The position numbers and the translations under genes were made by a program. Below are positions 1-64,000 of a stretch of DNA of 64,000 bases, in pieces. The stretch is from Tubulanus polymorphus. Lineage: Eukaryota > Nemertea > Palaeonemertea > Tubulaniformes > Tubulanidae. The notes below the pieces were generated by a model. The model was given only the letters and a program-made list of their open reading frames with translations, was not told the origin of the DNA and searched no databases. The stretch is from contig NC_134027.1 of NCBI RefSeq assembly GCF_964204645.1, positions 9,226,485 through 9,290,484 of the forward strand, given 5' to 3'. How positions within the stretch are numbered: position 1 is the stretch's first letter; every line of letters starts with the position of its first letter.

Positions 1-2575
1 AAATACAAAATGACGAAAACTCACCCTTTTCAGAAAGAAATTTTTTTTTCTATTATTCGAAAATCGATTTCGAGATGAAGTATTTCAAGATCGAAGCGAC
101 AAGAAATTCGCGGGCTGCTAACACTATTCTAGAAAAGACCATACCTATATCGTGAAGATACTATCAAATTGCTGATAAATCTAGTATAGTAGTCTAGCAT
201 CATGTTCCGAAATTCAGAACGATCCTGAATCGGTCTCTTCGGTCGGTCTAAAATGAAACGTACAAATTTGGAACGAACTTTGGTCCGTTCCAAATTGTAA
301 CGGACCAGATTTAGTGCGAACGCGGCTTTGGTTTATCATTTAGATCAGTGACGGGAATGGTTGAGGCTGTACATTGTGCCTCGTGATATTCGACTAGGCG
401 TCAGTAGATTGTCCCAAGGCATATCTGTTAACTAGAAATTATTGTCAATCTTTCAATTGACGATCATTATTTTGTTAATCGTGCTGGCCTTAATGTTCTC
501 GCATTTCTCAGCCTCCAAGAAAAAAAAACTTATCAAAATCGTTGGAATGGAATAAGTGTGTGTGACCATCTTAACAATCGAAAATTCAAAGAACCAGAGC
601 TCAAAGCACATCTTCGTTCGATGGCGGTAAACGAAGAAAATATTAGGTTTAAAAGTAGCCAGCGAAGGCTTCCCATGAAGCACACAATTGAATCTAAGGC
701 GTTGACCTTCACCTGATATGTCATCACCCCAGTCAATAATGCATCGAGGTCTCCGTGAGCAATTCCTTTGGTCGATCGAGCGTCCTGAATTCGCAACGAA
801 ACTCTCTCGTTTATTGAAAAGCAAGGCTGCCCCAATAACGCGCAAGTAGCAATAATGAGATAATCTAAAGTTCCTGCCAATAATTGACTTTTCCTATCGA
901 GCACATTAATGTTTTTTATGTTCGTTTTTCACTTTCGCTTCTTGATTTAGCAGCCTTGACATCGGTCCTCGATAAATTGGTGATAGAATTTCGTACTATA
1001 TAAAACTCGTGTTCGGCTGGAAGTATTTGCTTTGTCATTTCAACTGCCGATTCAATAAGCAGAACTCTCATGTTCGGTTTACTGAGTGATTAAGAAATTG
1101 TCGCGCATGCTGTGCGCAAACGCCAATGGTGTTTATCAGTGAAGTGTTCACCTTATTACTCGAATCAACATGGTGCTCGATATCCGAAACAGGGTCTAAT
1201 TCGCTGGTTAGCGCTTCAAGATTTGAAAAGTCAGGAACAATGGAAATCAACTCCTCATTATAGTATTTGACACGGTTTTGATCTTAGGATTCATCGACTT
1301 TTTCTATATACAGGGAACAGAATATTCATTAGGGTGGTATGTATGGTGTGGCAAGACATTTCAATCGAGCTGAGCTTTTTTTCAACCACTTGATTATAGA
1401 CTTTTCAAAGAAAGTCTCAATGCATTTAGCATAGAAAATGAGAAATAAAGATAAAATGTCATGAAGGGTTGGAATTTTCAGGAATGCAAAATCCCATAAG
1501 CGAACGCCAGATCGAATGGCCGTTGTAACCTTTGTCAGGCTGAGCAGATCGAATATTGAACATTTTTTATGCGTAAGATCATATTTTCCAATATCATACT
1601 TCTAATCGATCTTTGAATGGCTTCCCTTCAATGAAAGCGGGTTTTGACTAATGTTTCTGCTGAGACGATCAAAAGAGATTCGACCAAAACAGATCGACTT
1701 TGTTGTCACCAACGTATTTGGTATTTTTGAAGGCGCAATCGCGTAGACGCCCTTTGGTTTCTCGGTAAATAAAATAAATTTTCCACCGTTAGAATTAAAA
1801 AAATATTCTCGTCTTATCAAAGGGTAAATAATATTGTGAATAATCGATTATACCTTTCTTCATGGCATTTCAGGACTTTTTATCAGTTTTAATTTATCGA
1901 AGATGAAAATAATACGGAATTGATCTATCTGTCAGCTTGGGTAAAATAAAAGGTATAAAGACGTGACATTAAAGTGTGTTCGATGCGTCCGATTGGGATG
2001 GCTCCATTCTATGATGATCAAATGCCAAAATTCTTCATCTTACAAGTTGATAAATCGAGTTGTAAAGGTCAAAGGTTTAAGTGCGCACGTCTTATGTGTG
2101 GAAGGATTAATGATGTTTTCAGACGAAAGCAAAATATTCAAATCGATTTGATCGTTTCTACGGAGCCCTGAAAGTAACATGGCGAATAATGTGTTTTTTT
2201 CGTTCGAAAGCAAACCATTAGTTTGAATCTGTTGAAACGACATGTTAAGGTGTGGGCAATGCGTACAGCGTCTTATATCCGAGTGTACAAAATTCTTAAT
2301 TTTCGACCGTAATAAAATCTTCTATCTTGCAGTCCAATATCTGATCGCTGATTGTCAAGCCGTGCTGAAAATAATCACATTTCGTTGCGTTTCCGACAGC
2401 AATCAGCGCTTCACACGTAGAAAATAGTCAGTCAAGGGTACATCCACGGGTAGTCTTTTTGAAGGTGATATGAATTAATAGATGCGCCGCACATCGGGAT
2501 TCATATGTGCACCGAAATAAAACACACCTACGGGTTCTATGTCTCATATTCGCTCGTCGTCGCTGGGAAACAGTT
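1..2575. other. No gene recognised
   Basis: AT-rich sequence with only short incidental frames. A small hairpin (TTGGAACG / CGTTCCAA) occurs near 268-295. Confidence 0.6.
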
Positions 2576-3102
2576 TAGACGGGCACCAAAGACCAACTTT
2601 TTGGCACTTGCGTTCAACAGAGATACCATATGGACAAATTTGGTATCATTCGAAAGCTTTGCATCTTGGCTTCGGGAATTGATATCCATTTCCATGGAAA
2701 CTGGTGCAATTTCCATAGAAACGGATACCAAGGCAACCAATACCTAATTTGATTTCATAGATAGAAATCCTTTAAAAAGTATGTAGCTCCTAAACCAAGG
2801 TCCTAAGTAGCCCGCTATTACACTAATTTTAGGTTTTCGTGTATGGGCTTTCATTTGGTAACATTTTTTTTTATTTTGTCGGTCCCTATACAAGAAACTG
2901 GGGTAGTGGGCTTAAATCTCAAAGAAGTCAATGAATGAATCGAATCAATCATGTCACTTTCTATGTGCTGATACTTTGAACGATTCGTGTCTGCAATGAA
3001 GCAGGGGGTCGGGTCTTTATTTCGAGGTTTATTGTTTGTGGTATCTCTGTTGAACGGAACTTAATTTCTAGAGGACTTTTTTGTACTTTGGTGCCCGTCT
3101 AG
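2576..3102. mobile_element. Fold-back element with inverted arms
   Basis: The left arm (2576-2630, TAGACGGGCACCAAAG ... TTCAACAGAGATACCA) is repeated inverted at 3039-3102 with moderate divergence. The roughly 410-base centre has no coding capacity I recognise. It is probably a non-autonomous DNA transposon. Confidence 0.5.
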
Positions 3103-3629
3103 TTGTTTTGTCCTTAAATCAACGCATACGCCATTCAAATAAAAAGAAGACAGGACTGAAAGCAATATTGGCTGAGCGACAGTATAGCTAATGCCAAGGC
3201 CTCAAAATCTCAGAATGATAAAAAATCAACGTTATTGTAAGCACGTTGTGAAAACAACAAGTTTGAAAACAACTGAAAAGTTGACTCAGTGAGTTCAACT
3301 GGTTGTTTTCAAAAATATCGGTATAGGATATTTCATATTTTGTAAAATACATTGCGACCATATGTATATATCTTTTTACTCAATCAGGCACCTTCATACC
3401 TTAGTGAACTACTACATATCCATTACCCTGCACGACTAACCAGACGTTCTTCAGAAATCCGATTCATTGACCCTTTTTATCGCGCAGAGTCTGATGGAAT
3501 AGTTGGCCAAAACATTCATCATTTGAGGTTTTTAAATCATCGGCTAAACTAATTCTATATCTGAAACTGTGTCAGTTTTATCTATTGTTGAGATTGTTTT
3601 TATTGTAAAGCGCTTTTTAGAAATGAATT

Positions 3630-3736
<107 letters not shown>

Positions 3737-6700
3737 TATTATTATCATTATTATTAGTATTATCATCTCGTCTGGATGAATGCTGTCTTTCTAATATATG
3801 AAGAGAACAGTGATTATGATCGACTTTCCAATTTTCTATATTTCATTACGACGAGCATTCGTCGTGTTTTCCTTTGAGTGGACGTTTTTCTGTACTGTCA
3901 TTATTTCCTTCCAAATGTAAACGAGCTAACTCTGTCCACGATTCTTGATTTATGTATACGTTAATGTGTGAGCGGCAGCAGACGGGCGAGATTAATGGCG
4001 AAATATCACGAACGTGCGTGACCCTCCGGAAGCCTATCGGCGCAAGGTGTGAACCCCGAAATACGTCTTTTCAAAACCGTAGAGATTTGTATAAGTATGG
4101 TTTATTTACTAAGTAGCTTTGAGGCCTTGCATCAATCTTGGTCCTCCTGACAACGAAGGCATGCAATTACCTTCGCAACGACAGACAATTGTCTCAACTA
4201 TATACCATAGTGCAAACGGGCTAGGAGATCTACTCGCAGACAAGTGAAAAAATGCAAATCTGGTAAATTCCTTAACTCTCTAGAAACCCATGAATTCTTC
4301 ATTACTTTTATTGGATCTACACGTACGAGGACATATCGATGAGGAGCTTTGGAACATCTAGAAAACTCTTATCATCTTTCTCATCGTCCAAATTGACTGG
4401 GGATTAGTTTATTTCAGCTGCCCGCTTTCCACCTGCAGTTTGAAGATATAAGAACATAACTAATCGTAATATCCTAGATATTTTTAGGGAGTGCAGTAAA
4501 GAGCGTACATACAACAATAATCGGAAAACCTGATTGAAATGTAAGAAAATGATGTACGTACCACGAGAAAACTCTAAATCCTCGAAACCATAATTGCAAT
4601 GATTTTGTCAATATTCTTCTCGCTATAAGGCGTTAACAGTCCTAGCTACGCATACACTCTGTCGATGCAACCTTCTGGCCACGCGTCTAAGTCTTAGTAA
4701 TTACATAAAGTAAATCAACGGTAATCTATAAAACACTATAGCAATTTAGCAAACGAAACAGTCGCGCGTATGGATTCGTCGAATTGAAATGTCACTAAAA
4801 TGTCAATCCGAAAAGTGGCTCTAGTCGAAATTAGTCTAGTATGAAAATCATTAACTTGGGAAATGCTAAAATACACATTTTTATTTCTTTGAATAATTTC
4901 AAAGATAATTACTTTGGCGGTTTGGAACGGAATCTTCAATCAACACTATTGAAATTGAACGCGATTTAACACAAATAACCACCGGGATTAGGCGAGCTGC
5001 CACTAGTGTCAGGTTTTATCAATAAGTAATTTACGACAGTAATACAGTCATAATCCCGGCACCTGGAGCACGATAAACAGCAACATTTTGTGTCTTCCTC
5101 GATTCCGGCGTTATTAGTTATACCAAATACAGAATTAGTATTACTTACTGCTAAATCCTCGACGTGTCTGAATAAGACGTCTCTTAATGATGTTTATGTG
5201 AAGGAAACTCAAAGTCGTAACAAATCGGGTGAACATTTGAACTTTTTTCGAAAACTATTACGTAATTGCTTTTAACGCCCATTTGATGAGAATTTATTGC
5301 TGCTTCTAAACGATTGTTTATATTCATCGTTACCACTGCTTGAAGTAAAACCACCAAAAATAACAAAGAATAGATAACTAGAAAATCAACCTGAAAGTTT
5401 TTCTGGTGCAAGATAACATATACTATGTATTGCTTAATATTGTGGCGACAATAGATGATATGATACAAATAATGTATATTTATCAATAAATTTAATTGGA
5501 ATTTTCATACTTCAACAATTGAATTGAATTGATTTGAATTACAAAATCAACGCCTATTTTCACAACTGCTACTTTGAAAATAAGTCAAAAACAGAATCTA
5601 GAAAGAGCGTATCACATCGCAATATAAGCGTCAGTTTCCTCAGACCAGAGGACAATTTTGACGAAGCAAAACACGACGTCACACGTGAATTCACGCCATA
5701 CGCCTCTCAAAAGAACTCGCGACTATCGGTTCTTCATTTGACTGAATGTTCTCTTGTGTGTTCTATCGTAATAAATCTTAAACGATTGCACGCCGAATAC
5801 CAATCGAATGAACGTTATCGCATACGCGAATTGCCGTTTCAAAGTGCTATTAAGTTCAAGGAATTTAAATACTAAGCTAGTCATACGGCGAAGTGTTACG
5901 CGTTTCTCTGTTGATTAAACTCCGTTGATTTTCTCGGTACGGCCTTCAAAACCATGAATCGTTGTCAGCGTGTGTTGCACAGTATCAACCCGATTATTGA
6001 GAATAAAGAATATCTTCAGTATATTAACCATGCTTCGCGATTCAAATGCTTCGTCTCGTTATCGAAAAAGATGATCGATTTTGTTTACGTGACTTCGTAA
6101 ATGTCGTAAGTAAATCGATTCGACGAGACTACTTGTCTATATCAACATGTTTCCGAAGTTCCACGAGTGACCTAAATGTGGTGATTCCATTTCTTGTTAT
6201 TTTGTAATGTCTACTAGTTATACTCCCCCAACGACGATACTACCCTCGGTGGTACTAAATAGCAGGTTTATTATTACTTAACTTCTATATTTGCTTGTAA
6301 TGATGATACGAAAAATTTAGGGCGTCTCCTCGGGTTACCCGTGTTTATTATGTTCGTATAATGATTATGATGGATGATAGACGAGGTTTGATTATTTATC
6401 TCTCACCCGAGACTCTTGCCATCATAACCAACAACATAGATTTCAGTTATTCGGAATATCTTTGATATTTTTGATTAGCTTCGGTGGGTAAAACGAATTC
6501 GTTTATTCAGTACAAGATTGCAGTAACGCAACAGCTTAGCATCAACGAATGGATTTGCGAACTTACTAATTACATAGTTTAAATGTTACCGGTGGAACAT
6601 TGTGTACAACGAGCTTGCCGGCAATCACCCAGCTATCCCACCAGGCTAATAACCACGCAAAAAATATACCGCGAACACAGATCCAACCAAAACTGGAATA

Positions 6701-6858
6701 AGACGATCGATATTGGTATGCAATTATTTCAAAAATTGCATCCGCAAATTCAGGAAGAAAAACCGAGGCCAATTTCAATAGAAAACTCCGCACATGTCCA
6801 TCAAGTGCTCCTCTCTTATTTCATATTTGATAAATATCAATAGTTATTTTCGAAAGGA

Positions 6859-7037
6859 TGTGCACTACGTCATCAATGTATCGGGGCTAGACTGGTTGCA
6901 ATTCAATGCAATTCAATATCGACATACTCAAATCCAAGATAACTTTATTGATCCTCAGTATTATACAATTTATATTTTGTTATTGATTGTCAATAATAAG
7001 CAATATACGCGTTATTTTTTGAGGCGTCAATAAACTT
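6859..7037 (-). repeat. Dispersed repeat, family with TTGATGACGTAGTGCAC, partial copy
   Basis: On the minus strand it follows the order of the copies at 19214 and 48085: GACGCCT, ATATTG, GACAATCAATA, GAGGATCAATAAAGTTA, CCAGTCTAGCCC, then TTGATGACGTAGTGCAC. Confidence 0.6.
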
Positions 7038-8170
7038 TCGAATTAAATTTCTTGTTAGGTTCCCGGATCAAGATATAATCGTTTACGAGCCTCCACGATG
7101 CATACTAGGTTTACCTGTCTATTCGATGTTCGGTAAATGGTTCTCATTGATATATCACAATTGATTCGTTTCAGAGAAAAGTCGATTCGATATCAATTGA
7201 AATGACAAACTAAGCGCACCTTGCAACAAATATAATCCTCGATTGCCACGGTAGCGTTGCAGGTTCCGCATTCGAATTCTATAAAAGATCGAATCGTCGG
7301 CAGTTAATTTTCAACAGACGGACAACGTGACATTTTCACGAAAACAACTTCAAGACATGATATCAACTGAATGCTGGTTCGTGATAGACATCACGCAGTG
7401 ATATTTTTTATGTCGTAAGCTTTGGGCGAGTGGACGATATTTTTGATGATTTGATGCGACCTCGATCGCGATGGTATCAACAGCAGTTTTGTTGACAACT
7501 TTGCCGCGAATTTCATCCGACCGATGCTTCGTTGGAGATGTGACCGGAGGGCCAATCGGGTCGACGTGTCGCACGCGATCGTTCACCCGCTGTTAGATTA
7601 ATTGGCGATGGTCTATCCAGCAGACAAATTAACGCCACGAGAAGACAGTGGGGGTGAGACAAATTCAATGTAGAAGATTTATCATTAAGACACAAAGTTG
7701 TCTTACATTTACAGCAAGTGACACTAATGTGTTTAAAGAAGTCGATGGTTTCTTGCTTTGAAAACTGTCGGATGGCTAATGCCGACAAATCCAGAAAACG
7801 GATTTTGTGGCTTTGTGACCGACGTGTCGGAACGACGTGACAAGATGGCTCCGGCAGACTGTGTATGATTGACATTCGGGGAAAATGTCGAGGAAAGTTT
7901 GAAACTTATCCCAGTTGTCGTGTTCTCAAAAGATCTATGCGTTTGTGATAAGTATTCATTTCGCGTTAAGATGGCGTAAAGCGGTACATTATCACTGATT
8001 TAATGTTAGTCGCCTTTTCTCCCAGAAAGATATTGCTCGATATCGACGAACGATTTTAATACCAAACAAAAAAGCAAAGAATGAGCTCTTAAATTGCATT
8101 TATTGTTGTTTTCGTATTTTCATAACATTTGATGACTGCAAAAATCCATGTTGATGAAACGCAATGATTA

Positions 8171-8530
8171 CCATTACTAGAATAGGGTAGTTTCCAGTTA
8201 CCAGACGCCATTTTGAGGCGGCCCAGAGGGTCCCGTATTGTTGGACAGATTCTAAATTTTTTTACAATAAAACTTTCAGCGCGATTTTTTGGTGTCCCTT
8301 TTGTCACAAAAATCTAAGTTACGTATCGTTAAAAAGGGGACCATTTATATTTTCTGATGGTGTTCATTTTCATTTCTCTCGGTTGCAACAATCGGACACA
8401 GTTATGGACGACAATAGATCGCGCTAAAGGCTTTAAATGTAAAAAAAAATTGTTAAAATCTGTCCAACAATGCGAGACCCTCGGGGCCGCCTCAAAATGG
8501 TGGCTGGAAACTGGAAACTATAAGTATCCA
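8171..8530. mobile_element. Fold-back MITE-like element with arms of about 130 bases
   Basis: The arms at 8171-8300 and 8402-8530 are inverted copies, sharing for example CCATTTTGAGGCGGCCC, ATTGTTGGACAGATT and GCGCGAT. They surround a loop of about 100 bases. Short open frames across it are incidental. Confidence 0.65.
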
Positions 8531-11500
8531 TTATCGTATCGTATCAATATGTAACCGTTTCACCTCGGGGCACGGGCACAGCTTAACGAATTGATGGATG
8601 CGGGGATATCAAATTCTGAATTTCATAAACTGTTGAATTTAGATTCCATTTTGACGTACGCACATTTCTGAAAATGTAATGTTGAAGTGTAAATGCCAGC
8701 GTAAGAATCCTCCCGGGGAAAAGAATATGTACTCGGCATGCGCATCACGCTAGTACAAATGAACTTAATCAACAGGCGTAAATAACAACCGAGTTGTCTT
8801 TCACAGCGAACCACAATGTAAGATGAACCTTATTACTACAGGAAAAATGCTACTTTCTCTCCTTCTCTGTTACACTCGGGATTGTATATATTATTTGATT
8901 TTGTATATACATTCCGGCAGCCGATGAATCGTATCTCCCTTCCGTTTGTCGTAGTTATACTTAATTTTGTGATATCAGGTGTCTCTGCAGAATGTGATTA
9001 AACTGACGTAGGATGGAAATAGTTTAGTCATTTTGTGGCGGATTGATAATTAGTCCACCGAGGCTTTTAATAACGCATGTCGGCGAGATCTCGAAAAATA
9101 ATGTACATATTATAATCAGGATGATTACGTATTACCAAAATAATTGAAAATCATAATCGTTAGTACAACATTAGAATTTCAATTTATGATTACATTTGTG
9201 CCGGTATAGGCCTTTCACCTTGAATGAATGATTTATGACTGGCATGTTCCGTATATAAAGGCCATGGAGGAGTTCAAGGAGTTTGAATAGAACAATCGTA
9301 ATGTCCAAAGTCAGATTTTCGAACAGTAAAACCAAGTTCATTTTATATGAATTATTCACCGCGCAACCGGTGTTGACGTGGCTTTTCCGTCTGGTTTTGG
9401 GGTATTTCGGTGACTTTCCTTCATACACCATGGCCGTTATTAACTTCACCGCAGTCCACGCGAAAGCGCGGCCTTCTCTTTAATAGGATACCGAGAAAAT
9501 GAATATACTTCAAAGCGAAAATTAATCATTTCCGTTGTCATCAAAACCGGCTTCCATTCACCATGACATCAACGATGAACGTGGGTTCTAAGGCTTCTAT
9601 TATAGTTCAACGTTGATTCAACGTTGAACGTTGATTCGTTTTCCTCTAAAGTGTAGACAGCAATCTAACGGATCTACGTGCGCGCGTTGACGATGGATTT
9701 CTAGTTTTCAAATGTTTTCAAGTGACGTTTTTAATGAGAAGCGTTTTAAAACGAACATTTTGTCTGGCAGATTTCAAAGAAAACAACAGCGGCGGCATTG
9801 CTGCAATGTTTGACGTTCGCACTATGCAATTTAATCATCGCTGATTCGGCGAACAATGAGCTTTTCATTCTTCGAAAATCAAATGATTCTACCGAAAATA
9901 ATAATTGGAAACTTTCTCCGATGTTTTTTACATTCGATAAACTATTTTTGCGTATTTTCTATAGTCAACATGGAAGTCGTTAAAGATACTTTTAAGATAT
10001 GCAATTCGATGGTTTTTTGGTTCAGGTTGTTGTTTCAGGCAATCTCGATGACGATGTCTAATGATCCAGGCGAACTTCGGTTTTCGTAGCTAGTCGACTA
10101 GAGGTCGGAACTAATTTCCATTTCAATGTTCCAATTTTCTTGACCTCTCAAGAGCTTTTGACATCCTGAACCACAAAAGTCTACTTAGAAAGCTCGAACA
10201 CTGCGGTATATTCAAGGAACAGCCTTAAATTGTAATAACCGAACGCACTATAGTTCGGTCGTAAACTATTTTAACTATAGGTCCGAACTACAGCGACCGT
10301 GCCCAATCCCTCGGTCGACTATTTCCAGACCGGTCCGACTAACTGGCATTCGGTTTTACTTTTAACCGATACAAAAAAGACACGAACACAACATGGTAGA
10401 AGGCTTCGGAAAACCTTTGCTAGTCATTAAGAACCCATCTATGTGAAAAGGGAAAGTGGATGAAACTGTACTTTACTAAACATTAAAGGTAGAATATGAT
10501 TTCATCAACCATCCATACGGATAAGACATCTGAACTTTTGGCCATTGGCTTTCTAGATAGGCATAGTTCACCAACGTTATTGATCAGACGTCTCACTATA
10601 TTAAACTCAAACAAATACTCTGTTTCGCTGCTAACGCTGTGTTGACTTTGACTTTTCGCACGAAAGAACAAATTATATGAATGCCAAAGCGCAAGTCCTT
10701 CAATGTCAAAGCGATCCACGTCACATAAACCCTGGCCGATTACAGAATTACATCATCTTTACTGTATTTACCTCGTATTTATTTACCTTGTACAATATTC
10801 TATCGTCAAAGGAAACAGCGCAAAAAAACAATGTTTCTTTTTTCGCGAAACCATTAAAAAATGTGGAGTTTAAGATGTTTTTGTGCGGAGTTTCTAGAGC
10901 TTTGGAATAACATACCGAGGTTGCGCAATGCGTAATACAAAATGACAGTTATCCAAACACACGACCTTAGCCTGTCGAAGATGCTTTATTCATTGCGACT
11001 TCCATTTTCACAGCCTTTCGATGTTAACGGAAGCTTGAGAAACACGATATGTGCAACAAATCATTTATCAGACATCACAGGCAGAGCTCGTTTGCAAAAT
11101 CATCCACCATTATCACGTTACATATCGCATGAGTCCATGCAGTAAAAGCCAAAAATGACAAAATCAACGGTACGATATTGGAGATACTGATCTGGTAAAT
11201 GCGCTCTTCGAGATATCTGTGCAACGAGACCGTTGTTGTATCCGTCGGAACTTTTTTAAGCGTAACGAAAGACGCACAAAAACGTACTTAATTTACTAGT
11301 GGTCTCTCGGTGTCGTGTGGAGAGAGACGCAAATATCAGTCTCATTTGTCAACATCGATCGACCGCTGTTGTATTCATCTCTAATTACAAACATCGTCTG
11401 TCAAAACAACGAATCTCTTACCGCCATCGATTGGCCGCCAACGACCTTGAAATGAACGGCAGAAAAATCGACAAAATTTACAATCGAAGATGTATGGCAA

Positions 11501-12653
11501 AAAGAATGCTGCGTGATCGGTATTCTACCCTTGAGCCGTTATGATACGTACATTGGAATAATTGTATTGCTTTGGAATGATTAATTAGTGGCCGTTTCAC
11601 CCCGGCGATAACGTGTTTTCAATTGACTTCAAGTCGTTCCCTCTCTTCCTCTTCCTCGTCTTTATTTTACTCTCTCTCCTCCCTCTTTCTAGAAACTCCC
11701 TGTCGATAGCACTTAATACCCGGATGCCTAAAAACCATTAATAATCCATCAGCACTGCTCTAGGTAGGAATTTGAATGCGATAATCTTTTTCTATAATGA
11801 CATTTCTATTTACGTGACGCGATTTCTATAACGGGGGGATCGTATTGCGTGTACAACATTGTTGAGAAAAACGATGAAATTTGATAACGTTCTCAATCAC
11901 AGATTCAAGAAATTCTACGTATGAGATCGAGTGGGCTCACTATCAGTTTTCCAGCGCTCTATTTTAGTACAACATTTTGCACTTTTCACTTCGTATGGTA
12001 AATCGATTGGATGATGAAATAATTTCAGCTAATGGTGATATTGAGGTGGATTAGAAATGTATCCAGTTTAGTGCACTAGAAAGAGACCAATAGGCGCGGA
12101 TTCAGACAGTAGTACAAAGAGCCACATGTTACCGTCGTGAAAGTTTCGTGCCCTTGAACTTACTTGGTGATTGCACATAAACCATGACATTTTCGAAGTT
12201 TTGGGGTTTTTCGTGGATTATGCCCTTAAAATAATGTTTTGCTACACTCTACAGTTGATCTTAGAACTTCCCATGACCAACACAAATGATAGCGGAAATG
12301 TCGATAGATGGATATCAGAATTTCCTATTCTCTTACTCAAATAAATATATTATAATCTTTGACTGCAGTATCTCTTCACTGCAGCCGATTCCCGTGAACG
12401 CTTTTCGATCAACTCAGATTCGCATCGCGTAAACTCTAATTAAACAGTGTCTTCGCTGAGATTCAATTAGATGTCTAGATGCTTTAAAAAGCTCATGTTC
12501 TATCGAGTGGAATTACGGAGATAAGACTTTACGCGAGACTCAGTCGCATTGTCGAAGACGAAGGTCAAATAGCGTTAAGAGCTTCGTCGTTTGCTTTTCG
12601 ACACGTCACATGAACGGCACGGCCTATCGAATTAGAGGTCTAAACCGAAACAT
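8531..12653. other. No intact gene; RT fossil and simple sequence
   Basis: Contains the LINE RT fragment at 10133, a CAACGTTGA palindromic cluster near 9605-9640 and a pyrimidine-rich tract near 11638-11695. Confidence 0.6.
10133..10228 (+). pseudogene. Fossil fragment of a non-LTR (LINE) reverse transcriptase
   Basis: One frame reads FLDLSRAFD then ILNHKSLLRKLEHCGI and stops. This is the palm motif of Jockey/CR1/RTE-like LINE reverse transcriptases, containing the first catalytic Asp (F-x-D-LS-x-AFD). Nothing up- or downstream in this frame continues the domain, so it is a dead fragment of about 30 codons. The match is by motif recognition only. Confidence 0.55.
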
Positions 12654-12896
12654 TAGCCGCGATCACACGAGCATTTTTGGCCCGCGTCAAATTTGGCCCG
12701 ACCAAAAATGTCGGACCAGACCCGAGCCAAATGTTAGCACAGGTCAAAAATCATTGCGTGTGAATTGCAACTGGTTCCGGAACTGACTCACTTCGTTTTG
12801 TTTAAACATTGTTTAGTAGTGAGTGCTCTCTAATTTGACTTGGGCAAACTTGACTCGGGCCTCATCTGCGCCAAATCGTCGCTGTGATCGCGGCTA
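12654..12896. mobile_element. MITE-like element, family with ...GCATTTTTGGCCC ends
   Basis: The ends TAGCCGCGATCACA and TGTGATCGCGGCTA are perfect inverted repeats. The target duplication is ambiguous: TA within the ends, or ATT just outside. A diverged copy in the opposite orientation lies at 46746-46981 inside a METTL27-like intron. Confidence 0.65.
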
Positions 12897-15540
12897 TTGC
12901 ATTCATTCAATCTGCATCGCGGTGCAAAATGATCTCGATTGCTAGTTATCTTTGTCACGTCACATCGGCGTCTGTTTTTCTCGATTCACTTGTACAATAT
13001 GCGGTAATCATTAACAACTACTCGGACCTTTTTCGCTGCCTCCCCCGGTGCACAGTTAATTACGCTTACTATGAGCGAACGATTTTGAAAACATTCCGAG
13101 ATACATTTCACATCGAGACATGACGAACCGGAAATTAAACTGCTTTTTTTCTTATATCGACGAAATCATTCTCTTTCGCTGTAGCTTATATGTCGGTTTT
13201 TAGAGAGTGGGATTATCAGGCTTTTATGAAAATAATTATCGCGGCGCACTCTTCATCGCCAAAGGTCACGCTGAATTGGTGTCAGCAATGTCCTTGGGAA
13301 CTTCAAGATTCGCCGAGAAACAGACCAGAAAACATCGTTAAGTCAGTCGAGAATAGCGAGAGTTGCCGGCGACAATGGTCGAGTGTCATGTTAAATGTCA
13401 GGCACCAAACACAGGAAGCCGATGTCAGCGCCGATTTCCATAATGACAGCGGCGGCTAATCCAAAAGCAGTAGCCTCGCATCGTCGTTGATTACAGAGAT
13501 AAGCAGATAAGTGCTAACTGGGCTGTCGAAGTACTGAACGAACGTACATGTCTGCATACCGACAACAACTACTAGTCACTAAGCGTAAATCGTGTGACGA
13601 ATGTGAATGGCCAGTCAGAGGTATTGACGATGATAAGACCGAAACGCAGTCGATTGACGATGGATCATTCGAAATCGAGCGGGTATTTATCATTCGACTC
13701 TTGTAAGTGCTTCGAGCGAAGAACCGTGTCGGCTGTTTTTTTTTAAAGAATAATCATACCAAGTTCCATGCCAGCCTGTTCTGATCACTATGATCTTATG
13801 GTCGTCCCAGGAGAAGGGGTATAAATTTGAGTATCAAGTCTATACTTAGAGATAACGGCTGGCCGCCGCCATGCCGTCAACGCCACTACAACCCAACAAC
13901 CTTTTTTTTGTCCTAATACGGAATCTTGGAGACTTTGATTTTTTTTCAATTCTACCTTCCAGCCATATTTATCTGCACGCCGTTGTAGTAAGGCACATAA
14001 AAGTTCGCTATACTGCATGACAGGAGCAGAAAATCAGCCATAATACTCTGCATGTTAAGGAAGGCCTAGAGCAGAAATTAACGCCATGATGGTGGCTGAT
14101 TTGGGCCATAAACGCACAATTTCTGTATGCAAATGAGGGCGCTAGAATGTCAGGAAGCCGAAACTTCGAAAAACGGCGAATTTTCTGCGAAAACCGATTT
14201 CGGTGCGCTAAAATTGCATCCAATAGTTTTTCGTTCGTAATCAATGATGGACTTTTCGTGTCTGTCTAAATGCGCAGGTGGCGGAGAGATTTCTACACCT
14301 TTCTGAACTTGCAGATAAATATGGCTGACTTTTCAGCGTCTTTCTGAACGTTCGACGGATTAATATCGCCGATTCTTCTGCGCCTATGAATATGGTGGAC
14401 ATCGCTGCTCTTTTCTAATCGCACAAATAAACGTGGCTGGAAAAATGATAACAAAAGATAAATCAATGTTCTCAGGACGCCGCCGTATATATCTCCCGTT
14501 GAGGGCGGTATTAATTCATCACAAGCGCGACAAAAATCCATATTTTCACTCATATTATATTTTCATATGCCGAATTATTCATCACTTGCGACGCCACGAT
14601 CACGTTACACTTTTGCCAGTCCAGGCTCTACATTTTCATTTTCTTATTCGAGACATTCGCACCTTCTTCATCTACCAAAAAATAATCTCGAATATTTTTG
14701 TATATATAACTATACACACATACGTATATATATATATCAATATGTAGATATATATGATAACAAAAAGCACATAACTCTTCAAGATTGTGTCTTTGTTGCC
14801 TAGAAACTACATCTCAATGCAGTAAATTTGCTAGCTTCGCATCAGGACTTTAATTGCTTGGAAATTGCAGCAAAAAGCAGATTTCAAAATTTTCGAATGC
14901 CCTTTTTATTTCAAAATGACAAAAGTTGTACTACCCTCGACAGTGGTCCCTGGACCCGCCCCTGCCAGATGAAGATTGCCGATGCGGGCCGTGGACGTCA
15001 TCGGCGCAAGACAGTAGGCACTACTTTATCATTATTAGTCGTGGCCATTACAAGCCTTGATACGATCGTTATTTCAGAGAAGATAATTACTTTTTGAGAT
15101 TCCATATATTATTTCGATTGAGTTTGTTCGATATGAGGTGCACTATAAAACTAAATCCCGTCGGTGTTTTTTATTATCACGCTCGGAAACTTTCGGGAGT
15201 ATGGCAATTAATCACATGTCTGTGGCGGCCGCTAGCTACTAAAGAGATTCCAATCAAACACACATACATATATGTATATAAATATATATAGATTTACTCC
15301 GAAATTGATAGCACTGATGAGGTTTTTGTCTCGTTGACGACGAGAGAATGGAGTTATTACTTACGAACTGGTGACATCAAGATGAATAAAGTCATCGAAA
15401 GACCCGAGGGGCTATCATACATCGAATTTGTGACTTGATGAACGCAATGGATGTCGAGCGATTGTCTGTTTCTTACTTCACGATCGTAAGTACTCCATGA
15501 TTCTATTTATTATAGAATTGTGAAGATTCATCCAGGCTCC
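12897..15540. other. No gene recognised
   Basis: Contains the truncated MITE at 14099. A pair of inverted CAGATAAATATGGCTG motifs lies near 13962-13982 and 14311-14332, and there is a TA-rich tract near 14700-14760. Confidence 0.55.
14099..14240 (+). mobile_element. Truncated copy of the TATGGTGGCTGAT MITE family
   Basis: It begins ATGGTGGCTGATTTGGGCC and continues like the left half of the element at 23040 (ATGCAAATGAGGGCGC, then GGCGC-type centre). No right end is present. Confidence 0.55.
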
Positions 15541-15797
15541 TTCATATGGCTGAAACATTTTGACTTATTTTCACTGGATAATAAATAGCTTAATTTACCG
15601 GAGCTTACATCTATAGTTCTTTAGACTTGTTCGCCAACTGGGAATTCTTCTGATGACATCATTCTTGAGTCAGAATCCCAGAATGATGTCATCAGAGGAA
15701 ACCCCGTTGACGAATAAGTCTAGAAATCTAAATGAAAGTCCAGTAAGTTAAGATTATCCAGTGAAAAATAAGTCTAAATGGTTCAACTCCATTTATC
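15541..15797. mobile_element. Long palindromic fold-back element
   Basis: Arms of about 120 bases at 15541-15665 and 15680-15797 are inverted copies. Shared blocks include TTTTCACTGGATAAT, TTTAGACTTGTTCG and CTGATGACATCATTCT. The loop is only about 15 bases, so the whole element can fold into one hairpin. Confidence 0.7.
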
Positions 15798-17753
15798 ATC
15801 GTAAATGAAATACAAATAATACTAAGTACGTGTTTGATACTGATTAGATATTAAACGTTGTTGTCAGGTTGGCAAAAATCTAGGCCTCGTGCAACCTGGA
15901 GTAATAACGCGGTTGTTTACATCGATCCCGGACGCAGTCGGAACTTAATGAAAGACCAGCATCGGATGTAAGCGTTTTAAACCGCGAATGGAGGTGAAAT
16001 GATTTATCGCCAAGTCTGCGATTGCTTCCTTCGCAAACTTCCATATCAAATTTTAATGCGGACAAATAGGCCTAAAGTCGGTAATTGAGGAGTCGAAAGA
16101 CTACACTCGCCGTGATCCATCAATTTATTGACGATGTCTCCGGGCTTGCTAGAGAACGACGATGTTGTTAATATGAGAAAATAATGTCATAATCCGAGTA
16201 AGAACAATTTACCGGCGAACTCCGCCGTGGTTGATAAGACTAAGAACGTCAAATGCTCCACGCAGGCTCAACAGTATACGTTGACTTCAAATTTCGAGAA
16301 TATCGAGAATATCGCTCTAAATCATTATCCGGATAATAAATTGGTATAGATTACAATCAACAAAATAATGCGCTTGTAGCCTAGTCTAATCTTCTTAAGT
16401 CTTGTCCGTAAAACGGTCTTTTGTGTTCCGTGAAACCCCGTCCTCGAAAAAAGCAAAGCCAGATATTATCATATTTTTTGTCTAAAGAGTATAGTCGATG
16501 CTATATATTATGCTTGCGGCACTTTCTTATAAAATGATTTCATTGGCTGTTTGATTAGCTATTCTGCAAAAAAAGGAAACGAATATAGATTTATGATTAA
16601 TGTCCAATACAAATCAATTATTTACCAATCGATTAGCACTTCCGTTCTTACAAATACCTACGTATCTAGGACACTTGGGATGTGGAATATGTTCTCGTTA
16701 ACCTCGTCGACAATATTCGAATGTCGTGCGCGCGCTTTTTGTCAATAAGAAGCAGACTCATCGAACAGAGAACCATCCAAAATCGCCACTCAATAGCCAT
16801 TTCCTCACATCACGTGTTTTTCTGATTAAATTCATGGGTGGTGCTACTCGTTATAAAAGCCGGCAAATGCGGAAAACAGTTTCAATTTTCTGAATCGTGC
16901 GATTTTTAATGTTGACATCCCTTGTAGACGTATAGACGTTCGCTAATCAAGATAGCACCATAATTGCTGTTCATGTCCATAAACTCGGTCGTGGCTCCAG
17001 GGCTTTTATGTTTTATGAACCCGGTCTATGGAATTCAATTCCCCAGTAAATAAGGGAATGTCCATTAGTTCATTGTTTTAAATCCGAACTTTTAAACTTA
17101 TCTCTTTAAATTGGCTTATTTTCAAACTTCGTTTGCTGATTGTGTCGCTTGTTTTTAAATATCTTCTATTTTCATAGTTTCTAAGTTTTCACAGTATTTC
17201 CGGGAAAAAAACAGTGCTTATCCGACAATGATTAGATAAAAATCACGTCGTCTGAAATCTTAATGATTTTCAGCTCCAAAATGGCATGAAACAGTTCCGA
17301 CTGGCGACACAGCAGACGTGTCGTATTGATCGTGGCGGCCGAATCTGATAATTGAATCGTTTGCGCTTAATTGAAAACTCTTCTCTGCGAGTGTCGCAAA
17401 ACGAAATGAGTTAGCAAATTCTAAAAAAATGATTTCATTCTAATTCTACTAGAATGGCGAAAGGTAAATATTCCCGATTCTAGCGTGCGACGGTTGTTAT
17501 CACGCTAACGCTGTGCATATAAAGTGAATCGTCGAGAATCCACATGTCGATTTTGCGTGATTAAATTCAAAAGATCCGAATAATATCTTACACACGAATT
17601 GTGTGAACGGCGAATTGTTTGTCATACGCTCCTCTTCGCTAATGGTTGTGAAGATAATGAACTCGAACGCCTAGTACGTCTAAGAGTAATGAATTTTTCA
17701 CATATCAAAAATCAATAGATTCTAAGAGCGTCGGACTAGCATGAAATACATTA

Positions 17754-17892
17754 TATAGAGAATCACACTAGTATAACAAAAGATGAAGTCCGAAACGTTT
17801 CATTAAACGTATGATTCATTCGACATTTCGACTTTTCGGGAACTTTTCGGACTTCATCTTTCGTCATGTCAGTGTGCCATTCTCTAAATATG
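17754..17892. mobile_element. Short palindromic MITE-like element
   Basis: AGAGAATCACAC ... AAAGATGAAGTCCGAAA on the left pairs with TTTCGGACTTCATCTTT ... GTGTGCCATTCTCT on the right. Arms are about 45 bases and the loop about 45 bases. Confidence 0.6.
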
Positions 17893-18135
17893 GTCACAAC
17901 ACAGACATAGTTTATCATCAATGGTGAAATACATTGATATTCTTACCCAATCGTCTCTGTTACTTATTGTTTTAGGTTCAGTAACGGTATAATCGAAAAA
18001 TTGATCCAAAATTCAGAGATACAAATATGAATATTTAGGTGTATGGTAAAAAGTCTCTATTTTCTGTTCTATTTACTAAAAAGATTCCATGAACCAATTA
18101 TAGAACTATATATAAGCGTATGAAAACATGGAACG

Positions 18136-18212
18136 AGCCATGTTGGCTGTTCCCAATACGGAGCCATGTTGGCTGTTCCCAATACGGAGCAATGTTGGCT
18201 GTTTCCAATTGG
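18136..18212 (+). repeat. Three tandem 26-base units
   Basis: Unit AGCCATGTTGGCTGTTCCCA plus ATACGG. The first two copies are identical and the third diverges at the end. Confidence 0.85.
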
Positions 18213-19034
18213 CTGCTGGGAACGGCCAATTATGATAAAGATAAGAAAAACAATTCTAAGCGATTTTGAGATGGTATTTTCGATATTTGAAAATATATTG
18301 ATATGCTAAAAGTATATCAAAAGCAGATTACAGAATTTAAAGGTTATTACTATTTTAATCGATAATTGTGTACGCAAAATATCATCAAACGTGTGTGAAT
18401 GGCGTAACGAATAATCATACAGCACTTAAAAATGTATAATTTGGTAGCACGAAGATTAATCGATGAAACCGAACGGCTAATATTCTTTTATACGCTATTC
18501 ATCGCGCGCTAATATCCGTATTTATCCCGAAAATGTTCGACGCATAGGAGATTCCCGACCGGGCGTAATTGACGAAATACACACATTTTTTGCGTAATAC
18601 GTATATGAATTAAGCGGACAAGAGTAGCAGCGCGAGAGATGGAAAAAAAGAAACAACTGTCATCGATGAAATTTATTGATTACGCAATTAATCACATCTG
18701 TTACGGTCTAGTCTAGTCTGTGTCTGCGTGTGGTAATCAAAATGTGACGTATAGCACCGCTTCAAACGTCAAATACTGCGCAGTATGAATCTCCTTTGAT
18801 TGAATTGATTTCGTATATTTTCTTAATGGCAATTGACGGTCGTGATATTCAAAGTAATTTAGACGTTATCGTCGCTGAATATTTGCCATTCCGCTGTCGT
18901 TGCGCTAATCATTCGGGGACTGGTGTAATAGACCGGTATTAACTTTTTTACCAGGGGCTAACTCAATTGAAAATGAATTCAGGAGTTAACCCTCAGGTTA
19001 AAATCAATATCTATCTATAAATAAACTTCTATTC

Positions 19035-19072
19035 TATACTATTACTATACTATACTATACTATACTATTCTA
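19035..19072. repeat. (ACTAT)n short tandem repeat
   Basis: About six units of ACTAT with one interruption. Confidence 0.8.
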
Positions 19073-19213
19073 TAAAACGGGCGCAGAAGTATTCAACCCG
19101 TCGACTTTTAAGTCCTTCGGACCCCTGGCTATTTCAGTTCGAAAAGACATTTAATCGGAAGGCCCGGATAGATAGACCTATATCGAACATTCAAGAAAAC
19201 TAACTTAAAGGTT

Positions 19214-19535
19214 AATTGAAGCCTTGAGAAATAACACATATATTGCGTTATATTGTCGATAACAAATGATATCTAGTATTGAGGATCAATGAAGTTATTT
19301 TGGATATGATTATATCGATAATTGAATTGAATTGACCGGTAACCAGTCAAGACTCGATATTGATGACGTAGTCCACATCTTTTCAAAAATGATTATTGAA
19401 ATTCATAAATAATGAAATAAGAAATTTGAAATATTGGTGACATAGTGCGCATCGACTCGCACAGAATCCCTTGAACAACGCATACCAGGTATCAATGTAT
19501 AGAAACATTTTGTAACAGTTTTTACGGCTTCAAAA
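19214..19535 (+). repeat. Dispersed repeat, same family, longer copy
   Basis: Shared blocks with 48085-48505 include GAGGATCAATGAAGTTA, TTGAATTGAATTG, ATTGATGACGTAGT and TGTAACAGTTTTTACGGC. Unknown class. Confidence 0.65.
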
Positions 19536-22040
19536 AGGTGGGATGTGGAAGAGTGAGGGGTAGGTAAGATAGAGTTATGATAAGATATGATGCGTAATGA
19601 AACATTGTGAGTTACATCTTGGCTTTTCAAGTTGCATCTACGTAAAGAATCAAACGAAACTTTTTCAAAGAAGAACCAATTTCCTTTTCTTTTGATATCG
19701 ATGGCTTGAACGGTTATTTTCATCGGTTAAACTCCCCGGCGTTAAATTGCAGCCCGTGTCATATTGATTTACTGAAGACTTTTACTTTTAGACACGAAAT
19801 TGAATTTGCTTTCATGTCGGCAAATTTCAAGTGCATTTTTACCGGCGTGCGGCGCCGAAAACTCTAGAAAGATTTACCCATTGATCGCATCCGGGTGATC
19901 GATTAGAAAACGTACACAAAAGAAGCTAATTGCGAATACGCATGAGTTACCCAATAAATAACAGTTGATGCCTTTACGTAATTATTGCGTAAACGCGCAA
20001 TCATTTTGGTCAATGATTAGTCTGTTAAGAATTTTTTCTATACTGAAGACTAGATCTTTCCTATCCTAATAGAGAAATCTTGGTCATCGCATCTAAGCAG
20101 TAAACTATACATCACCGCCCGTTCCCCATCGACTCTAAAGGTGCTATCAACTTATAACAGTATTTTCGCACGCTATTCGAACATTTTCGAGCTTCGCGTT
20201 GATTGAAAAGCGCTTGAAATTGAGAAATTACAATAAATCTTTTAACTTACGACGAGATTTTACTGGTAGTTTATCCGACGAAGCCTCTGTTAGCTATACG
20301 ACACAGATTGCTTTAAACGTAGTCCACGCGAATCGTGTCTCAGCCAGCGCGACGTCGACGACCACACGACCGTGCTATAAACAGTTGCCAAGGAAAACGT
20401 TTACCTCTAAATGAAGCTAGCCGAGCAGCTTCGCGGCGACGCAAACGTTACGTCACGTGACTATACGAGGCGTTTTTGCTTATTTCGCCGACATTCAGCG
20501 CTTTCCTTAAATGTTATCATCAGCAATTTAAGTGATGTTGAAGATGAAATGATATTTGTATAATACTCTGTATAGTAAATCCGTACTACATAGATCGTAT
20601 CTCTTTAATCCCTATATTCGTGTACATTCATGGAAACTGTACCGCAGAATTATCAATCCATGATTTCGGCAATCATATTTAATCTCATTGTTGACCCAGA
20701 TTTATTCCATGGAAAATTCATTTAGGAAATTGAGACCAGCTCTTTTTTATAATCTTGGAGTAATCATTTGACGAATGACTACTCGAAGCTATAACCCTAA
20801 CTTTGTTTATCGTGGCCAAATCATATAAAACGCATTCCGAAAATACAAGCTCAGTTTTGCCTACGACACTTCTGGACCAGGAATTTCTCGTTACAAACGT
20901 ATTCACCCAGCGTGGACTAATCTTTCGAAGAAAACAGGTTACCAATTTTCGGTGTCTCCATCGCCGACCAATATGTAGAATACATGGAAACCTCATTAGG
21001 AACAAAACTAGAGACAAAATATAATGTTTTGGATTATTCTGATGGACATTTACAAGAAAACAGAAAAATGACGGATAATTATAGAAAAATATCTAGTTAC
21101 AGTTTTAGTCAAAGGTTTTTCTATCAGCTTTTTTAGGTGTTTTAGCATCAACAAAAAGCAAAACATTTGGGACAATAAAAGCAGGAATATCTGTAATCGA
21201 CGATTTGAATTTCCGAATTCCCAGGATGAAATCCAGGTCCCAGGATGAAATGCTGATGAGGGACGAAGCAACAATGCTTGAAACGATTAATCTTAAAACG
21301 GATTTTCAGCAATAATGCTGGCATGTAGAAATTCAAATGGTGGTTACCGCTAAAAGGAAAACTATGTAGAATTCATTCACTTTTTTAAGTAGTGACAACT
21401 GTGTAAAGTGTTTTCCGCGCAATGATTATTCCACTCAAAATGTCTTACTATTTCGGTCGACTTTTATCCTCGATAACGTTCTGAAAAACGAGCCGGGTCA
21501 TGCGTATAGATTCTGAGACAAAATCGTGACAGTCATCTTAAGGAGGAACTATAAGAAATTCGAATGGCGTCGGGGCTAACGAGCGAAGCTTTCAGCCCGT
21601 TGTTCATTAGACAGATATCCCATATTCTGTACACGGGGGTGTCGCGATATATTTTGTATTCCAATCAGTAAGGCGCTTGAACCTTATGCTCTTTCTTTCA
21701 ATCGGTAGCGAATTCGACTTCTTTCTGAGTACGGATGTTATTGCCCTACATAATAAAGACGTCGAACAGTATGTTCAGCAAATATTCATGGCAGACATTG
21801 ATTTATGAGGCGCTGGACACTAACACGAAATCGTTGTCCATCCGGGCTCCACATGAAATTTTGATTCGTCGAACCTGCTAAGGGAGTCTAGTGGAGATGT
21901 TATCTAATCGAGACGTTGATCGTTCAAACAATTTTGCCTATTTTCACAATTGATTGATTGGTTGATAATATGTCATGATAAACCTGCATTCAAGACTACG
22001 TTTTTGCAGAATCAGTAAATTCCAGTGATAGGTACAAATC

Positions 22041-22080
22041 TATGGTGGCTGATTCGGGATACACTTAAAACAATTTCTGT
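22041..22080 (+). mobile_element. End fragment of the TATGGTGGCTGAT MITE family
   Basis: TATGGTGGCTGATTCGGG is identical to the terminal inverted repeat at 23040; the rest diverges quickly. Confidence 0.5.
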
Positions 22081-22193
22081 ACGCGGCTAGAGGCACGATA
22101 AAAAAATTAATCGGTCCATTTTTAGTTGGTTTGGTTTTCTTGTGCGAGAAACTATTCGGTCAAATCCACTGGAGAAGTCAAATATAACATTTG

Positions 22194-22221
22194 CCCCCAA
22201 CCCCCCACCACCCCCCCCCCC
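22194..22221 (-). repeat. C-rich tract, G-quadruplex motif on the minus strand
   Basis: On the minus strand the runs are eleven, two, six and five G with one- or two-base spacers, enough for a G-quadruplex. Confidence 0.7.
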
Positions 22222-23039
22222 ATCATCAAAACAACGATGGTGCTCACTAGATGATGAATAGTCAGGCCATAACGAATGAATACATCGCATTAGACTTTTT
22301 TCCGTTGTTTAAACCAAGAATGCGGTGCGAGAATAAACTAATTTACAAACAAAGGAAGCCCACCATTTCAGAATTTAAGTAATCCCACTATTTGCAAAAT
22401 ATCGACCGTACAATGAGCAATGGATTAGAAAAAAATGCGGAAATTATTTTGATTATCATTCAATGGCAATGCTTAACGTCCCGGGTCGATGAACAGACAA
22501 ATGATGTATATTTAAAGGTCGACAGCGTGGAAAAAACCGTCTGCAAAATCTAACCATGCGCAATCCCAAAACGTCCATCGAAACGTCGACCGTTCATGCG
22601 TGTAATGGGCAAATGGAATCGTAACATCAAATCGAATTGAAATCCCCGCACGGATTTTCACGCTGATGAACGGAGTTTGAATGTTACACACGTCAGAAAA
22701 TGTTTTACTCACTCGCGTTTGATGACGAGCTTCCTATGAAATCGCTAAACCGCGCAAGCTGTCAATTCTCAAACGTTGTTGCCACCGTCACTGAATTCCT
22801 CCTGTCGAAGTTCGTCAGATACGGCTCATTCAGAAACACATCGTCTGTTCGCAGTCGATGTATCACCAGAGTAGGTCTACCCATGGCATCGTCGATTGAG
22901 AGAGTCTATATGGCAAACCCGATCAGATAATTGAACAAACACTTTTCATGAGAATTTCTGAAACATGTCCTATGAAATGGAGTAGTTGATTAATAATAGG
23001 TTTATCTTACGTCCTAAATTACAACTTTTATGCCATAAG

Positions 23040-23268
23040 TATGGTGGCTGATTCGGGCCATCACGTAAATTCCTGATATGCAAACGAGGGCGCCAGAACG
23101 CAAAAACGAAAAAACGTAGAATTCTCCTTAAGAAAATCCATTTTTAACGGGTATCCTGATTTGGCGCACCTAAACAAAGAATCATTGCCAAAAAAGTTCG
23201 TTTTGGCGTTCTGGCGCCCTCATTTGCATATCAGGAAATGTTCGATATGGCCCGAATCAGCCACCATA
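23040..23268. mobile_element. Complete MITE with TATGGTGGCTGATTCGGG ends and 6-bp target duplication
   Basis: The outer 22 bases are perfect inverted repeats, and similarity of the arms extends to about 60 bases (TTCCTGATATGCAAA, GAGGGCGCCAGAACGC). The element is flanked directly by CATAAG at 23034-23039 and 23269-23274. It has no coding capacity at 229 bases. Confidence 0.75.
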
Positions 23269-26200
23269 CATAAGAGTAATTAGTGTATATGAAAATGAAA
23301 AGTCGGCTTGCGTATTCACGGCTAAGCAGCATTCCAGAAAACGAAATATAGATATTTCCAGGAAGAAAATATGGAAATAGCCATGTTCCGAACTCAACAT
23401 CGCGAATAACATGTTCGTTTCTATAGTACGATACGGCGCCGTATTCGACGATGAATTAACCGGATGTTTTGATACTATGCGTTATGGTCACAAACGTCGG
23501 TTAAAAAGGAACATGAAACGAGTTCGACACGGCATGACGTATTCATTAACGCACCTTTCTGCTTTGCCGGCTAAATGGCTGAAATTGCCGCCGCGTCCAC
23601 GATCTCAGCGTGTACTTTGTCAATGAAAACGATACAAATTTTTTCGTAACCAATACGAAAAGGAAGCAGTTTGGTGAGCGGCGTACCCTTTGGGGGTCTG
23701 TGCGTTCACGCGCTTTTTGCAACGTTTTTCCAACTGACAGCGGCGCGATTAAAACCAATTATCCTTGCAACCAGCGAATAGTACCGATGACCCATGTGGT
23801 TCCTCAAGTCACTTAGTTCCTGTCACGCATGGACTGATTTCGAGCCAGAATTCAACTGAACAACTGCGGGGTAATGAAGCTGATGAAACGTATCTCTGTG
23901 CTGTGAGAAAAGAATTATGAATAACAAAGCAGCGATAAAGAGTTCCTGCAAATTGGCTAAAGTTATTAACTGAGATTACAGGCTTTTTACTATATTAACC
24001 CTTAGTGGAAAGAATATGAACTAATCTTACAGGGCCTCTAGCGTTATTAGATAAAAGTACCTGTGTACCGTGTTTTATTTGTGTTCCGTTGATTTAAAAT
24101 ATATTAACATTTGTCGAATGCACTACCAAGTTTGAAAAAAATATACTAATTTTGAAAGTCAGTGAAGTCTTCTTGGTAAGGAGTATCTAGATTACAAATG
24201 CAGATATCAATCTTTTAAGATTCTTGTGTGGAAGAAAAAAATAAATGATGGGAATAATGGTTATAATGGGAATAACATTAGTGTTTCTAAACTCTTACAA
24301 TCGATGTGTAATCTGGGGTATTACAAGATATGTGTTCGTGGTTATTATTCGACCGTAGACAGTACATTCCTTCTACCGATTGGTGGTTTGTGTCCATTAA
24401 CTTACATTGCGTCTTGTCGCTCAGCATTGCTTGTACTGAATGTACGTTGACTTCGCGGACGCGTGTCCTAAAAACCAGCCAGTAATTGGAAAACTTAATG
24501 ACAATAGTTCTAATCAATCTCATACGGCTTGGCATTGAAATTACGATAAAAAGAATTCTGCTACGACAGCTATGAAATGCGCAGAAGATTGTCCCTTTGA
24601 ATTTGTCGCTGGTCGCCCAACAGATTCCAACTACCATTGGACACTCAAGGCTGATGCATTGGTTTATCCGTTTGATGAGGAATTAGCGAAGCACTAAAGA
24701 AAAACACTTAATGTCCAAAAAAACGAATGCATAACGTGAGCTGACGATAAGACTGCGCATCTGTAATCGCATTTTAGAACAGAATCAGACACTGACTGAT
24801 AAGCCGTTGAGTCCTCTGAAGGTTGATCTTTTCTATCCTCAGGAGGCAACGAGTATACCGAACTTTTCTGCTAATGGCGGAAATATGCTTACATAAATCC
24901 GCATTTATGTCCATAGCTTTTTAGGTCTAGGGCCGATTTTGCCATGAGTGTTGAATTGGATAATTGTAGTACGTCTGACGCCTTTCGGCTACAATCCGAC
25001 GATAAGACGCACGGTTATCAAGGCGGATCCGGAGGGGTTGAAACCCCCTTTACTGACAAAGTGCCCTATTAGAAATCACAGGGGAAAGATTTCACCCGAC
25101 ACTGATCTAATATGAAAGTCAAAAGTACTGCTAAGAGCAGTAATATGCACTAAAATTGCATCAAAATGTACGTATATTTTCAAATTTTCTTGGCGAGGAC
25201 CCCCAGGCCCCTCTGCAAGCATATCACGCCCACGGCGCTCGCCAGGATGGCTGCCACGACTACAAAGTTCCCTTTCCATATGAGGTGAACCCTGTATCTT
25301 TCAGCCTCGATCCGCCAAATGAATATTGCGTTTTTAAGAATCGTTTCTAGTTGCAGTAAACATTGGGCATTACACAGCGCATACAACATTTAGTGAATAT
25401 TTGTGTGTCAGTTTTCAATGTATTTTTGAGAACAAAAACTAGCAAGAAAATCTAAATGACGAGCTTGCTCACTTTTGAAATCCTAATAAACACCCGTTAA
25501 TCTTCATTCTTTTAGGATACCACAAACATATAAATATTTCATGTTCACTTCTTTTTATCTTCGTATCTTCTTTTCCCGTGTATTACTGGTACCATAAATG
25601 ATTCATATCTTACTTGCCTGTTTCGTTCAAGATTAAAGTAATAAAAGGCTTTGGAAATGGCTTATTGTTCGTCAGTGCATGGAAGATATTTCGGGCAACA
25701 GTTTCTGCTCGTCAACATTTGATCGGATTTTACCAAATATGAAAGACTCATCAACGTCTATGAAGCTAATTTGCGCTTATAGCGGAAACTCACGATTTCA
25801 CGAACAAAATCAGTAAGCCCGTTTGAAAAACCCTATGATACACCGAGCGAACTCATTTTGACGTACACATGATACTTCCCGGTCTTCCAACTGATGAATC
25901 TTCTAAGGTGTGGCAAAAAATTGGTTAATCACGATTTTCTATCGGATAACGAAATACGCGCGCCGCGTTACGAAGCCCTTGGAGAGCTTCCATTATTTCG
26001 ACGCGTTACATTAATTAGAAATGACGCGCGCTTTCATAAAACAGGCAGTATGTGTCGCAAAATTAGAAAATTGCACTCTTTATCGGCGAGTTTGACGCAT
26101 GAGTGACAGGCGAACGGTAATCTCGCGTCACTGCGTCATCTATAGTTTACTATCATTGAGTAGCGAATTTCATTTGATGGTCGCATGCCAGCGTCTCATT

Positions 26201-26305
26201 CCAATCATGGCAGAGCATTGTGGCCACATGATATTTTTCTTAAGTCGATGTTTTGAATTTGAAACTCGAAATTTCGACTTTTTCATAAAATGTAAAATTC
26301 ACACT

Positions 26306-26432
26306 ATGGCACAACGAGATCAGTTTTGTCGTTCTCTCTTCAAGTTAGGTTTAAATAATGCCGAAATACGATACTGCCTTCAAGCACGATAACGTCATTC
26401 TAAGTGACCGAACAATTCGTCGAAAGGGTGCA
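26306..26432 (+). pseudogene. Frameshifted fragment of an HTH/integrase-type transposable element protein
   Basis: The frame MAQRDQFCRSLFKLGLNN then AEIRYCLQ looks like the N-terminal helix-turn-helix of integrase-core proteins found in many copies in invertebrate genomes (pattern 'FxLGxxNxEIxxxL'). After one frame change it continues as KHDNVILSDRTIRRKG, the expected second helix region. The fragment is broken by the frameshift and then runs into AT-rich repeat sequence. The family assignment is from memory of the pattern and is tentative. Confidence 0.4.
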
Positions 26433-26515
26433 AAGTTTCGAAATTTCGAGATTAAAAGTCGAAATTTTGAGTATAGTAAGTCGAAATTTCGATTTTCGAA
26501 GTCGAAATTTCTACA
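26420..26515. repeat. Cluster of GTCGAAATTTCGA palindromic units
   Basis: Several AAGTCGAAATTTCGA-like units, similar to the centre of the nested element at 29977-30209. Confidence 0.5.
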
Positions 26516-29500
26516 ATGAATAAATTTTCATGTGGCCGCAATTCACTTCCGTAGGTTCTCGTCCTTATCAACCCTAGAATCTGTTCGACAGGGATGGTGC
26601 CACTTATCCTTACGCCTATGATCTGATCTAAGCAGTTAAATGCCATTATCTTTTTGCAGAAAACCGTGCAAAGAGTTAAGAACCTACGTGTTGGAGCTTC
26701 AGATAGGAGTGGCATTTGCAATGTAGGTGTACCCCGTTATTCGCTTCTGTATAATGATGGTTCATGTCGATAATTATACCATCCTCGAACAGCGGGGACA
26801 CGTCAAATAATGGATAATTTCCGATGCAAAAATGAGCAATACCTTATCGTTAGTTCGGGTCTACCGTATACTTACTTAACAACTGCTATATCGACGACAA
26901 AAATACGGCCGGAATAAAGGCAATGAACCTTTTAACTATAATATAATGATGATATTCGCGTGCTCTTTATGACTGGTGTTAATAAGACGATGATGTTTCG
27001 ACAATATGAAGTATTTCACAAATATTGAAATCGTTCCTTTGTAACAACTAACATGAAGATTTGTTTTTCTCTGAAATGTCCGAATCCAAAATTTATCCAA
27101 AATCAGCTATGGCGATTTATAAATCCGTCCGTGTTTTTGTTTAGATATCTGTCAACTGATTCATAAGTGTTTTTTTCAAATTCAACTATGTTTACTTGTG
27201 AAAAAAACCCATCTACCTAACCAGATAGTATACACTTACTGTACTGTTAGGGTTGTGTAACCCTAACGGGACACAACAGCGCTTCCCCACACGTATGACT
27301 GATTCGTTTGAAAAGTATGGGTATCGATTTTCTCAAAATGCGTTTAATCTTCTCAAATCACAAACGATGTCGCATAAACCTTTGGTGTGTCAGCTAACAG
27401 AACAAGAAAAAAACGCCGATTGGCGCTTGATCAATGCAGCAGCAACGGCACCAGTCACCGATAATTAATTGTAAAAGCTGATTTCCTTTCAAACCTCTCA
27501 TCGGCAAAAGCATTCGCCGCGTTGCAAAAGTCGTAATTATCGGTTTTCATTGCGACACAAACCTTTTAATCACGTTGAAATGTTTGAACCTCGTATCAAA
27601 AGATTCAACTGTTCGAAGTTTACATACAAAAGCTCGGAAATCACATTTCAATTTCCGTAGTTAAAATGTGATTCTTTTTATAAAAAGCCCTTTCGTACAA
27701 CCGTCAGATGAAGGGTACTAATACTCGCATATAGGTTTTAAACTTATCATTCGGTTCTCAGGGTCAGAGTGTGGATATTCTAGCACTGGTGTCCTAAGTC
27801 ATGGTATCACCATGAATGTATCTGCGAAACGAACGGTGTTCATAAATATAAATGCTTGCAACAGCTGCTGGTGTGTGTAAAAGTCAGAATCAACGAACAA
27901 CGAACAAACGATGATGGCACGCATCGATTAAAACGATGAACGAATGTCATTCAAAATCGGATATGTCAACTGAATAAATTGCGAAGCTATCGTTTTTATA
28001 CGTAATGAGACAACGTAGTTATTGACAGACGTGACCGGAATGAACCGGTCGTATATCCGTCGTCGGTTCTTGCTCCCTATCGGATGTCAAACATTCTCAT
28101 ATCTGAGGTAATTCCCTCATCCAGTTCGTCTTCATTTATGAGGCCAGGGGGTCATTCACGACCATCGTGGAAATCACGTCGTAAAACGCTCGTCAGACTT
28201 TTGTTCCGCTATCGTGCATTTCATGATCCCCAATACGATCTCGATTTGACGACTGGGAACTAGGGAACTTTTACAATGAAAACAAAAAACATGGGAGTTA
28301 TGGGTACAGTTATCTAGGTTATATAACTCAATATACAGTATACTCCACCCCAGTCGGATCAACTCGCATCAACTCGGGTAACCGTTCAACTCGGCTGATG
28401 GTTGTTGAAATATATATGTTTGTGACACTATTTAAGAAATACGTAACATTCAACTCGTATATTACTCGGACCGGTCGAGTCAGACACATTTTTTACGGTC
28501 CAAAAAGATCAGATACTGTACAGTCTACAGTAGTTATATACTCCAAGCTCGCTATATAGCAGATCTTTATTCAAAAAGAAATTATAACAAGTTATACAAA
28601 TTATATAGTGGATGTACATACAGAATATGATTAAATGTTGTGATATCAATTGAGGGGCCCCAAAGAAGCAAATTCGATCTAAAGCAGAGTCATTGGTAAA
28701 TTCTTCTTCGAAATATCGATTCGTATTTTTATCAAACACCGCGACTCTTGATAGCCGTTGACAGTTTTCCGACTCGTATACAAAACCAGCGTAATGAATT
28801 ATGATTCAATCATTTTTCTTACCGAGAATATGATTACTAAACAAGGTCGGACGGCGTTAGAAAATACGCAATTCCGCTATTTGAGAATATTTAAAAAGTA
28901 GCACACGTAGTTGGTGAATGGACGTCGGTTGCGCGTTCGTCAAGGCTACTGCCGGTGACAACGACGCAAATGCCTCGCTAATCAGCAAATTATTAGCTGT
29001 CAATCGCGAAGCGTGAATGATCGGTAATATCAATTTCTCATCGACAAATTCCGCATTAACCTTAAACAGATGGTTTTGATATACCTGTATTCGATCCGTA
29101 TGTTCCTATACGCGTCGATAATAACTAGCTAAACGCGAAAAAAAACTGACTGTTTGGATCAGGGGTTCGACCAGGTTTTGTTTCTTTTTTAACTATATGA
29201 GATAATCGTGATTCGATCGGCCCCGATCGTGTGTCACTTCGTGCTAACGCTGCACCGCCCGCCGCCGAGATCACGTTGTTTGTTTCGATTACAGTTTCCG
29301 GCGGTGATTCGAAAGGCTCCCGACGTCCGGAGTTATGGCAATAAGGCGTATTAACGATAAGAGTACCAAATAGAGCGGATTGCGTAACAAGATTGCATGT
29401 CGCTTTCTCGGCACGACTTGGCTCCCCTGGCTCTCGCAAACCACTTTATTCCGCTTGCTAATGTACCGGGTTAAGGAGAACGAAATAAAGATAAGATTAC

Positions 29501-29888
29501 GTCCGCAGATTACGATGCGAAATGTGTCGGCCATTATCTTACGCAAGGCGGCCAATCCGCAGACTTTTTTGCGAACTAAAAAAATAAAAGCGACATGTAT
29601 TCGGCAAAAATTAATGGGATGTGACCGACATAGAAAAGCGACTTGTAAAATCCTTAGACGCCCGTGCCTAGAAGCTGCTTTGATGAAGATCTGCCGAGAC
29701 ATCACTCGTCTTGGAAAGTTTGTGTAATCACTTCACAGGCCGCATAATATAGTAACATGTACGTTTTGTACGTGCATGGTGATAACAAATGGCCGTTGGT
29801 GATCATGTTAATCACCGTTTGTGTAACAGACTAAGATACCTAATCTTTTCTTAGTTTGGTTAAAGAATATTGTAAGAGATCAGATAAG

Positions 29889-31208
29889 TATGGTGGCCGA
29901 TAAGGGCCATGAAAATATTTCCTGACAAAAAAATTATTTCGTCATGAAAAATAAATTTCCATCAAAAATTATTTCGTACGGAAGCCCCTAGGTGACATAT
30001 GAGATAATTTTTTTCATAATTTCGACTTGTTAAGTCGAATTTCGACTTAAGTCGAATTTCGACATAATAAGTCGAATTTCGACATAATAAGTCGAATTTC
30101 GACTTAATTAACGCGAAATTCGACTTATTATGTCGAAATTCGACTTAAAGACATAATAAGTCGAAATTGTGAAAAAAATTTTCTCGTATGTCACCTAGGG
30201 GCTTCCGTAATTTCGTGAGTCAGAATAATTTCATGAAAAATAAATTTCCATCGAAAAATATTTCGTGAGTAAAGATAATTTCCACTGTGAAAAATAAATT
30301 TCCATCAAAATATATTCGTAAGCAAAAATAATTTTCTTCCCTTCAAAACATATGCCGAGTAAAAATAATTCCGCAATGAAAAATAAATCGCCTTCCTTCA
30401 AAATATATTCCGACGACTAAAATATTTTTGCAGTGTAACAATAATTGTGGGGTTTTCCGCTAGCGCACGCGTAAGCGCGCCTGTCGATTGAACCGTATAT
30501 ACCTGATCTTATTTCATCTATGCTTCTAGCCCTCTCGTGGTACAAACAGCGTGCATATCATAGGGGATACCGCACGGCTCTCATTCACACATGAATCAGG
30601 GAACATGGGTAAAGCTTTGGTTTTGATACAAAATTAGGGCTCTTGATTGTGATTCCTCCTCACACCTCCATCAACATCCTAGTGTCCATCAAGAAATAAA
30701 TATTTCGGTCAATGTAGTGGACTCCGCCGATCAACACAAGTTGCAGTAGCCGTAGGATCGAAAACTAAGACATCTTTTTATACTTGATGTCCCGTTCAAC
30801 ACACTACATACACACTACATACTTAACGGTACAAACACCGCTGCGCCCTAGTTGTAGCGCAATCGATATAGAGCGCGCGAAAACGTGAAAACCCGAAATT
30901 ATTTTTACAGCAGATATTTTTAGACATAGGAAAATATTTCTGATGGAAATATTTTCACTCACAAAATATATTTCGATGGCGATTTATTTTTTCACAGCGA
31001 AATTATTTTCACTCGCGAAATATTTTTCGATAGAAAATTATTTTCATGACAAAATCATTTTACACTCAAGAAATATTTTTCGATGGAAAATTATTTTTCA
31101 TGACGAAATTATTTTCACTCAGGAATATTTTTCGATAGTAATTTATTTTTCATGACGAAATAATTTTTTCATCTTGAAATATTTTCATGGCCCTTATCAG
31201 CCACCATA
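29889..31208. mobile_element. 1.3-kb non-autonomous element with TATGGTGGC(C/T)GATAAGGG ends
   Basis: Terminal inverted repeats of about 33 bases differ at one position, and direct GATAAG flanks lie at 29883-29888 and 31209-31214. Inside are subterminal arrays of a roughly 45-base unit (for example TCATGAAAAATAAATTTCC and AAAATATTTCGTGAG), inverted between the two halves. The core of about 490 bases at 30430-30920 is more GC-rich and has no gene. A second element is nested at 29977-30209. It shares end sequence with the 229-bp element at 23040. Confidence 0.75.
29977..30209. mobile_element. Nested palindromic element with TACGGAAGCCCC ends
   Basis: The inverted ends TACGGAAGCCCCTAGGTGAC are followed by inverted arms and a centre of tandem GTCGAATTTCGAC/ACATAATAA units. 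It is flanked directly by ATTTCG on both sides (29971-29976, 30210-30215). Removing it restores a normal copy of the host element's internal repeat unit. Confidence 0.7.
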
Positions 31209-31214
31209 GATAAG

Positions 31215-33298
31215 ACAAGCACGCGTTGTAAACTCGTTGTAAAAGTTTGCCTGTGAATACAGTTACGTCGAGAAGATACACGATATCCGTGCAATCGTGA
31301 GATGAATATACGAGGGATATCACAATAATTCAGCCGAATATTAAAAGTTCTTGAATAGAAGTGTATTCGTATATTAGTCTTTAACCGAAACGTTGCTCAA
31401 ATACATCTATATACACTTCTACCCAATAACTTTTCACCTTCGGCTGATAACCATTGAATTTGATAAGTGGATCAAATTTCTTACCAAAACGGGAATGATT
31501 TCAAGGCAATACAGCTTCATTGAGATTTCGTTTCGAAAGAATGGTTACAACTTAGAAATCACTACAGTCACCGATAATCTGATACCACAAAAACGGCCTT
31601 ACGCTGGTTGCATTGTATATGAGCGGTGCAGTCTAGTCGTAGTGGACGTCATTTCCGGTGATGTCTGATTGCCGGTGGACATGACTCGCCACTAGACGCT
31701 GCGGCGGAAATTACTGGTTTTTAAGTAAATAAGCTCTCGCCGGTAAAACACCTCTGCACGAGCGGAAGATTTCTTCCAAGGTTTCGCCGATTATGACGGA
31801 CAATTGTAGTATACTATACGCGTGGGAGAAAATAGAAAGGGAATTCGATCCACGATATTTTTTCGAAAATCTAATTATCTTGATATAAATGCTCCGATGG
31901 ATATGAGGTTTTTAGGAAAATAACACATTTGTGCAATGCAAAACAAGACAACACTATCTAATCACACTGTAATTTCGTTGTCATTTTGACAGTTTGCTGC
32001 ACTATCAATATGTTGGATGTACATCAGTATTTGAAAAAAATGAAAGATACATTTTCTTCTCACTTCTCGTCGTGAACTGAAAACCAGCCACGTTGCGAAC
32101 TGGAATAAACATCGCCGCGTTGTAGCTGCCATCTAGCATTTCGTTACGTTGACAGAACTGAATCTAACAACGCTGTGAATCGTAGCGTGCGCCAGCCACC
32201 GTGTCCCTGCTTCGCCAATGCCAGATCCTTCAGCGCCAATTTTCGCAAATAAAAGGTTAAAACCAATTCTCGATTACGTGAATAACTTTCATTCGACGTT
32301 AGTTCAGAGCAGGAACAATGATAATAAGTTATGTTTTTAAAAGTAAAATACAATAGAAATACGCACTTAGCTCCCACTCCCTTTCCCACGCCGATTCATA
32401 CATAAATCTATTATTAATTTGCAAAATTTTGGGAAAAAGTGTTTTCGATATTTTGTTTCAATGTAAAAAAGAATTAGGCAGATTTAGATCATGCGAACGT
32501 TACACATTCTATCTGTTATTTTTTGTGTTACGATATGACATTTCTCCGCAAGAGTCGGAGCTGTTCACGTCACACAAAAACATTTCAACGTCGGGTGGGA
32601 TGCGTATGTAATGCGATAGCTGTAATTGTGCTGAAATAACACCGTTACTGCGCATAACTGCATCGCGAAACATCGCCGTAAAAACTTGTCATACGAACCG
32701 AGGCAAATACGCAAGCAAACGACACCGCGTACCTTTTTCCATTGGAAACTCAACGTTTTAAACTCACTCATCGTTACTGAAAAGAGTAAGTGATTATCTG
32801 ATTCTAATTTCACTCACTTTCTTTAGTAGGATGTTTTCATTCTTGTTTCGAAACTACGAAACCGTTTTGGATAAAAATATCAAACATCATATTGTGTCAC
32901 TGAGTACGTAGCCATGCTTTCCACGGGGGCCTGGCACAAAATGATTTTGGCCGCAGTATCCTAGGTACTAAAGAATTAGGATACTGGGGTCAAAAAGGTT
33001 TGTGTCAGCCCTCTGCGATGCTTCGTAAAAAGCATATACTCAAATGAATTCTTAACGTTAAAACAAACTGCTTCCATCCTGGTTAAATTTTGTTGATTAT
33101 AGTAATTCAAGATGTGTGAATAATCTCGTCAGTTGATAGAACTTTTTAATAAGAGAACTTTTTTAACAACACATCGTCTAGAAACTCAGTCGGACTGAAT
33201 CGCCACGAGGTTACTCAGTGAGCGGATCACGTGGTAGATAAAGTACGCTGGCTCTCAAGAAACATTCTATTTCCTAACGTAAATAAAATTCCTTTAAG
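31215..33298. other. Upstream region of the CTHRC1-like gene
   Basis: No gene seen and no TATA box clearly placed. It probably includes the promoter and any 5' UTR exon. Confidence 0.5.
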
Positions 33299-36200
33299 AT
33301 GTGGCGTCGGGAATGGAAACTGGCTGTTGTTTTTCTATATTTCTGCGAAGGAACCATCTCGTGTGCGTCTAACGAGGTTTGTCAACAAACGTGCTTGAAC
33401 GGAACGTCTTCGCGGCCTCTTAACTGTCATTTTAAAACAGTGAGCGTCGATAATAACACGGAAGTGAATAATATGTCATCATTTTCATCCGTTTCGAAGA
33501 TTCGGTGCGCCCGTGATTGCTCCGCGCGTGAGGGCTGCAATTGCTTCACATACGACAAAACCCTTCGCATGTGTACGCTTATGGAAAAACAAGCCGTAAG
33601 TACAATATCCTAAATGTGAAATGAACACAAAGACCTAATATAATTCTTAATTAAATTGATTATAGACTCTAAAAATCTGAAATTGCTGTTTACTAGATTA
33701 GATATTACACAACGGTCCATTAATTCATGGCATGTTGGCAACGTAGAAGTTTGGTGACTTGGCAAATTGGTTAATTATTAACCAATTTGCCAAGTCACCA
33801 AACTACTTTTTTCTCCATTATCATATCTGTTCTAAACAAACGTCCATCTGAATGTTATGGTGGCTGATTCCAACCTTTCAAATAAGACAATTCCGTGCAA
33901 AAATATATATTTTTATAAATTATTTGCATGGTGTATTGCACGGGATTTTTTATTTTATACTCTGCTCGATTCAGCGACGATAGAATGTTTTCGCGTTATC
34001 ATATGTGGACAGAACATTCAAAGTTTTATCATTGAGAATTATCAAGATTATTATATGAATTATTATTTTAGAACATTTTACACTGACGTTCTACGTTCGT
34101 GCTCTAAACGGTGTCTGCCCAGTATACTTGGAACATGTGAAAGTAAAATTCTCGCCATCGGCATGCTCCAAACGCTTTTCGTCGACCTTAAAATGAATTC
34201 ATTCGAATGCACCGTTTTAGATAGAGCCAACGCTCACCGATCGAAATAAAGAAAAGAGCGATTTAAAAAAAATACGCATTCGCTGCACCAGGGTTATTCA
34301 ATGGCTTGCTTTTCTAGTCCTCGCCCGTCGTACGCTTATGTTTATCTTCATTCCGATTGCGGTAATGCGATACGCGCGCGGAGGTGCCACTAACTGGATG
34401 GATCGTTATGGCGTGTGTCGGTAACGTGTTTTTAAGGAGAGCGAAACACCAACTTTCGATTAGATCCCGTTGTTCTCATCGTCAATCATTGATGAATTAA
34501 CATCGTTGTGTATGTTTTGTTGTCGTTTCAAGCAAATAAGTTTTTACTATCACGCTCCTTTGCTTTTTTAACCTTCGCTGCCTTCCTTCTCAGTGTCACC
34601 GTGCTTTTTATGTAGTGTGTTTTCGTGAATTTACATTCTACGAACTTGTTGTTTTAATGATTCTATCTAAAAGCAATTCAGGTAGTAAGTGATTTAACTG
34701 CGAGTAAAGGTCGCTAGCTTTCACGAATTTACAAACTACGAATCGTCGATAATGATTCTATTTGAAAGCAATTCAGGTAGTTAGTGATATAACTGCGAGT
34801 GAAGCTTTCTTCTACTATGCAGGCTTCTTCTTGAAATCGCATAATTCTATAAATTGTATAATGGTTTTTCGACGTTTTCTGAATTTCAGGTATACAAATC
34901 GTACAGTCCGAAATATATTACATATCGATCTATTGGACTAGTATCAAGCAGCCAAAACGAGAGGGAAATATCGGTAATACTACGATTACAACTGTCACAT
35001 AGTTATTACTAACTCCATATCTAGTTATCATTAAGTTTATCAATTCCTTTTGTCACAGGACAATCCCCCTATTAGGTACCGCCCCTAGAGCTTTAAGTTT
35101 TCATTTATACTCATGTACCTATTTATTCATGAAATTATATCTAAAGAACTTATATCAATAATGTTGTACATATCATAAGTAAATAAATCATCATTATTCA
35201 TTAACTATAGAAATTGATTCGTTCCTAGACTAGGGCTAGGTATCTACATGATGGGATTTAAGCCAGTATTTTAGGACAATGAATCTTGTCTGTTTGGTCC
35301 GAAATATAAAGGAATTGAGAAATATGTACTTCAATTTTACTATTCTTGCCTGTGATTTTATTTTGCTTTTTTGTCTGTGATTTTGTTTCATTTGTATTCC
35401 TCAAGACCTTCATCTCAGATTCTGCAATGACTATCTAAGTTGTTTTTCTTGAATAGGCAATGATGGAATTTGCTCCCGACTTCACTAGATTGTTATTCTT
35501 TTTCTAACAGACTCAATTGATTACGAAGAGAGAAGCGACGTCTGTTCTGTACGTGAAATGGTCGATAACCATCGGTATCTTAGACCAGCAGACCACCACC
35601 GAAAAATGTGCCAGATTCTACGTAAAGTTGAACGGTAAATCGTGCACAAATCCGGGTCCTATAGACATGGTATACTTTCAGAGCGGAGCGAACATTGAGA
35701 TGACGTTGCCACATACAGGTGCATGCCTTATGAAGTATAGAAATCATGAATTTTTACAAACCATTGAAAGTAATAAGCGATTAAGTCATCTAGATGTTAA
35801 CCATTTCTTCAATTATCTAGTCGGAGGCATCTGCGAAGACCAGATTCCTAATGGTTTAGTAAACATTTCTCTGTGTTTGGGGAACTGTGCATCTTATCCT
35901 ATGGATATGGCTACGACAAGGAACTACACGAACACCCGAATGACTGTAGAAGAATTGGTCACAAACGGTAAGAAATTTCAAAGACTTTTGTTCACATGAA
36001 TATATACACTGACGACAATCGTTGAGTTCGTCTGCGGAATGCATTTATCATTTTAGACTCCCCTAGTTTGCGGAATATTTTTCACAAGGTATTGACAAGT
36101 TCAACAAGTTTCGACTTACCCTCCAACGAATCATCTGGCCACATCCAACAATACGTAAGAAATAGATTTTAACGCCTCTTTTTATATCGACATATGGCGT

Positions 36201-38301
36201 CGTTTACAATCGATGACATCGATGATCTGACATCGCATTCAAAGATGGTTTTTTAATACCTATAAAGTTTTGATCTTTGAATTGATTTTGTGCCCCATAT
36301 CTCCACGAATGAATCAATGGATGAATGAATTCATTTAACTTCTCAAAATTGTATTACATAGTAAAAAAATTACGAAGGTTTCACTTCAAATTTTCATTTC
36401 AGAACCTGACCTTTAGAAAGAAAAGTGACACGACTGTCGTGCGGGTGACTTTGATTGCCACTTTGGGTCTCTTTTACGTAAACAGTCCGACGATGATGTG
36501 GACGGGGTTAACGTTTAAATTGAACAGTCTGCCGTGTTCACAACCGTCCGCTATAGTGTCAGCTGTGGGGTTCGAAACCTCGAATGCAACAGCCAGAAAC
36601 GTCGTCAGTAGGTTTGATTGTTTAAGAAAAGTACTCAAGCTAGAGACGCATGCATGCGGTTAAGGTGGCTGAGTTTTGACAGCATGACGCAGAGATGCGG
36701 AGCATGTGTGTCAAGGCCCATGCATTCCCATATTGATATTCTGCAAAACGCAGCGGTCAAACTTGAACGCAACACACTACATCACAGCAAATGTGAACCG
36801 CGTGTTTGTGTTCCTATCGGCAATTTCCGAAAATAGGATTTCAAAAATTTCCACTCCGTTTGTATTTTCTGAAATTCTCATTACAGTGAGTGGAACCTGC
36901 AACGGTCTTGTAAAAGGCGATACGGTTCTAAGCTTGGAAATCAGCCACGAAGATTCCGCGGCCATACGAACATTAACGTGGGGCTCGGTATCCAGAATCA
37001 TCGTTGAGGAGTACGAAACAGGTGTGTATGTGCATTTCATCATCGATCAGTCGACAAAAATATTCAACACTTAAGCGACGAAATACGATATATAAGAGGC
37101 AAATAATGTGTGATTAAATGTAAAAAGATTGATTCATTTGCGGAAAATGATAGTAGAATCGTCATTGGCTTAGTTCTATAAGCTAATTTAGCTATCTATG
37201 ATGTCATATAGATCTTTACAATATCGTCGTTCCATTTTTTCAGCGGGCACCGGTTCACCGATATTCAACACAAAAACTGTCACAAATGGCGTGGCCATAA
37301 TGGGTGAAATCGATCAAACGATACTCGTGAGTTTATAATTTGTAATACATGCACTGTTAGGTATACAGAAGCGTCCCGGGGACTTAGAAAACCATATTTT
37401 TGAATAAAAACGGCGCTACCCCTTTCTTGAGAGGTCATTGACGCTGACAAATTCCAAGATGTAGCAAAGAATATTAGAAAAAAAATATTCAAAAGTAGAA
37501 TCTTTTTCTTAAAACTTGATAAGAAATATTTATAAATATGATTTTCTTAAAGATTTTTCCGACAGTTTTTATTCAAAAATTTGAATTTCTTTGGTGTCCC
37601 CAGTACGCTTTCGCAGTACGGAGAAAATGTGTTAGATAAATTGACAATCACTTATGTCGATTCGTTCTGTAAATGTGGATGTAAATAATTATTTAAGTCA
37701 ACTGTGGCTGTCTAAGTAATCATCGTCTCTGTCGTCCGTACAATGTAACAATCGAAACCTTACTTACAGACGATGGATTTCCTGAAAAACGATGCCCAAT
37801 CAGCGTTGAGCGTGGCTTTTACTTCATCGTTGTCGAGGGCCATTTGTACGGCGAATGAAACCGACCCGATCTGTTATCGGTACGCGTTAACGATTAACGG
37901 TACAGAATGCGACCAATTCTCAGTAGACACGGCCGTTCGCGTCGTCGAGCCGTCATCCTTTTACTATATCCCTTTTCAACGTAAGTGATAAAGGGCCAAG
38001 CCGTCATTTAAAGGGCCTCGACAACTCGAGGCCCTTTATCGCTTCCGTAATCAACTGAATTATTTACCACCGTTATGACATTTCGGTCAACAATTCAAAC
38101 GATTAATGCAACGTGACAATCTAACATCGAATTCATTCGTTGATTTCAGTATTTGGTATGTGTCTGCACGTTCCTGCCGGTCCATTGATACTCGGAGTCA
38201 AAATTCTGACTTGCCAAGGCATCAATCCACCGTGTACGACAATAACGGGCGGCAATAATTCTTTGACAAGTTTTACAGTGGAGGAGATACTGATTTCTTA
38301 A
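33299..38301 (+). CDS. Secreted protein: apple/PAN-like N-terminus plus three CTHRC1-like units (10 exons)
   Basis: Spliced model, exons 33299-33595, 34890-34973, 35511-35718, 35821-35967, 36057-36154, 36403-36607, 36887-37021, 37244-37326, 37770-37980, 38150-38301. All borders are GT/AG and all phases join, giving 539 residues. The start is the ATG before MWRREWKLAVVFLYFCEG, a probable signal peptide of about 22 residues. Residues about 23-99 are Cys-rich with a PAN/apple-like pattern (KIRCARDCS, GCNCFTYD, MCTL). Three units resembling the C-terminal domain of collagen triple helix repeat containing 1 follow, near residues 128-246, 279-391 and 420-539. Cues are FYVKLNGKSC and MTVEELV (unit 1), FKLNSLPC and SRIIVEEYE (unit 2), ALTINGTEC and FTVEEILIS (unit 3). 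There are many N-glycosylation sequons and no Gly-X-Y collagen stretch. CTHRC1 is known as a secreted Wnt/matrix modulator; the function here is unknown. The exon 3/4 intron is open in frame. Confidence 0.85.
33748..33804. repeat. Perfect 28-base inverted repeat with one-base spacer
   Basis: AGTTTGGTGACTTGGCAAAT... is mirrored exactly around a single T in intron 1 of the CTHRC1-like gene. Confidence 0.9.
33856..33891 (+). mobile_element. Possible end fragment of the TATGGTGGCTGAT family
   Basis: TATGGTGGCTGATTC lies within intron 1 of the CTHRC1-like gene; similarity to the family ends after about 16 bases. Confidence 0.35.
34623..34812 (+). repeat. Tandem duplication of about 95 bases
   Basis: Two diverged copies sharing AAGCAATTCAGGTAGT and AACTGCGAGT, 95 bases apart, in intron 1 of the CTHRC1-like gene. 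Confidence 0.8.
37987..38040 (+). repeat. Two alternative hairpins next to a 5' splice site
   Basis: AAAGGGCCTCGA / TCGAGGCCCTTT form a perfect 12-bp stem with a 4-base loop (38010-38037). GATAAAGGGCC (37987-37997) can instead pair with GGCCCTTTATC (38030-38040). The donor GTAAGT of exon 9 ends at 37986. Confidence 0.75.
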
Positions 38302-38503
38302 TAACTTCATATCACTGATAAACTACAGATGTTAGTGGCTAGACGTTTCTCGATGCATTTTTTTCGATTCCTTAACCTCACGGACATGTTTTTATCAGAT
38401 TTAAATTCTTGAAACGAATTACAAAAAAGATATTGTCATTATCAAAGCATGCATTATCATTCGTGTTTGAGTCGAGTAGAAAACACAATATCCGTGTATG
38501 ATG

Positions 38504-38509
38504 AATAAA
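38504..38509 (+). terminator. Poly(A) signal of the CTHRC1-like gene
   Basis: AATAAA lies about 200 bases after the stop at 38301 and is the first canonical signal on this strand. Confidence 0.6.
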
Positions 38510-38623
38510 CGCGAGAGATCCCACAGTAAATACAGCCAAAATGCGAAACTTGAATAGAAGGGTATATGTTTGCGCAACGTTTCGGCTAAATACTATTAGT
38601 CATCATTTTCTCGTTTGGCTGTT

Positions 38624-38629
38624 TTTATT
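38624..38629 (-). terminator. Poly(A) signal of the BAAT/ACOT-type gene
   Basis: TTTATT on the plus strand reads AATAAA on the minus strand, about 62 bases past the stop. It lies about 115 bases from the opposing gene's signal, so the two transcripts end very close together or overlap. Confidence 0.6.
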
Positions 38630-38690
38630 GTGGGATTTCTCGCGTTTAATCATCCGTGTTTATTTAAGCTTTACACAAATCTCCATTTCG

Positions 38691-39926
38691 TCAATAGTGC
38701 AAACATTCCGTGAAGAAATATCTGATTTTAGCCCATGATTGCTCTTGAGCTTTTGAATGAAGCTTTCGTTCGCCACCAAAGTCCACGCCAGAAACGTATC
38801 TACAGAACGGGGCAAATGGTGGTTCTAAAAGGTGCCCAGCGCCCGGATATACTACCAGTTCACAGCGACGTAGTTCTTTTTCATCACTCGATTCAAATCG
38901 GGTTAACATTCTTTGTGACGCTATCGGATTTGCCCATCGGTCGAAAGCCCCGGCGAGAAGCAAGAATCTTGCTTGCGTCGACTTCTCGAAATGGAAGTCG
39001 CAAATATCATTCGACCGGATGATTTCATCGATGGTTAGTATTTTTTCACGATATTTTTGGACAGGAAACGACTTGTGGATTTCGCCCTTGTATTTAATTT
39101 CAACTTCCGTATTGTGGTCGAAACCATTTATCGCGACGACTGCCGTTACTTTTGGAACATGTGACGGTAGTAACAGCGCTATGTCTGAACCTTTGGATAC
39201 GCTAATGACGCCGATACCACGTTCCGAGAACACCCCAGGTCTCGCGCAGAGCCAGTCAACACCCTCCTCGAAGTATTCCAAGTCTATATCGCCCCACGAG
39301 GGAAGATCCTTATAATTGAAGAAAGCCAGCGACAAGACCGTGAATCCACGAGACGCCAGCAGAGCTGAACGGTGTTCCATAAGTCCACCGCTCGATCCAA
39401 AGAAATCTAAAATACCAGGGAAGGGTCCTTCACCATTAGGCATATAGAAAGCACCGCGGAGTCTACCATCATTGACTTCTTGGCGAGAAACACCGGTGGC
39501 CATGTAATATCTTTTACATTTGCAACTTGCTATTTCTTCCCCATCTCTCTCATATGCAGAAGCTATATCCGAAAAATTGACATGACCCGAATGAATAGAA
39601 ATAACTAGGTCTAAAGGCTGCGTAACGTCCTTTTTCACGAACCGAAAGCCGTGTTTTTCCGGATCAGGATCACCTTTTATCGCCATTGACCATACAAGAC
39701 CCATTGGTTGAACACCGGTGTAACTGCCACCTACCGACGGCGCAGTTATGACGTCGACTTCTCCGTGCACATCTGCTATATAATAAGCCCGGGAATGCCA
39801 CACGCATCCATCATCATCGGCCATCGTTGCGTAAAATGTAACCAAAGCATATGCAGTTAAGTTGCTTCCTTTTATATGCAATATTTCATCGATGATACAA
39901 GACGTTGGATTAACTACCACTTCCAT
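38691..39926 (-). CDS. BAAT/ACOT-type acyl-CoA thioesterase or acyl-CoA:amino acid N-acyltransferase, single exon
   Basis: This intact intronless frame of 411 residues has the two parts of the family. The N-terminal beta-sandwich (Thio_ester hydrolase/BAAT N-terminal) covers about 1-130, and the alpha/beta-hydrolase (BAAT C-terminal) about 155-405. Family landmarks are FPGILDFFGSSGGLMEHRS (about 169-187), LEYFEEGVDWL (216-226), the nucleophile elbow ISVSKGSD with Ser244, the acid region LLAGAFDRW with Asp329, and PGAGHLLEPP with His365. The length is typical of ACOT1/2/4/6 and BAAT. Serine rather than cysteine at the nucleophile favours a thioesterase over a BAAT-like conjugase, but this is inference. 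The protein ends in CLHY, so there is no SKL-type peroxisomal signal; no clear mitochondrial presequence is seen. An AATAAA lies about 60 bases after the stop. The vertebrate relatives are split by introns, so this copy may be a retrogene-type or intron-loss form. Confidence 0.9.
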   Translation of the reverse strand: MEVVVNPTSCIIDEILHIKGSNLTAYALVTFYATMADDDGCVWHSRAYYIADVHGEVDVITAPSVGGSYTGVQPMGLVWSMAIKGDPDPEKHGFRFVKKDVTQPLDLVISIHSGHVNFSDIASAYERDGEEIASCKCKRYYMATGVSRQEVNDGRLRGAFYMPNGEGPFPGILDFFGSSGGLMEHRSALLASRGFTVLSLAFFNYKDLPSWGDIDLEYFEEGVDWLCARPGVFSERGIGVISVSKGSDIALLLPSHVPKVTAVVAINGFDHNTEVEIKYKGEIHKSFPVQKYREKILTIDEIIRSNDICDFHFEKSTQARFLLLAGAFDRWANPIASQRMLTRFESSDEKELRRCELVVYPGAGHLLEPPFAPFCRYVSGVDFGGERKLHSKAQEQSWAKIRYFFTECLHY

Positions 39927-41107
39927 ATCGTATAGCCGTTTATACGGTTGTCACTTGTTTGGTTGGATGTTAGTCGGCCAACCTCCTAAGGTTAAACGTC
40001 AAAGATACGCAGCCGGTAATCTAGGAAGCAAGCAGTCTGAATATAAAAGGAACGATGATTAAACAAAAACAATCTGATCAAATAATTCCCACGCCAAACA
40101 TATCACATTATCAAATTATAATTACTGGTGTACTGTCAGCTTGATGAACATCATCAGTGTGCAGTTGACACTATATACGTATATCGATGAATGCTGCTGT
40201 TTCTCTGACCTGACCTGACGAATGCATATAAAATGCACGCATATGTATATTGGAGTATATAAAACAATACAACTGTTGTTAAGTACACATAATGAATGAA
40301 CGTTCTGTGCAAATTGTGGGAAAATGAATTACATGCGTCATTCAATAGAGGTTGCTCCATTTGGGAATAGTTATACAGACACATATTGCGGTGTGGAAAG
40401 AAAGTATCTTCCTTTAATTACCTACGGCAAAAGCAGAGAAGTTCTGAAACACAAACCTGGCTCAGATTTTGCAGAAATAACGATTGGCGTCCCAAAGACT
40501 GGCTACATACATAATTCTTGACTGCACCCGAAATCTCCGATTTTATCTATATGATTGAAGTAGGTACTCGCAAATCTTTATCGAACTGCACCTACTCGAT
40601 TTATTCGACTGTATTGTGAGTACTGGTAATCCTTTCACTGTGAAGTGTGATTGTTTCATGTGTAGTATACTGTACATTGATTCATACTATAGCATATCAT
40701 AACTTTTTCTAGAGCGAAATAACCTTATCTTATCTTTATATAATGTGTCAAAGCCGAATAGCAACTCTTATTAATCATTGAACGTATCTTATCTAGAAAA
40801 TGTGTTTCGTTTCTGTAATGACAAATCACTCAATCACTCGATCACACGATTATTCGAGATTGTCATTAAATATATTCGGATCATCATGTTTTTGATATTG
40901 TATAGTGCTATTCATTTGTGGCTTTTCTCTATTTTCCTTAATTTGTAGCAGCGTAACGCAGCCTTTGGGCTGGGTCTAAAGTTTTCCTGTCCGTTCGTCA
41001 AAAAACCTTATCGTTATCCTTGCGATTATCATTTCTTAAAAAGAAAAACCAATTATTTTTTTCGTTATTTGTTGTCTTGATTTGACATTATATGTTTCAA
41101 AGATAAT
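39927..41107. other. Intergenic: BAAT/ACOT 5' flank and METTL27-like A 3' flank
   Basis: No gene recognised. A 65-codon frame at 40324-40521 resembles nothing I know. The last roughly 70 bases (about 41035-41107) resemble the 3' flank of copy B. Confidence 0.5.
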
Positions 41108-42552
41108 TCATCGGCAAGTTTTCTTCAGAACTGTAATCAGACCGGGCAACGAAAAACAATACTCGTCTATTTCGATGATGTCGTACGTGCACTTTCCTTC
41201 GCTTTGAATTTTCTCTAGAAATTCGTTGAAACCTTGAAACTGTTCCAAGTCTAGATAATTCTTCCTAAAACAGGCGAAAATGCACCCACCTAAAATTGAA
41301 ACGAAATCATTACGATGAAAAACCAAACTAATCTACCTTGTCCAGCAGCGAAAACAAAAGATGATAGTGTGGGTAGGTAATTGTCTGTGTTGTCAAAAAA
41401 CTACAGAGACCTATAATCTATTATCAACAAGTTATAATTTCCGAATCCATACCTTCTTTTACCATTCTTAGTATCTCCAAAAGCGCCTGATATGGTATGT
41501 GGCCCGGTACGATAGCTCCGCAGGTCACAGCGTGGTCATAAAAGCCTACAAGCAAAAACATAGATAATATCCTGAATTGCATAAAATTTCAATGTCAAGA
41601 TTTAATCCCTTGGGTTCATCTTTCTTTATTTATATAGAAATCTGTTTACCCGTTGGAATAGAGCATGGTTTTTCTACGGTAACGTATTCCGTATAACAGT
41701 TTTGATATAGTCCTCCTTTTAACTCGGCTTCTTTCAACAGCCCGGTGGAAGGTTCGATTGCATCGAACCGTCCCACGAATCCAGCTTTTCTCAACTGAAA
41801 TGAAACGTATATTTACGAGAAACTAGTACGGCTTGATCAATGATGAATAAGCTATGCCCAATTCAAGCAGGATCTTTTTCTTAATACTTTATATATTTTT
41901 AAACATTATATTTTTGTTCAAACCGAGTATACTCAACAATAGATCGCACTATACATTTACATCCAAAATATCGATAATGCTTTGCATTGTCATGTCCAAG
42001 ACATGTGTCGTCGATACTAACATTGACTTCAAAACACTTGAAAACTTTATCTCATAAAATCGGCATTTAGCCAGTCGTTACCTCTTCTGCAACGAGACCA
42101 GTACCGGCACCGACGTCGACTATCGAGCATTCTTTATTTTGAACGTACTTATCCACAACTTTCGCCAAATTCGTCGGCCCAGCGTACCACATCTGTTTAA
42201 CCTCCTGCCAGAAATAAAACAGTTTTCTTCCATTCGTGAGAATTACAGAAATTCAAGACTTAATACATGAAATAAGTGTCGTATTTTGAACATCCTAGAT
42301 CAACTGTTAGTGCTTTGATAAAAATATCTTTCTCAAAAATACAAAGAATACGAATACAATCTTTTTTCAAACCTTGTCGTAAGTTGTCCATTGGTTGTAG
42401 ATTTCCGTAATCGCTACAGGGTCGTCATTTTCGTGAAGTTGTTTCGTCATGAACTCGTACAAATTTGCGTCTTCACATCGTGGGGCTGCCATGGTGTCTG
42501 AATTGGAAGTCATGCCTAAATCTTTGTTTTCTGTGAAAGAAATTATGTTCAC
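41108..42552 (-). CDS. METTL27-like SAM-dependent methyltransferase, copy A (5 exons)
   Basis: Minus-strand exons in order of translation: 42552-42373, 42204-42082, 41794-41650, 41545-41453, 41289-41108. The GT/AG borders and phases (0, 0, 1, 1) fit, giving 240 residues, close to the usual length of METTL27 (WBSCR27). The class I methyltransferase motif I is IVDVGAGTGLV at about 88-98, followed by the acidic-loop region RFDAIEPSTGLL. TCGAIVPGHIPY and the GG turn before IFACFRKNY mark the later strands. The substrate is unknown. The start is uncertain: the frame runs from ATG 42552, but ATG 42513 or the conserved SDTMA methionine (42492) could be used. Conservation with copy B begins at NSDTMA, and a possible splice acceptor (TTTCTTTCACAG) lies inside the first codons. 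Copy B lies about 4.8 kb away on the same strand with the same exon structure. Confidence 0.85.
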
Positions 42553-43919
42553 GAGGATACATACCAGGGCTGGTGTTCGTGACAGGCCTCCGAACGTTAG
42601 GGGTCGACGAGATGCGGACTAATATTTGTCGCCAGCCACACAGCTCACTAGCTCACAACTCGTCGGTCTTGTACTACGTATGTATACATGAATAATACAA
42701 GTGGAGAACTACTGCAGGAGATATGTAAATCGATGAGTTGTTTGCATATTGGGGACGAGTGGTTTTGAAATATCAAACCACCGGATATTTCAATATATTA
42801 ACGCTGCGAAATAGGTGGATTAAACTAAATCCGAGTGAACGTTTCGTTATATCCTTTTGTAGGCTACTGGCTGTTGACAGAGGACGTTGCGATGCGAAGT
42901 TGATCCGTCCGACTTTAGACGACGATCGAGTTTTTGAATGGCCATAGAAATTGGGTCGAACCTAAATAAGGAATAAGGATTTTTCCGTTTATAAAAGGCA
43001 CATGCCATCAGATTATTTTGCCCATGAATGTTTCTTCAACACAACCTTTATTAAAGAAACAAATTATGGTTATCTGAATTAACCAACGTTCTTGCCAAAG
43101 CAGATCGAGAGCTATTCCTCCTCGGCAGAGCGATGTTACCACACGGTTCGAATCCCACAATTGCTAAACCTCAATCCTCATTTGAGTTTGAACAAGTGAT
43201 TTAAAAACGCACAATCTCTGAGAAAATAACCCTGCCTATACCTGTTCACTTTTCAGCCGACAATCTGACTACATGTATACCTTAAATGGAGATGGAACAA
43301 TAAGTCTTACAATTTAGTTAATCGGTAAATTACAAGATATTTCCGGCTAATCTTGGTTGAATAAATATTCGAACCAATTTGAATCCCGGAAGATGTAATC
43401 ACTGTGATATCGTTCATTGAATAAACCCGTAGATTCATTGTTTAACTAACCATCTTTAATATACATGTGTATATCTTTATTTCACCGCCTGGTGTCAGGT
43501 GGTACATCCTCCATGAATCCAAAATTTGAACTATGCGTGCAAATGAAAATTACTAAAACTTCAAAATTCATTTTAGTATAAACAGCGTCATGCGGTACAA
43601 CTTTTATCAACAAACCATTTAACCAGAATCGCCCTACACATGTACACCCATACCCGCATTGCTTCATCTGGTAAAAACATATGGAAGAACAGAATTAGCT
43701 CATTGATGAAATAGTAATAACCTTGATAATGATAAAACTTCATTTGAAACGCTTTAATACCAATATTAAGTATTTGAAAGCACAGTAGTGAATTGATGGC
43801 ATAAATTGAATTACTGCATGTTGTTTCCTATAGGCATAATTGAGATTGAGTTAATGTAATATTGAATCATTGTCTTCAGCGATCGGAATCCAGCTTTGTG
43901 AAACCGATTACCGAAGATT
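42553..43919. other. Intergenic: METTL27-like A 5' flank
   Basis: 42545-42595 matches the copy B 5' flank (GGTGTTCGTGACAGGCCTC). A SINE-like head lies at about 43095-43170. Otherwise nothing is seen. Confidence 0.5.
43095..43170 (+). mobile_element. Possible tRNA-derived SINE head
   Basis: A perfect RNA polymerase III box B (GGTTCGAATCC) lies at 43146-43156, with a weak box A-like CGGCAGAGCGA upstream. It does not fold as a full tRNA. Confidence 0.35.
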
Positions 43920-44876
43920 TTATGTAATAGACTTGGGATTTCGACCACAATATCTTAAACGGAGAACGACGAAATTTCGAACTTCGTCCCCGGACAGCAG
44001 ATATATGTAAAAATTGATCGCGCTGTTCAGGCCATAAATGGCGCTGGTGATAGAGGAAATATCGTTCATCGTCTGCGGGCTGAAAGTTACGTACGGTAGC
44101 ATGAATACAAACACAGCGTTCGGCAACGTGCATACAGTAAACAGAACCGACACCATCAACACCATGAACGTCGCCTTTCTGGCCGAAGTTGATTTACCCG
44201 TTGACTGACCGAATCCTTTACTTCGGCGCAGAATGATAATCAACAAGACGTTCGAAATTAGAACTGAAACGATTGGAATATAGACAACCGTTACGGGTCC
44301 AACGTTGAAGTATACGTTATGCCAAAATTGAGTCATCACGCAACTATGCAGACGAGTATCGAATTCGGTAGCTATGAATATGTAAATAAACGGCACACCC
44401 CACAAAACTGACATTATCAGAATAACTTTTCTGGAAAACGCTGGAGTGGCCACCGTTCTAGCAGCAAACGGCCAAACCACTATCACAAATCGTTCCATCG
44501 TTAGAATGATGACCATCCACGAACTGGCGACGTCGTTCGTGGCGGATAAATATTCGTAGATCTTACATGAGAAACTGTTTTCGAAAGTCACCACAGTTTT
44601 CGGGTAGTAGGCGTAATTTATAAACGGGATCGAGTATACGATCAATGTAAAAGTATCAAAAACGGCCAGTGCGGCCAGGTACTGCGAATATGAGAATACG
44701 CGAAACTTTCGACTTGTCATCACAAGGAAACTAGCGATATTACCGAATATGCCAGGTATACAAATCACTGGTATGAAGACCATCTGAAATCGGCGAATGG
44801 CTCTACTGCTAAAGCGGGGTGTGTCGACCACAATTGATGCATAGTAAGTAACCACGTATTCAGTGGTATCGTTCAT
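43920..44876 (-). CDS. Orphan class A (rhodopsin-like) peptide-type GPCR, single exon
   Basis: This uninterrupted frame of 318 residues has seven hydrophobic segments: TM1 about 32-54 (GN at 45-46), TM2 66-88 (Asp74), TM3 104-137, TM4 150-170, TM5 190-215, TM6 234-260 (Pro252) and TM7 273-296. Cys104 and Cys179 can form the usual TM3-ECL2 disulfide. The DRY motif is ERF (128-130) and NPxxY is replaced by NFYIY (288-292). That pattern is common in invertebrate FMRFamide/neuropeptide-like and other orphan receptors. The N-terminus has one NDT glycosylation site, and the C-tail is very short (about 20 residues). ICL3 is short and basic (RRSKGFGQSTGKSTSARK). The gene lies on the same strand between the two METTL27-like copies. 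The ligand cannot be told from sequence. Confidence 0.88.
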   Translation of the reverse strand: MNDTTEYVVTYYASIVVDTPRFSSRAIRRFQMVFIPVICIPGIFGNIASFLVMTSRKFRVFSYSQYLAALAVFDTFTLIVYSIPFINYAYYPKTVVTFENSFSCKIYEYLSATNDVASSWMVIILTMERFVIVVWPFAARTVATPAFSRKVILIMSVLWGVPFIYIFIATEFDTRLHSCVMTQFWHNVYFNVGPVTVVYIPIVSVLISNVLLIIILRRSKGFGQSTGKSTSARKATFMVLMVSVLFTVCTLPNAVFVFMLPYVTFSPQTMNDISSITSAIYGLNSAINFYIYLLSGDEVRNFVVLRLRYCGRNPKSIT

Positions 44877-45946
44877 CTCATCAAGACGTCTTCAATGTTG
44901 TCCAAAACCGCGCAGGAAACCCATGAAAACGTGCGAACTTGGTGATAGATCTCGTCGACCAGTCGCACTCAATTCAAACGCAAACTGTCCGGTGTTCGGT
45001 GTCAATTTTCGGAAGGCAATTCGATCAGTGTCGTTAAAATCTGAGCGGCAATTAGTAACTAGATATCGATGGGTGTAACTGAAAATGTTAATTTAGTCGA
45101 GATATTTTTTCGCAAAGATTGACATTTGACCTCAGTACATGGCATATACGTGGTATTTACTCTGAAACTCAGGCTTGGCATATATAGTCTTCATACATTA
45201 CTCATCACAGTTGTGCAAGCTGTTCAAAAGTTCTACAAATAATACATGTATTCATTGATTAATGGGCATATATTTGATGCAATCGAAAGTAAACATAATT
45301 TCGTATCTTTTTTACTAGGACCATAAATATCTAAAATAAATCTAGTCTTATCACATAATGTTCAGCATTATTTCCTTGTTTGAATGAACCGGAACCGAAA
45401 TTTTCCAATTATATTCTCCGTTTAAAAAAAAATCCGTCATCTCGACCACCGATCACACAACCATATCTGTACTTCGATTTCCGATTTCAAAATCAAACCC
45501 CCTTGTTCGATCCAGGCAGGTGTGTTGGCAAGGGACGCCAAATCAAACGAAATCCTCTAATCGAATGAATAATGGTCTTTTGAGATAAAAATGAGTACGT
45601 TTTCTCCTTGCTTTGAAATCGTGTGATGTTTGATGAAATTCTCCTTGACCTAATTTCAGACTAAGCGTACAGTCGTGTTTAGTACCGATGTACCGCCTCC
45701 GCCAGTCGCATTGACCGCCAATATCATGGAAACGTCTGTATTCTCAATAGATTCGTAGATCCTGATAAATCGCTTTCAGCATATCACCAACGCTATGTGT
45801 TCCTGTATTATGTAGTCAAATGCATTTGTAAAATGCATCAATACAGCATTTTTAAATAAAAAGTAAAAAAGAAAAAAACAAGTATTTTTCGTTATTTTCT
45901 GTCTTTATTCGGTATAAATATATATAATACTTTTTAAGATAACTCA
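44877..45946. other. Intergenic: GPCR 5' flank and METTL27-like B 3' flank
   Basis: No gene or element recognised. Confidence 0.5.
45904..45909 (-). terminator. Poly(A) signal of METTL27-like copy B
   Basis: AATAAA on the minus strand, about 40 bases downstream of the stop. Copy A lacks a canonical hexamer at the matching place. Confidence 0.6.
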
Positions 45947-47525
45947 TTAACAAGTTTTCTTTAGAACTATAATCAGACCGGGCAACGAAAAACAATATTC
46001 GTCTATTTCGATAATGTCGTACGTGCACTTTCCTTCGCTTTGAATTTTCTCTAGAAATTCGTTGAAACCTTGAAATTGTTCAAAATCTAGATAATTCTTC
46101 CTAAAACAGGCGAAAACGCAGCCATCTATAGAATAAAAAGAAAGAAAACTCGTGACAATGAAAAATTAAACAAATCTACCTTGTCCAGCAGAGAAAACCA
46201 AGGATGGTCATGTTGGTATGTAAATTGTATGTGTTTTTGTTTGATAATTTCCGGACTCATACCTTTTTTTACCATTCTTAACATCTCCGAAAGCGCCTGA
46301 TATGGTATGTGGCCCGGTACGATGGCTCCACAAGTGACAGCGTGGTCATAAAAACCTACCGGCGAAAACAGAGAATGTATTGAATTTAAGTAGAATTTAA
46401 TTTCAAGATTCAGTCCCTTGCGTTCATCTTTCTTTTTTTAACAGAAATATTTCTTACCCGTTGGAATTGAGCATGGTTTTTCCACGGTAACGTATTCTGT
46501 ATAAAGCTTTTGATAAAGTCCTCCTTTTAACTCGGCCTCTTTCAACAGCCCGGTGGAAGGTTCGATTGCATCAAACCGCCCCGTGAATCCAGCTTTTCTC
46601 AACTGAAAAGAAACGTATATTTACGAGAAACTAGTACGACTTGATCAATGATGAATGTGCTATGCCCACTTTCATTCAAGCAGGATCTTCATCTAAACGA
46701 AGTATTTTTTGCACAATACATTCACATCGAAAATATCAATAATTACACGCAGACGATTTGCCCCGGCCAAATCGGCACGGATTAGGCTCGAGTCAAGTTT
46801 GGTCCGTTCCTAATTAGAAAGTGCGTTCACACGTTAATCCCTCACTCAATACTAAACATTGCTTAAACAAAGCGAACTGAGACGCTACCGGAACACAATC
46901 CAAACGCAATAATTTGACCTGCTGAAATTTCGCTCAGGCCTGGTCTGACATTTTTGGTCGGGCCAAAAAATGCTCCACGCCAAGTCAACGCCATGAAAAA
47001 ACTACAAAAACTTGAAAACTTTATCTCAAACATCGGCGCTGAACCAAGTTAGTAGTTACCTCTTCTGCGGCGAGACCAGTACCGGCACCGACATCAACTA
47101 TCGAGCATTCTTTATTTTGAACGTACTTATCCACAACTTTCGCCAAATTCTTTGGACCAGCGTACCACATCTGTTTTACCTCCTGCAGAAATCAAACGGC
47201 TTTGATCCATTTGCGAGAATAACAAAAATGAAATTCAAGACTTTATAAGCGAAGCGTTTTGTGCATACTTGATCTATTTTGAGTGATATGATAAAACAAT
47301 TTTCTCAGAAAGATTACGACTTTAATTATTTTCAAAGTATATTACCTTGTCGTAACTTGTCCATTGGTCGTAGATTTCCGTAACCGCTGCGGGGTCCTCA
47401 TTTTCGTGAAGTTTTTTCGTCAGGAACTCGTACAAATTCGCGTCTTCACATTGTGGGACTGCCATGGTGTCTGAATTGAATGGCCCGAATGCGTCCATTA
47501 AATAGGAAGCTATACCCGAGGACAT
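45947..47525 (-). CDS. METTL27-like SAM-dependent methyltransferase, copy B (5 exons)
   Basis: Minus-strand exons: 47525-47346, 47182-47060, 46602-46458, 46355-46263, 46125-45947. The phases match copy A, giving 239 residues. Motif I is IVDVGAGTGLA. Differences from copy A are few: PKNLAK for PTNLAK, GFTGR for GFVGR, QKLYTEY for QNCYTEY, LSEMLRMVKK for LLEILRMVKE, DGCVF for GGCIF, and the last Arg is missing. The GG to DG change alters the turn before a late strand. The N-terminal 16 residues (MSSGIASYLMDAFG...) are unrelated to those of copy A. Intron 2 is 457 bases against 287 in copy A because it carries a MITE-like insertion (46746-46981). An AATAAA on this strand lies about 40 bases past the stop. 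Confidence 0.85.
46746..46981. mobile_element. MITE-like element in intron 2 of METTL27-like copy B
   Basis: Read on the minus strand it aligns along its length with 12654-12896 (shared GCATTTTTTGGCCCGACC, CTTGACTCGAGCC-type and GACGATTTG blocks). The matching intron of copy A has no such sequence, so copy A acts as an empty site. Confidence 0.65.
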
Positions 47526-48084
47526 CTAGGAAGATATAGGTCATTCACTATCACACAATAGTGCTTAAGTCATAAGATAAAATGGTTCACTTAAGGTTAT
47601 ATGGCAGGTCAACGTACTAAGTCAAAATTTCGAAAATTTCACTCGGTTATGAAATTTGGTAACAATGATGTGCTGTCATAATATCTCTGCTTTTTTACAA
47701 AAATCTAAAGAAATCATGTTCACGAAGACACATATCAGAGTTGGTGTTCGTGACAGGCCTCGGGTCAGCTGGGTGTCAAGTCCAATATACGATCATATAG
47801 TGCATAGCGTATAAGTCTTAAAAAGGTGTTATCAGAATACAGTCAAGAAAGACTTTGTAATGTATTTTCTAGAACTACCTTTTGGTAGCCTCTTCAATTT
47901 GCAAAGAAACCTTTCGCATAATGTTATTTTCCATCAGAGTAAACCAAATGTCCATATAACAGCATAACACGAAAATTGAACGGCTCGTTACACTGTTTTG
48001 ATATATCTTACCTATGAATGATTGAGTAATGATAGTTCTTATAGATTTATTATAATAATCAAACGAGAAAACTATTTTGAGCTT

Positions 48085-48505
48085 TAATTGACGCCTTGAA
48101 AAACATATTGCGTAATATTGTCGACAATCAATATAGTATAATGTGAATTATTTTTGATCAAGGATCAATGAAGTTACGTATTTTGGATTTGAACATATCT
48201 TGAATTGAATTGGCCGTCAACCAGTCTAGCCCTAGCCTCACTGTATTGATGACGTAGTGCACGTGATCTGAAAAAAATGATTATCAAAATTTATCAATAA
48301 TACGATTGGAGTTATGGTATGTATTCAATTACAAAATAAACGCCAAAATTCACAATTGTTATTGTTAAAATTGTAATTATTTTGAACATCCAATATTGAT
48401 GACAGTGTGCACATCCACTCATACAGAACCCCTCAAATAACTCGTATACTCGGTATCAATTAATATAAACATTATTGTAACGGTTTTTACGGCGTAAAAA
48501 GTGTC
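48085..48505 (+). repeat. Dispersed repeat, same family, longest copy
   Basis: It contains the same ordered blocks as 19214-19535, with an insertion near 48300-48380. It lies between METTL27-like copy B and the H1-like receptor. Confidence 0.65.
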
Positions 48506-49062
48506 ATGTTTTACAACGTAGTAACGTAGTTAGTATGGTGCAGTTCGTCGATATCAGAAAAGAAAGAAACGACTGTAAGAATATCACCTCAAAGTTGTTA
48601 AAACTTGTATTCAGTGACGTTGGAACATGTGAACTACACCAGGTTTTTGTCAATGTTTTTATTAAAAAATCTAAATCGTCAAAAACATCTATAATTTGCA
48701 CTTCATTGGTGTAACTGTTAACCACTTGACTTGCGTCGTATTATCGCGATAACAGTGAGACAGGTCGAAGGCTAAATTTCTCAAGTGTTTGTCGTCGACA
48801 ATCTGTCTGTAATCACTGACATTCTCAATGACTTATTGTCCTACATCATTTGTGCAATTGTAAATAGTTGGAACGGTAGTTGGTAGTCGACCTGCGACCA
48901 CAAAAACTAGTCTCTCAGACTTTAGCCTTTTAGACTTCGGCCTTAGAATAAGCGATGGTAGAATTATCATTACCAATTGAACCAATGATTTATTTCTTTC
49001 CCGGTAAAAGACCTTTATCCATTTTCCACACGAACGAACTCCTTTTATGTACGGACAGCAAC

Positions 49063-49068
49063 TTTATT
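49063..49068 (-). terminator. Poly(A) signal of the H1-like receptor gene
   Basis: AATAAA on the minus strand, about 45 bases downstream of the stop at 49112. Confidence 0.6.
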
Positions 49069-49111
49069 CATTAGATACGTACAAATAAAAAAGACCAACA
49101 AAAATAACTTC

Positions 49112-50743
49112 CTAATCATATTGTCGAGTCTCGTGATACGAAAGTCTGACCGGTCGTTTCTTCGGAAAGAGCATCTTTTTGAATTTACGCCGGAAGCCGG
49201 CGTTGCACAACGGATATAAAAACGGATTGAGAGTCGAGTTCAGATAGCCGATCCACGTCACAGCGACCACCGTGCCGCTGTCGATGCAGCCGTCGCAGAA
49301 CGCGACTACCATGAAAATGATGAAATACGGCAAGAAGCACAGCGAAAAGGCACCCATTATCACGCCGAGTTGACGAGCGGCTTTGATCTCTTTCGTTAGC
49401 GATACGGTAGTTCGCCGGCGTTTGAACTTAGCCCCGAACATCCGCGCCGAGGCGGCTTTATTGCGTGCCGACGAATGGTCCCTGGTACTATTAACAACGT
49501 GATTACTTTTCGACGACGATTTCTTCGTTTTGGCGCTTACGGCAATCAAAGCGGTGCGACTAGGCGAATGAGCATTATTCGAAGAGTTAGCCGCTTTTGA
49601 ACTATTCGTCTTTGAGTTGGACAGTATCGATTTAAGCCGTCTTTTACGGTCCATTAGGAAATGAGTATTTTTCGTCGATGTTTGCAAGTCGTTTTTAATA
49701 CTCTTGTGAATTTGATCTACGACGGCTGATTTCTGAAAATGACAACTGGCGGCGGAATGTTCTTTCGGGGACACGCTGATGTTGGATTGTTTGGTGTTCG
49801 TGCTGAACGTCGACTCGGAACTACCGTGCGCCTCCTCCCGTTCGCTCGTTCGGAACGTCGTCAGCTTGTGTTCTTCGTACAGAAACGGCTGAATCTTCTC
49901 GGTGTTCGAATCGATGACCCGCTCGTCGTAGGCGAATTCGACGTCGAGTTTGTATTCCAGCGGAGAGTGGCCGTTGTTCTGTTCGCTTTTGATGCCCTCG
50001 GTGGCCATACGGATCAGATTCGCGTTATTGAATTCGTATTTGCGATGAAACCGACCGATTTCGTCGTCGGACGTTTCGGTTTCGCACTCGGCCGGAGATT
50101 TCGGAAGCGCGAGTCCGACGCTCTCCTCGGGCGAAGGCGGGGTCGGTGGTGTTATCTCGGCGAACGTATCATTGCGGTTATCACTGTCGTCCAGCGTGGA
50201 AATGTGAATGCTCGTGAAGTACGAACCGCCGATGTTCTTGCGACCGAGTTCGAACTCTGAACGTTTTCGAATTTCGTGAAATATATTTCCGTACAAAATG
50301 AACATGATCGTCAGTGGAATGTAGTAGTTAAATAGCGCCGTGATCACCTTAAAAACCGTGTCCGTCGCGTATTCCGTGTCGCACACGTTATCGGGCACCA
50401 TCCTCACGCCACCGGTCGCGAAATGATGCCAGCCTAGTATCGGTATGATCCACAGCATCGATAAAAACCATACGATACCGATCATAATTAGAGCACGTTT
50501 TTTCGTCCGTTTGCGCAGATATTTCAACGGGGACGTAACCGACCAATATCGGTCCAAACTGAGAATAAACAAATTCAGAATCGAAGCCGTGCTAGCCGTG
50601 TAATCCACTCCTATCCATAGGTCACAAACCATCTGTCCAAAATGCCAGTCTTCGGTGAATATATAGATTGCGCTGATCGGCATCACGATTAGACCGACGA
50701 CCAGATCCGCGATAGCAAGGCTGATGATGAACATATTGCTAAC
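49112..50743 (-). CDS. Histamine H1-like biogenic amine GPCR, last large exon (5' part missing)
   Basis: This exon of 543 codons plus stop begins at a splice acceptor (TTATTTCATTACAG before GTTAGCAATATG) and covers TM2 to the C-terminus. The upstream exon with the N-terminus and TM1 was not found in the remaining 13 kb. Counting from the exon start, it shows LAIADL (TM2), Asp47 in GVDYTASTAS (the amine-binding Asp of TM3), DRY at 64-66, IPILGWHHF at the TM4 end and ITALFNYYIP in TM5. A very long Ser/Lys/Glu-rich third loop follows, then KAARQLGVIMGAF, CFLPYFIIFMVVAFC in TM6, and GYLNSTLNPFLYPLCN in TM7 with a short basic tail. The TM4, TM5 and TM7 signatures fit H1 better than muscarinic or other amine receptors. 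The normal TM6 CWxP is CFLP here. An AATAAA follows the stop by about 45 bases. Confidence 0.88.
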   Translation of the reverse strand, partial: VSNMFIISLAIADLVVGLIVMPISAIYIFTEDWHFGQMVCDLWIGVDYTASTASILNLFILSLDRYWSVTSPLKYLRKRTKKRALIMIGIVWFLSMLWIIPILGWHHFATGGVRMVPDNVCDTEYATDTVFKVITALFNYYIPLTIMFILYGNIFHEIRKRSEFELGRKNIGGSYFTSIHISTLDDSDNRNDTFAEITPPTPPSPEESVGLALPKSPAECETETSDDEIGRFHRKYEFNNANLIRMATEGIKSEQNNGHSPLEYKLDVEFAYDERVIDSNTEKIQPFLYEEHKLTTFRTSEREEAHGSSESTFSTNTKQSNISVSPKEHSAASCHFQKSAVVDQIHKSIKNDLQTSTKNTHFLMDRKRRLKSILSNSKTNSSKAANSSNNAHSPSRTALIAVSAKTKKSSSKSNHVVNSTRDHSSARNKAASARMFGAKFKRRRTTVSLTKEIKAARQLGVIMGAFSLCFLPYFIIFMVVAFCDGCIDSGTVVAVTWIGYLNSTLNPFLYPLCNAGFRRKFKKMLFPKKRPVRLSYHETRQYD

Positions 50744-53700
50744 CTGTAATGAAATAAGAATTTGCAAAATTTAGTCCAATGAAATCATTTAAGATATAAA
50801 CGAATCGGCACAATACATTAAGAATGATAATTATATCACAACATCATTCCCATCTAATGAATTATTAAAAATCAAGGGAATATTAACGGGGTTTTCTGCC
50901 TTTTTCAGGAAAGAAGAAGTGGAATATCTCAAAATAAAAATGAGCCACTTTACTTCCCCTTTTACACACAGGTAGAAAAACTCGTCTGAATTATAAAACT
51001 GTCCTAATTTCCAAATCGAAATCAGGAATAATTAATTTTCGATTTAGAAATGTCATGAACTTGTTCCCTCTTGATTTAATGATACATTCTGGGCTGCTTT
51101 CATAGAAAAGCCTTAACCTTAACCCCGGGGTTAAACTTTTAGCACATTATCAGTTAGACTGACGACTCTTCTATTAGTCGCTTCAATTTAATCGTTATGC
51201 AAAATTCGAAATCATCTCCAACTAAACACAAAAATAGAAAAATCGATTTTCATTAGGGGTACATACATGTAGTTTTAGTTTCAAAGGTCGGGAAATCACA
51301 AAAAGAGTTTATTTAGCCACTAGAATTTTTTTTCAGAAACGCCCTTAAACAGCCTGAAACCTTAATTCATACAGAAAAGAATATAGTATTCGGGTCGAAA
51401 GTTCATTGAGCTTTAAACGACGTATAAATACGTATGAACATATCATTTCGAGTTGAGTTGTGCGAATATTTGTCTAATAATAGTTACTTATCATGCAATT
51501 CAATATCATCATGGCTTAAACACCTTCTTGAAAGTTTAACTAGCATATAAAAAGTAGATATAGATACAAGTAGAATACAGCAGAATTAGGCGTTAAAGAA
51601 TAAGCAACAGTAAAAAGGTGAGTTTTTAATTAAGATTTAAAACTATCTAAAGAAGTGCTAAAACGTAAATGAGTAGGTAACCTAGAGAAGTATTGAATAT
51701 AATGCTTCAATCCCTATTCCCAAGTTGCTGATGTCATAAGGAGATTATAGAGACGACCAGCTCCTTATAAGATAGAGTGTTAAGTGAAAGTACTTTCTAA
51801 ACGCGAAAGACGATTTTTTATTCGGGAGGCTCTTGGAAAAACCGAATTACCCGTAATATGGTTTGACGTAGTCTTTCCCCGTCGAATGACTTTTTGATGG
51901 ATTTTACCTGCAGGGCAAACAAACGGTCGTCACAATAAAACTCGGGCTATCAATTTCCAATATTGTACAAAGGCAGGTTGATGATAAATAACGACTGGAA
52001 AGATAACGGAAAGCGCAAGCACACAACGTATTAGTCACCAAACACGAGCGATATCCACAACTTTCCCTTAGTAAATGTGTATTTTCAAGACAATCTTTTG
52101 TGATATTTCACACGTTTGGTTTCTTTTCAACACTAAGTTTTGAAATAAAACGCCTTTATGCCACCCTCCTCTCCAGAAAAGTATTAGTCCGTTCAAAATA
52201 TGCCGACGACCGTGTCTCACCATAAAAAATCTTAGTGATCGTATTTCTAAGGTTTAAATTGCATATATTGTATTTGCGAAGAAAGGTTGTCTTCAGTCGC
52301 AGTTAATTGAATCATATTTTCACATGGGATATTGCGTAGCCCGATGTTGAAAAACTGAAGGTCACTTGTGGGTAACCGACACACGTGAGCATTTTGACAC
52401 TATTGTTCAGTTTGACATTTAGATCTATTTAGTGAAAAATCGTTAGTTGTAAACGATACCCGAATAACAAAGGACAATGTCATATTTTCTCATGACTTTG
52501 GCCAAGGAGCCCGAATCAGAAAATATGGATGTATAATCCATCGGTACTGATACTCGACAATTCTTTCGGAAGCCTCAAAACCAGGTTTTATCCAATCAGC
52601 TGATCCACTCGTTCTTGATGCCCCCACTTGACATTTCCCATATGCGACTGGCCGTCTCACTAACAAACGCAATCAAGCGTTCCGTCTTGGCTGCGTACAG
52701 TTCACAGTTACGAACGATACCTTTAGCCTTGGAATGTCGCTTTCACCGATTATCTGGATAGATAATGTAATCCTGGTTCATTGAAATGATTTAATATGCC
52801 TTAAGTCCAATCGTTTATGAAATTCCGCTTGGCCAACACTAAACTGAGGATATCTAGTTATCATTACCTAGTTTAGGTGAAATTGCCAAACATGGTCAAA
52901 ATCCAAATATCAACAACAACCCGGGTGATGAATTTGTATGAATGAGGGAGCTCTGAAAAGTTTTGGAGAGCGAGATAAAAGCTCCGTGACAGTAATGACG
53001 AGCTCTCTGGTGGTGGAGAACATATATGTAAGCCGCAGTGGAAGGATGAATAAGGAATGCTGATTGCCGCATGATATACTAAATTTATACTAATATATAA
53101 TGATTTCTCGTGAAGATCTTCAATTCTCTTCAAACATTCAAAGATTCTCGTCAAATAAATTATTGACCAGGGGAGGGCAACGTGGCAGATAAGAACAGAC
53201 TTATATCAGACAGACCATTCCCATTACCGATCGAAGTGGAAAAACCGCTCATAAGACTTTAAGACCCATTTCGCCATGTTTTGAACTCAGGGGATCGGCA
53301 ATACTGATAGAGCTGAAATGAGGCCGTCTGATACCCGTTGGTGATATTAACTTCGGTGTATCGTAATGGAAGTGAAGTGAAGTAATTCTGAGACATTTGT
53401 CTGGTAAACAGTGCGTTCAACGAATATAGACGACGCCATTTTGAAAATCGAAAATCTTCCAGGTGGGCATCCAACTCCGCAATACACTATCTGGCCGGCA
53501 TCGTGCCCTGGCTGAATCACGATGCAGACGTTCCATTCTCTTCGAGGAAGGATCGAGAAAATTCTTCTTAGAGCACCATCAGCGATCCCCCTACATGCTG
53601 CAGGACTCGGTTCATTTACCGCTGCGATGTAACAGCTTCAGATAGCTATCTTCATAATGACGACGCCATCAATCAGTGTTGATAAATAATGGGTCATGTA

Positions 53701-55534
53701 GGCACACTATGTTATTTTGAATATGAAAGAGACAAACGACACTGATGATCACGGTATGTTCACATATCCGATCTTGTTGACAAGAACTATCTTTGCGCGC
53801 ACGGAATATTAGTCGCATCGACAAGTAGAAGATGTTGACGTGTCGACGCCTTCTTACGTACATTTATAAGACCTGTCAGTGGTTTGTTTATATTCGGCAA
53901 CTTTAGCCGATGGACAGAGGAAAAATTATCATGGCAAAATTAAGAAAATGCTATTCAATTTTCCAGAAAATAATATGGTCGTAAATGACAATGGTAGAAT
54001 ATCTGGCGAAGTTACAGAATGCTGTCCACGGCCAATTCATCTGAACAGTGATAGTTTCTTAACACTTAAAATCCGTCCATTGGTCATTAGTAAAAATACC
54101 GGTAGCTTTGTTAAGTTAAGGTTATATGAATTAACGACACAGGGGCGCCACGGGTTCGGGGTCCCCCAAAATATCAATGTCCAACAAGAGGGTGAGATTG
54201 CTGTGCGCTTTATTCTGGAAACAGCGTTGATGCCGTTTTTAGAATAACTGCACTGAAGGAACTTCGATAATAAAAGAGTCAACGTGAACTATGCAGACAA
54301 ATCAAATCATTGTGTAATTCGGTTGGCGCGGTGGTGGAATATGAACGGATTAGGTAGCCGCGATAAGACATGCATCAAAAAATTAGCTGCTATCTAAAAG
54401 GTAGTTATGTGCGATGAGGCGTGATGTCCACTGGTGATCTCGTGAACGCTTGCTGCACATCACAATTCCGTAGATGAGCCGCAACCAGTGACCGAAAAAA
54501 TATACGGCGAAAAAAAATTATGGGAGTCGTATCCCTGAACTAGGACGCTGCTTTGAATCAAGAAGATACATCAGATACGTTTGATAACTGCGCCCAGAAT
54601 AAGAGGTTTTTTGCAACAAAAAATGAAGCGATACTACATTTTCATGCTAAATGGCCAAGCGTCCCAGCTGCTTGACACTTATTAGAAATCATGAAATATA
54701 AGAAATATCAAAAACGGCTGTTTTTGACTTAGAGAACTGTTATTACATAAGCATGTATTTTCGTCAATATTCTTGATAACAATTCATAATTGCATTATAA
54801 ACTAAATTAAATTAGGTAAAAACGCCCAGGCCGTTTTGGTTATGAACATGAAGATGGCGTATCGAGCTTATTAAACTACGCTAAAATCATCACAATATTC
54901 CGAGGATAAGCTGCAACCCGTGACCGCAATGGCGAAAAGTTTATGGTAGTTGTATCCCTGAACTAATACGTTGATTTGACTCAAGAAGACACATCAGATA
55001 CGTTTGATAAATGCGCCTGGAATAAGAGGTTTTTCCTTATCTGCCGTATCAGTTCAATAATCCTCAGTTGCATGCGTGCGCTAATGAAGCAAATTTTCCC
55101 TCGAATTACACGTAGTTCCACAAACATTCCTGCGTTTACTGGTCCGTATCAGAGAGCAATTCGGACTGCGCAATACTCCGTTTCACTTGACAAGCGAGAC
55201 TTGTTTTTAAATCGCCCACGCCTATACGACACTCAAAGAAAATACGTACCAATCTTCTGTATTTACCTAAATCAGACATCTGAAATCCTTTTTGTAGAAA
55301 ACAACTTTAAAAGCCAGGGATGGTCCTCGGGTTCGATATAAACAAAAGTTGAAGAATCATGTCAAAGAAAGGAAACAAATTCTATTTTGCGTGTTCAAAA
55401 TAAAAAGGAAATTTATCATTTCGGTATTGATCTGTGTGCGTTTGAAGTCTTGAGCTAACGTCACAAAATACTATATTGTTCATCTGCACCGCATTGGACT
55501 TCCGTTAGCGGATAATGTTTGATACAGTTTGATT
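50744..55534. other. Intron or 5' region of the H1-like receptor; no exon found
   Basis: The receptor's TM1 exon should lie upstream on the minus strand, but no GN-x-L type TM1 segment before a splice donor was recognised. Holds the 54459/54888 duplication. A 122-codon plus-strand frame at 53879-54247 shows no family features. Confidence 0.45.
54459..55036 (+). repeat. Direct duplication of about 150 bases, copies 54459-54613 and 54888-55036
   Basis: Shared blocks include GTATCCCTGAACTA, TCAAGAAGA, ACATCAGATACGTTTGATAA and AATAAGAGGTTTTT. The offset is about 429 bases and the spacer is unrelated. Unknown class. Confidence 0.75.
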
Positions 55535-55767
55535 CAGGGTGGCCACTGACCTGGAAAACTCCGGGAATCAGAAAAATCTAGGAAAAAAAAATAGATGAAT
55601 TGGACAAATTTTAACAAAATGTCTTATCGACAACGTGTTTCTTGGCACTACATGATGATTCATAAAAAAGGAATAGATTGCAATATTCTAAACCTAGAAA
55701 TTCCTCGGATTTATTCAGGGAGTTGTGTGTTTTAAAATGGAAAAATCGGGGTAAAGTGGCCACCCTG
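55535..55767. mobile_element. hAT-type MITE with CAGGGTGGCCACT ends
   Basis: Thirteen-base perfect inverted ends CAGGGTGGCCACT, followed by GGAAAAC-type sequence typical of widespread animal hAT MITEs. The flanks TTTGATT and GTGATTAA resemble each other but do not form a clean 8-bp duplication. The element is 233 bases and non-coding. Confidence 0.65.
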
Positions 55768-58700
55768 GTGATTAAATGCCCACTACGAAACGAAATTTAT
55801 CATCGAAAATGAAAACACAATGCTTCGGTCACTGACTACAGTCCCCAGGTCATCATAGATATCATCCCATTCTACTTTAACACTCCCTACACGGAGAGTC
55901 TGGGTGAATGTTTTGAAACCCTATTGCATTTTGGAATTCGATTTTCCGACGAGTTATATCTCATCTAAAAATACTCGAATCTTTTTTCTTAATTCAAAAT
56001 CAGGAAAAAATCTTTTTCTCGTGTCCTCGGGACGTCGGATTTTCTTTTTTACAATTTCCAATACATAATACACCATGTTTGGAACTAAAATTAGCAGTTA
56101 TACAGTTATACATGCTGGGCGGTGTGTAACCATGGAGTTGGCGGACAAAATTAGTATAACACCATGCGGTGGCCTAATACTTATACTGATGAGGCGACTA
56201 TAAAGGCGGCTTTTAATCCATTTTCAAATATACACCGAAGCGTAAAATTCGGCGCCACCTTCCGTAATGCGAAGTGAGAAGAAAAGAACAATTAACCATC
56301 GGCACGCCTTGTGAAATCCAATAAGCCGATGTAATTCGCCTATAAATCACTCAGTGTCTGAAAGTTCGCTGTATAGATCTTCGTGAACGGATTCTTCCGA
56401 TGGATTCGCTCCCCGAATACTTCGGCTATATACCAGATTTTAATTACTGCTTACGGTTACGAAGCAATTAAACCATTTGAAGTACCTTTCGATACGTGTA
56501 ATAAACACGTTTGGAAAGGATCAACACTGACAAAAGGGTATATCAACAACATTAATAAGATTAATATGTTTTAATATGTTTTCATGCAGGGTGTAAATCT
56601 ACTGGTAATTCTCAGGAAAATCAATGAATTTAGATCGAACTTTGCCTTGACATTGCCAACGTAGCTGCGGGCGTATGAGATGAGGTGAAACCGTGTGATT
56701 TATAGTCAGGCTTAGAGGTTGGCCACGTTAACTAATACGGTTAACTATGGACCGCAATTTCATAAAAGACAATGTATGGTACATTTATGTCATAAAAAGG
56801 TGATATCTATCAACGGATAAACATTTTTTCACCGGCATATGTTGGTTTTCCTTTTCCGTGTTTCTTAGAAAGTAACTCAACAAAACCAATTACTAACATC
56901 AGAAATTAACAAGGCAATCGTCTTACGCATCGCTCACATCATCAGCTCCCCACCGTGTCTACTCTTTACACGTTGAGCGCTTATGATCATATAGGCGATA
57001 TAGAAGTAAATGAAATTAGAAGGCAAATCTTTATCAAATATATCACCGCCTGACTAGTAATATGCGGCACTGTGTACGTTGGCCCCGAAATCGACAAAAT
57101 AATGATCATTAGATTCAATCATTCGATACAATTTGGCTTATTCATACGAGCGGCAATGAGTAATGGCCAAAATACACAACAACGTGATGTGTTAGATTAA
57201 AACGAATAGCTGCAAAATAGGCCTATAAACTAAGACAATGTCGTCGTTACGTTATTAATATCTCGACTGTTCTGTTCGATGAATAAATATTCAATGATCT
57301 CTTTTTGTACGGTCCTCGCTAGCTTGTTCGGGACCGTGCCGAGCTTTTTTGAGAGGCAGTTCTATTTCAAGATTCAAGAAAGAGGGTACTTTTCGCCGTG
57401 AAAGGGTGGACTTTCCTGGATAGATCTTGAATATAAAGTGCCCGGGTACCCGGATAAACCATTTCAGAATGGATAACCTTTCATCTCCAGTTGACTTTTT
57501 TTCGGGTGCTCTTTTGATCTAATGATATGTCCTATTTTGGGGATGCACGCTTCCCTGAATTAGACCCTAGATCCGCCCATGTAAGTTAGGGCGTAAACAA
57601 TAATTATGCCATATAACGCAACATTAGTTACTACTTAGTTCTATTTGGTGAGATTATTTATTCTAAAGTCGGGCGAGCTGTGGACGGCAAAACCGGTAAC
57701 TATCAGGCAGCGCATTCAACGATTTATTTCGCGTCGGTCTTAAAACAATACATCACTGTCATCGAGTCGTTATGATCGGTCTGTGGAGCATCAGCATATT
57801 TATGCCGTTACCCGCGGGAGACGACCAAATCCCAGGCGAAAGGTGCAATATGATGACATTTTGATGAACCGCCGATGCAAGAATCTAGAAAAAGATGCAA
57901 TTCCCATTCTGGGGCCAGTTGCTCAAAAGGTCCAGCGGATAGATACCATAGTAATACAATGAACTTGTAATTGGGTACCCACAGTGCTACTGAGGCGATT
58001 GAAGATTCCACGTATGGCAGGCGAGTATCCGCAAGGTTCGCTAGCAGTAGTTGGTCGTTCGCGTTCGATTTCCTCTGCATTTCAATTAAAAATTTTCTCT
58101 TGAATGAATCAGTTATTTAGGGGAAACTAAGCCGATCTCCGAGTAGAAGGATGAAAGTATTGTATATTCGGTGTGCTGTGAGAATGGATTCGGTAGTCTA
58201 AAATCCAGTTCAAATGAACTCATTTTGACAACGGACGAGCAACTGTTGAGCAATCAATTTCACGCCATCTGCGAGTTTCCCATTGTCACCATATACTATG
58301 TCAAATCTGATTTCAACCACCTTCTGAGCAAAAGGCCCGAGGACATCAGAACTGAAACCATTTACTACTGAGAGTAAGTCGTCAGATTTCTTAGGCGGCT
58401 TTTTAATGATTTGCTACCTGTTACCCGCACATATTTTCACGTTTTCGATTGATCTCATTAGTTTTGTCTAGACGATCGTGAAACAGTGCTAATTAGGTGT
58501 CTCACGCCGCGTCCCCACGACGCCGAGAAATCGAATCACCATGGCGTCACGCTGTGCATTATAAAGCAATTTGAAGGTTTTCTTCGACAGTATTAGAATG
58601 TCTTATCGTGAACGTCCGAGCAAATCTCCACTCAATTCGACGTAAACAGATTGAATAATTAAAACAAAATTAAATCAATTTCTCTCCTACGTATTTCGTA

Positions 58701-61252
58701 TTTCCCCCAATACATCCATTATCTATTTGGAAACGCTACTGACAATTAAGCCATATCAAATGAAATTTTACCGAAACGTCGGACGAAAAAACGTTCAATA
58801 AGAACGCCGAAAAAAATTGCTATCCATCTTCCTGGATTTCAGTTGGTTCTCATTTGAACAGACGTGTAGGGACTCGGTCTCCGCGGATGATGGATTAGTA
58901 AGGTCTTACGTCAAGGCTCCATACGCATCGAAACTCATTTGTCTTCATGCTTCGGGTGACGAGAAGCGAGGCCATTTGATGACATTCAAATCTATTTTAA
59001 GCAGTCTAGATTGGACTCATGCGCTTCTTTGAGCTGTTAGATAAATGTACACATACTAGAAGCAGCGTCCAGTCCAATACGTTTAACAGGCCCGAGTTTG
59101 GCATTATAGTGCAATGTGTAGAGTTCCTATTTCAGCGAATCGGGGAATTTAGAAATGTATTAATGCGCAAGCTGAAATAATGAAAGCGAAGTAATATGGA
59201 AATAAAAGAAGTTCCATGAAAATGGATCCTCGAGGTTTCGTATTCTTCAGCTGATGACAAGCGATACCCTACATACCGGGGTGATGTCTGTACAGACAGT
59301 TGACAGAAACAGCAATACACGCCAGTAAGGCGATGACTGTAGGATTGTTGACAGTAGACACCCTAAACACCAGTTTGGTGATGACTGTACATGACGGTTG
59401 AAAGCAGACATCCTACACTAGTTAGAGGATATTGCACGGGACGGTTGACAGGTGACATCCTACACCCCAGTTCCGTGATGACTATACGAGTCGGTTGACA
59501 GTAGACACCCTCAAAATCCATGCTTCAATCGGCTATCTGTACTGACAGATAAAGATAATCAACGCTTATTCAAGCATGAACATGCCTGAAGTTGAAAACA
59601 GTAAAATAATCACACGGAGGAAAAATGCTCCGGTGAGTGGATTTCGAATCTTATATCTGAAGTGCGTTTGACATTTCGAAATATTAAGTTAACGTTATCT
59701 TCCAATCAATCTTCCAACGATTATCTACATACTTGATTGATTTATGAGAAACAATGGAAATTATGAATAAAAATGGCAATAAAAGGCAGATGAAATAATT
59801 GCCATACGTCATTTATTGTTGACAGGTTGCCACCTCTGCTCATCGTTTACCTCCCTCTAACCGTCGACTGTCAACAGTCTGCTGTAAACACTGACCGAAG
59901 AACGCTGTGTAACTCTATACACGCAGTTAAATGCCGTATATTGGACTAGCGCCACGAATTCATTAACATTTAGATTGAAAGATTGGATCCTTCTCCAAAT
60001 GAGAAAAAAACCTTGAAAATTCGATTTGTAACTAATAACTAGTTTTTAAGATATACCTGTCCAATAATTCATCTCCGCGTGGCTACAGGTAATCATTTCA
60101 TCATCCAAATGAAATGCGATCCATCTAAAAACCGTCAATGTGAATGAATGGTGCTATTTGATATATGATCGACGCGTCCGCCGACAAATGCATGGCACGT
60201 TGTACGTTGTATGTGCATGATACGACATTCGATTAAAGTTTCGAATGATCGATGCATTTTACCTGTGCATCGATTTTTTTAAGTCGAAGACGCTATAAAT
60301 GTAAAGGAAATCTCGCCGGAAATTTGTATTGAGCGTTAGCTGCGGCCAGGTAATAAGACTTTCTATATATCGTCCGCCTTAAAAATCAGCACAAGTGATA
60401 AGTAATAAGTAACTATGATATTGACATTCATCGCGTATATCCTACAATGCATCTTTTCGACAAGATTGAACTCTTATTTGTTAGCCGCTGTCGTCTGTGT
60501 CCAAGACAAGAACATATTATATAGCCTACGCCATGAATGCTAGCAATTGCGAAAACAATGAATAGGCGTATCTATGTCTGACGAAGACCACCTTCATCCC
60601 CAGGGTCTCATAAAATAAATCAACGCGCTTTTCTTCCATTGATATAATGACAACACGAGAAACAGAACCGACAGACGAATTTACATACATTTACATGATG
60701 GGTTTGTTTAAGTCATACCAGAAAACGATAACTCCCAAGTCCCCGGAGCCCTCTTTTTAGTGCTTTTTGTATTATCAACACACAAAGGTTGTTCCATTCT
60801 TTTGACAAATACTTATTCCGCTGACGTTGTCTTAGAATTCCATTTCAGCAAATCGAATTTGCTACTGATAAAGTTGACCTACATTTCAAATTGAGTGAGT
60901 TTCATCGATCTTATACGCTGTTAATCGGATGAAGCGATGGTAAGGGGGCTTTCTTCGTTCATTTTCATTTATGCATAACACACTTCGCCCTTGATGAGGC
61001 GCCATGCAGAACATGTCTATCGATCTATCGATACTTGATCAATCGAACAAAAAGAGGCGAGAAGGCTTATATCCCACACAACCTCCTTGCGCTGGATTTC
61101 TTGAAAATTGTGTAGTTCAATTACGTTCAGTATTTTACCAATCGCGTATTAGACTACGTAATCGCGTAGTATGCGGAAGAAAATTCACCAGGGGCATTCT
61201 TTGGGGAATGACTGATGGTATATATGTTGCGTAAAATCCCACGTGTTTAAGA
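55768..61252. other. No gene recognised; minisatellite
   Basis: Short frames only, and the 49-base minisatellite at 59281-59520. Confidence 0.5.
59281..59520 (+). repeat. Minisatellite, five units of 48-49 bases
   Basis: Units start near 59281, 59330, 59378, 59426 and 59475. Each has GTGATGACTGTA, GGTTGACAGTAGACA and CCTACACCCCAGTT variants. Confidence 0.8.
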
Positions 61253-61867
61253 GTGTAAAATCCCATAATTGAATGAATGACTAAAGCTTTTGTAAAGAAA
61301 ATATAGAAGAACATTTCGGGTGGTTTCTACCACCCTTCTTCAATTTTAACCCTGGGATGCGCTGTGGGTCATATATGACCCCACCTAATTAGCCGGTCAT
61401 AAATTTAAGAATTGTTGATAGTGGGGTTTCAGAGTTCTTAGCTGAAATTGAATTATCAATTATTATTAGAAATTAAATCTACCACTTCAACCCAAGGGGT
61501 CATATGACCAATGGCCAGAAGGTAGCTTGTACGTTGTCAATCAACAAATTGGGGCCATATATGGAACACTGGGCATTAAAGGATGCACTTTTTCAGTTTC
61601 TCTGAAAATATTTAGGTACTTTAAACTAATGATGAAGCAGCTTGGGGTTCATATTTGAACCATCCCAAAAAACATGTTAATGTGAAAGTACATCCAAAAC
61701 TGATATTGATTTGTCATAAGGGACCCAAGATGAACTGAAAAAAAATTAATGTGCAGTTTGCCCTACTGTCAGAAGTATGTTTTGGCGGTTATAGAAACCA
61801 CCCGCAATATTTCTATGTTTTGAATATATGTTTTAGTCATTCATTCTATTATTGTGGGATTTTACAC
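61253..61867. mobile_element. Element with long (about 84-base) inverted repeats
   Basis: The left arm 61253-61335 (GTGTAAAATCCCA, GAATGAATGACTAAA, CGGGTGGTTTCTA) is repeated inverted at 61784-61867. The interior contains a separate TTAA-flanked insertion. No complete gene is seen inside. Confidence 0.6.
61350..61575. mobile_element. piggyBac-like MITE nested in the long-TIR element
   Basis: TTAA at 61346-61349 is followed by CCCTGGGATGCGC and GGGTCATATATGACCCC. On the other side, CCATATATGGAACACTGGGCA is followed by TTAA (61576-61579). A CCC-rich end beside a TTAA duplication plus a CATATATG palindrome is the common look of piggyBac-derived MITEs. The two ends are diverged. Confidence 0.4.
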
Positions 61868-62765
61868 TTATTGTCTTATCGCGGATATGGTGATCAAATT
61901 CATATGTTGTGTGTGATTCACGATAAGTTACCATATTCAAAGAATGGATATAGCGAAATCGACAGAGAAGAGAAGAAGGTCGACCTAGACATTCTTTCAC
62001 AGCGTAATGACTGCCATTAATTCGCGATTATCTCATTTTGTCTCGTTTGGAAGACGCGGTTCATCGACGGCAATGTTTCAGAATACGACGAGAAGCCTAT
62101 TTATAGAAGTAAATGACGGCACACCTCGTAAAAATGGATTTCTCGTTACGAGGTTCCCTTAAGAATTTTTATTAACGAATAGGGAATGCCATTGATTCAA
62201 AAAATGCGGCGTTCACCCTAGATATGTGTTGATTCTTCTTTTCGTAATTTTTCTGTTCTTGAGATATAGTTAGCTTACATATGTAGAATTGATGATAAAA
62301 TAAAGCGGTTCTGAAACTGTGTCGACTCTAAATGCACATAGTTTTGTCTCCGTCTTAATTTCATGTATGTATATTTGTTATCGAATGAGTGCACGGTGCT
62401 CTTATAACAGTCGCAGGCGGATACGACAGAGAATGATGATTGCGAATCATGTCACCATGAGATCATTTCCAGGAAATGATTACAGAATCTCGACGACACG
62501 ACGTTGTACTAGTAAACAGATGGAAAACACGTCGTTTAGAGCGTGCAATTCAAATCATTTACTGATATGACCGGAATCATATTTTTCCGCAGGAAACCTT
62601 GACGATATGAAGGGAAATCGTATGGACGTAAATCTTTTGCATGAGCAGGGACTCCTTTATGCCGAGGTTAAGAAAATAAGTTTCTAATCTGTTTTTTACA
62701 TCGATATTTGAATCATGGGCTATAGGATTTTCAACACCTTCATGTGAGATTGGCATTACTTGTAC

Positions 62766-62845
62766 CCCGCGCATTCTCACCGGTAGGGATTCGAACCTGA
62801 TGGCATCGAGACTCGCCCCGGTACGAAACCCTGCCACGGCTACAT
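62766..62845 (-). mobile_element. tRNA-derived SINE head, minus strand
   Basis: On the minus strand, GGCAGGGTTTCGTACCGGG, then GCGAGTCT and box B GGTTCGAATCC (62797-62787). It matches the plus-strand copy at 62995-63070. Confidence 0.5.
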
Positions 62846-62994
62846 GCGCAGCTTATATGGTGTCATTATTAGCCAAATAGAAATCCTGTTTCATTTTAGC
62901 CCGGTTTATAGTTTATCAACGAAATTTGCCTCAGTGATTATACATCGAGCAATCTGATAGGTGCCGCAAGTTTTCGCGCGACAAACTTGCGCAT

Positions 62995-63070
62995 GTACCT
63001 GGCAGGGTTTCGTGCCGTGGCTGAGTCTAACCAGATCAGGTTCGAATCCCACCGTTTCCCGGCGTTAAGA
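62995..63070 (+). mobile_element. tRNA-derived SINE head, plus strand
   Basis: Box A-like TGGCTGAGTCT lies at 63018-63028 and box B GGTTCGAATCC at 63039-63049. The spacing is too short for an intact tRNA. The preceding GGCAGGGTTTCGTGCC is shared with the inverted copy about 170 bases upstream. Confidence 0.5.
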
Positions 63071-64000
63071 AAGGATGAGATGAAACCCGGGAAGTGCTGA
63101 AGAAAGGACAAAATGTTGTTGTTATGCAGACAGATCGAACGAATTAAAAATCCCCCGTGCCCTCAGCGTGGATTGTAAGCTCATTTCCGATTTGTACAAC
63201 GAGTCTGGCAATAAAAATGCCACTTTATCGGCGACGTGCGGGTTGTAAACATATAAATCGCTTTCGGTTTTATTTCGTTGGGCGTTCGTTGAGCACGCGC
63301 CGTGCTGGTTCTTGGTGTGCTAATGTTCGAAAAACTTGCCTTTATGGCCGACAAATCAGACTATTTGTAGCGTTCGTCACGTCTCTCGCGGCTCTTGCTG
63401 AATTACTTTTCACATCTACTGTATAGGCAAAGACCAAAGTCATCATTACCTGAAGTCCCTGATAATCACTTGTCTGTATGTGACATATAGATCGGGTGTC
63501 CAGGAAAAAAGAGTGAACAGGCAGTTATGAGCAAGCGATATAGAAAACCCGTATTCATTGAAGATTTTCACCGAAAAATATTTTGGGTATCGCTGCGAGT
63601 TTCGGATTTTATATTCAGTTTGGAATATGAAATTGCTATAGCATAACAAGCGTTGTAGCGTTTTTAAGCGAGGATGTAATCTATCTATTTGATATGTTTC
63701 GCTAGTGATGGGCTGTGGTACAACACCCGATTTATTTGATGAATGGTTGCTATTTTCGAACTCTGGTGGTGAAGCACCTCCAATGTCCAGTCTTCGGGGA
63801 GTGTCGGCGTAAAACGATTATTACGTTTAGCACTTTGTCAATTTCCGTATTAGCATAGAATGGTACATCATCCATAGTGTGGACGTGGAGACTTTCAAGG
63901 TTATCTACAATATTTTTTACACGAACACCGACACTTTGCCGACGTCAGACGTAGCTTTGATTTATGGTCGTAAACGTCACACCGTATACCGGACGGTTTG

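Follow-up and report, generated by a model that had tools for sequence, protein, structure and literature searches.

A predicted secreted protein of Tubulanus polymorphus with a PAN/apple-like head and three tandem CTHRC1_C domains, a candidate single-chain pseudo-trimer

In a 64,000-nucleotide stretch of the Tubulanus polymorphus genome (the window; contig NC_134027.1, positions 9,226,485 to 9,290,484), we identified a predicted gene of ten exons on the forward strand between window positions 33,299 and 38,301. The exons join in phase into an open reading frame of 1620 nt that encodes 539 amino acids followed by a TAA stop codon, and each of the nine introns begins with GT and ends with AG, so the gene model proposed by the sequence-only reading (ten in-phase exons, 539 residues) holds. 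Exon 1 (33,299-33,595; residues 1-99) carries the start codon, an apparent signal peptide (judged by eye, residues 1 to about 23), and a cysteine-rich PAN/apple-like head; exon 2 (34,890-34,973; residues 100-127, phase 0-0) encodes a linker. The rest of the gene encodes three units similar to the C-terminal domain of CTHRC1, each split over two parts: unit 1 in exons 3 (35,511-35,718) and 4 (35,821-35,967), unit 2 in exons 6 (36,403-36,607) and 7 (36,887-37,021), and unit 3 in exons 9 (37,770-37,980) and 10 (38,150-38,301, including the stop codon). Exons 5 (36,057-36,154) and 8 (37,244-37,326) each encode a linker and then the start of the following unit, entering in phase 1 and leaving in phase 0; a phase-0 intron precedes exons 3, 6, and 9, one per unit. 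The 102-bp intron before exon 4 is itself open in the same frame; the domain match follows the spliced form. A possible polyadenylation signal (AATAAA, as a motif only) is located downstream at 38,504-38,509 (forward strand), and no Rfam RNA families were found in the window.

We compared the three units to the Pfam family CTHRC1_C (PF25815; curated cut-off of 27 bits). Scored singly, units 1, 2, and 3 reach 55.2, 32.7, and 33.3 bits, all above the cut-off, with the matches of units 2 and 3 covering residues 271-386 and 417-525, respectively; the whole protein matches in three stretches (109.7 bits, E-value 1.8e-31). The per-unit search therefore confirms the earlier proposal of three diverged CTHRC1-like units, and the accompanying claim that a collagen repeat is lacking also stands, since neither this protein nor its paralogue (see below) has a run of three or more Gly-X-Y triplets. 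The units are separated by linkers of about 30 residues. No solved structure was found to be related to a CTHRC1_C unit by sequence (the best matches, with E-values of 0.23 and 0.36, are unrelated proteins), and an AF2 model of unit 1 from a three-row alignment contains strands only, at a mean pLDDT of just 39.2. CTHRC1_C has been reported as C1q-like and compatible with trimers; published models favour a C1q-like fold for Cthrc1, and a HHpred search with the C-terminal domain alone is described there as giving no significant match.

The cysteine-rich head was compared to PAN_1 (PF00024; curated cut-off of 21.4 bits). Exons 1 and 2 together score 21.5 bits, barely above the cut-off, and 17.0 bits, below it, within the whole protein; the paralogue scores 26.3 bits with its head exon and 22.8 bits within the whole protein. 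The apple/PAN-like assignment made in the sequence-only reading is thus upheld, narrowly in the window protein and more clearly in the paralogue. PHMMER searches against chains of solved structure matched the window head to 4a5v (E-value 7.2e-6, residues 62-96) and 2yil (E-value 0.059, residues 50-94), and gave an E-value of 0.0072 for the paralogue head. We take 4a5v and 2yil to be microneme protein chains with apple/PAN domains. The head resembles such proteins both by sequence and by the PAN_1 profile, but only part of it is matched, and the score lies just at the Pfam cut-off. The compared stretch of each gene contains eight cysteines. A Foldseek search with a low-confidence AF2 model of the head (mean pLDDT 48.8) returned 107 matches up to an E-value of 10 (best E-value 0.68), and none of the best 50 is a PAN protein by description.

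A diverged paralogue is located on the same contig, 2.7 Mb away. It has 11 exons encoding 583 residues, in the order PAN, a threonine-rich linker, and three CTHRC1_C stretches (114.7 bits for the whole protein; 34.7 and 30.2 bits for units 2 and 3 alone). The two proteins align end to end in BLASTP, with 31% identity (257 bits, E-value 1e-82), as compared to 25.8 bits for the best of 200 shuffled copies, and exon 2 of the window gene matches exon 3 of the paralogue. Seven of the nine introns share both alignment column and phase in the protein alignment, and the remaining two are offset by six columns (after exon 2) and two columns (before exon 8); the phases of exons 5 and 8 are identical in the two genes. 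The window and the locus of the paralogue show no BLASTN similarity, and codon positions 1, 2, and 3 are 51, 60, and 33% identical between the two genes, which is a coding pattern. Unit 1 has an odd number of cysteines in the window protein (five), and four in the paralogue. The two genes may also share a neighbour: a rhodopsin-family GPCR gene (43,923-44,891, reverse strand; 7tm_1, 71.4 bits) has a relative (46% identity, E-value 2e-71) just behind the paralogue, which suggests a duplicated gene pair. These GPCR genes and a BAAT gene are typical of an animal.

The comparison of the two genes also bears on how the three units arose. Towards its end, each unit has a [VI]EE motif, and in both proteins successive copies lie exactly 147 residues apart (at residues 239, 386, and 533 in the window protein, and 276, 423, and 570 in the paralogue). 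Units at the same position in the two proteins share 42.5% (unit 1), 37.5% (unit 2), and 36.8% (unit 3) identity, and the other 12 of the 15 unit pairs share only 14.3-31.8%. This pairing by position shows, at the level of the predicted proteins, that the triplication of the unit is older than the duplication of the whole gene. From the intron phases we infer that the triplication proceeded through copying of a module of three exons with a phase-1 intron on either side.

We also searched for further relatives. A PF25815 profile search of the genome (E-values up to 10) matched four places, three of which fall within the first units of the two genes (exon 3 of the window gene at 27.6 bits). The fourth (18.7 bits, E-value 0.31) is placed antisense to what is presumably a nuclear-receptor gene, judging by a zinc-finger motif; TBLASTN with each of the six unit sequences (E-values up to 1) did not match it, and it was taken as a chance match. 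Using unit 1 of the paralogue as the query matched four places, all within the two genes. The full window protein matched 27 places, ten in its own gene, six in the paralogue, and 11 elsewhere (E-values between 0.04 and 0.57); of the latter, ten involve residues of about 230-300 at 28-31% identity and are in long open reading frames spread over several contigs, and the other is similar to the head. In neither gene did the profile search pick up units 2 and 3, so distant members could be missed as well; no collagen-bearing CTHRC1 with a single unit was detected in the genome by this type of search, which misses diverged units. Pattern searches gave 40 matches in viral contigs and 24 in prokaryote genomes, with no confirmed relatives in either. 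A literature search for CTHRC1 together with “apple domain” found no paper, and by titles and abstract openings none of the matches listed describes a PAN domain with tandem CTHRC1_C domains.

CTHRC1 consists of a short collagen repeat and one C-terminal domain, and family members share an intron conserved within the 5′ part of the sequence encoding that domain (Leclere et al., 2020; PMC7058181). The window protein shares this domain with CTHRC1, and its apparent signal peptide is in keeping with the secretion of CTHRC1, but it has three domains, a PAN/apple-like head, and no Gly-X-Y run. Both it and the paralogue thus depart from the family's pairing of collagen repeat and C-terminal domain, and, with three stretches each, from the single C-terminal domain, which the available text of that source gives as a description rather than a formal criterion. 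Choanoflagellate and dinoflagellate proteins also carry the CTHRC1 C-terminal domain without a collagen repeat, but neither tandem units nor apple domains are mentioned for them in the available text (PMC7058181). The closest parallel in design idea is CTRP4/C1QTNF4, where a second C1q domain replaces collagen and for which trimers and higher oligomers are listed (PMC9952994); tandem domains would likewise stand in for a collagen stalk in the window protein. CTRP4, however, has two C1q domains proper, as opposed to three CTHRC1_C domains and an apple-like head, and the text available from PMC9952994 mentions no apple domain for it.

Taken together, the locus almost certainly holds a single gene, whose predicted product runs from an apparent signal peptide through a PAN/apple-like domain and a linker to three tandem CTHRC1_C domains, with no collagen. 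We propose that the three diverged copies on one chain would act as three subunits; a collagen stalk holding three chains together would then no longer be needed. The fold would be that of an asymmetric pseudo-trimer, with binding properties that could differ among its three faces, the apple domain would anchor the protein to the matrix, a glycan, or a partner protein, and the product would be an extracellular ligand or recognition protein. We place this putative mechanism slightly short of an even chance, and regard architecture and mechanism, taken jointly, as evenly balanced. The fullest version, in which an asymmetric C1q-type pseudo-trimer on an apple domain replaces the collagen stalk in a genome with no detected collagen-bearing CTHRC1, we hold only tentatively and on balance doubt. 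For the adiponectin head, crystals of a trimer built as a single chain have been reported (reference title cited in PMC9952994).

The presence of exactly three units in both genes, their equal 147-residue spacing, and the absence of collagen are as a pseudo-trimer would predict, and they count against the units being beads on a string, that is, separate binding modules with no trimerisation or trimerisation between chains, in a high-avidity matrix or adhesion protein; they are not decisive. C1q domains themselves drive trimer assembly, with collagen adding stability (PMC9952994), so the loss of collagen alone does not demand a three-unit chain, and of the tandem pair of C1q domains in CTRP4, one is reported to be mainly monomeric (PMC9952994). 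The inter-unit linkers, and the threonine-rich spacer before unit 1 of the paralogue, which is expected to be extended, also favour independent beads; the 14-32% identity between units at different positions would suit separate ligands too, and the position-specific conservation of the units appears to fit three beads as well as it fits a pseudo-trimer. It also weighs against the pseudo-trimer that the C1q-like fold of CTHRC1_C comes from published models, that sequence searches gave no relative of known structure, and that the cysteines in unit 1 of the window protein are odd in number. Independent beads are thus a serious possibility, if not a probable one. A role equal to that of vertebrate CTHRC1, as a modulator of Wnt or TGF-beta signalling, is unlikely: CTHRC1 has been tied to the Wnt/PCP and TGF-beta/BMP pathways (PMC7058181), and one proposal makes it a GPR180 ligand (PMC12716839), but the window protein lacks the collagen part and has an extra apple-like domain, and the search, within its limits, revealed no collagen-bearing CTHRC1 with a single unit in this genome for comparison.

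The remaining alternatives concern the gene itself. Each unit, at about 150 residues, could stand alone, and the single gene is a prediction from sequence, so two or three adjacent single-unit genes might have been misread as one; yet the joined frame has a single stop and, by eye, a single signal-peptide-like start, the linker exons 5 and 8 start inside a codon, and the paralogue's exon chain has the identical order and phases. With a collinear paralogue, matching introns, and unit pairing, separate genes or a chance chain of exons appear very unlikely, as do the separate transcripts that the sequence-only reading had named as the outcome contrary to its proposal; we consider the misreading of neighbouring genes improbable in the extreme. 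Nearly as improbable is that the gene is a CTHRC1-type copy in decay or without function: the family profile gives much lower scores to units 2 and 3 than to unit 1, but all ten exons are open with intact intron ends, the third codon positions diverge most between the two genes, and the protein is preserved where the loci retain no BLASTN similarity.

Work on CTHRC1 concerns injury, fibrosis, and cancer, and we know of no settled account of what its C-terminal domain does apart from the collagen part. A collagen-free chain with three CTHRC1_C domains would let the trimerisation and binding of this domain be tested alone. The survey of 2020 inferred that several protostome groups have lost Cthrc1 (PMC7058181); proteins of the type in the window could have been overlooked or set aside there, being collagen-free, diverged, and encoded in short exons. 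If the pseudo-trimer reading is true, a trimeric fold would have been rebuilt as one chain by copying a phase 1-1 exon module in tandem, and the gene may represent a natural route to a three-part binding head from a single chain.

The predicted gene at 33299-38301 (forward strand) contains 10 exons that join in phase to encode 539 residues, just as the sequence-only reading had proposed; the joined frame is 1620 nt long and closes with a TAA stop. The protein comprises, in order, a hydrophobic N-terminal leader (a putative signal peptide, by eye), a Cys-rich head (one exon), a linker from a second, short exon, and three units, each of which carries a [VI]EE motif near its end (residues 239, 386, and 533, a spacing of exactly 147). 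A match to the polyadenylation motif is found 3′ of the gene, at 38504. Intron 1 includes what looks by eye like a near-perfect palindrome (about 33748-33805). The 102-bp intron inside unit 1 (35719-35820) is open in frame, and its retention would add 34 residues without a stop; judging by the reading frame, an alternative form of the protein is possible.

A Pfam search of the whole protein identified three stretches of CTHRC1_C (PF25815; E = 1.8e-31), and the units scored singly reached 55.2, 32.7, and 33.3 bits, each above the cut-off of 27 bits, which bears out the proposed three CTHRC1-like units. Gly-X-Y runs of three or more are absent from the protein, in agreement with the proposed lack of a collagen repeat. 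For the head, read as apple/PAN-like, PAN_1 scored 21.5 bits when the linker was included (cut-off 21.4 bits) but 17.0 bits inside the full protein. Searched by sequence against solved structures, the head matched micronemal protein 4 (chain 4a5v; E = 7.2e-6) and, more weakly, 2yil (E = 0.059), both of which we take to be apple/PAN domains. The gene and its domains had been read correctly, with the PAN assignment as the weakest part.

We searched the genome (267.8 Mb in 77 contigs, with the window at 9226485-9290484 of contig C3; its GPCR and BAAT-type genes are those of an animal) using the full protein; the window gene accounts for 10 matches, a collinear set of six lies at C3:6558677-6562336, and 11 further places are all weak (E from 0.04 to 0.57). 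The collinear matches belong to a paralogue, for which we modeled 11 exons with GT..AG introns, encoding 583 residues: a leader, a PAN head, a two-exon Thr-rich linker, and three stretches of CTHRC1_C (114.7 bits). Here PAN_1 exceeds its cut-off both in the head exon (26.3 bits) and within the protein (22.8 bits). The two proteins share 31% identity across nearly their full length (257 bits, E = 1e-82; the best of 200 shuffled copies scored 25.8 bits). Each of the ten window exons is matched by one in the paralogue, and seven of the nine window introns share both alignment column and phase; the other two are shifted by two and six columns, with the phase conserved. The paralogue has one additional intron, in the linker (4111-4425 of L015, the paralogue region); of the two exons of this linker, only the second is matched in the window gene, so the two genes differ in the spacer that separates head from units. 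Identity at codon positions 1, 2, and 3 is 51, 60, and 33%, and a blastn comparison of the window with L015 detected no similarity; these comparisons indicate that the pair is old and that the protein is maintained by selection.

The window gene and its paralogue each have a gene for a rhodopsin-type GPCR behind them, on the opposite strand, and the two GPCRs are 46% identical; most simply, the neighboring pair was duplicated together. In the window, the CTHRC1-type gene and the GPCR gene flank a third, at 38694-39950 on the reverse strand, whose 419-aa open frame encodes a BAAT-type acyl-CoA thioester hydrolase/acyltransferase (127.9 bits for BAAT_C and 114.2 bits for the N-terminal domain). 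An aminergic GPCR exon is located at 49115-50770 (reverse strand); among solved structures, histamine H1 receptors match it best (E = 8e-75), and a long stretch separates the matched parts. Two short coding stretches that are alike (42370-42618 and 47325-47525, reverse strand) resemble, by eye, copies of one gene; a Pfam search of the pieces 42070-42252 and 47325-47525 gave no match. The window also holds a long trinucleotide repeat (3592-3842; poly-Ser, poly-His, or poly-Asp by frame) and a short repeat element (62780-63050), a copy of which, with 72.6% identity, lies close to the paralogue (6486-6799 of the stretch L024); the element ends also match in inverted orientation, MITE-like.

Same-position units are the most similar across the two genes (42.5, 37.5, and 36.8% identity for units 1, 2, and 3), and the remaining 12 of the 15 unit pairs share 14.3-31.8%. 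Since the units pair by position, their sequences place the triplication before the gene duplication. A six-row unit tree, which carries a long-branch warning, joins the third unit of one gene to the third of the other, and likewise the second to the second (starred), and resolves no grouping of the first units. Unit 2 of the window gene spans three exons and is entered and left in phase 1; tandem copying of such a symmetric module would keep the frame, and would account simply for the three-unit architecture.

An exon-by-exon CTHRC1_C search of the genome gave four places, three of them in the window gene or the paralogue; the fourth was judged a chance match after follow-up searches. Searching with unit 1 of the paralogue likewise gave four places, all within the two genes, which are the sole CTHRC1_C genes detected in the genome at exon-by-exon sensitivity. 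In neither gene did the family search pick up units 2 and 3, and a diverged classical CTHRC1 could therefore escape it too. Ten of the weak full-protein matches (on C1, C3, C4, C5, C7, C8, C9, C11, and C12) cover residues 230-300 at 28-31% identity (E = 0.04-0.57) and lie in long open frames (339-1342 aa); they are perhaps a repeated element.

In their survey, Leclere et al. (2020; PMC7058181) inferred losses of Cthrc1 for annelids and rotifers, and detected no Cthrc1 in the genomes of platyhelminths, molluscs, and nemerteans. The word “apple” is absent from the main text of that survey, and our literature search found no paper naming CTHRC1 together with “apple domain”; eukaryotic protein databases may already include this architecture, unremarked. 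The survey describes Cthrc1 as a collagen repeat plus a C-terminal domain; the best model of the latter is a C1q-like beta sandwich, for which a trimeric placement is possible, although HHpred on this domain alone gave nothing significant (PMC7058181). We found no solved relative of the CTHRC1_C unit by sequence; predicted models had a mean pLDDT of 39.2 for unit 1 (unbroken window translation, including the 34 intron-encoded residues) and 48.8 for the head.

In C1q/TNF-related proteins, as described in a further paper (PMC9952994), assembly proceeds via the C1q domain, and a three-chain collagen helix adds stability; in CTRP4, listed there as trimers and higher oligomers, a second C1q domain replaces the collagen, and the first of the two is described as mainly monomeric. 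Whereas the Cthrc1 family has a collagen repeat and usually one C-terminal domain, the window protein is a variant CTHRC1-domain protein with three such domains and the collagen repeat missing. By analogy, its three units could form one pseudo-trimeric head on a single chain, free of collagen, for which the apple domain would serve as anchor.
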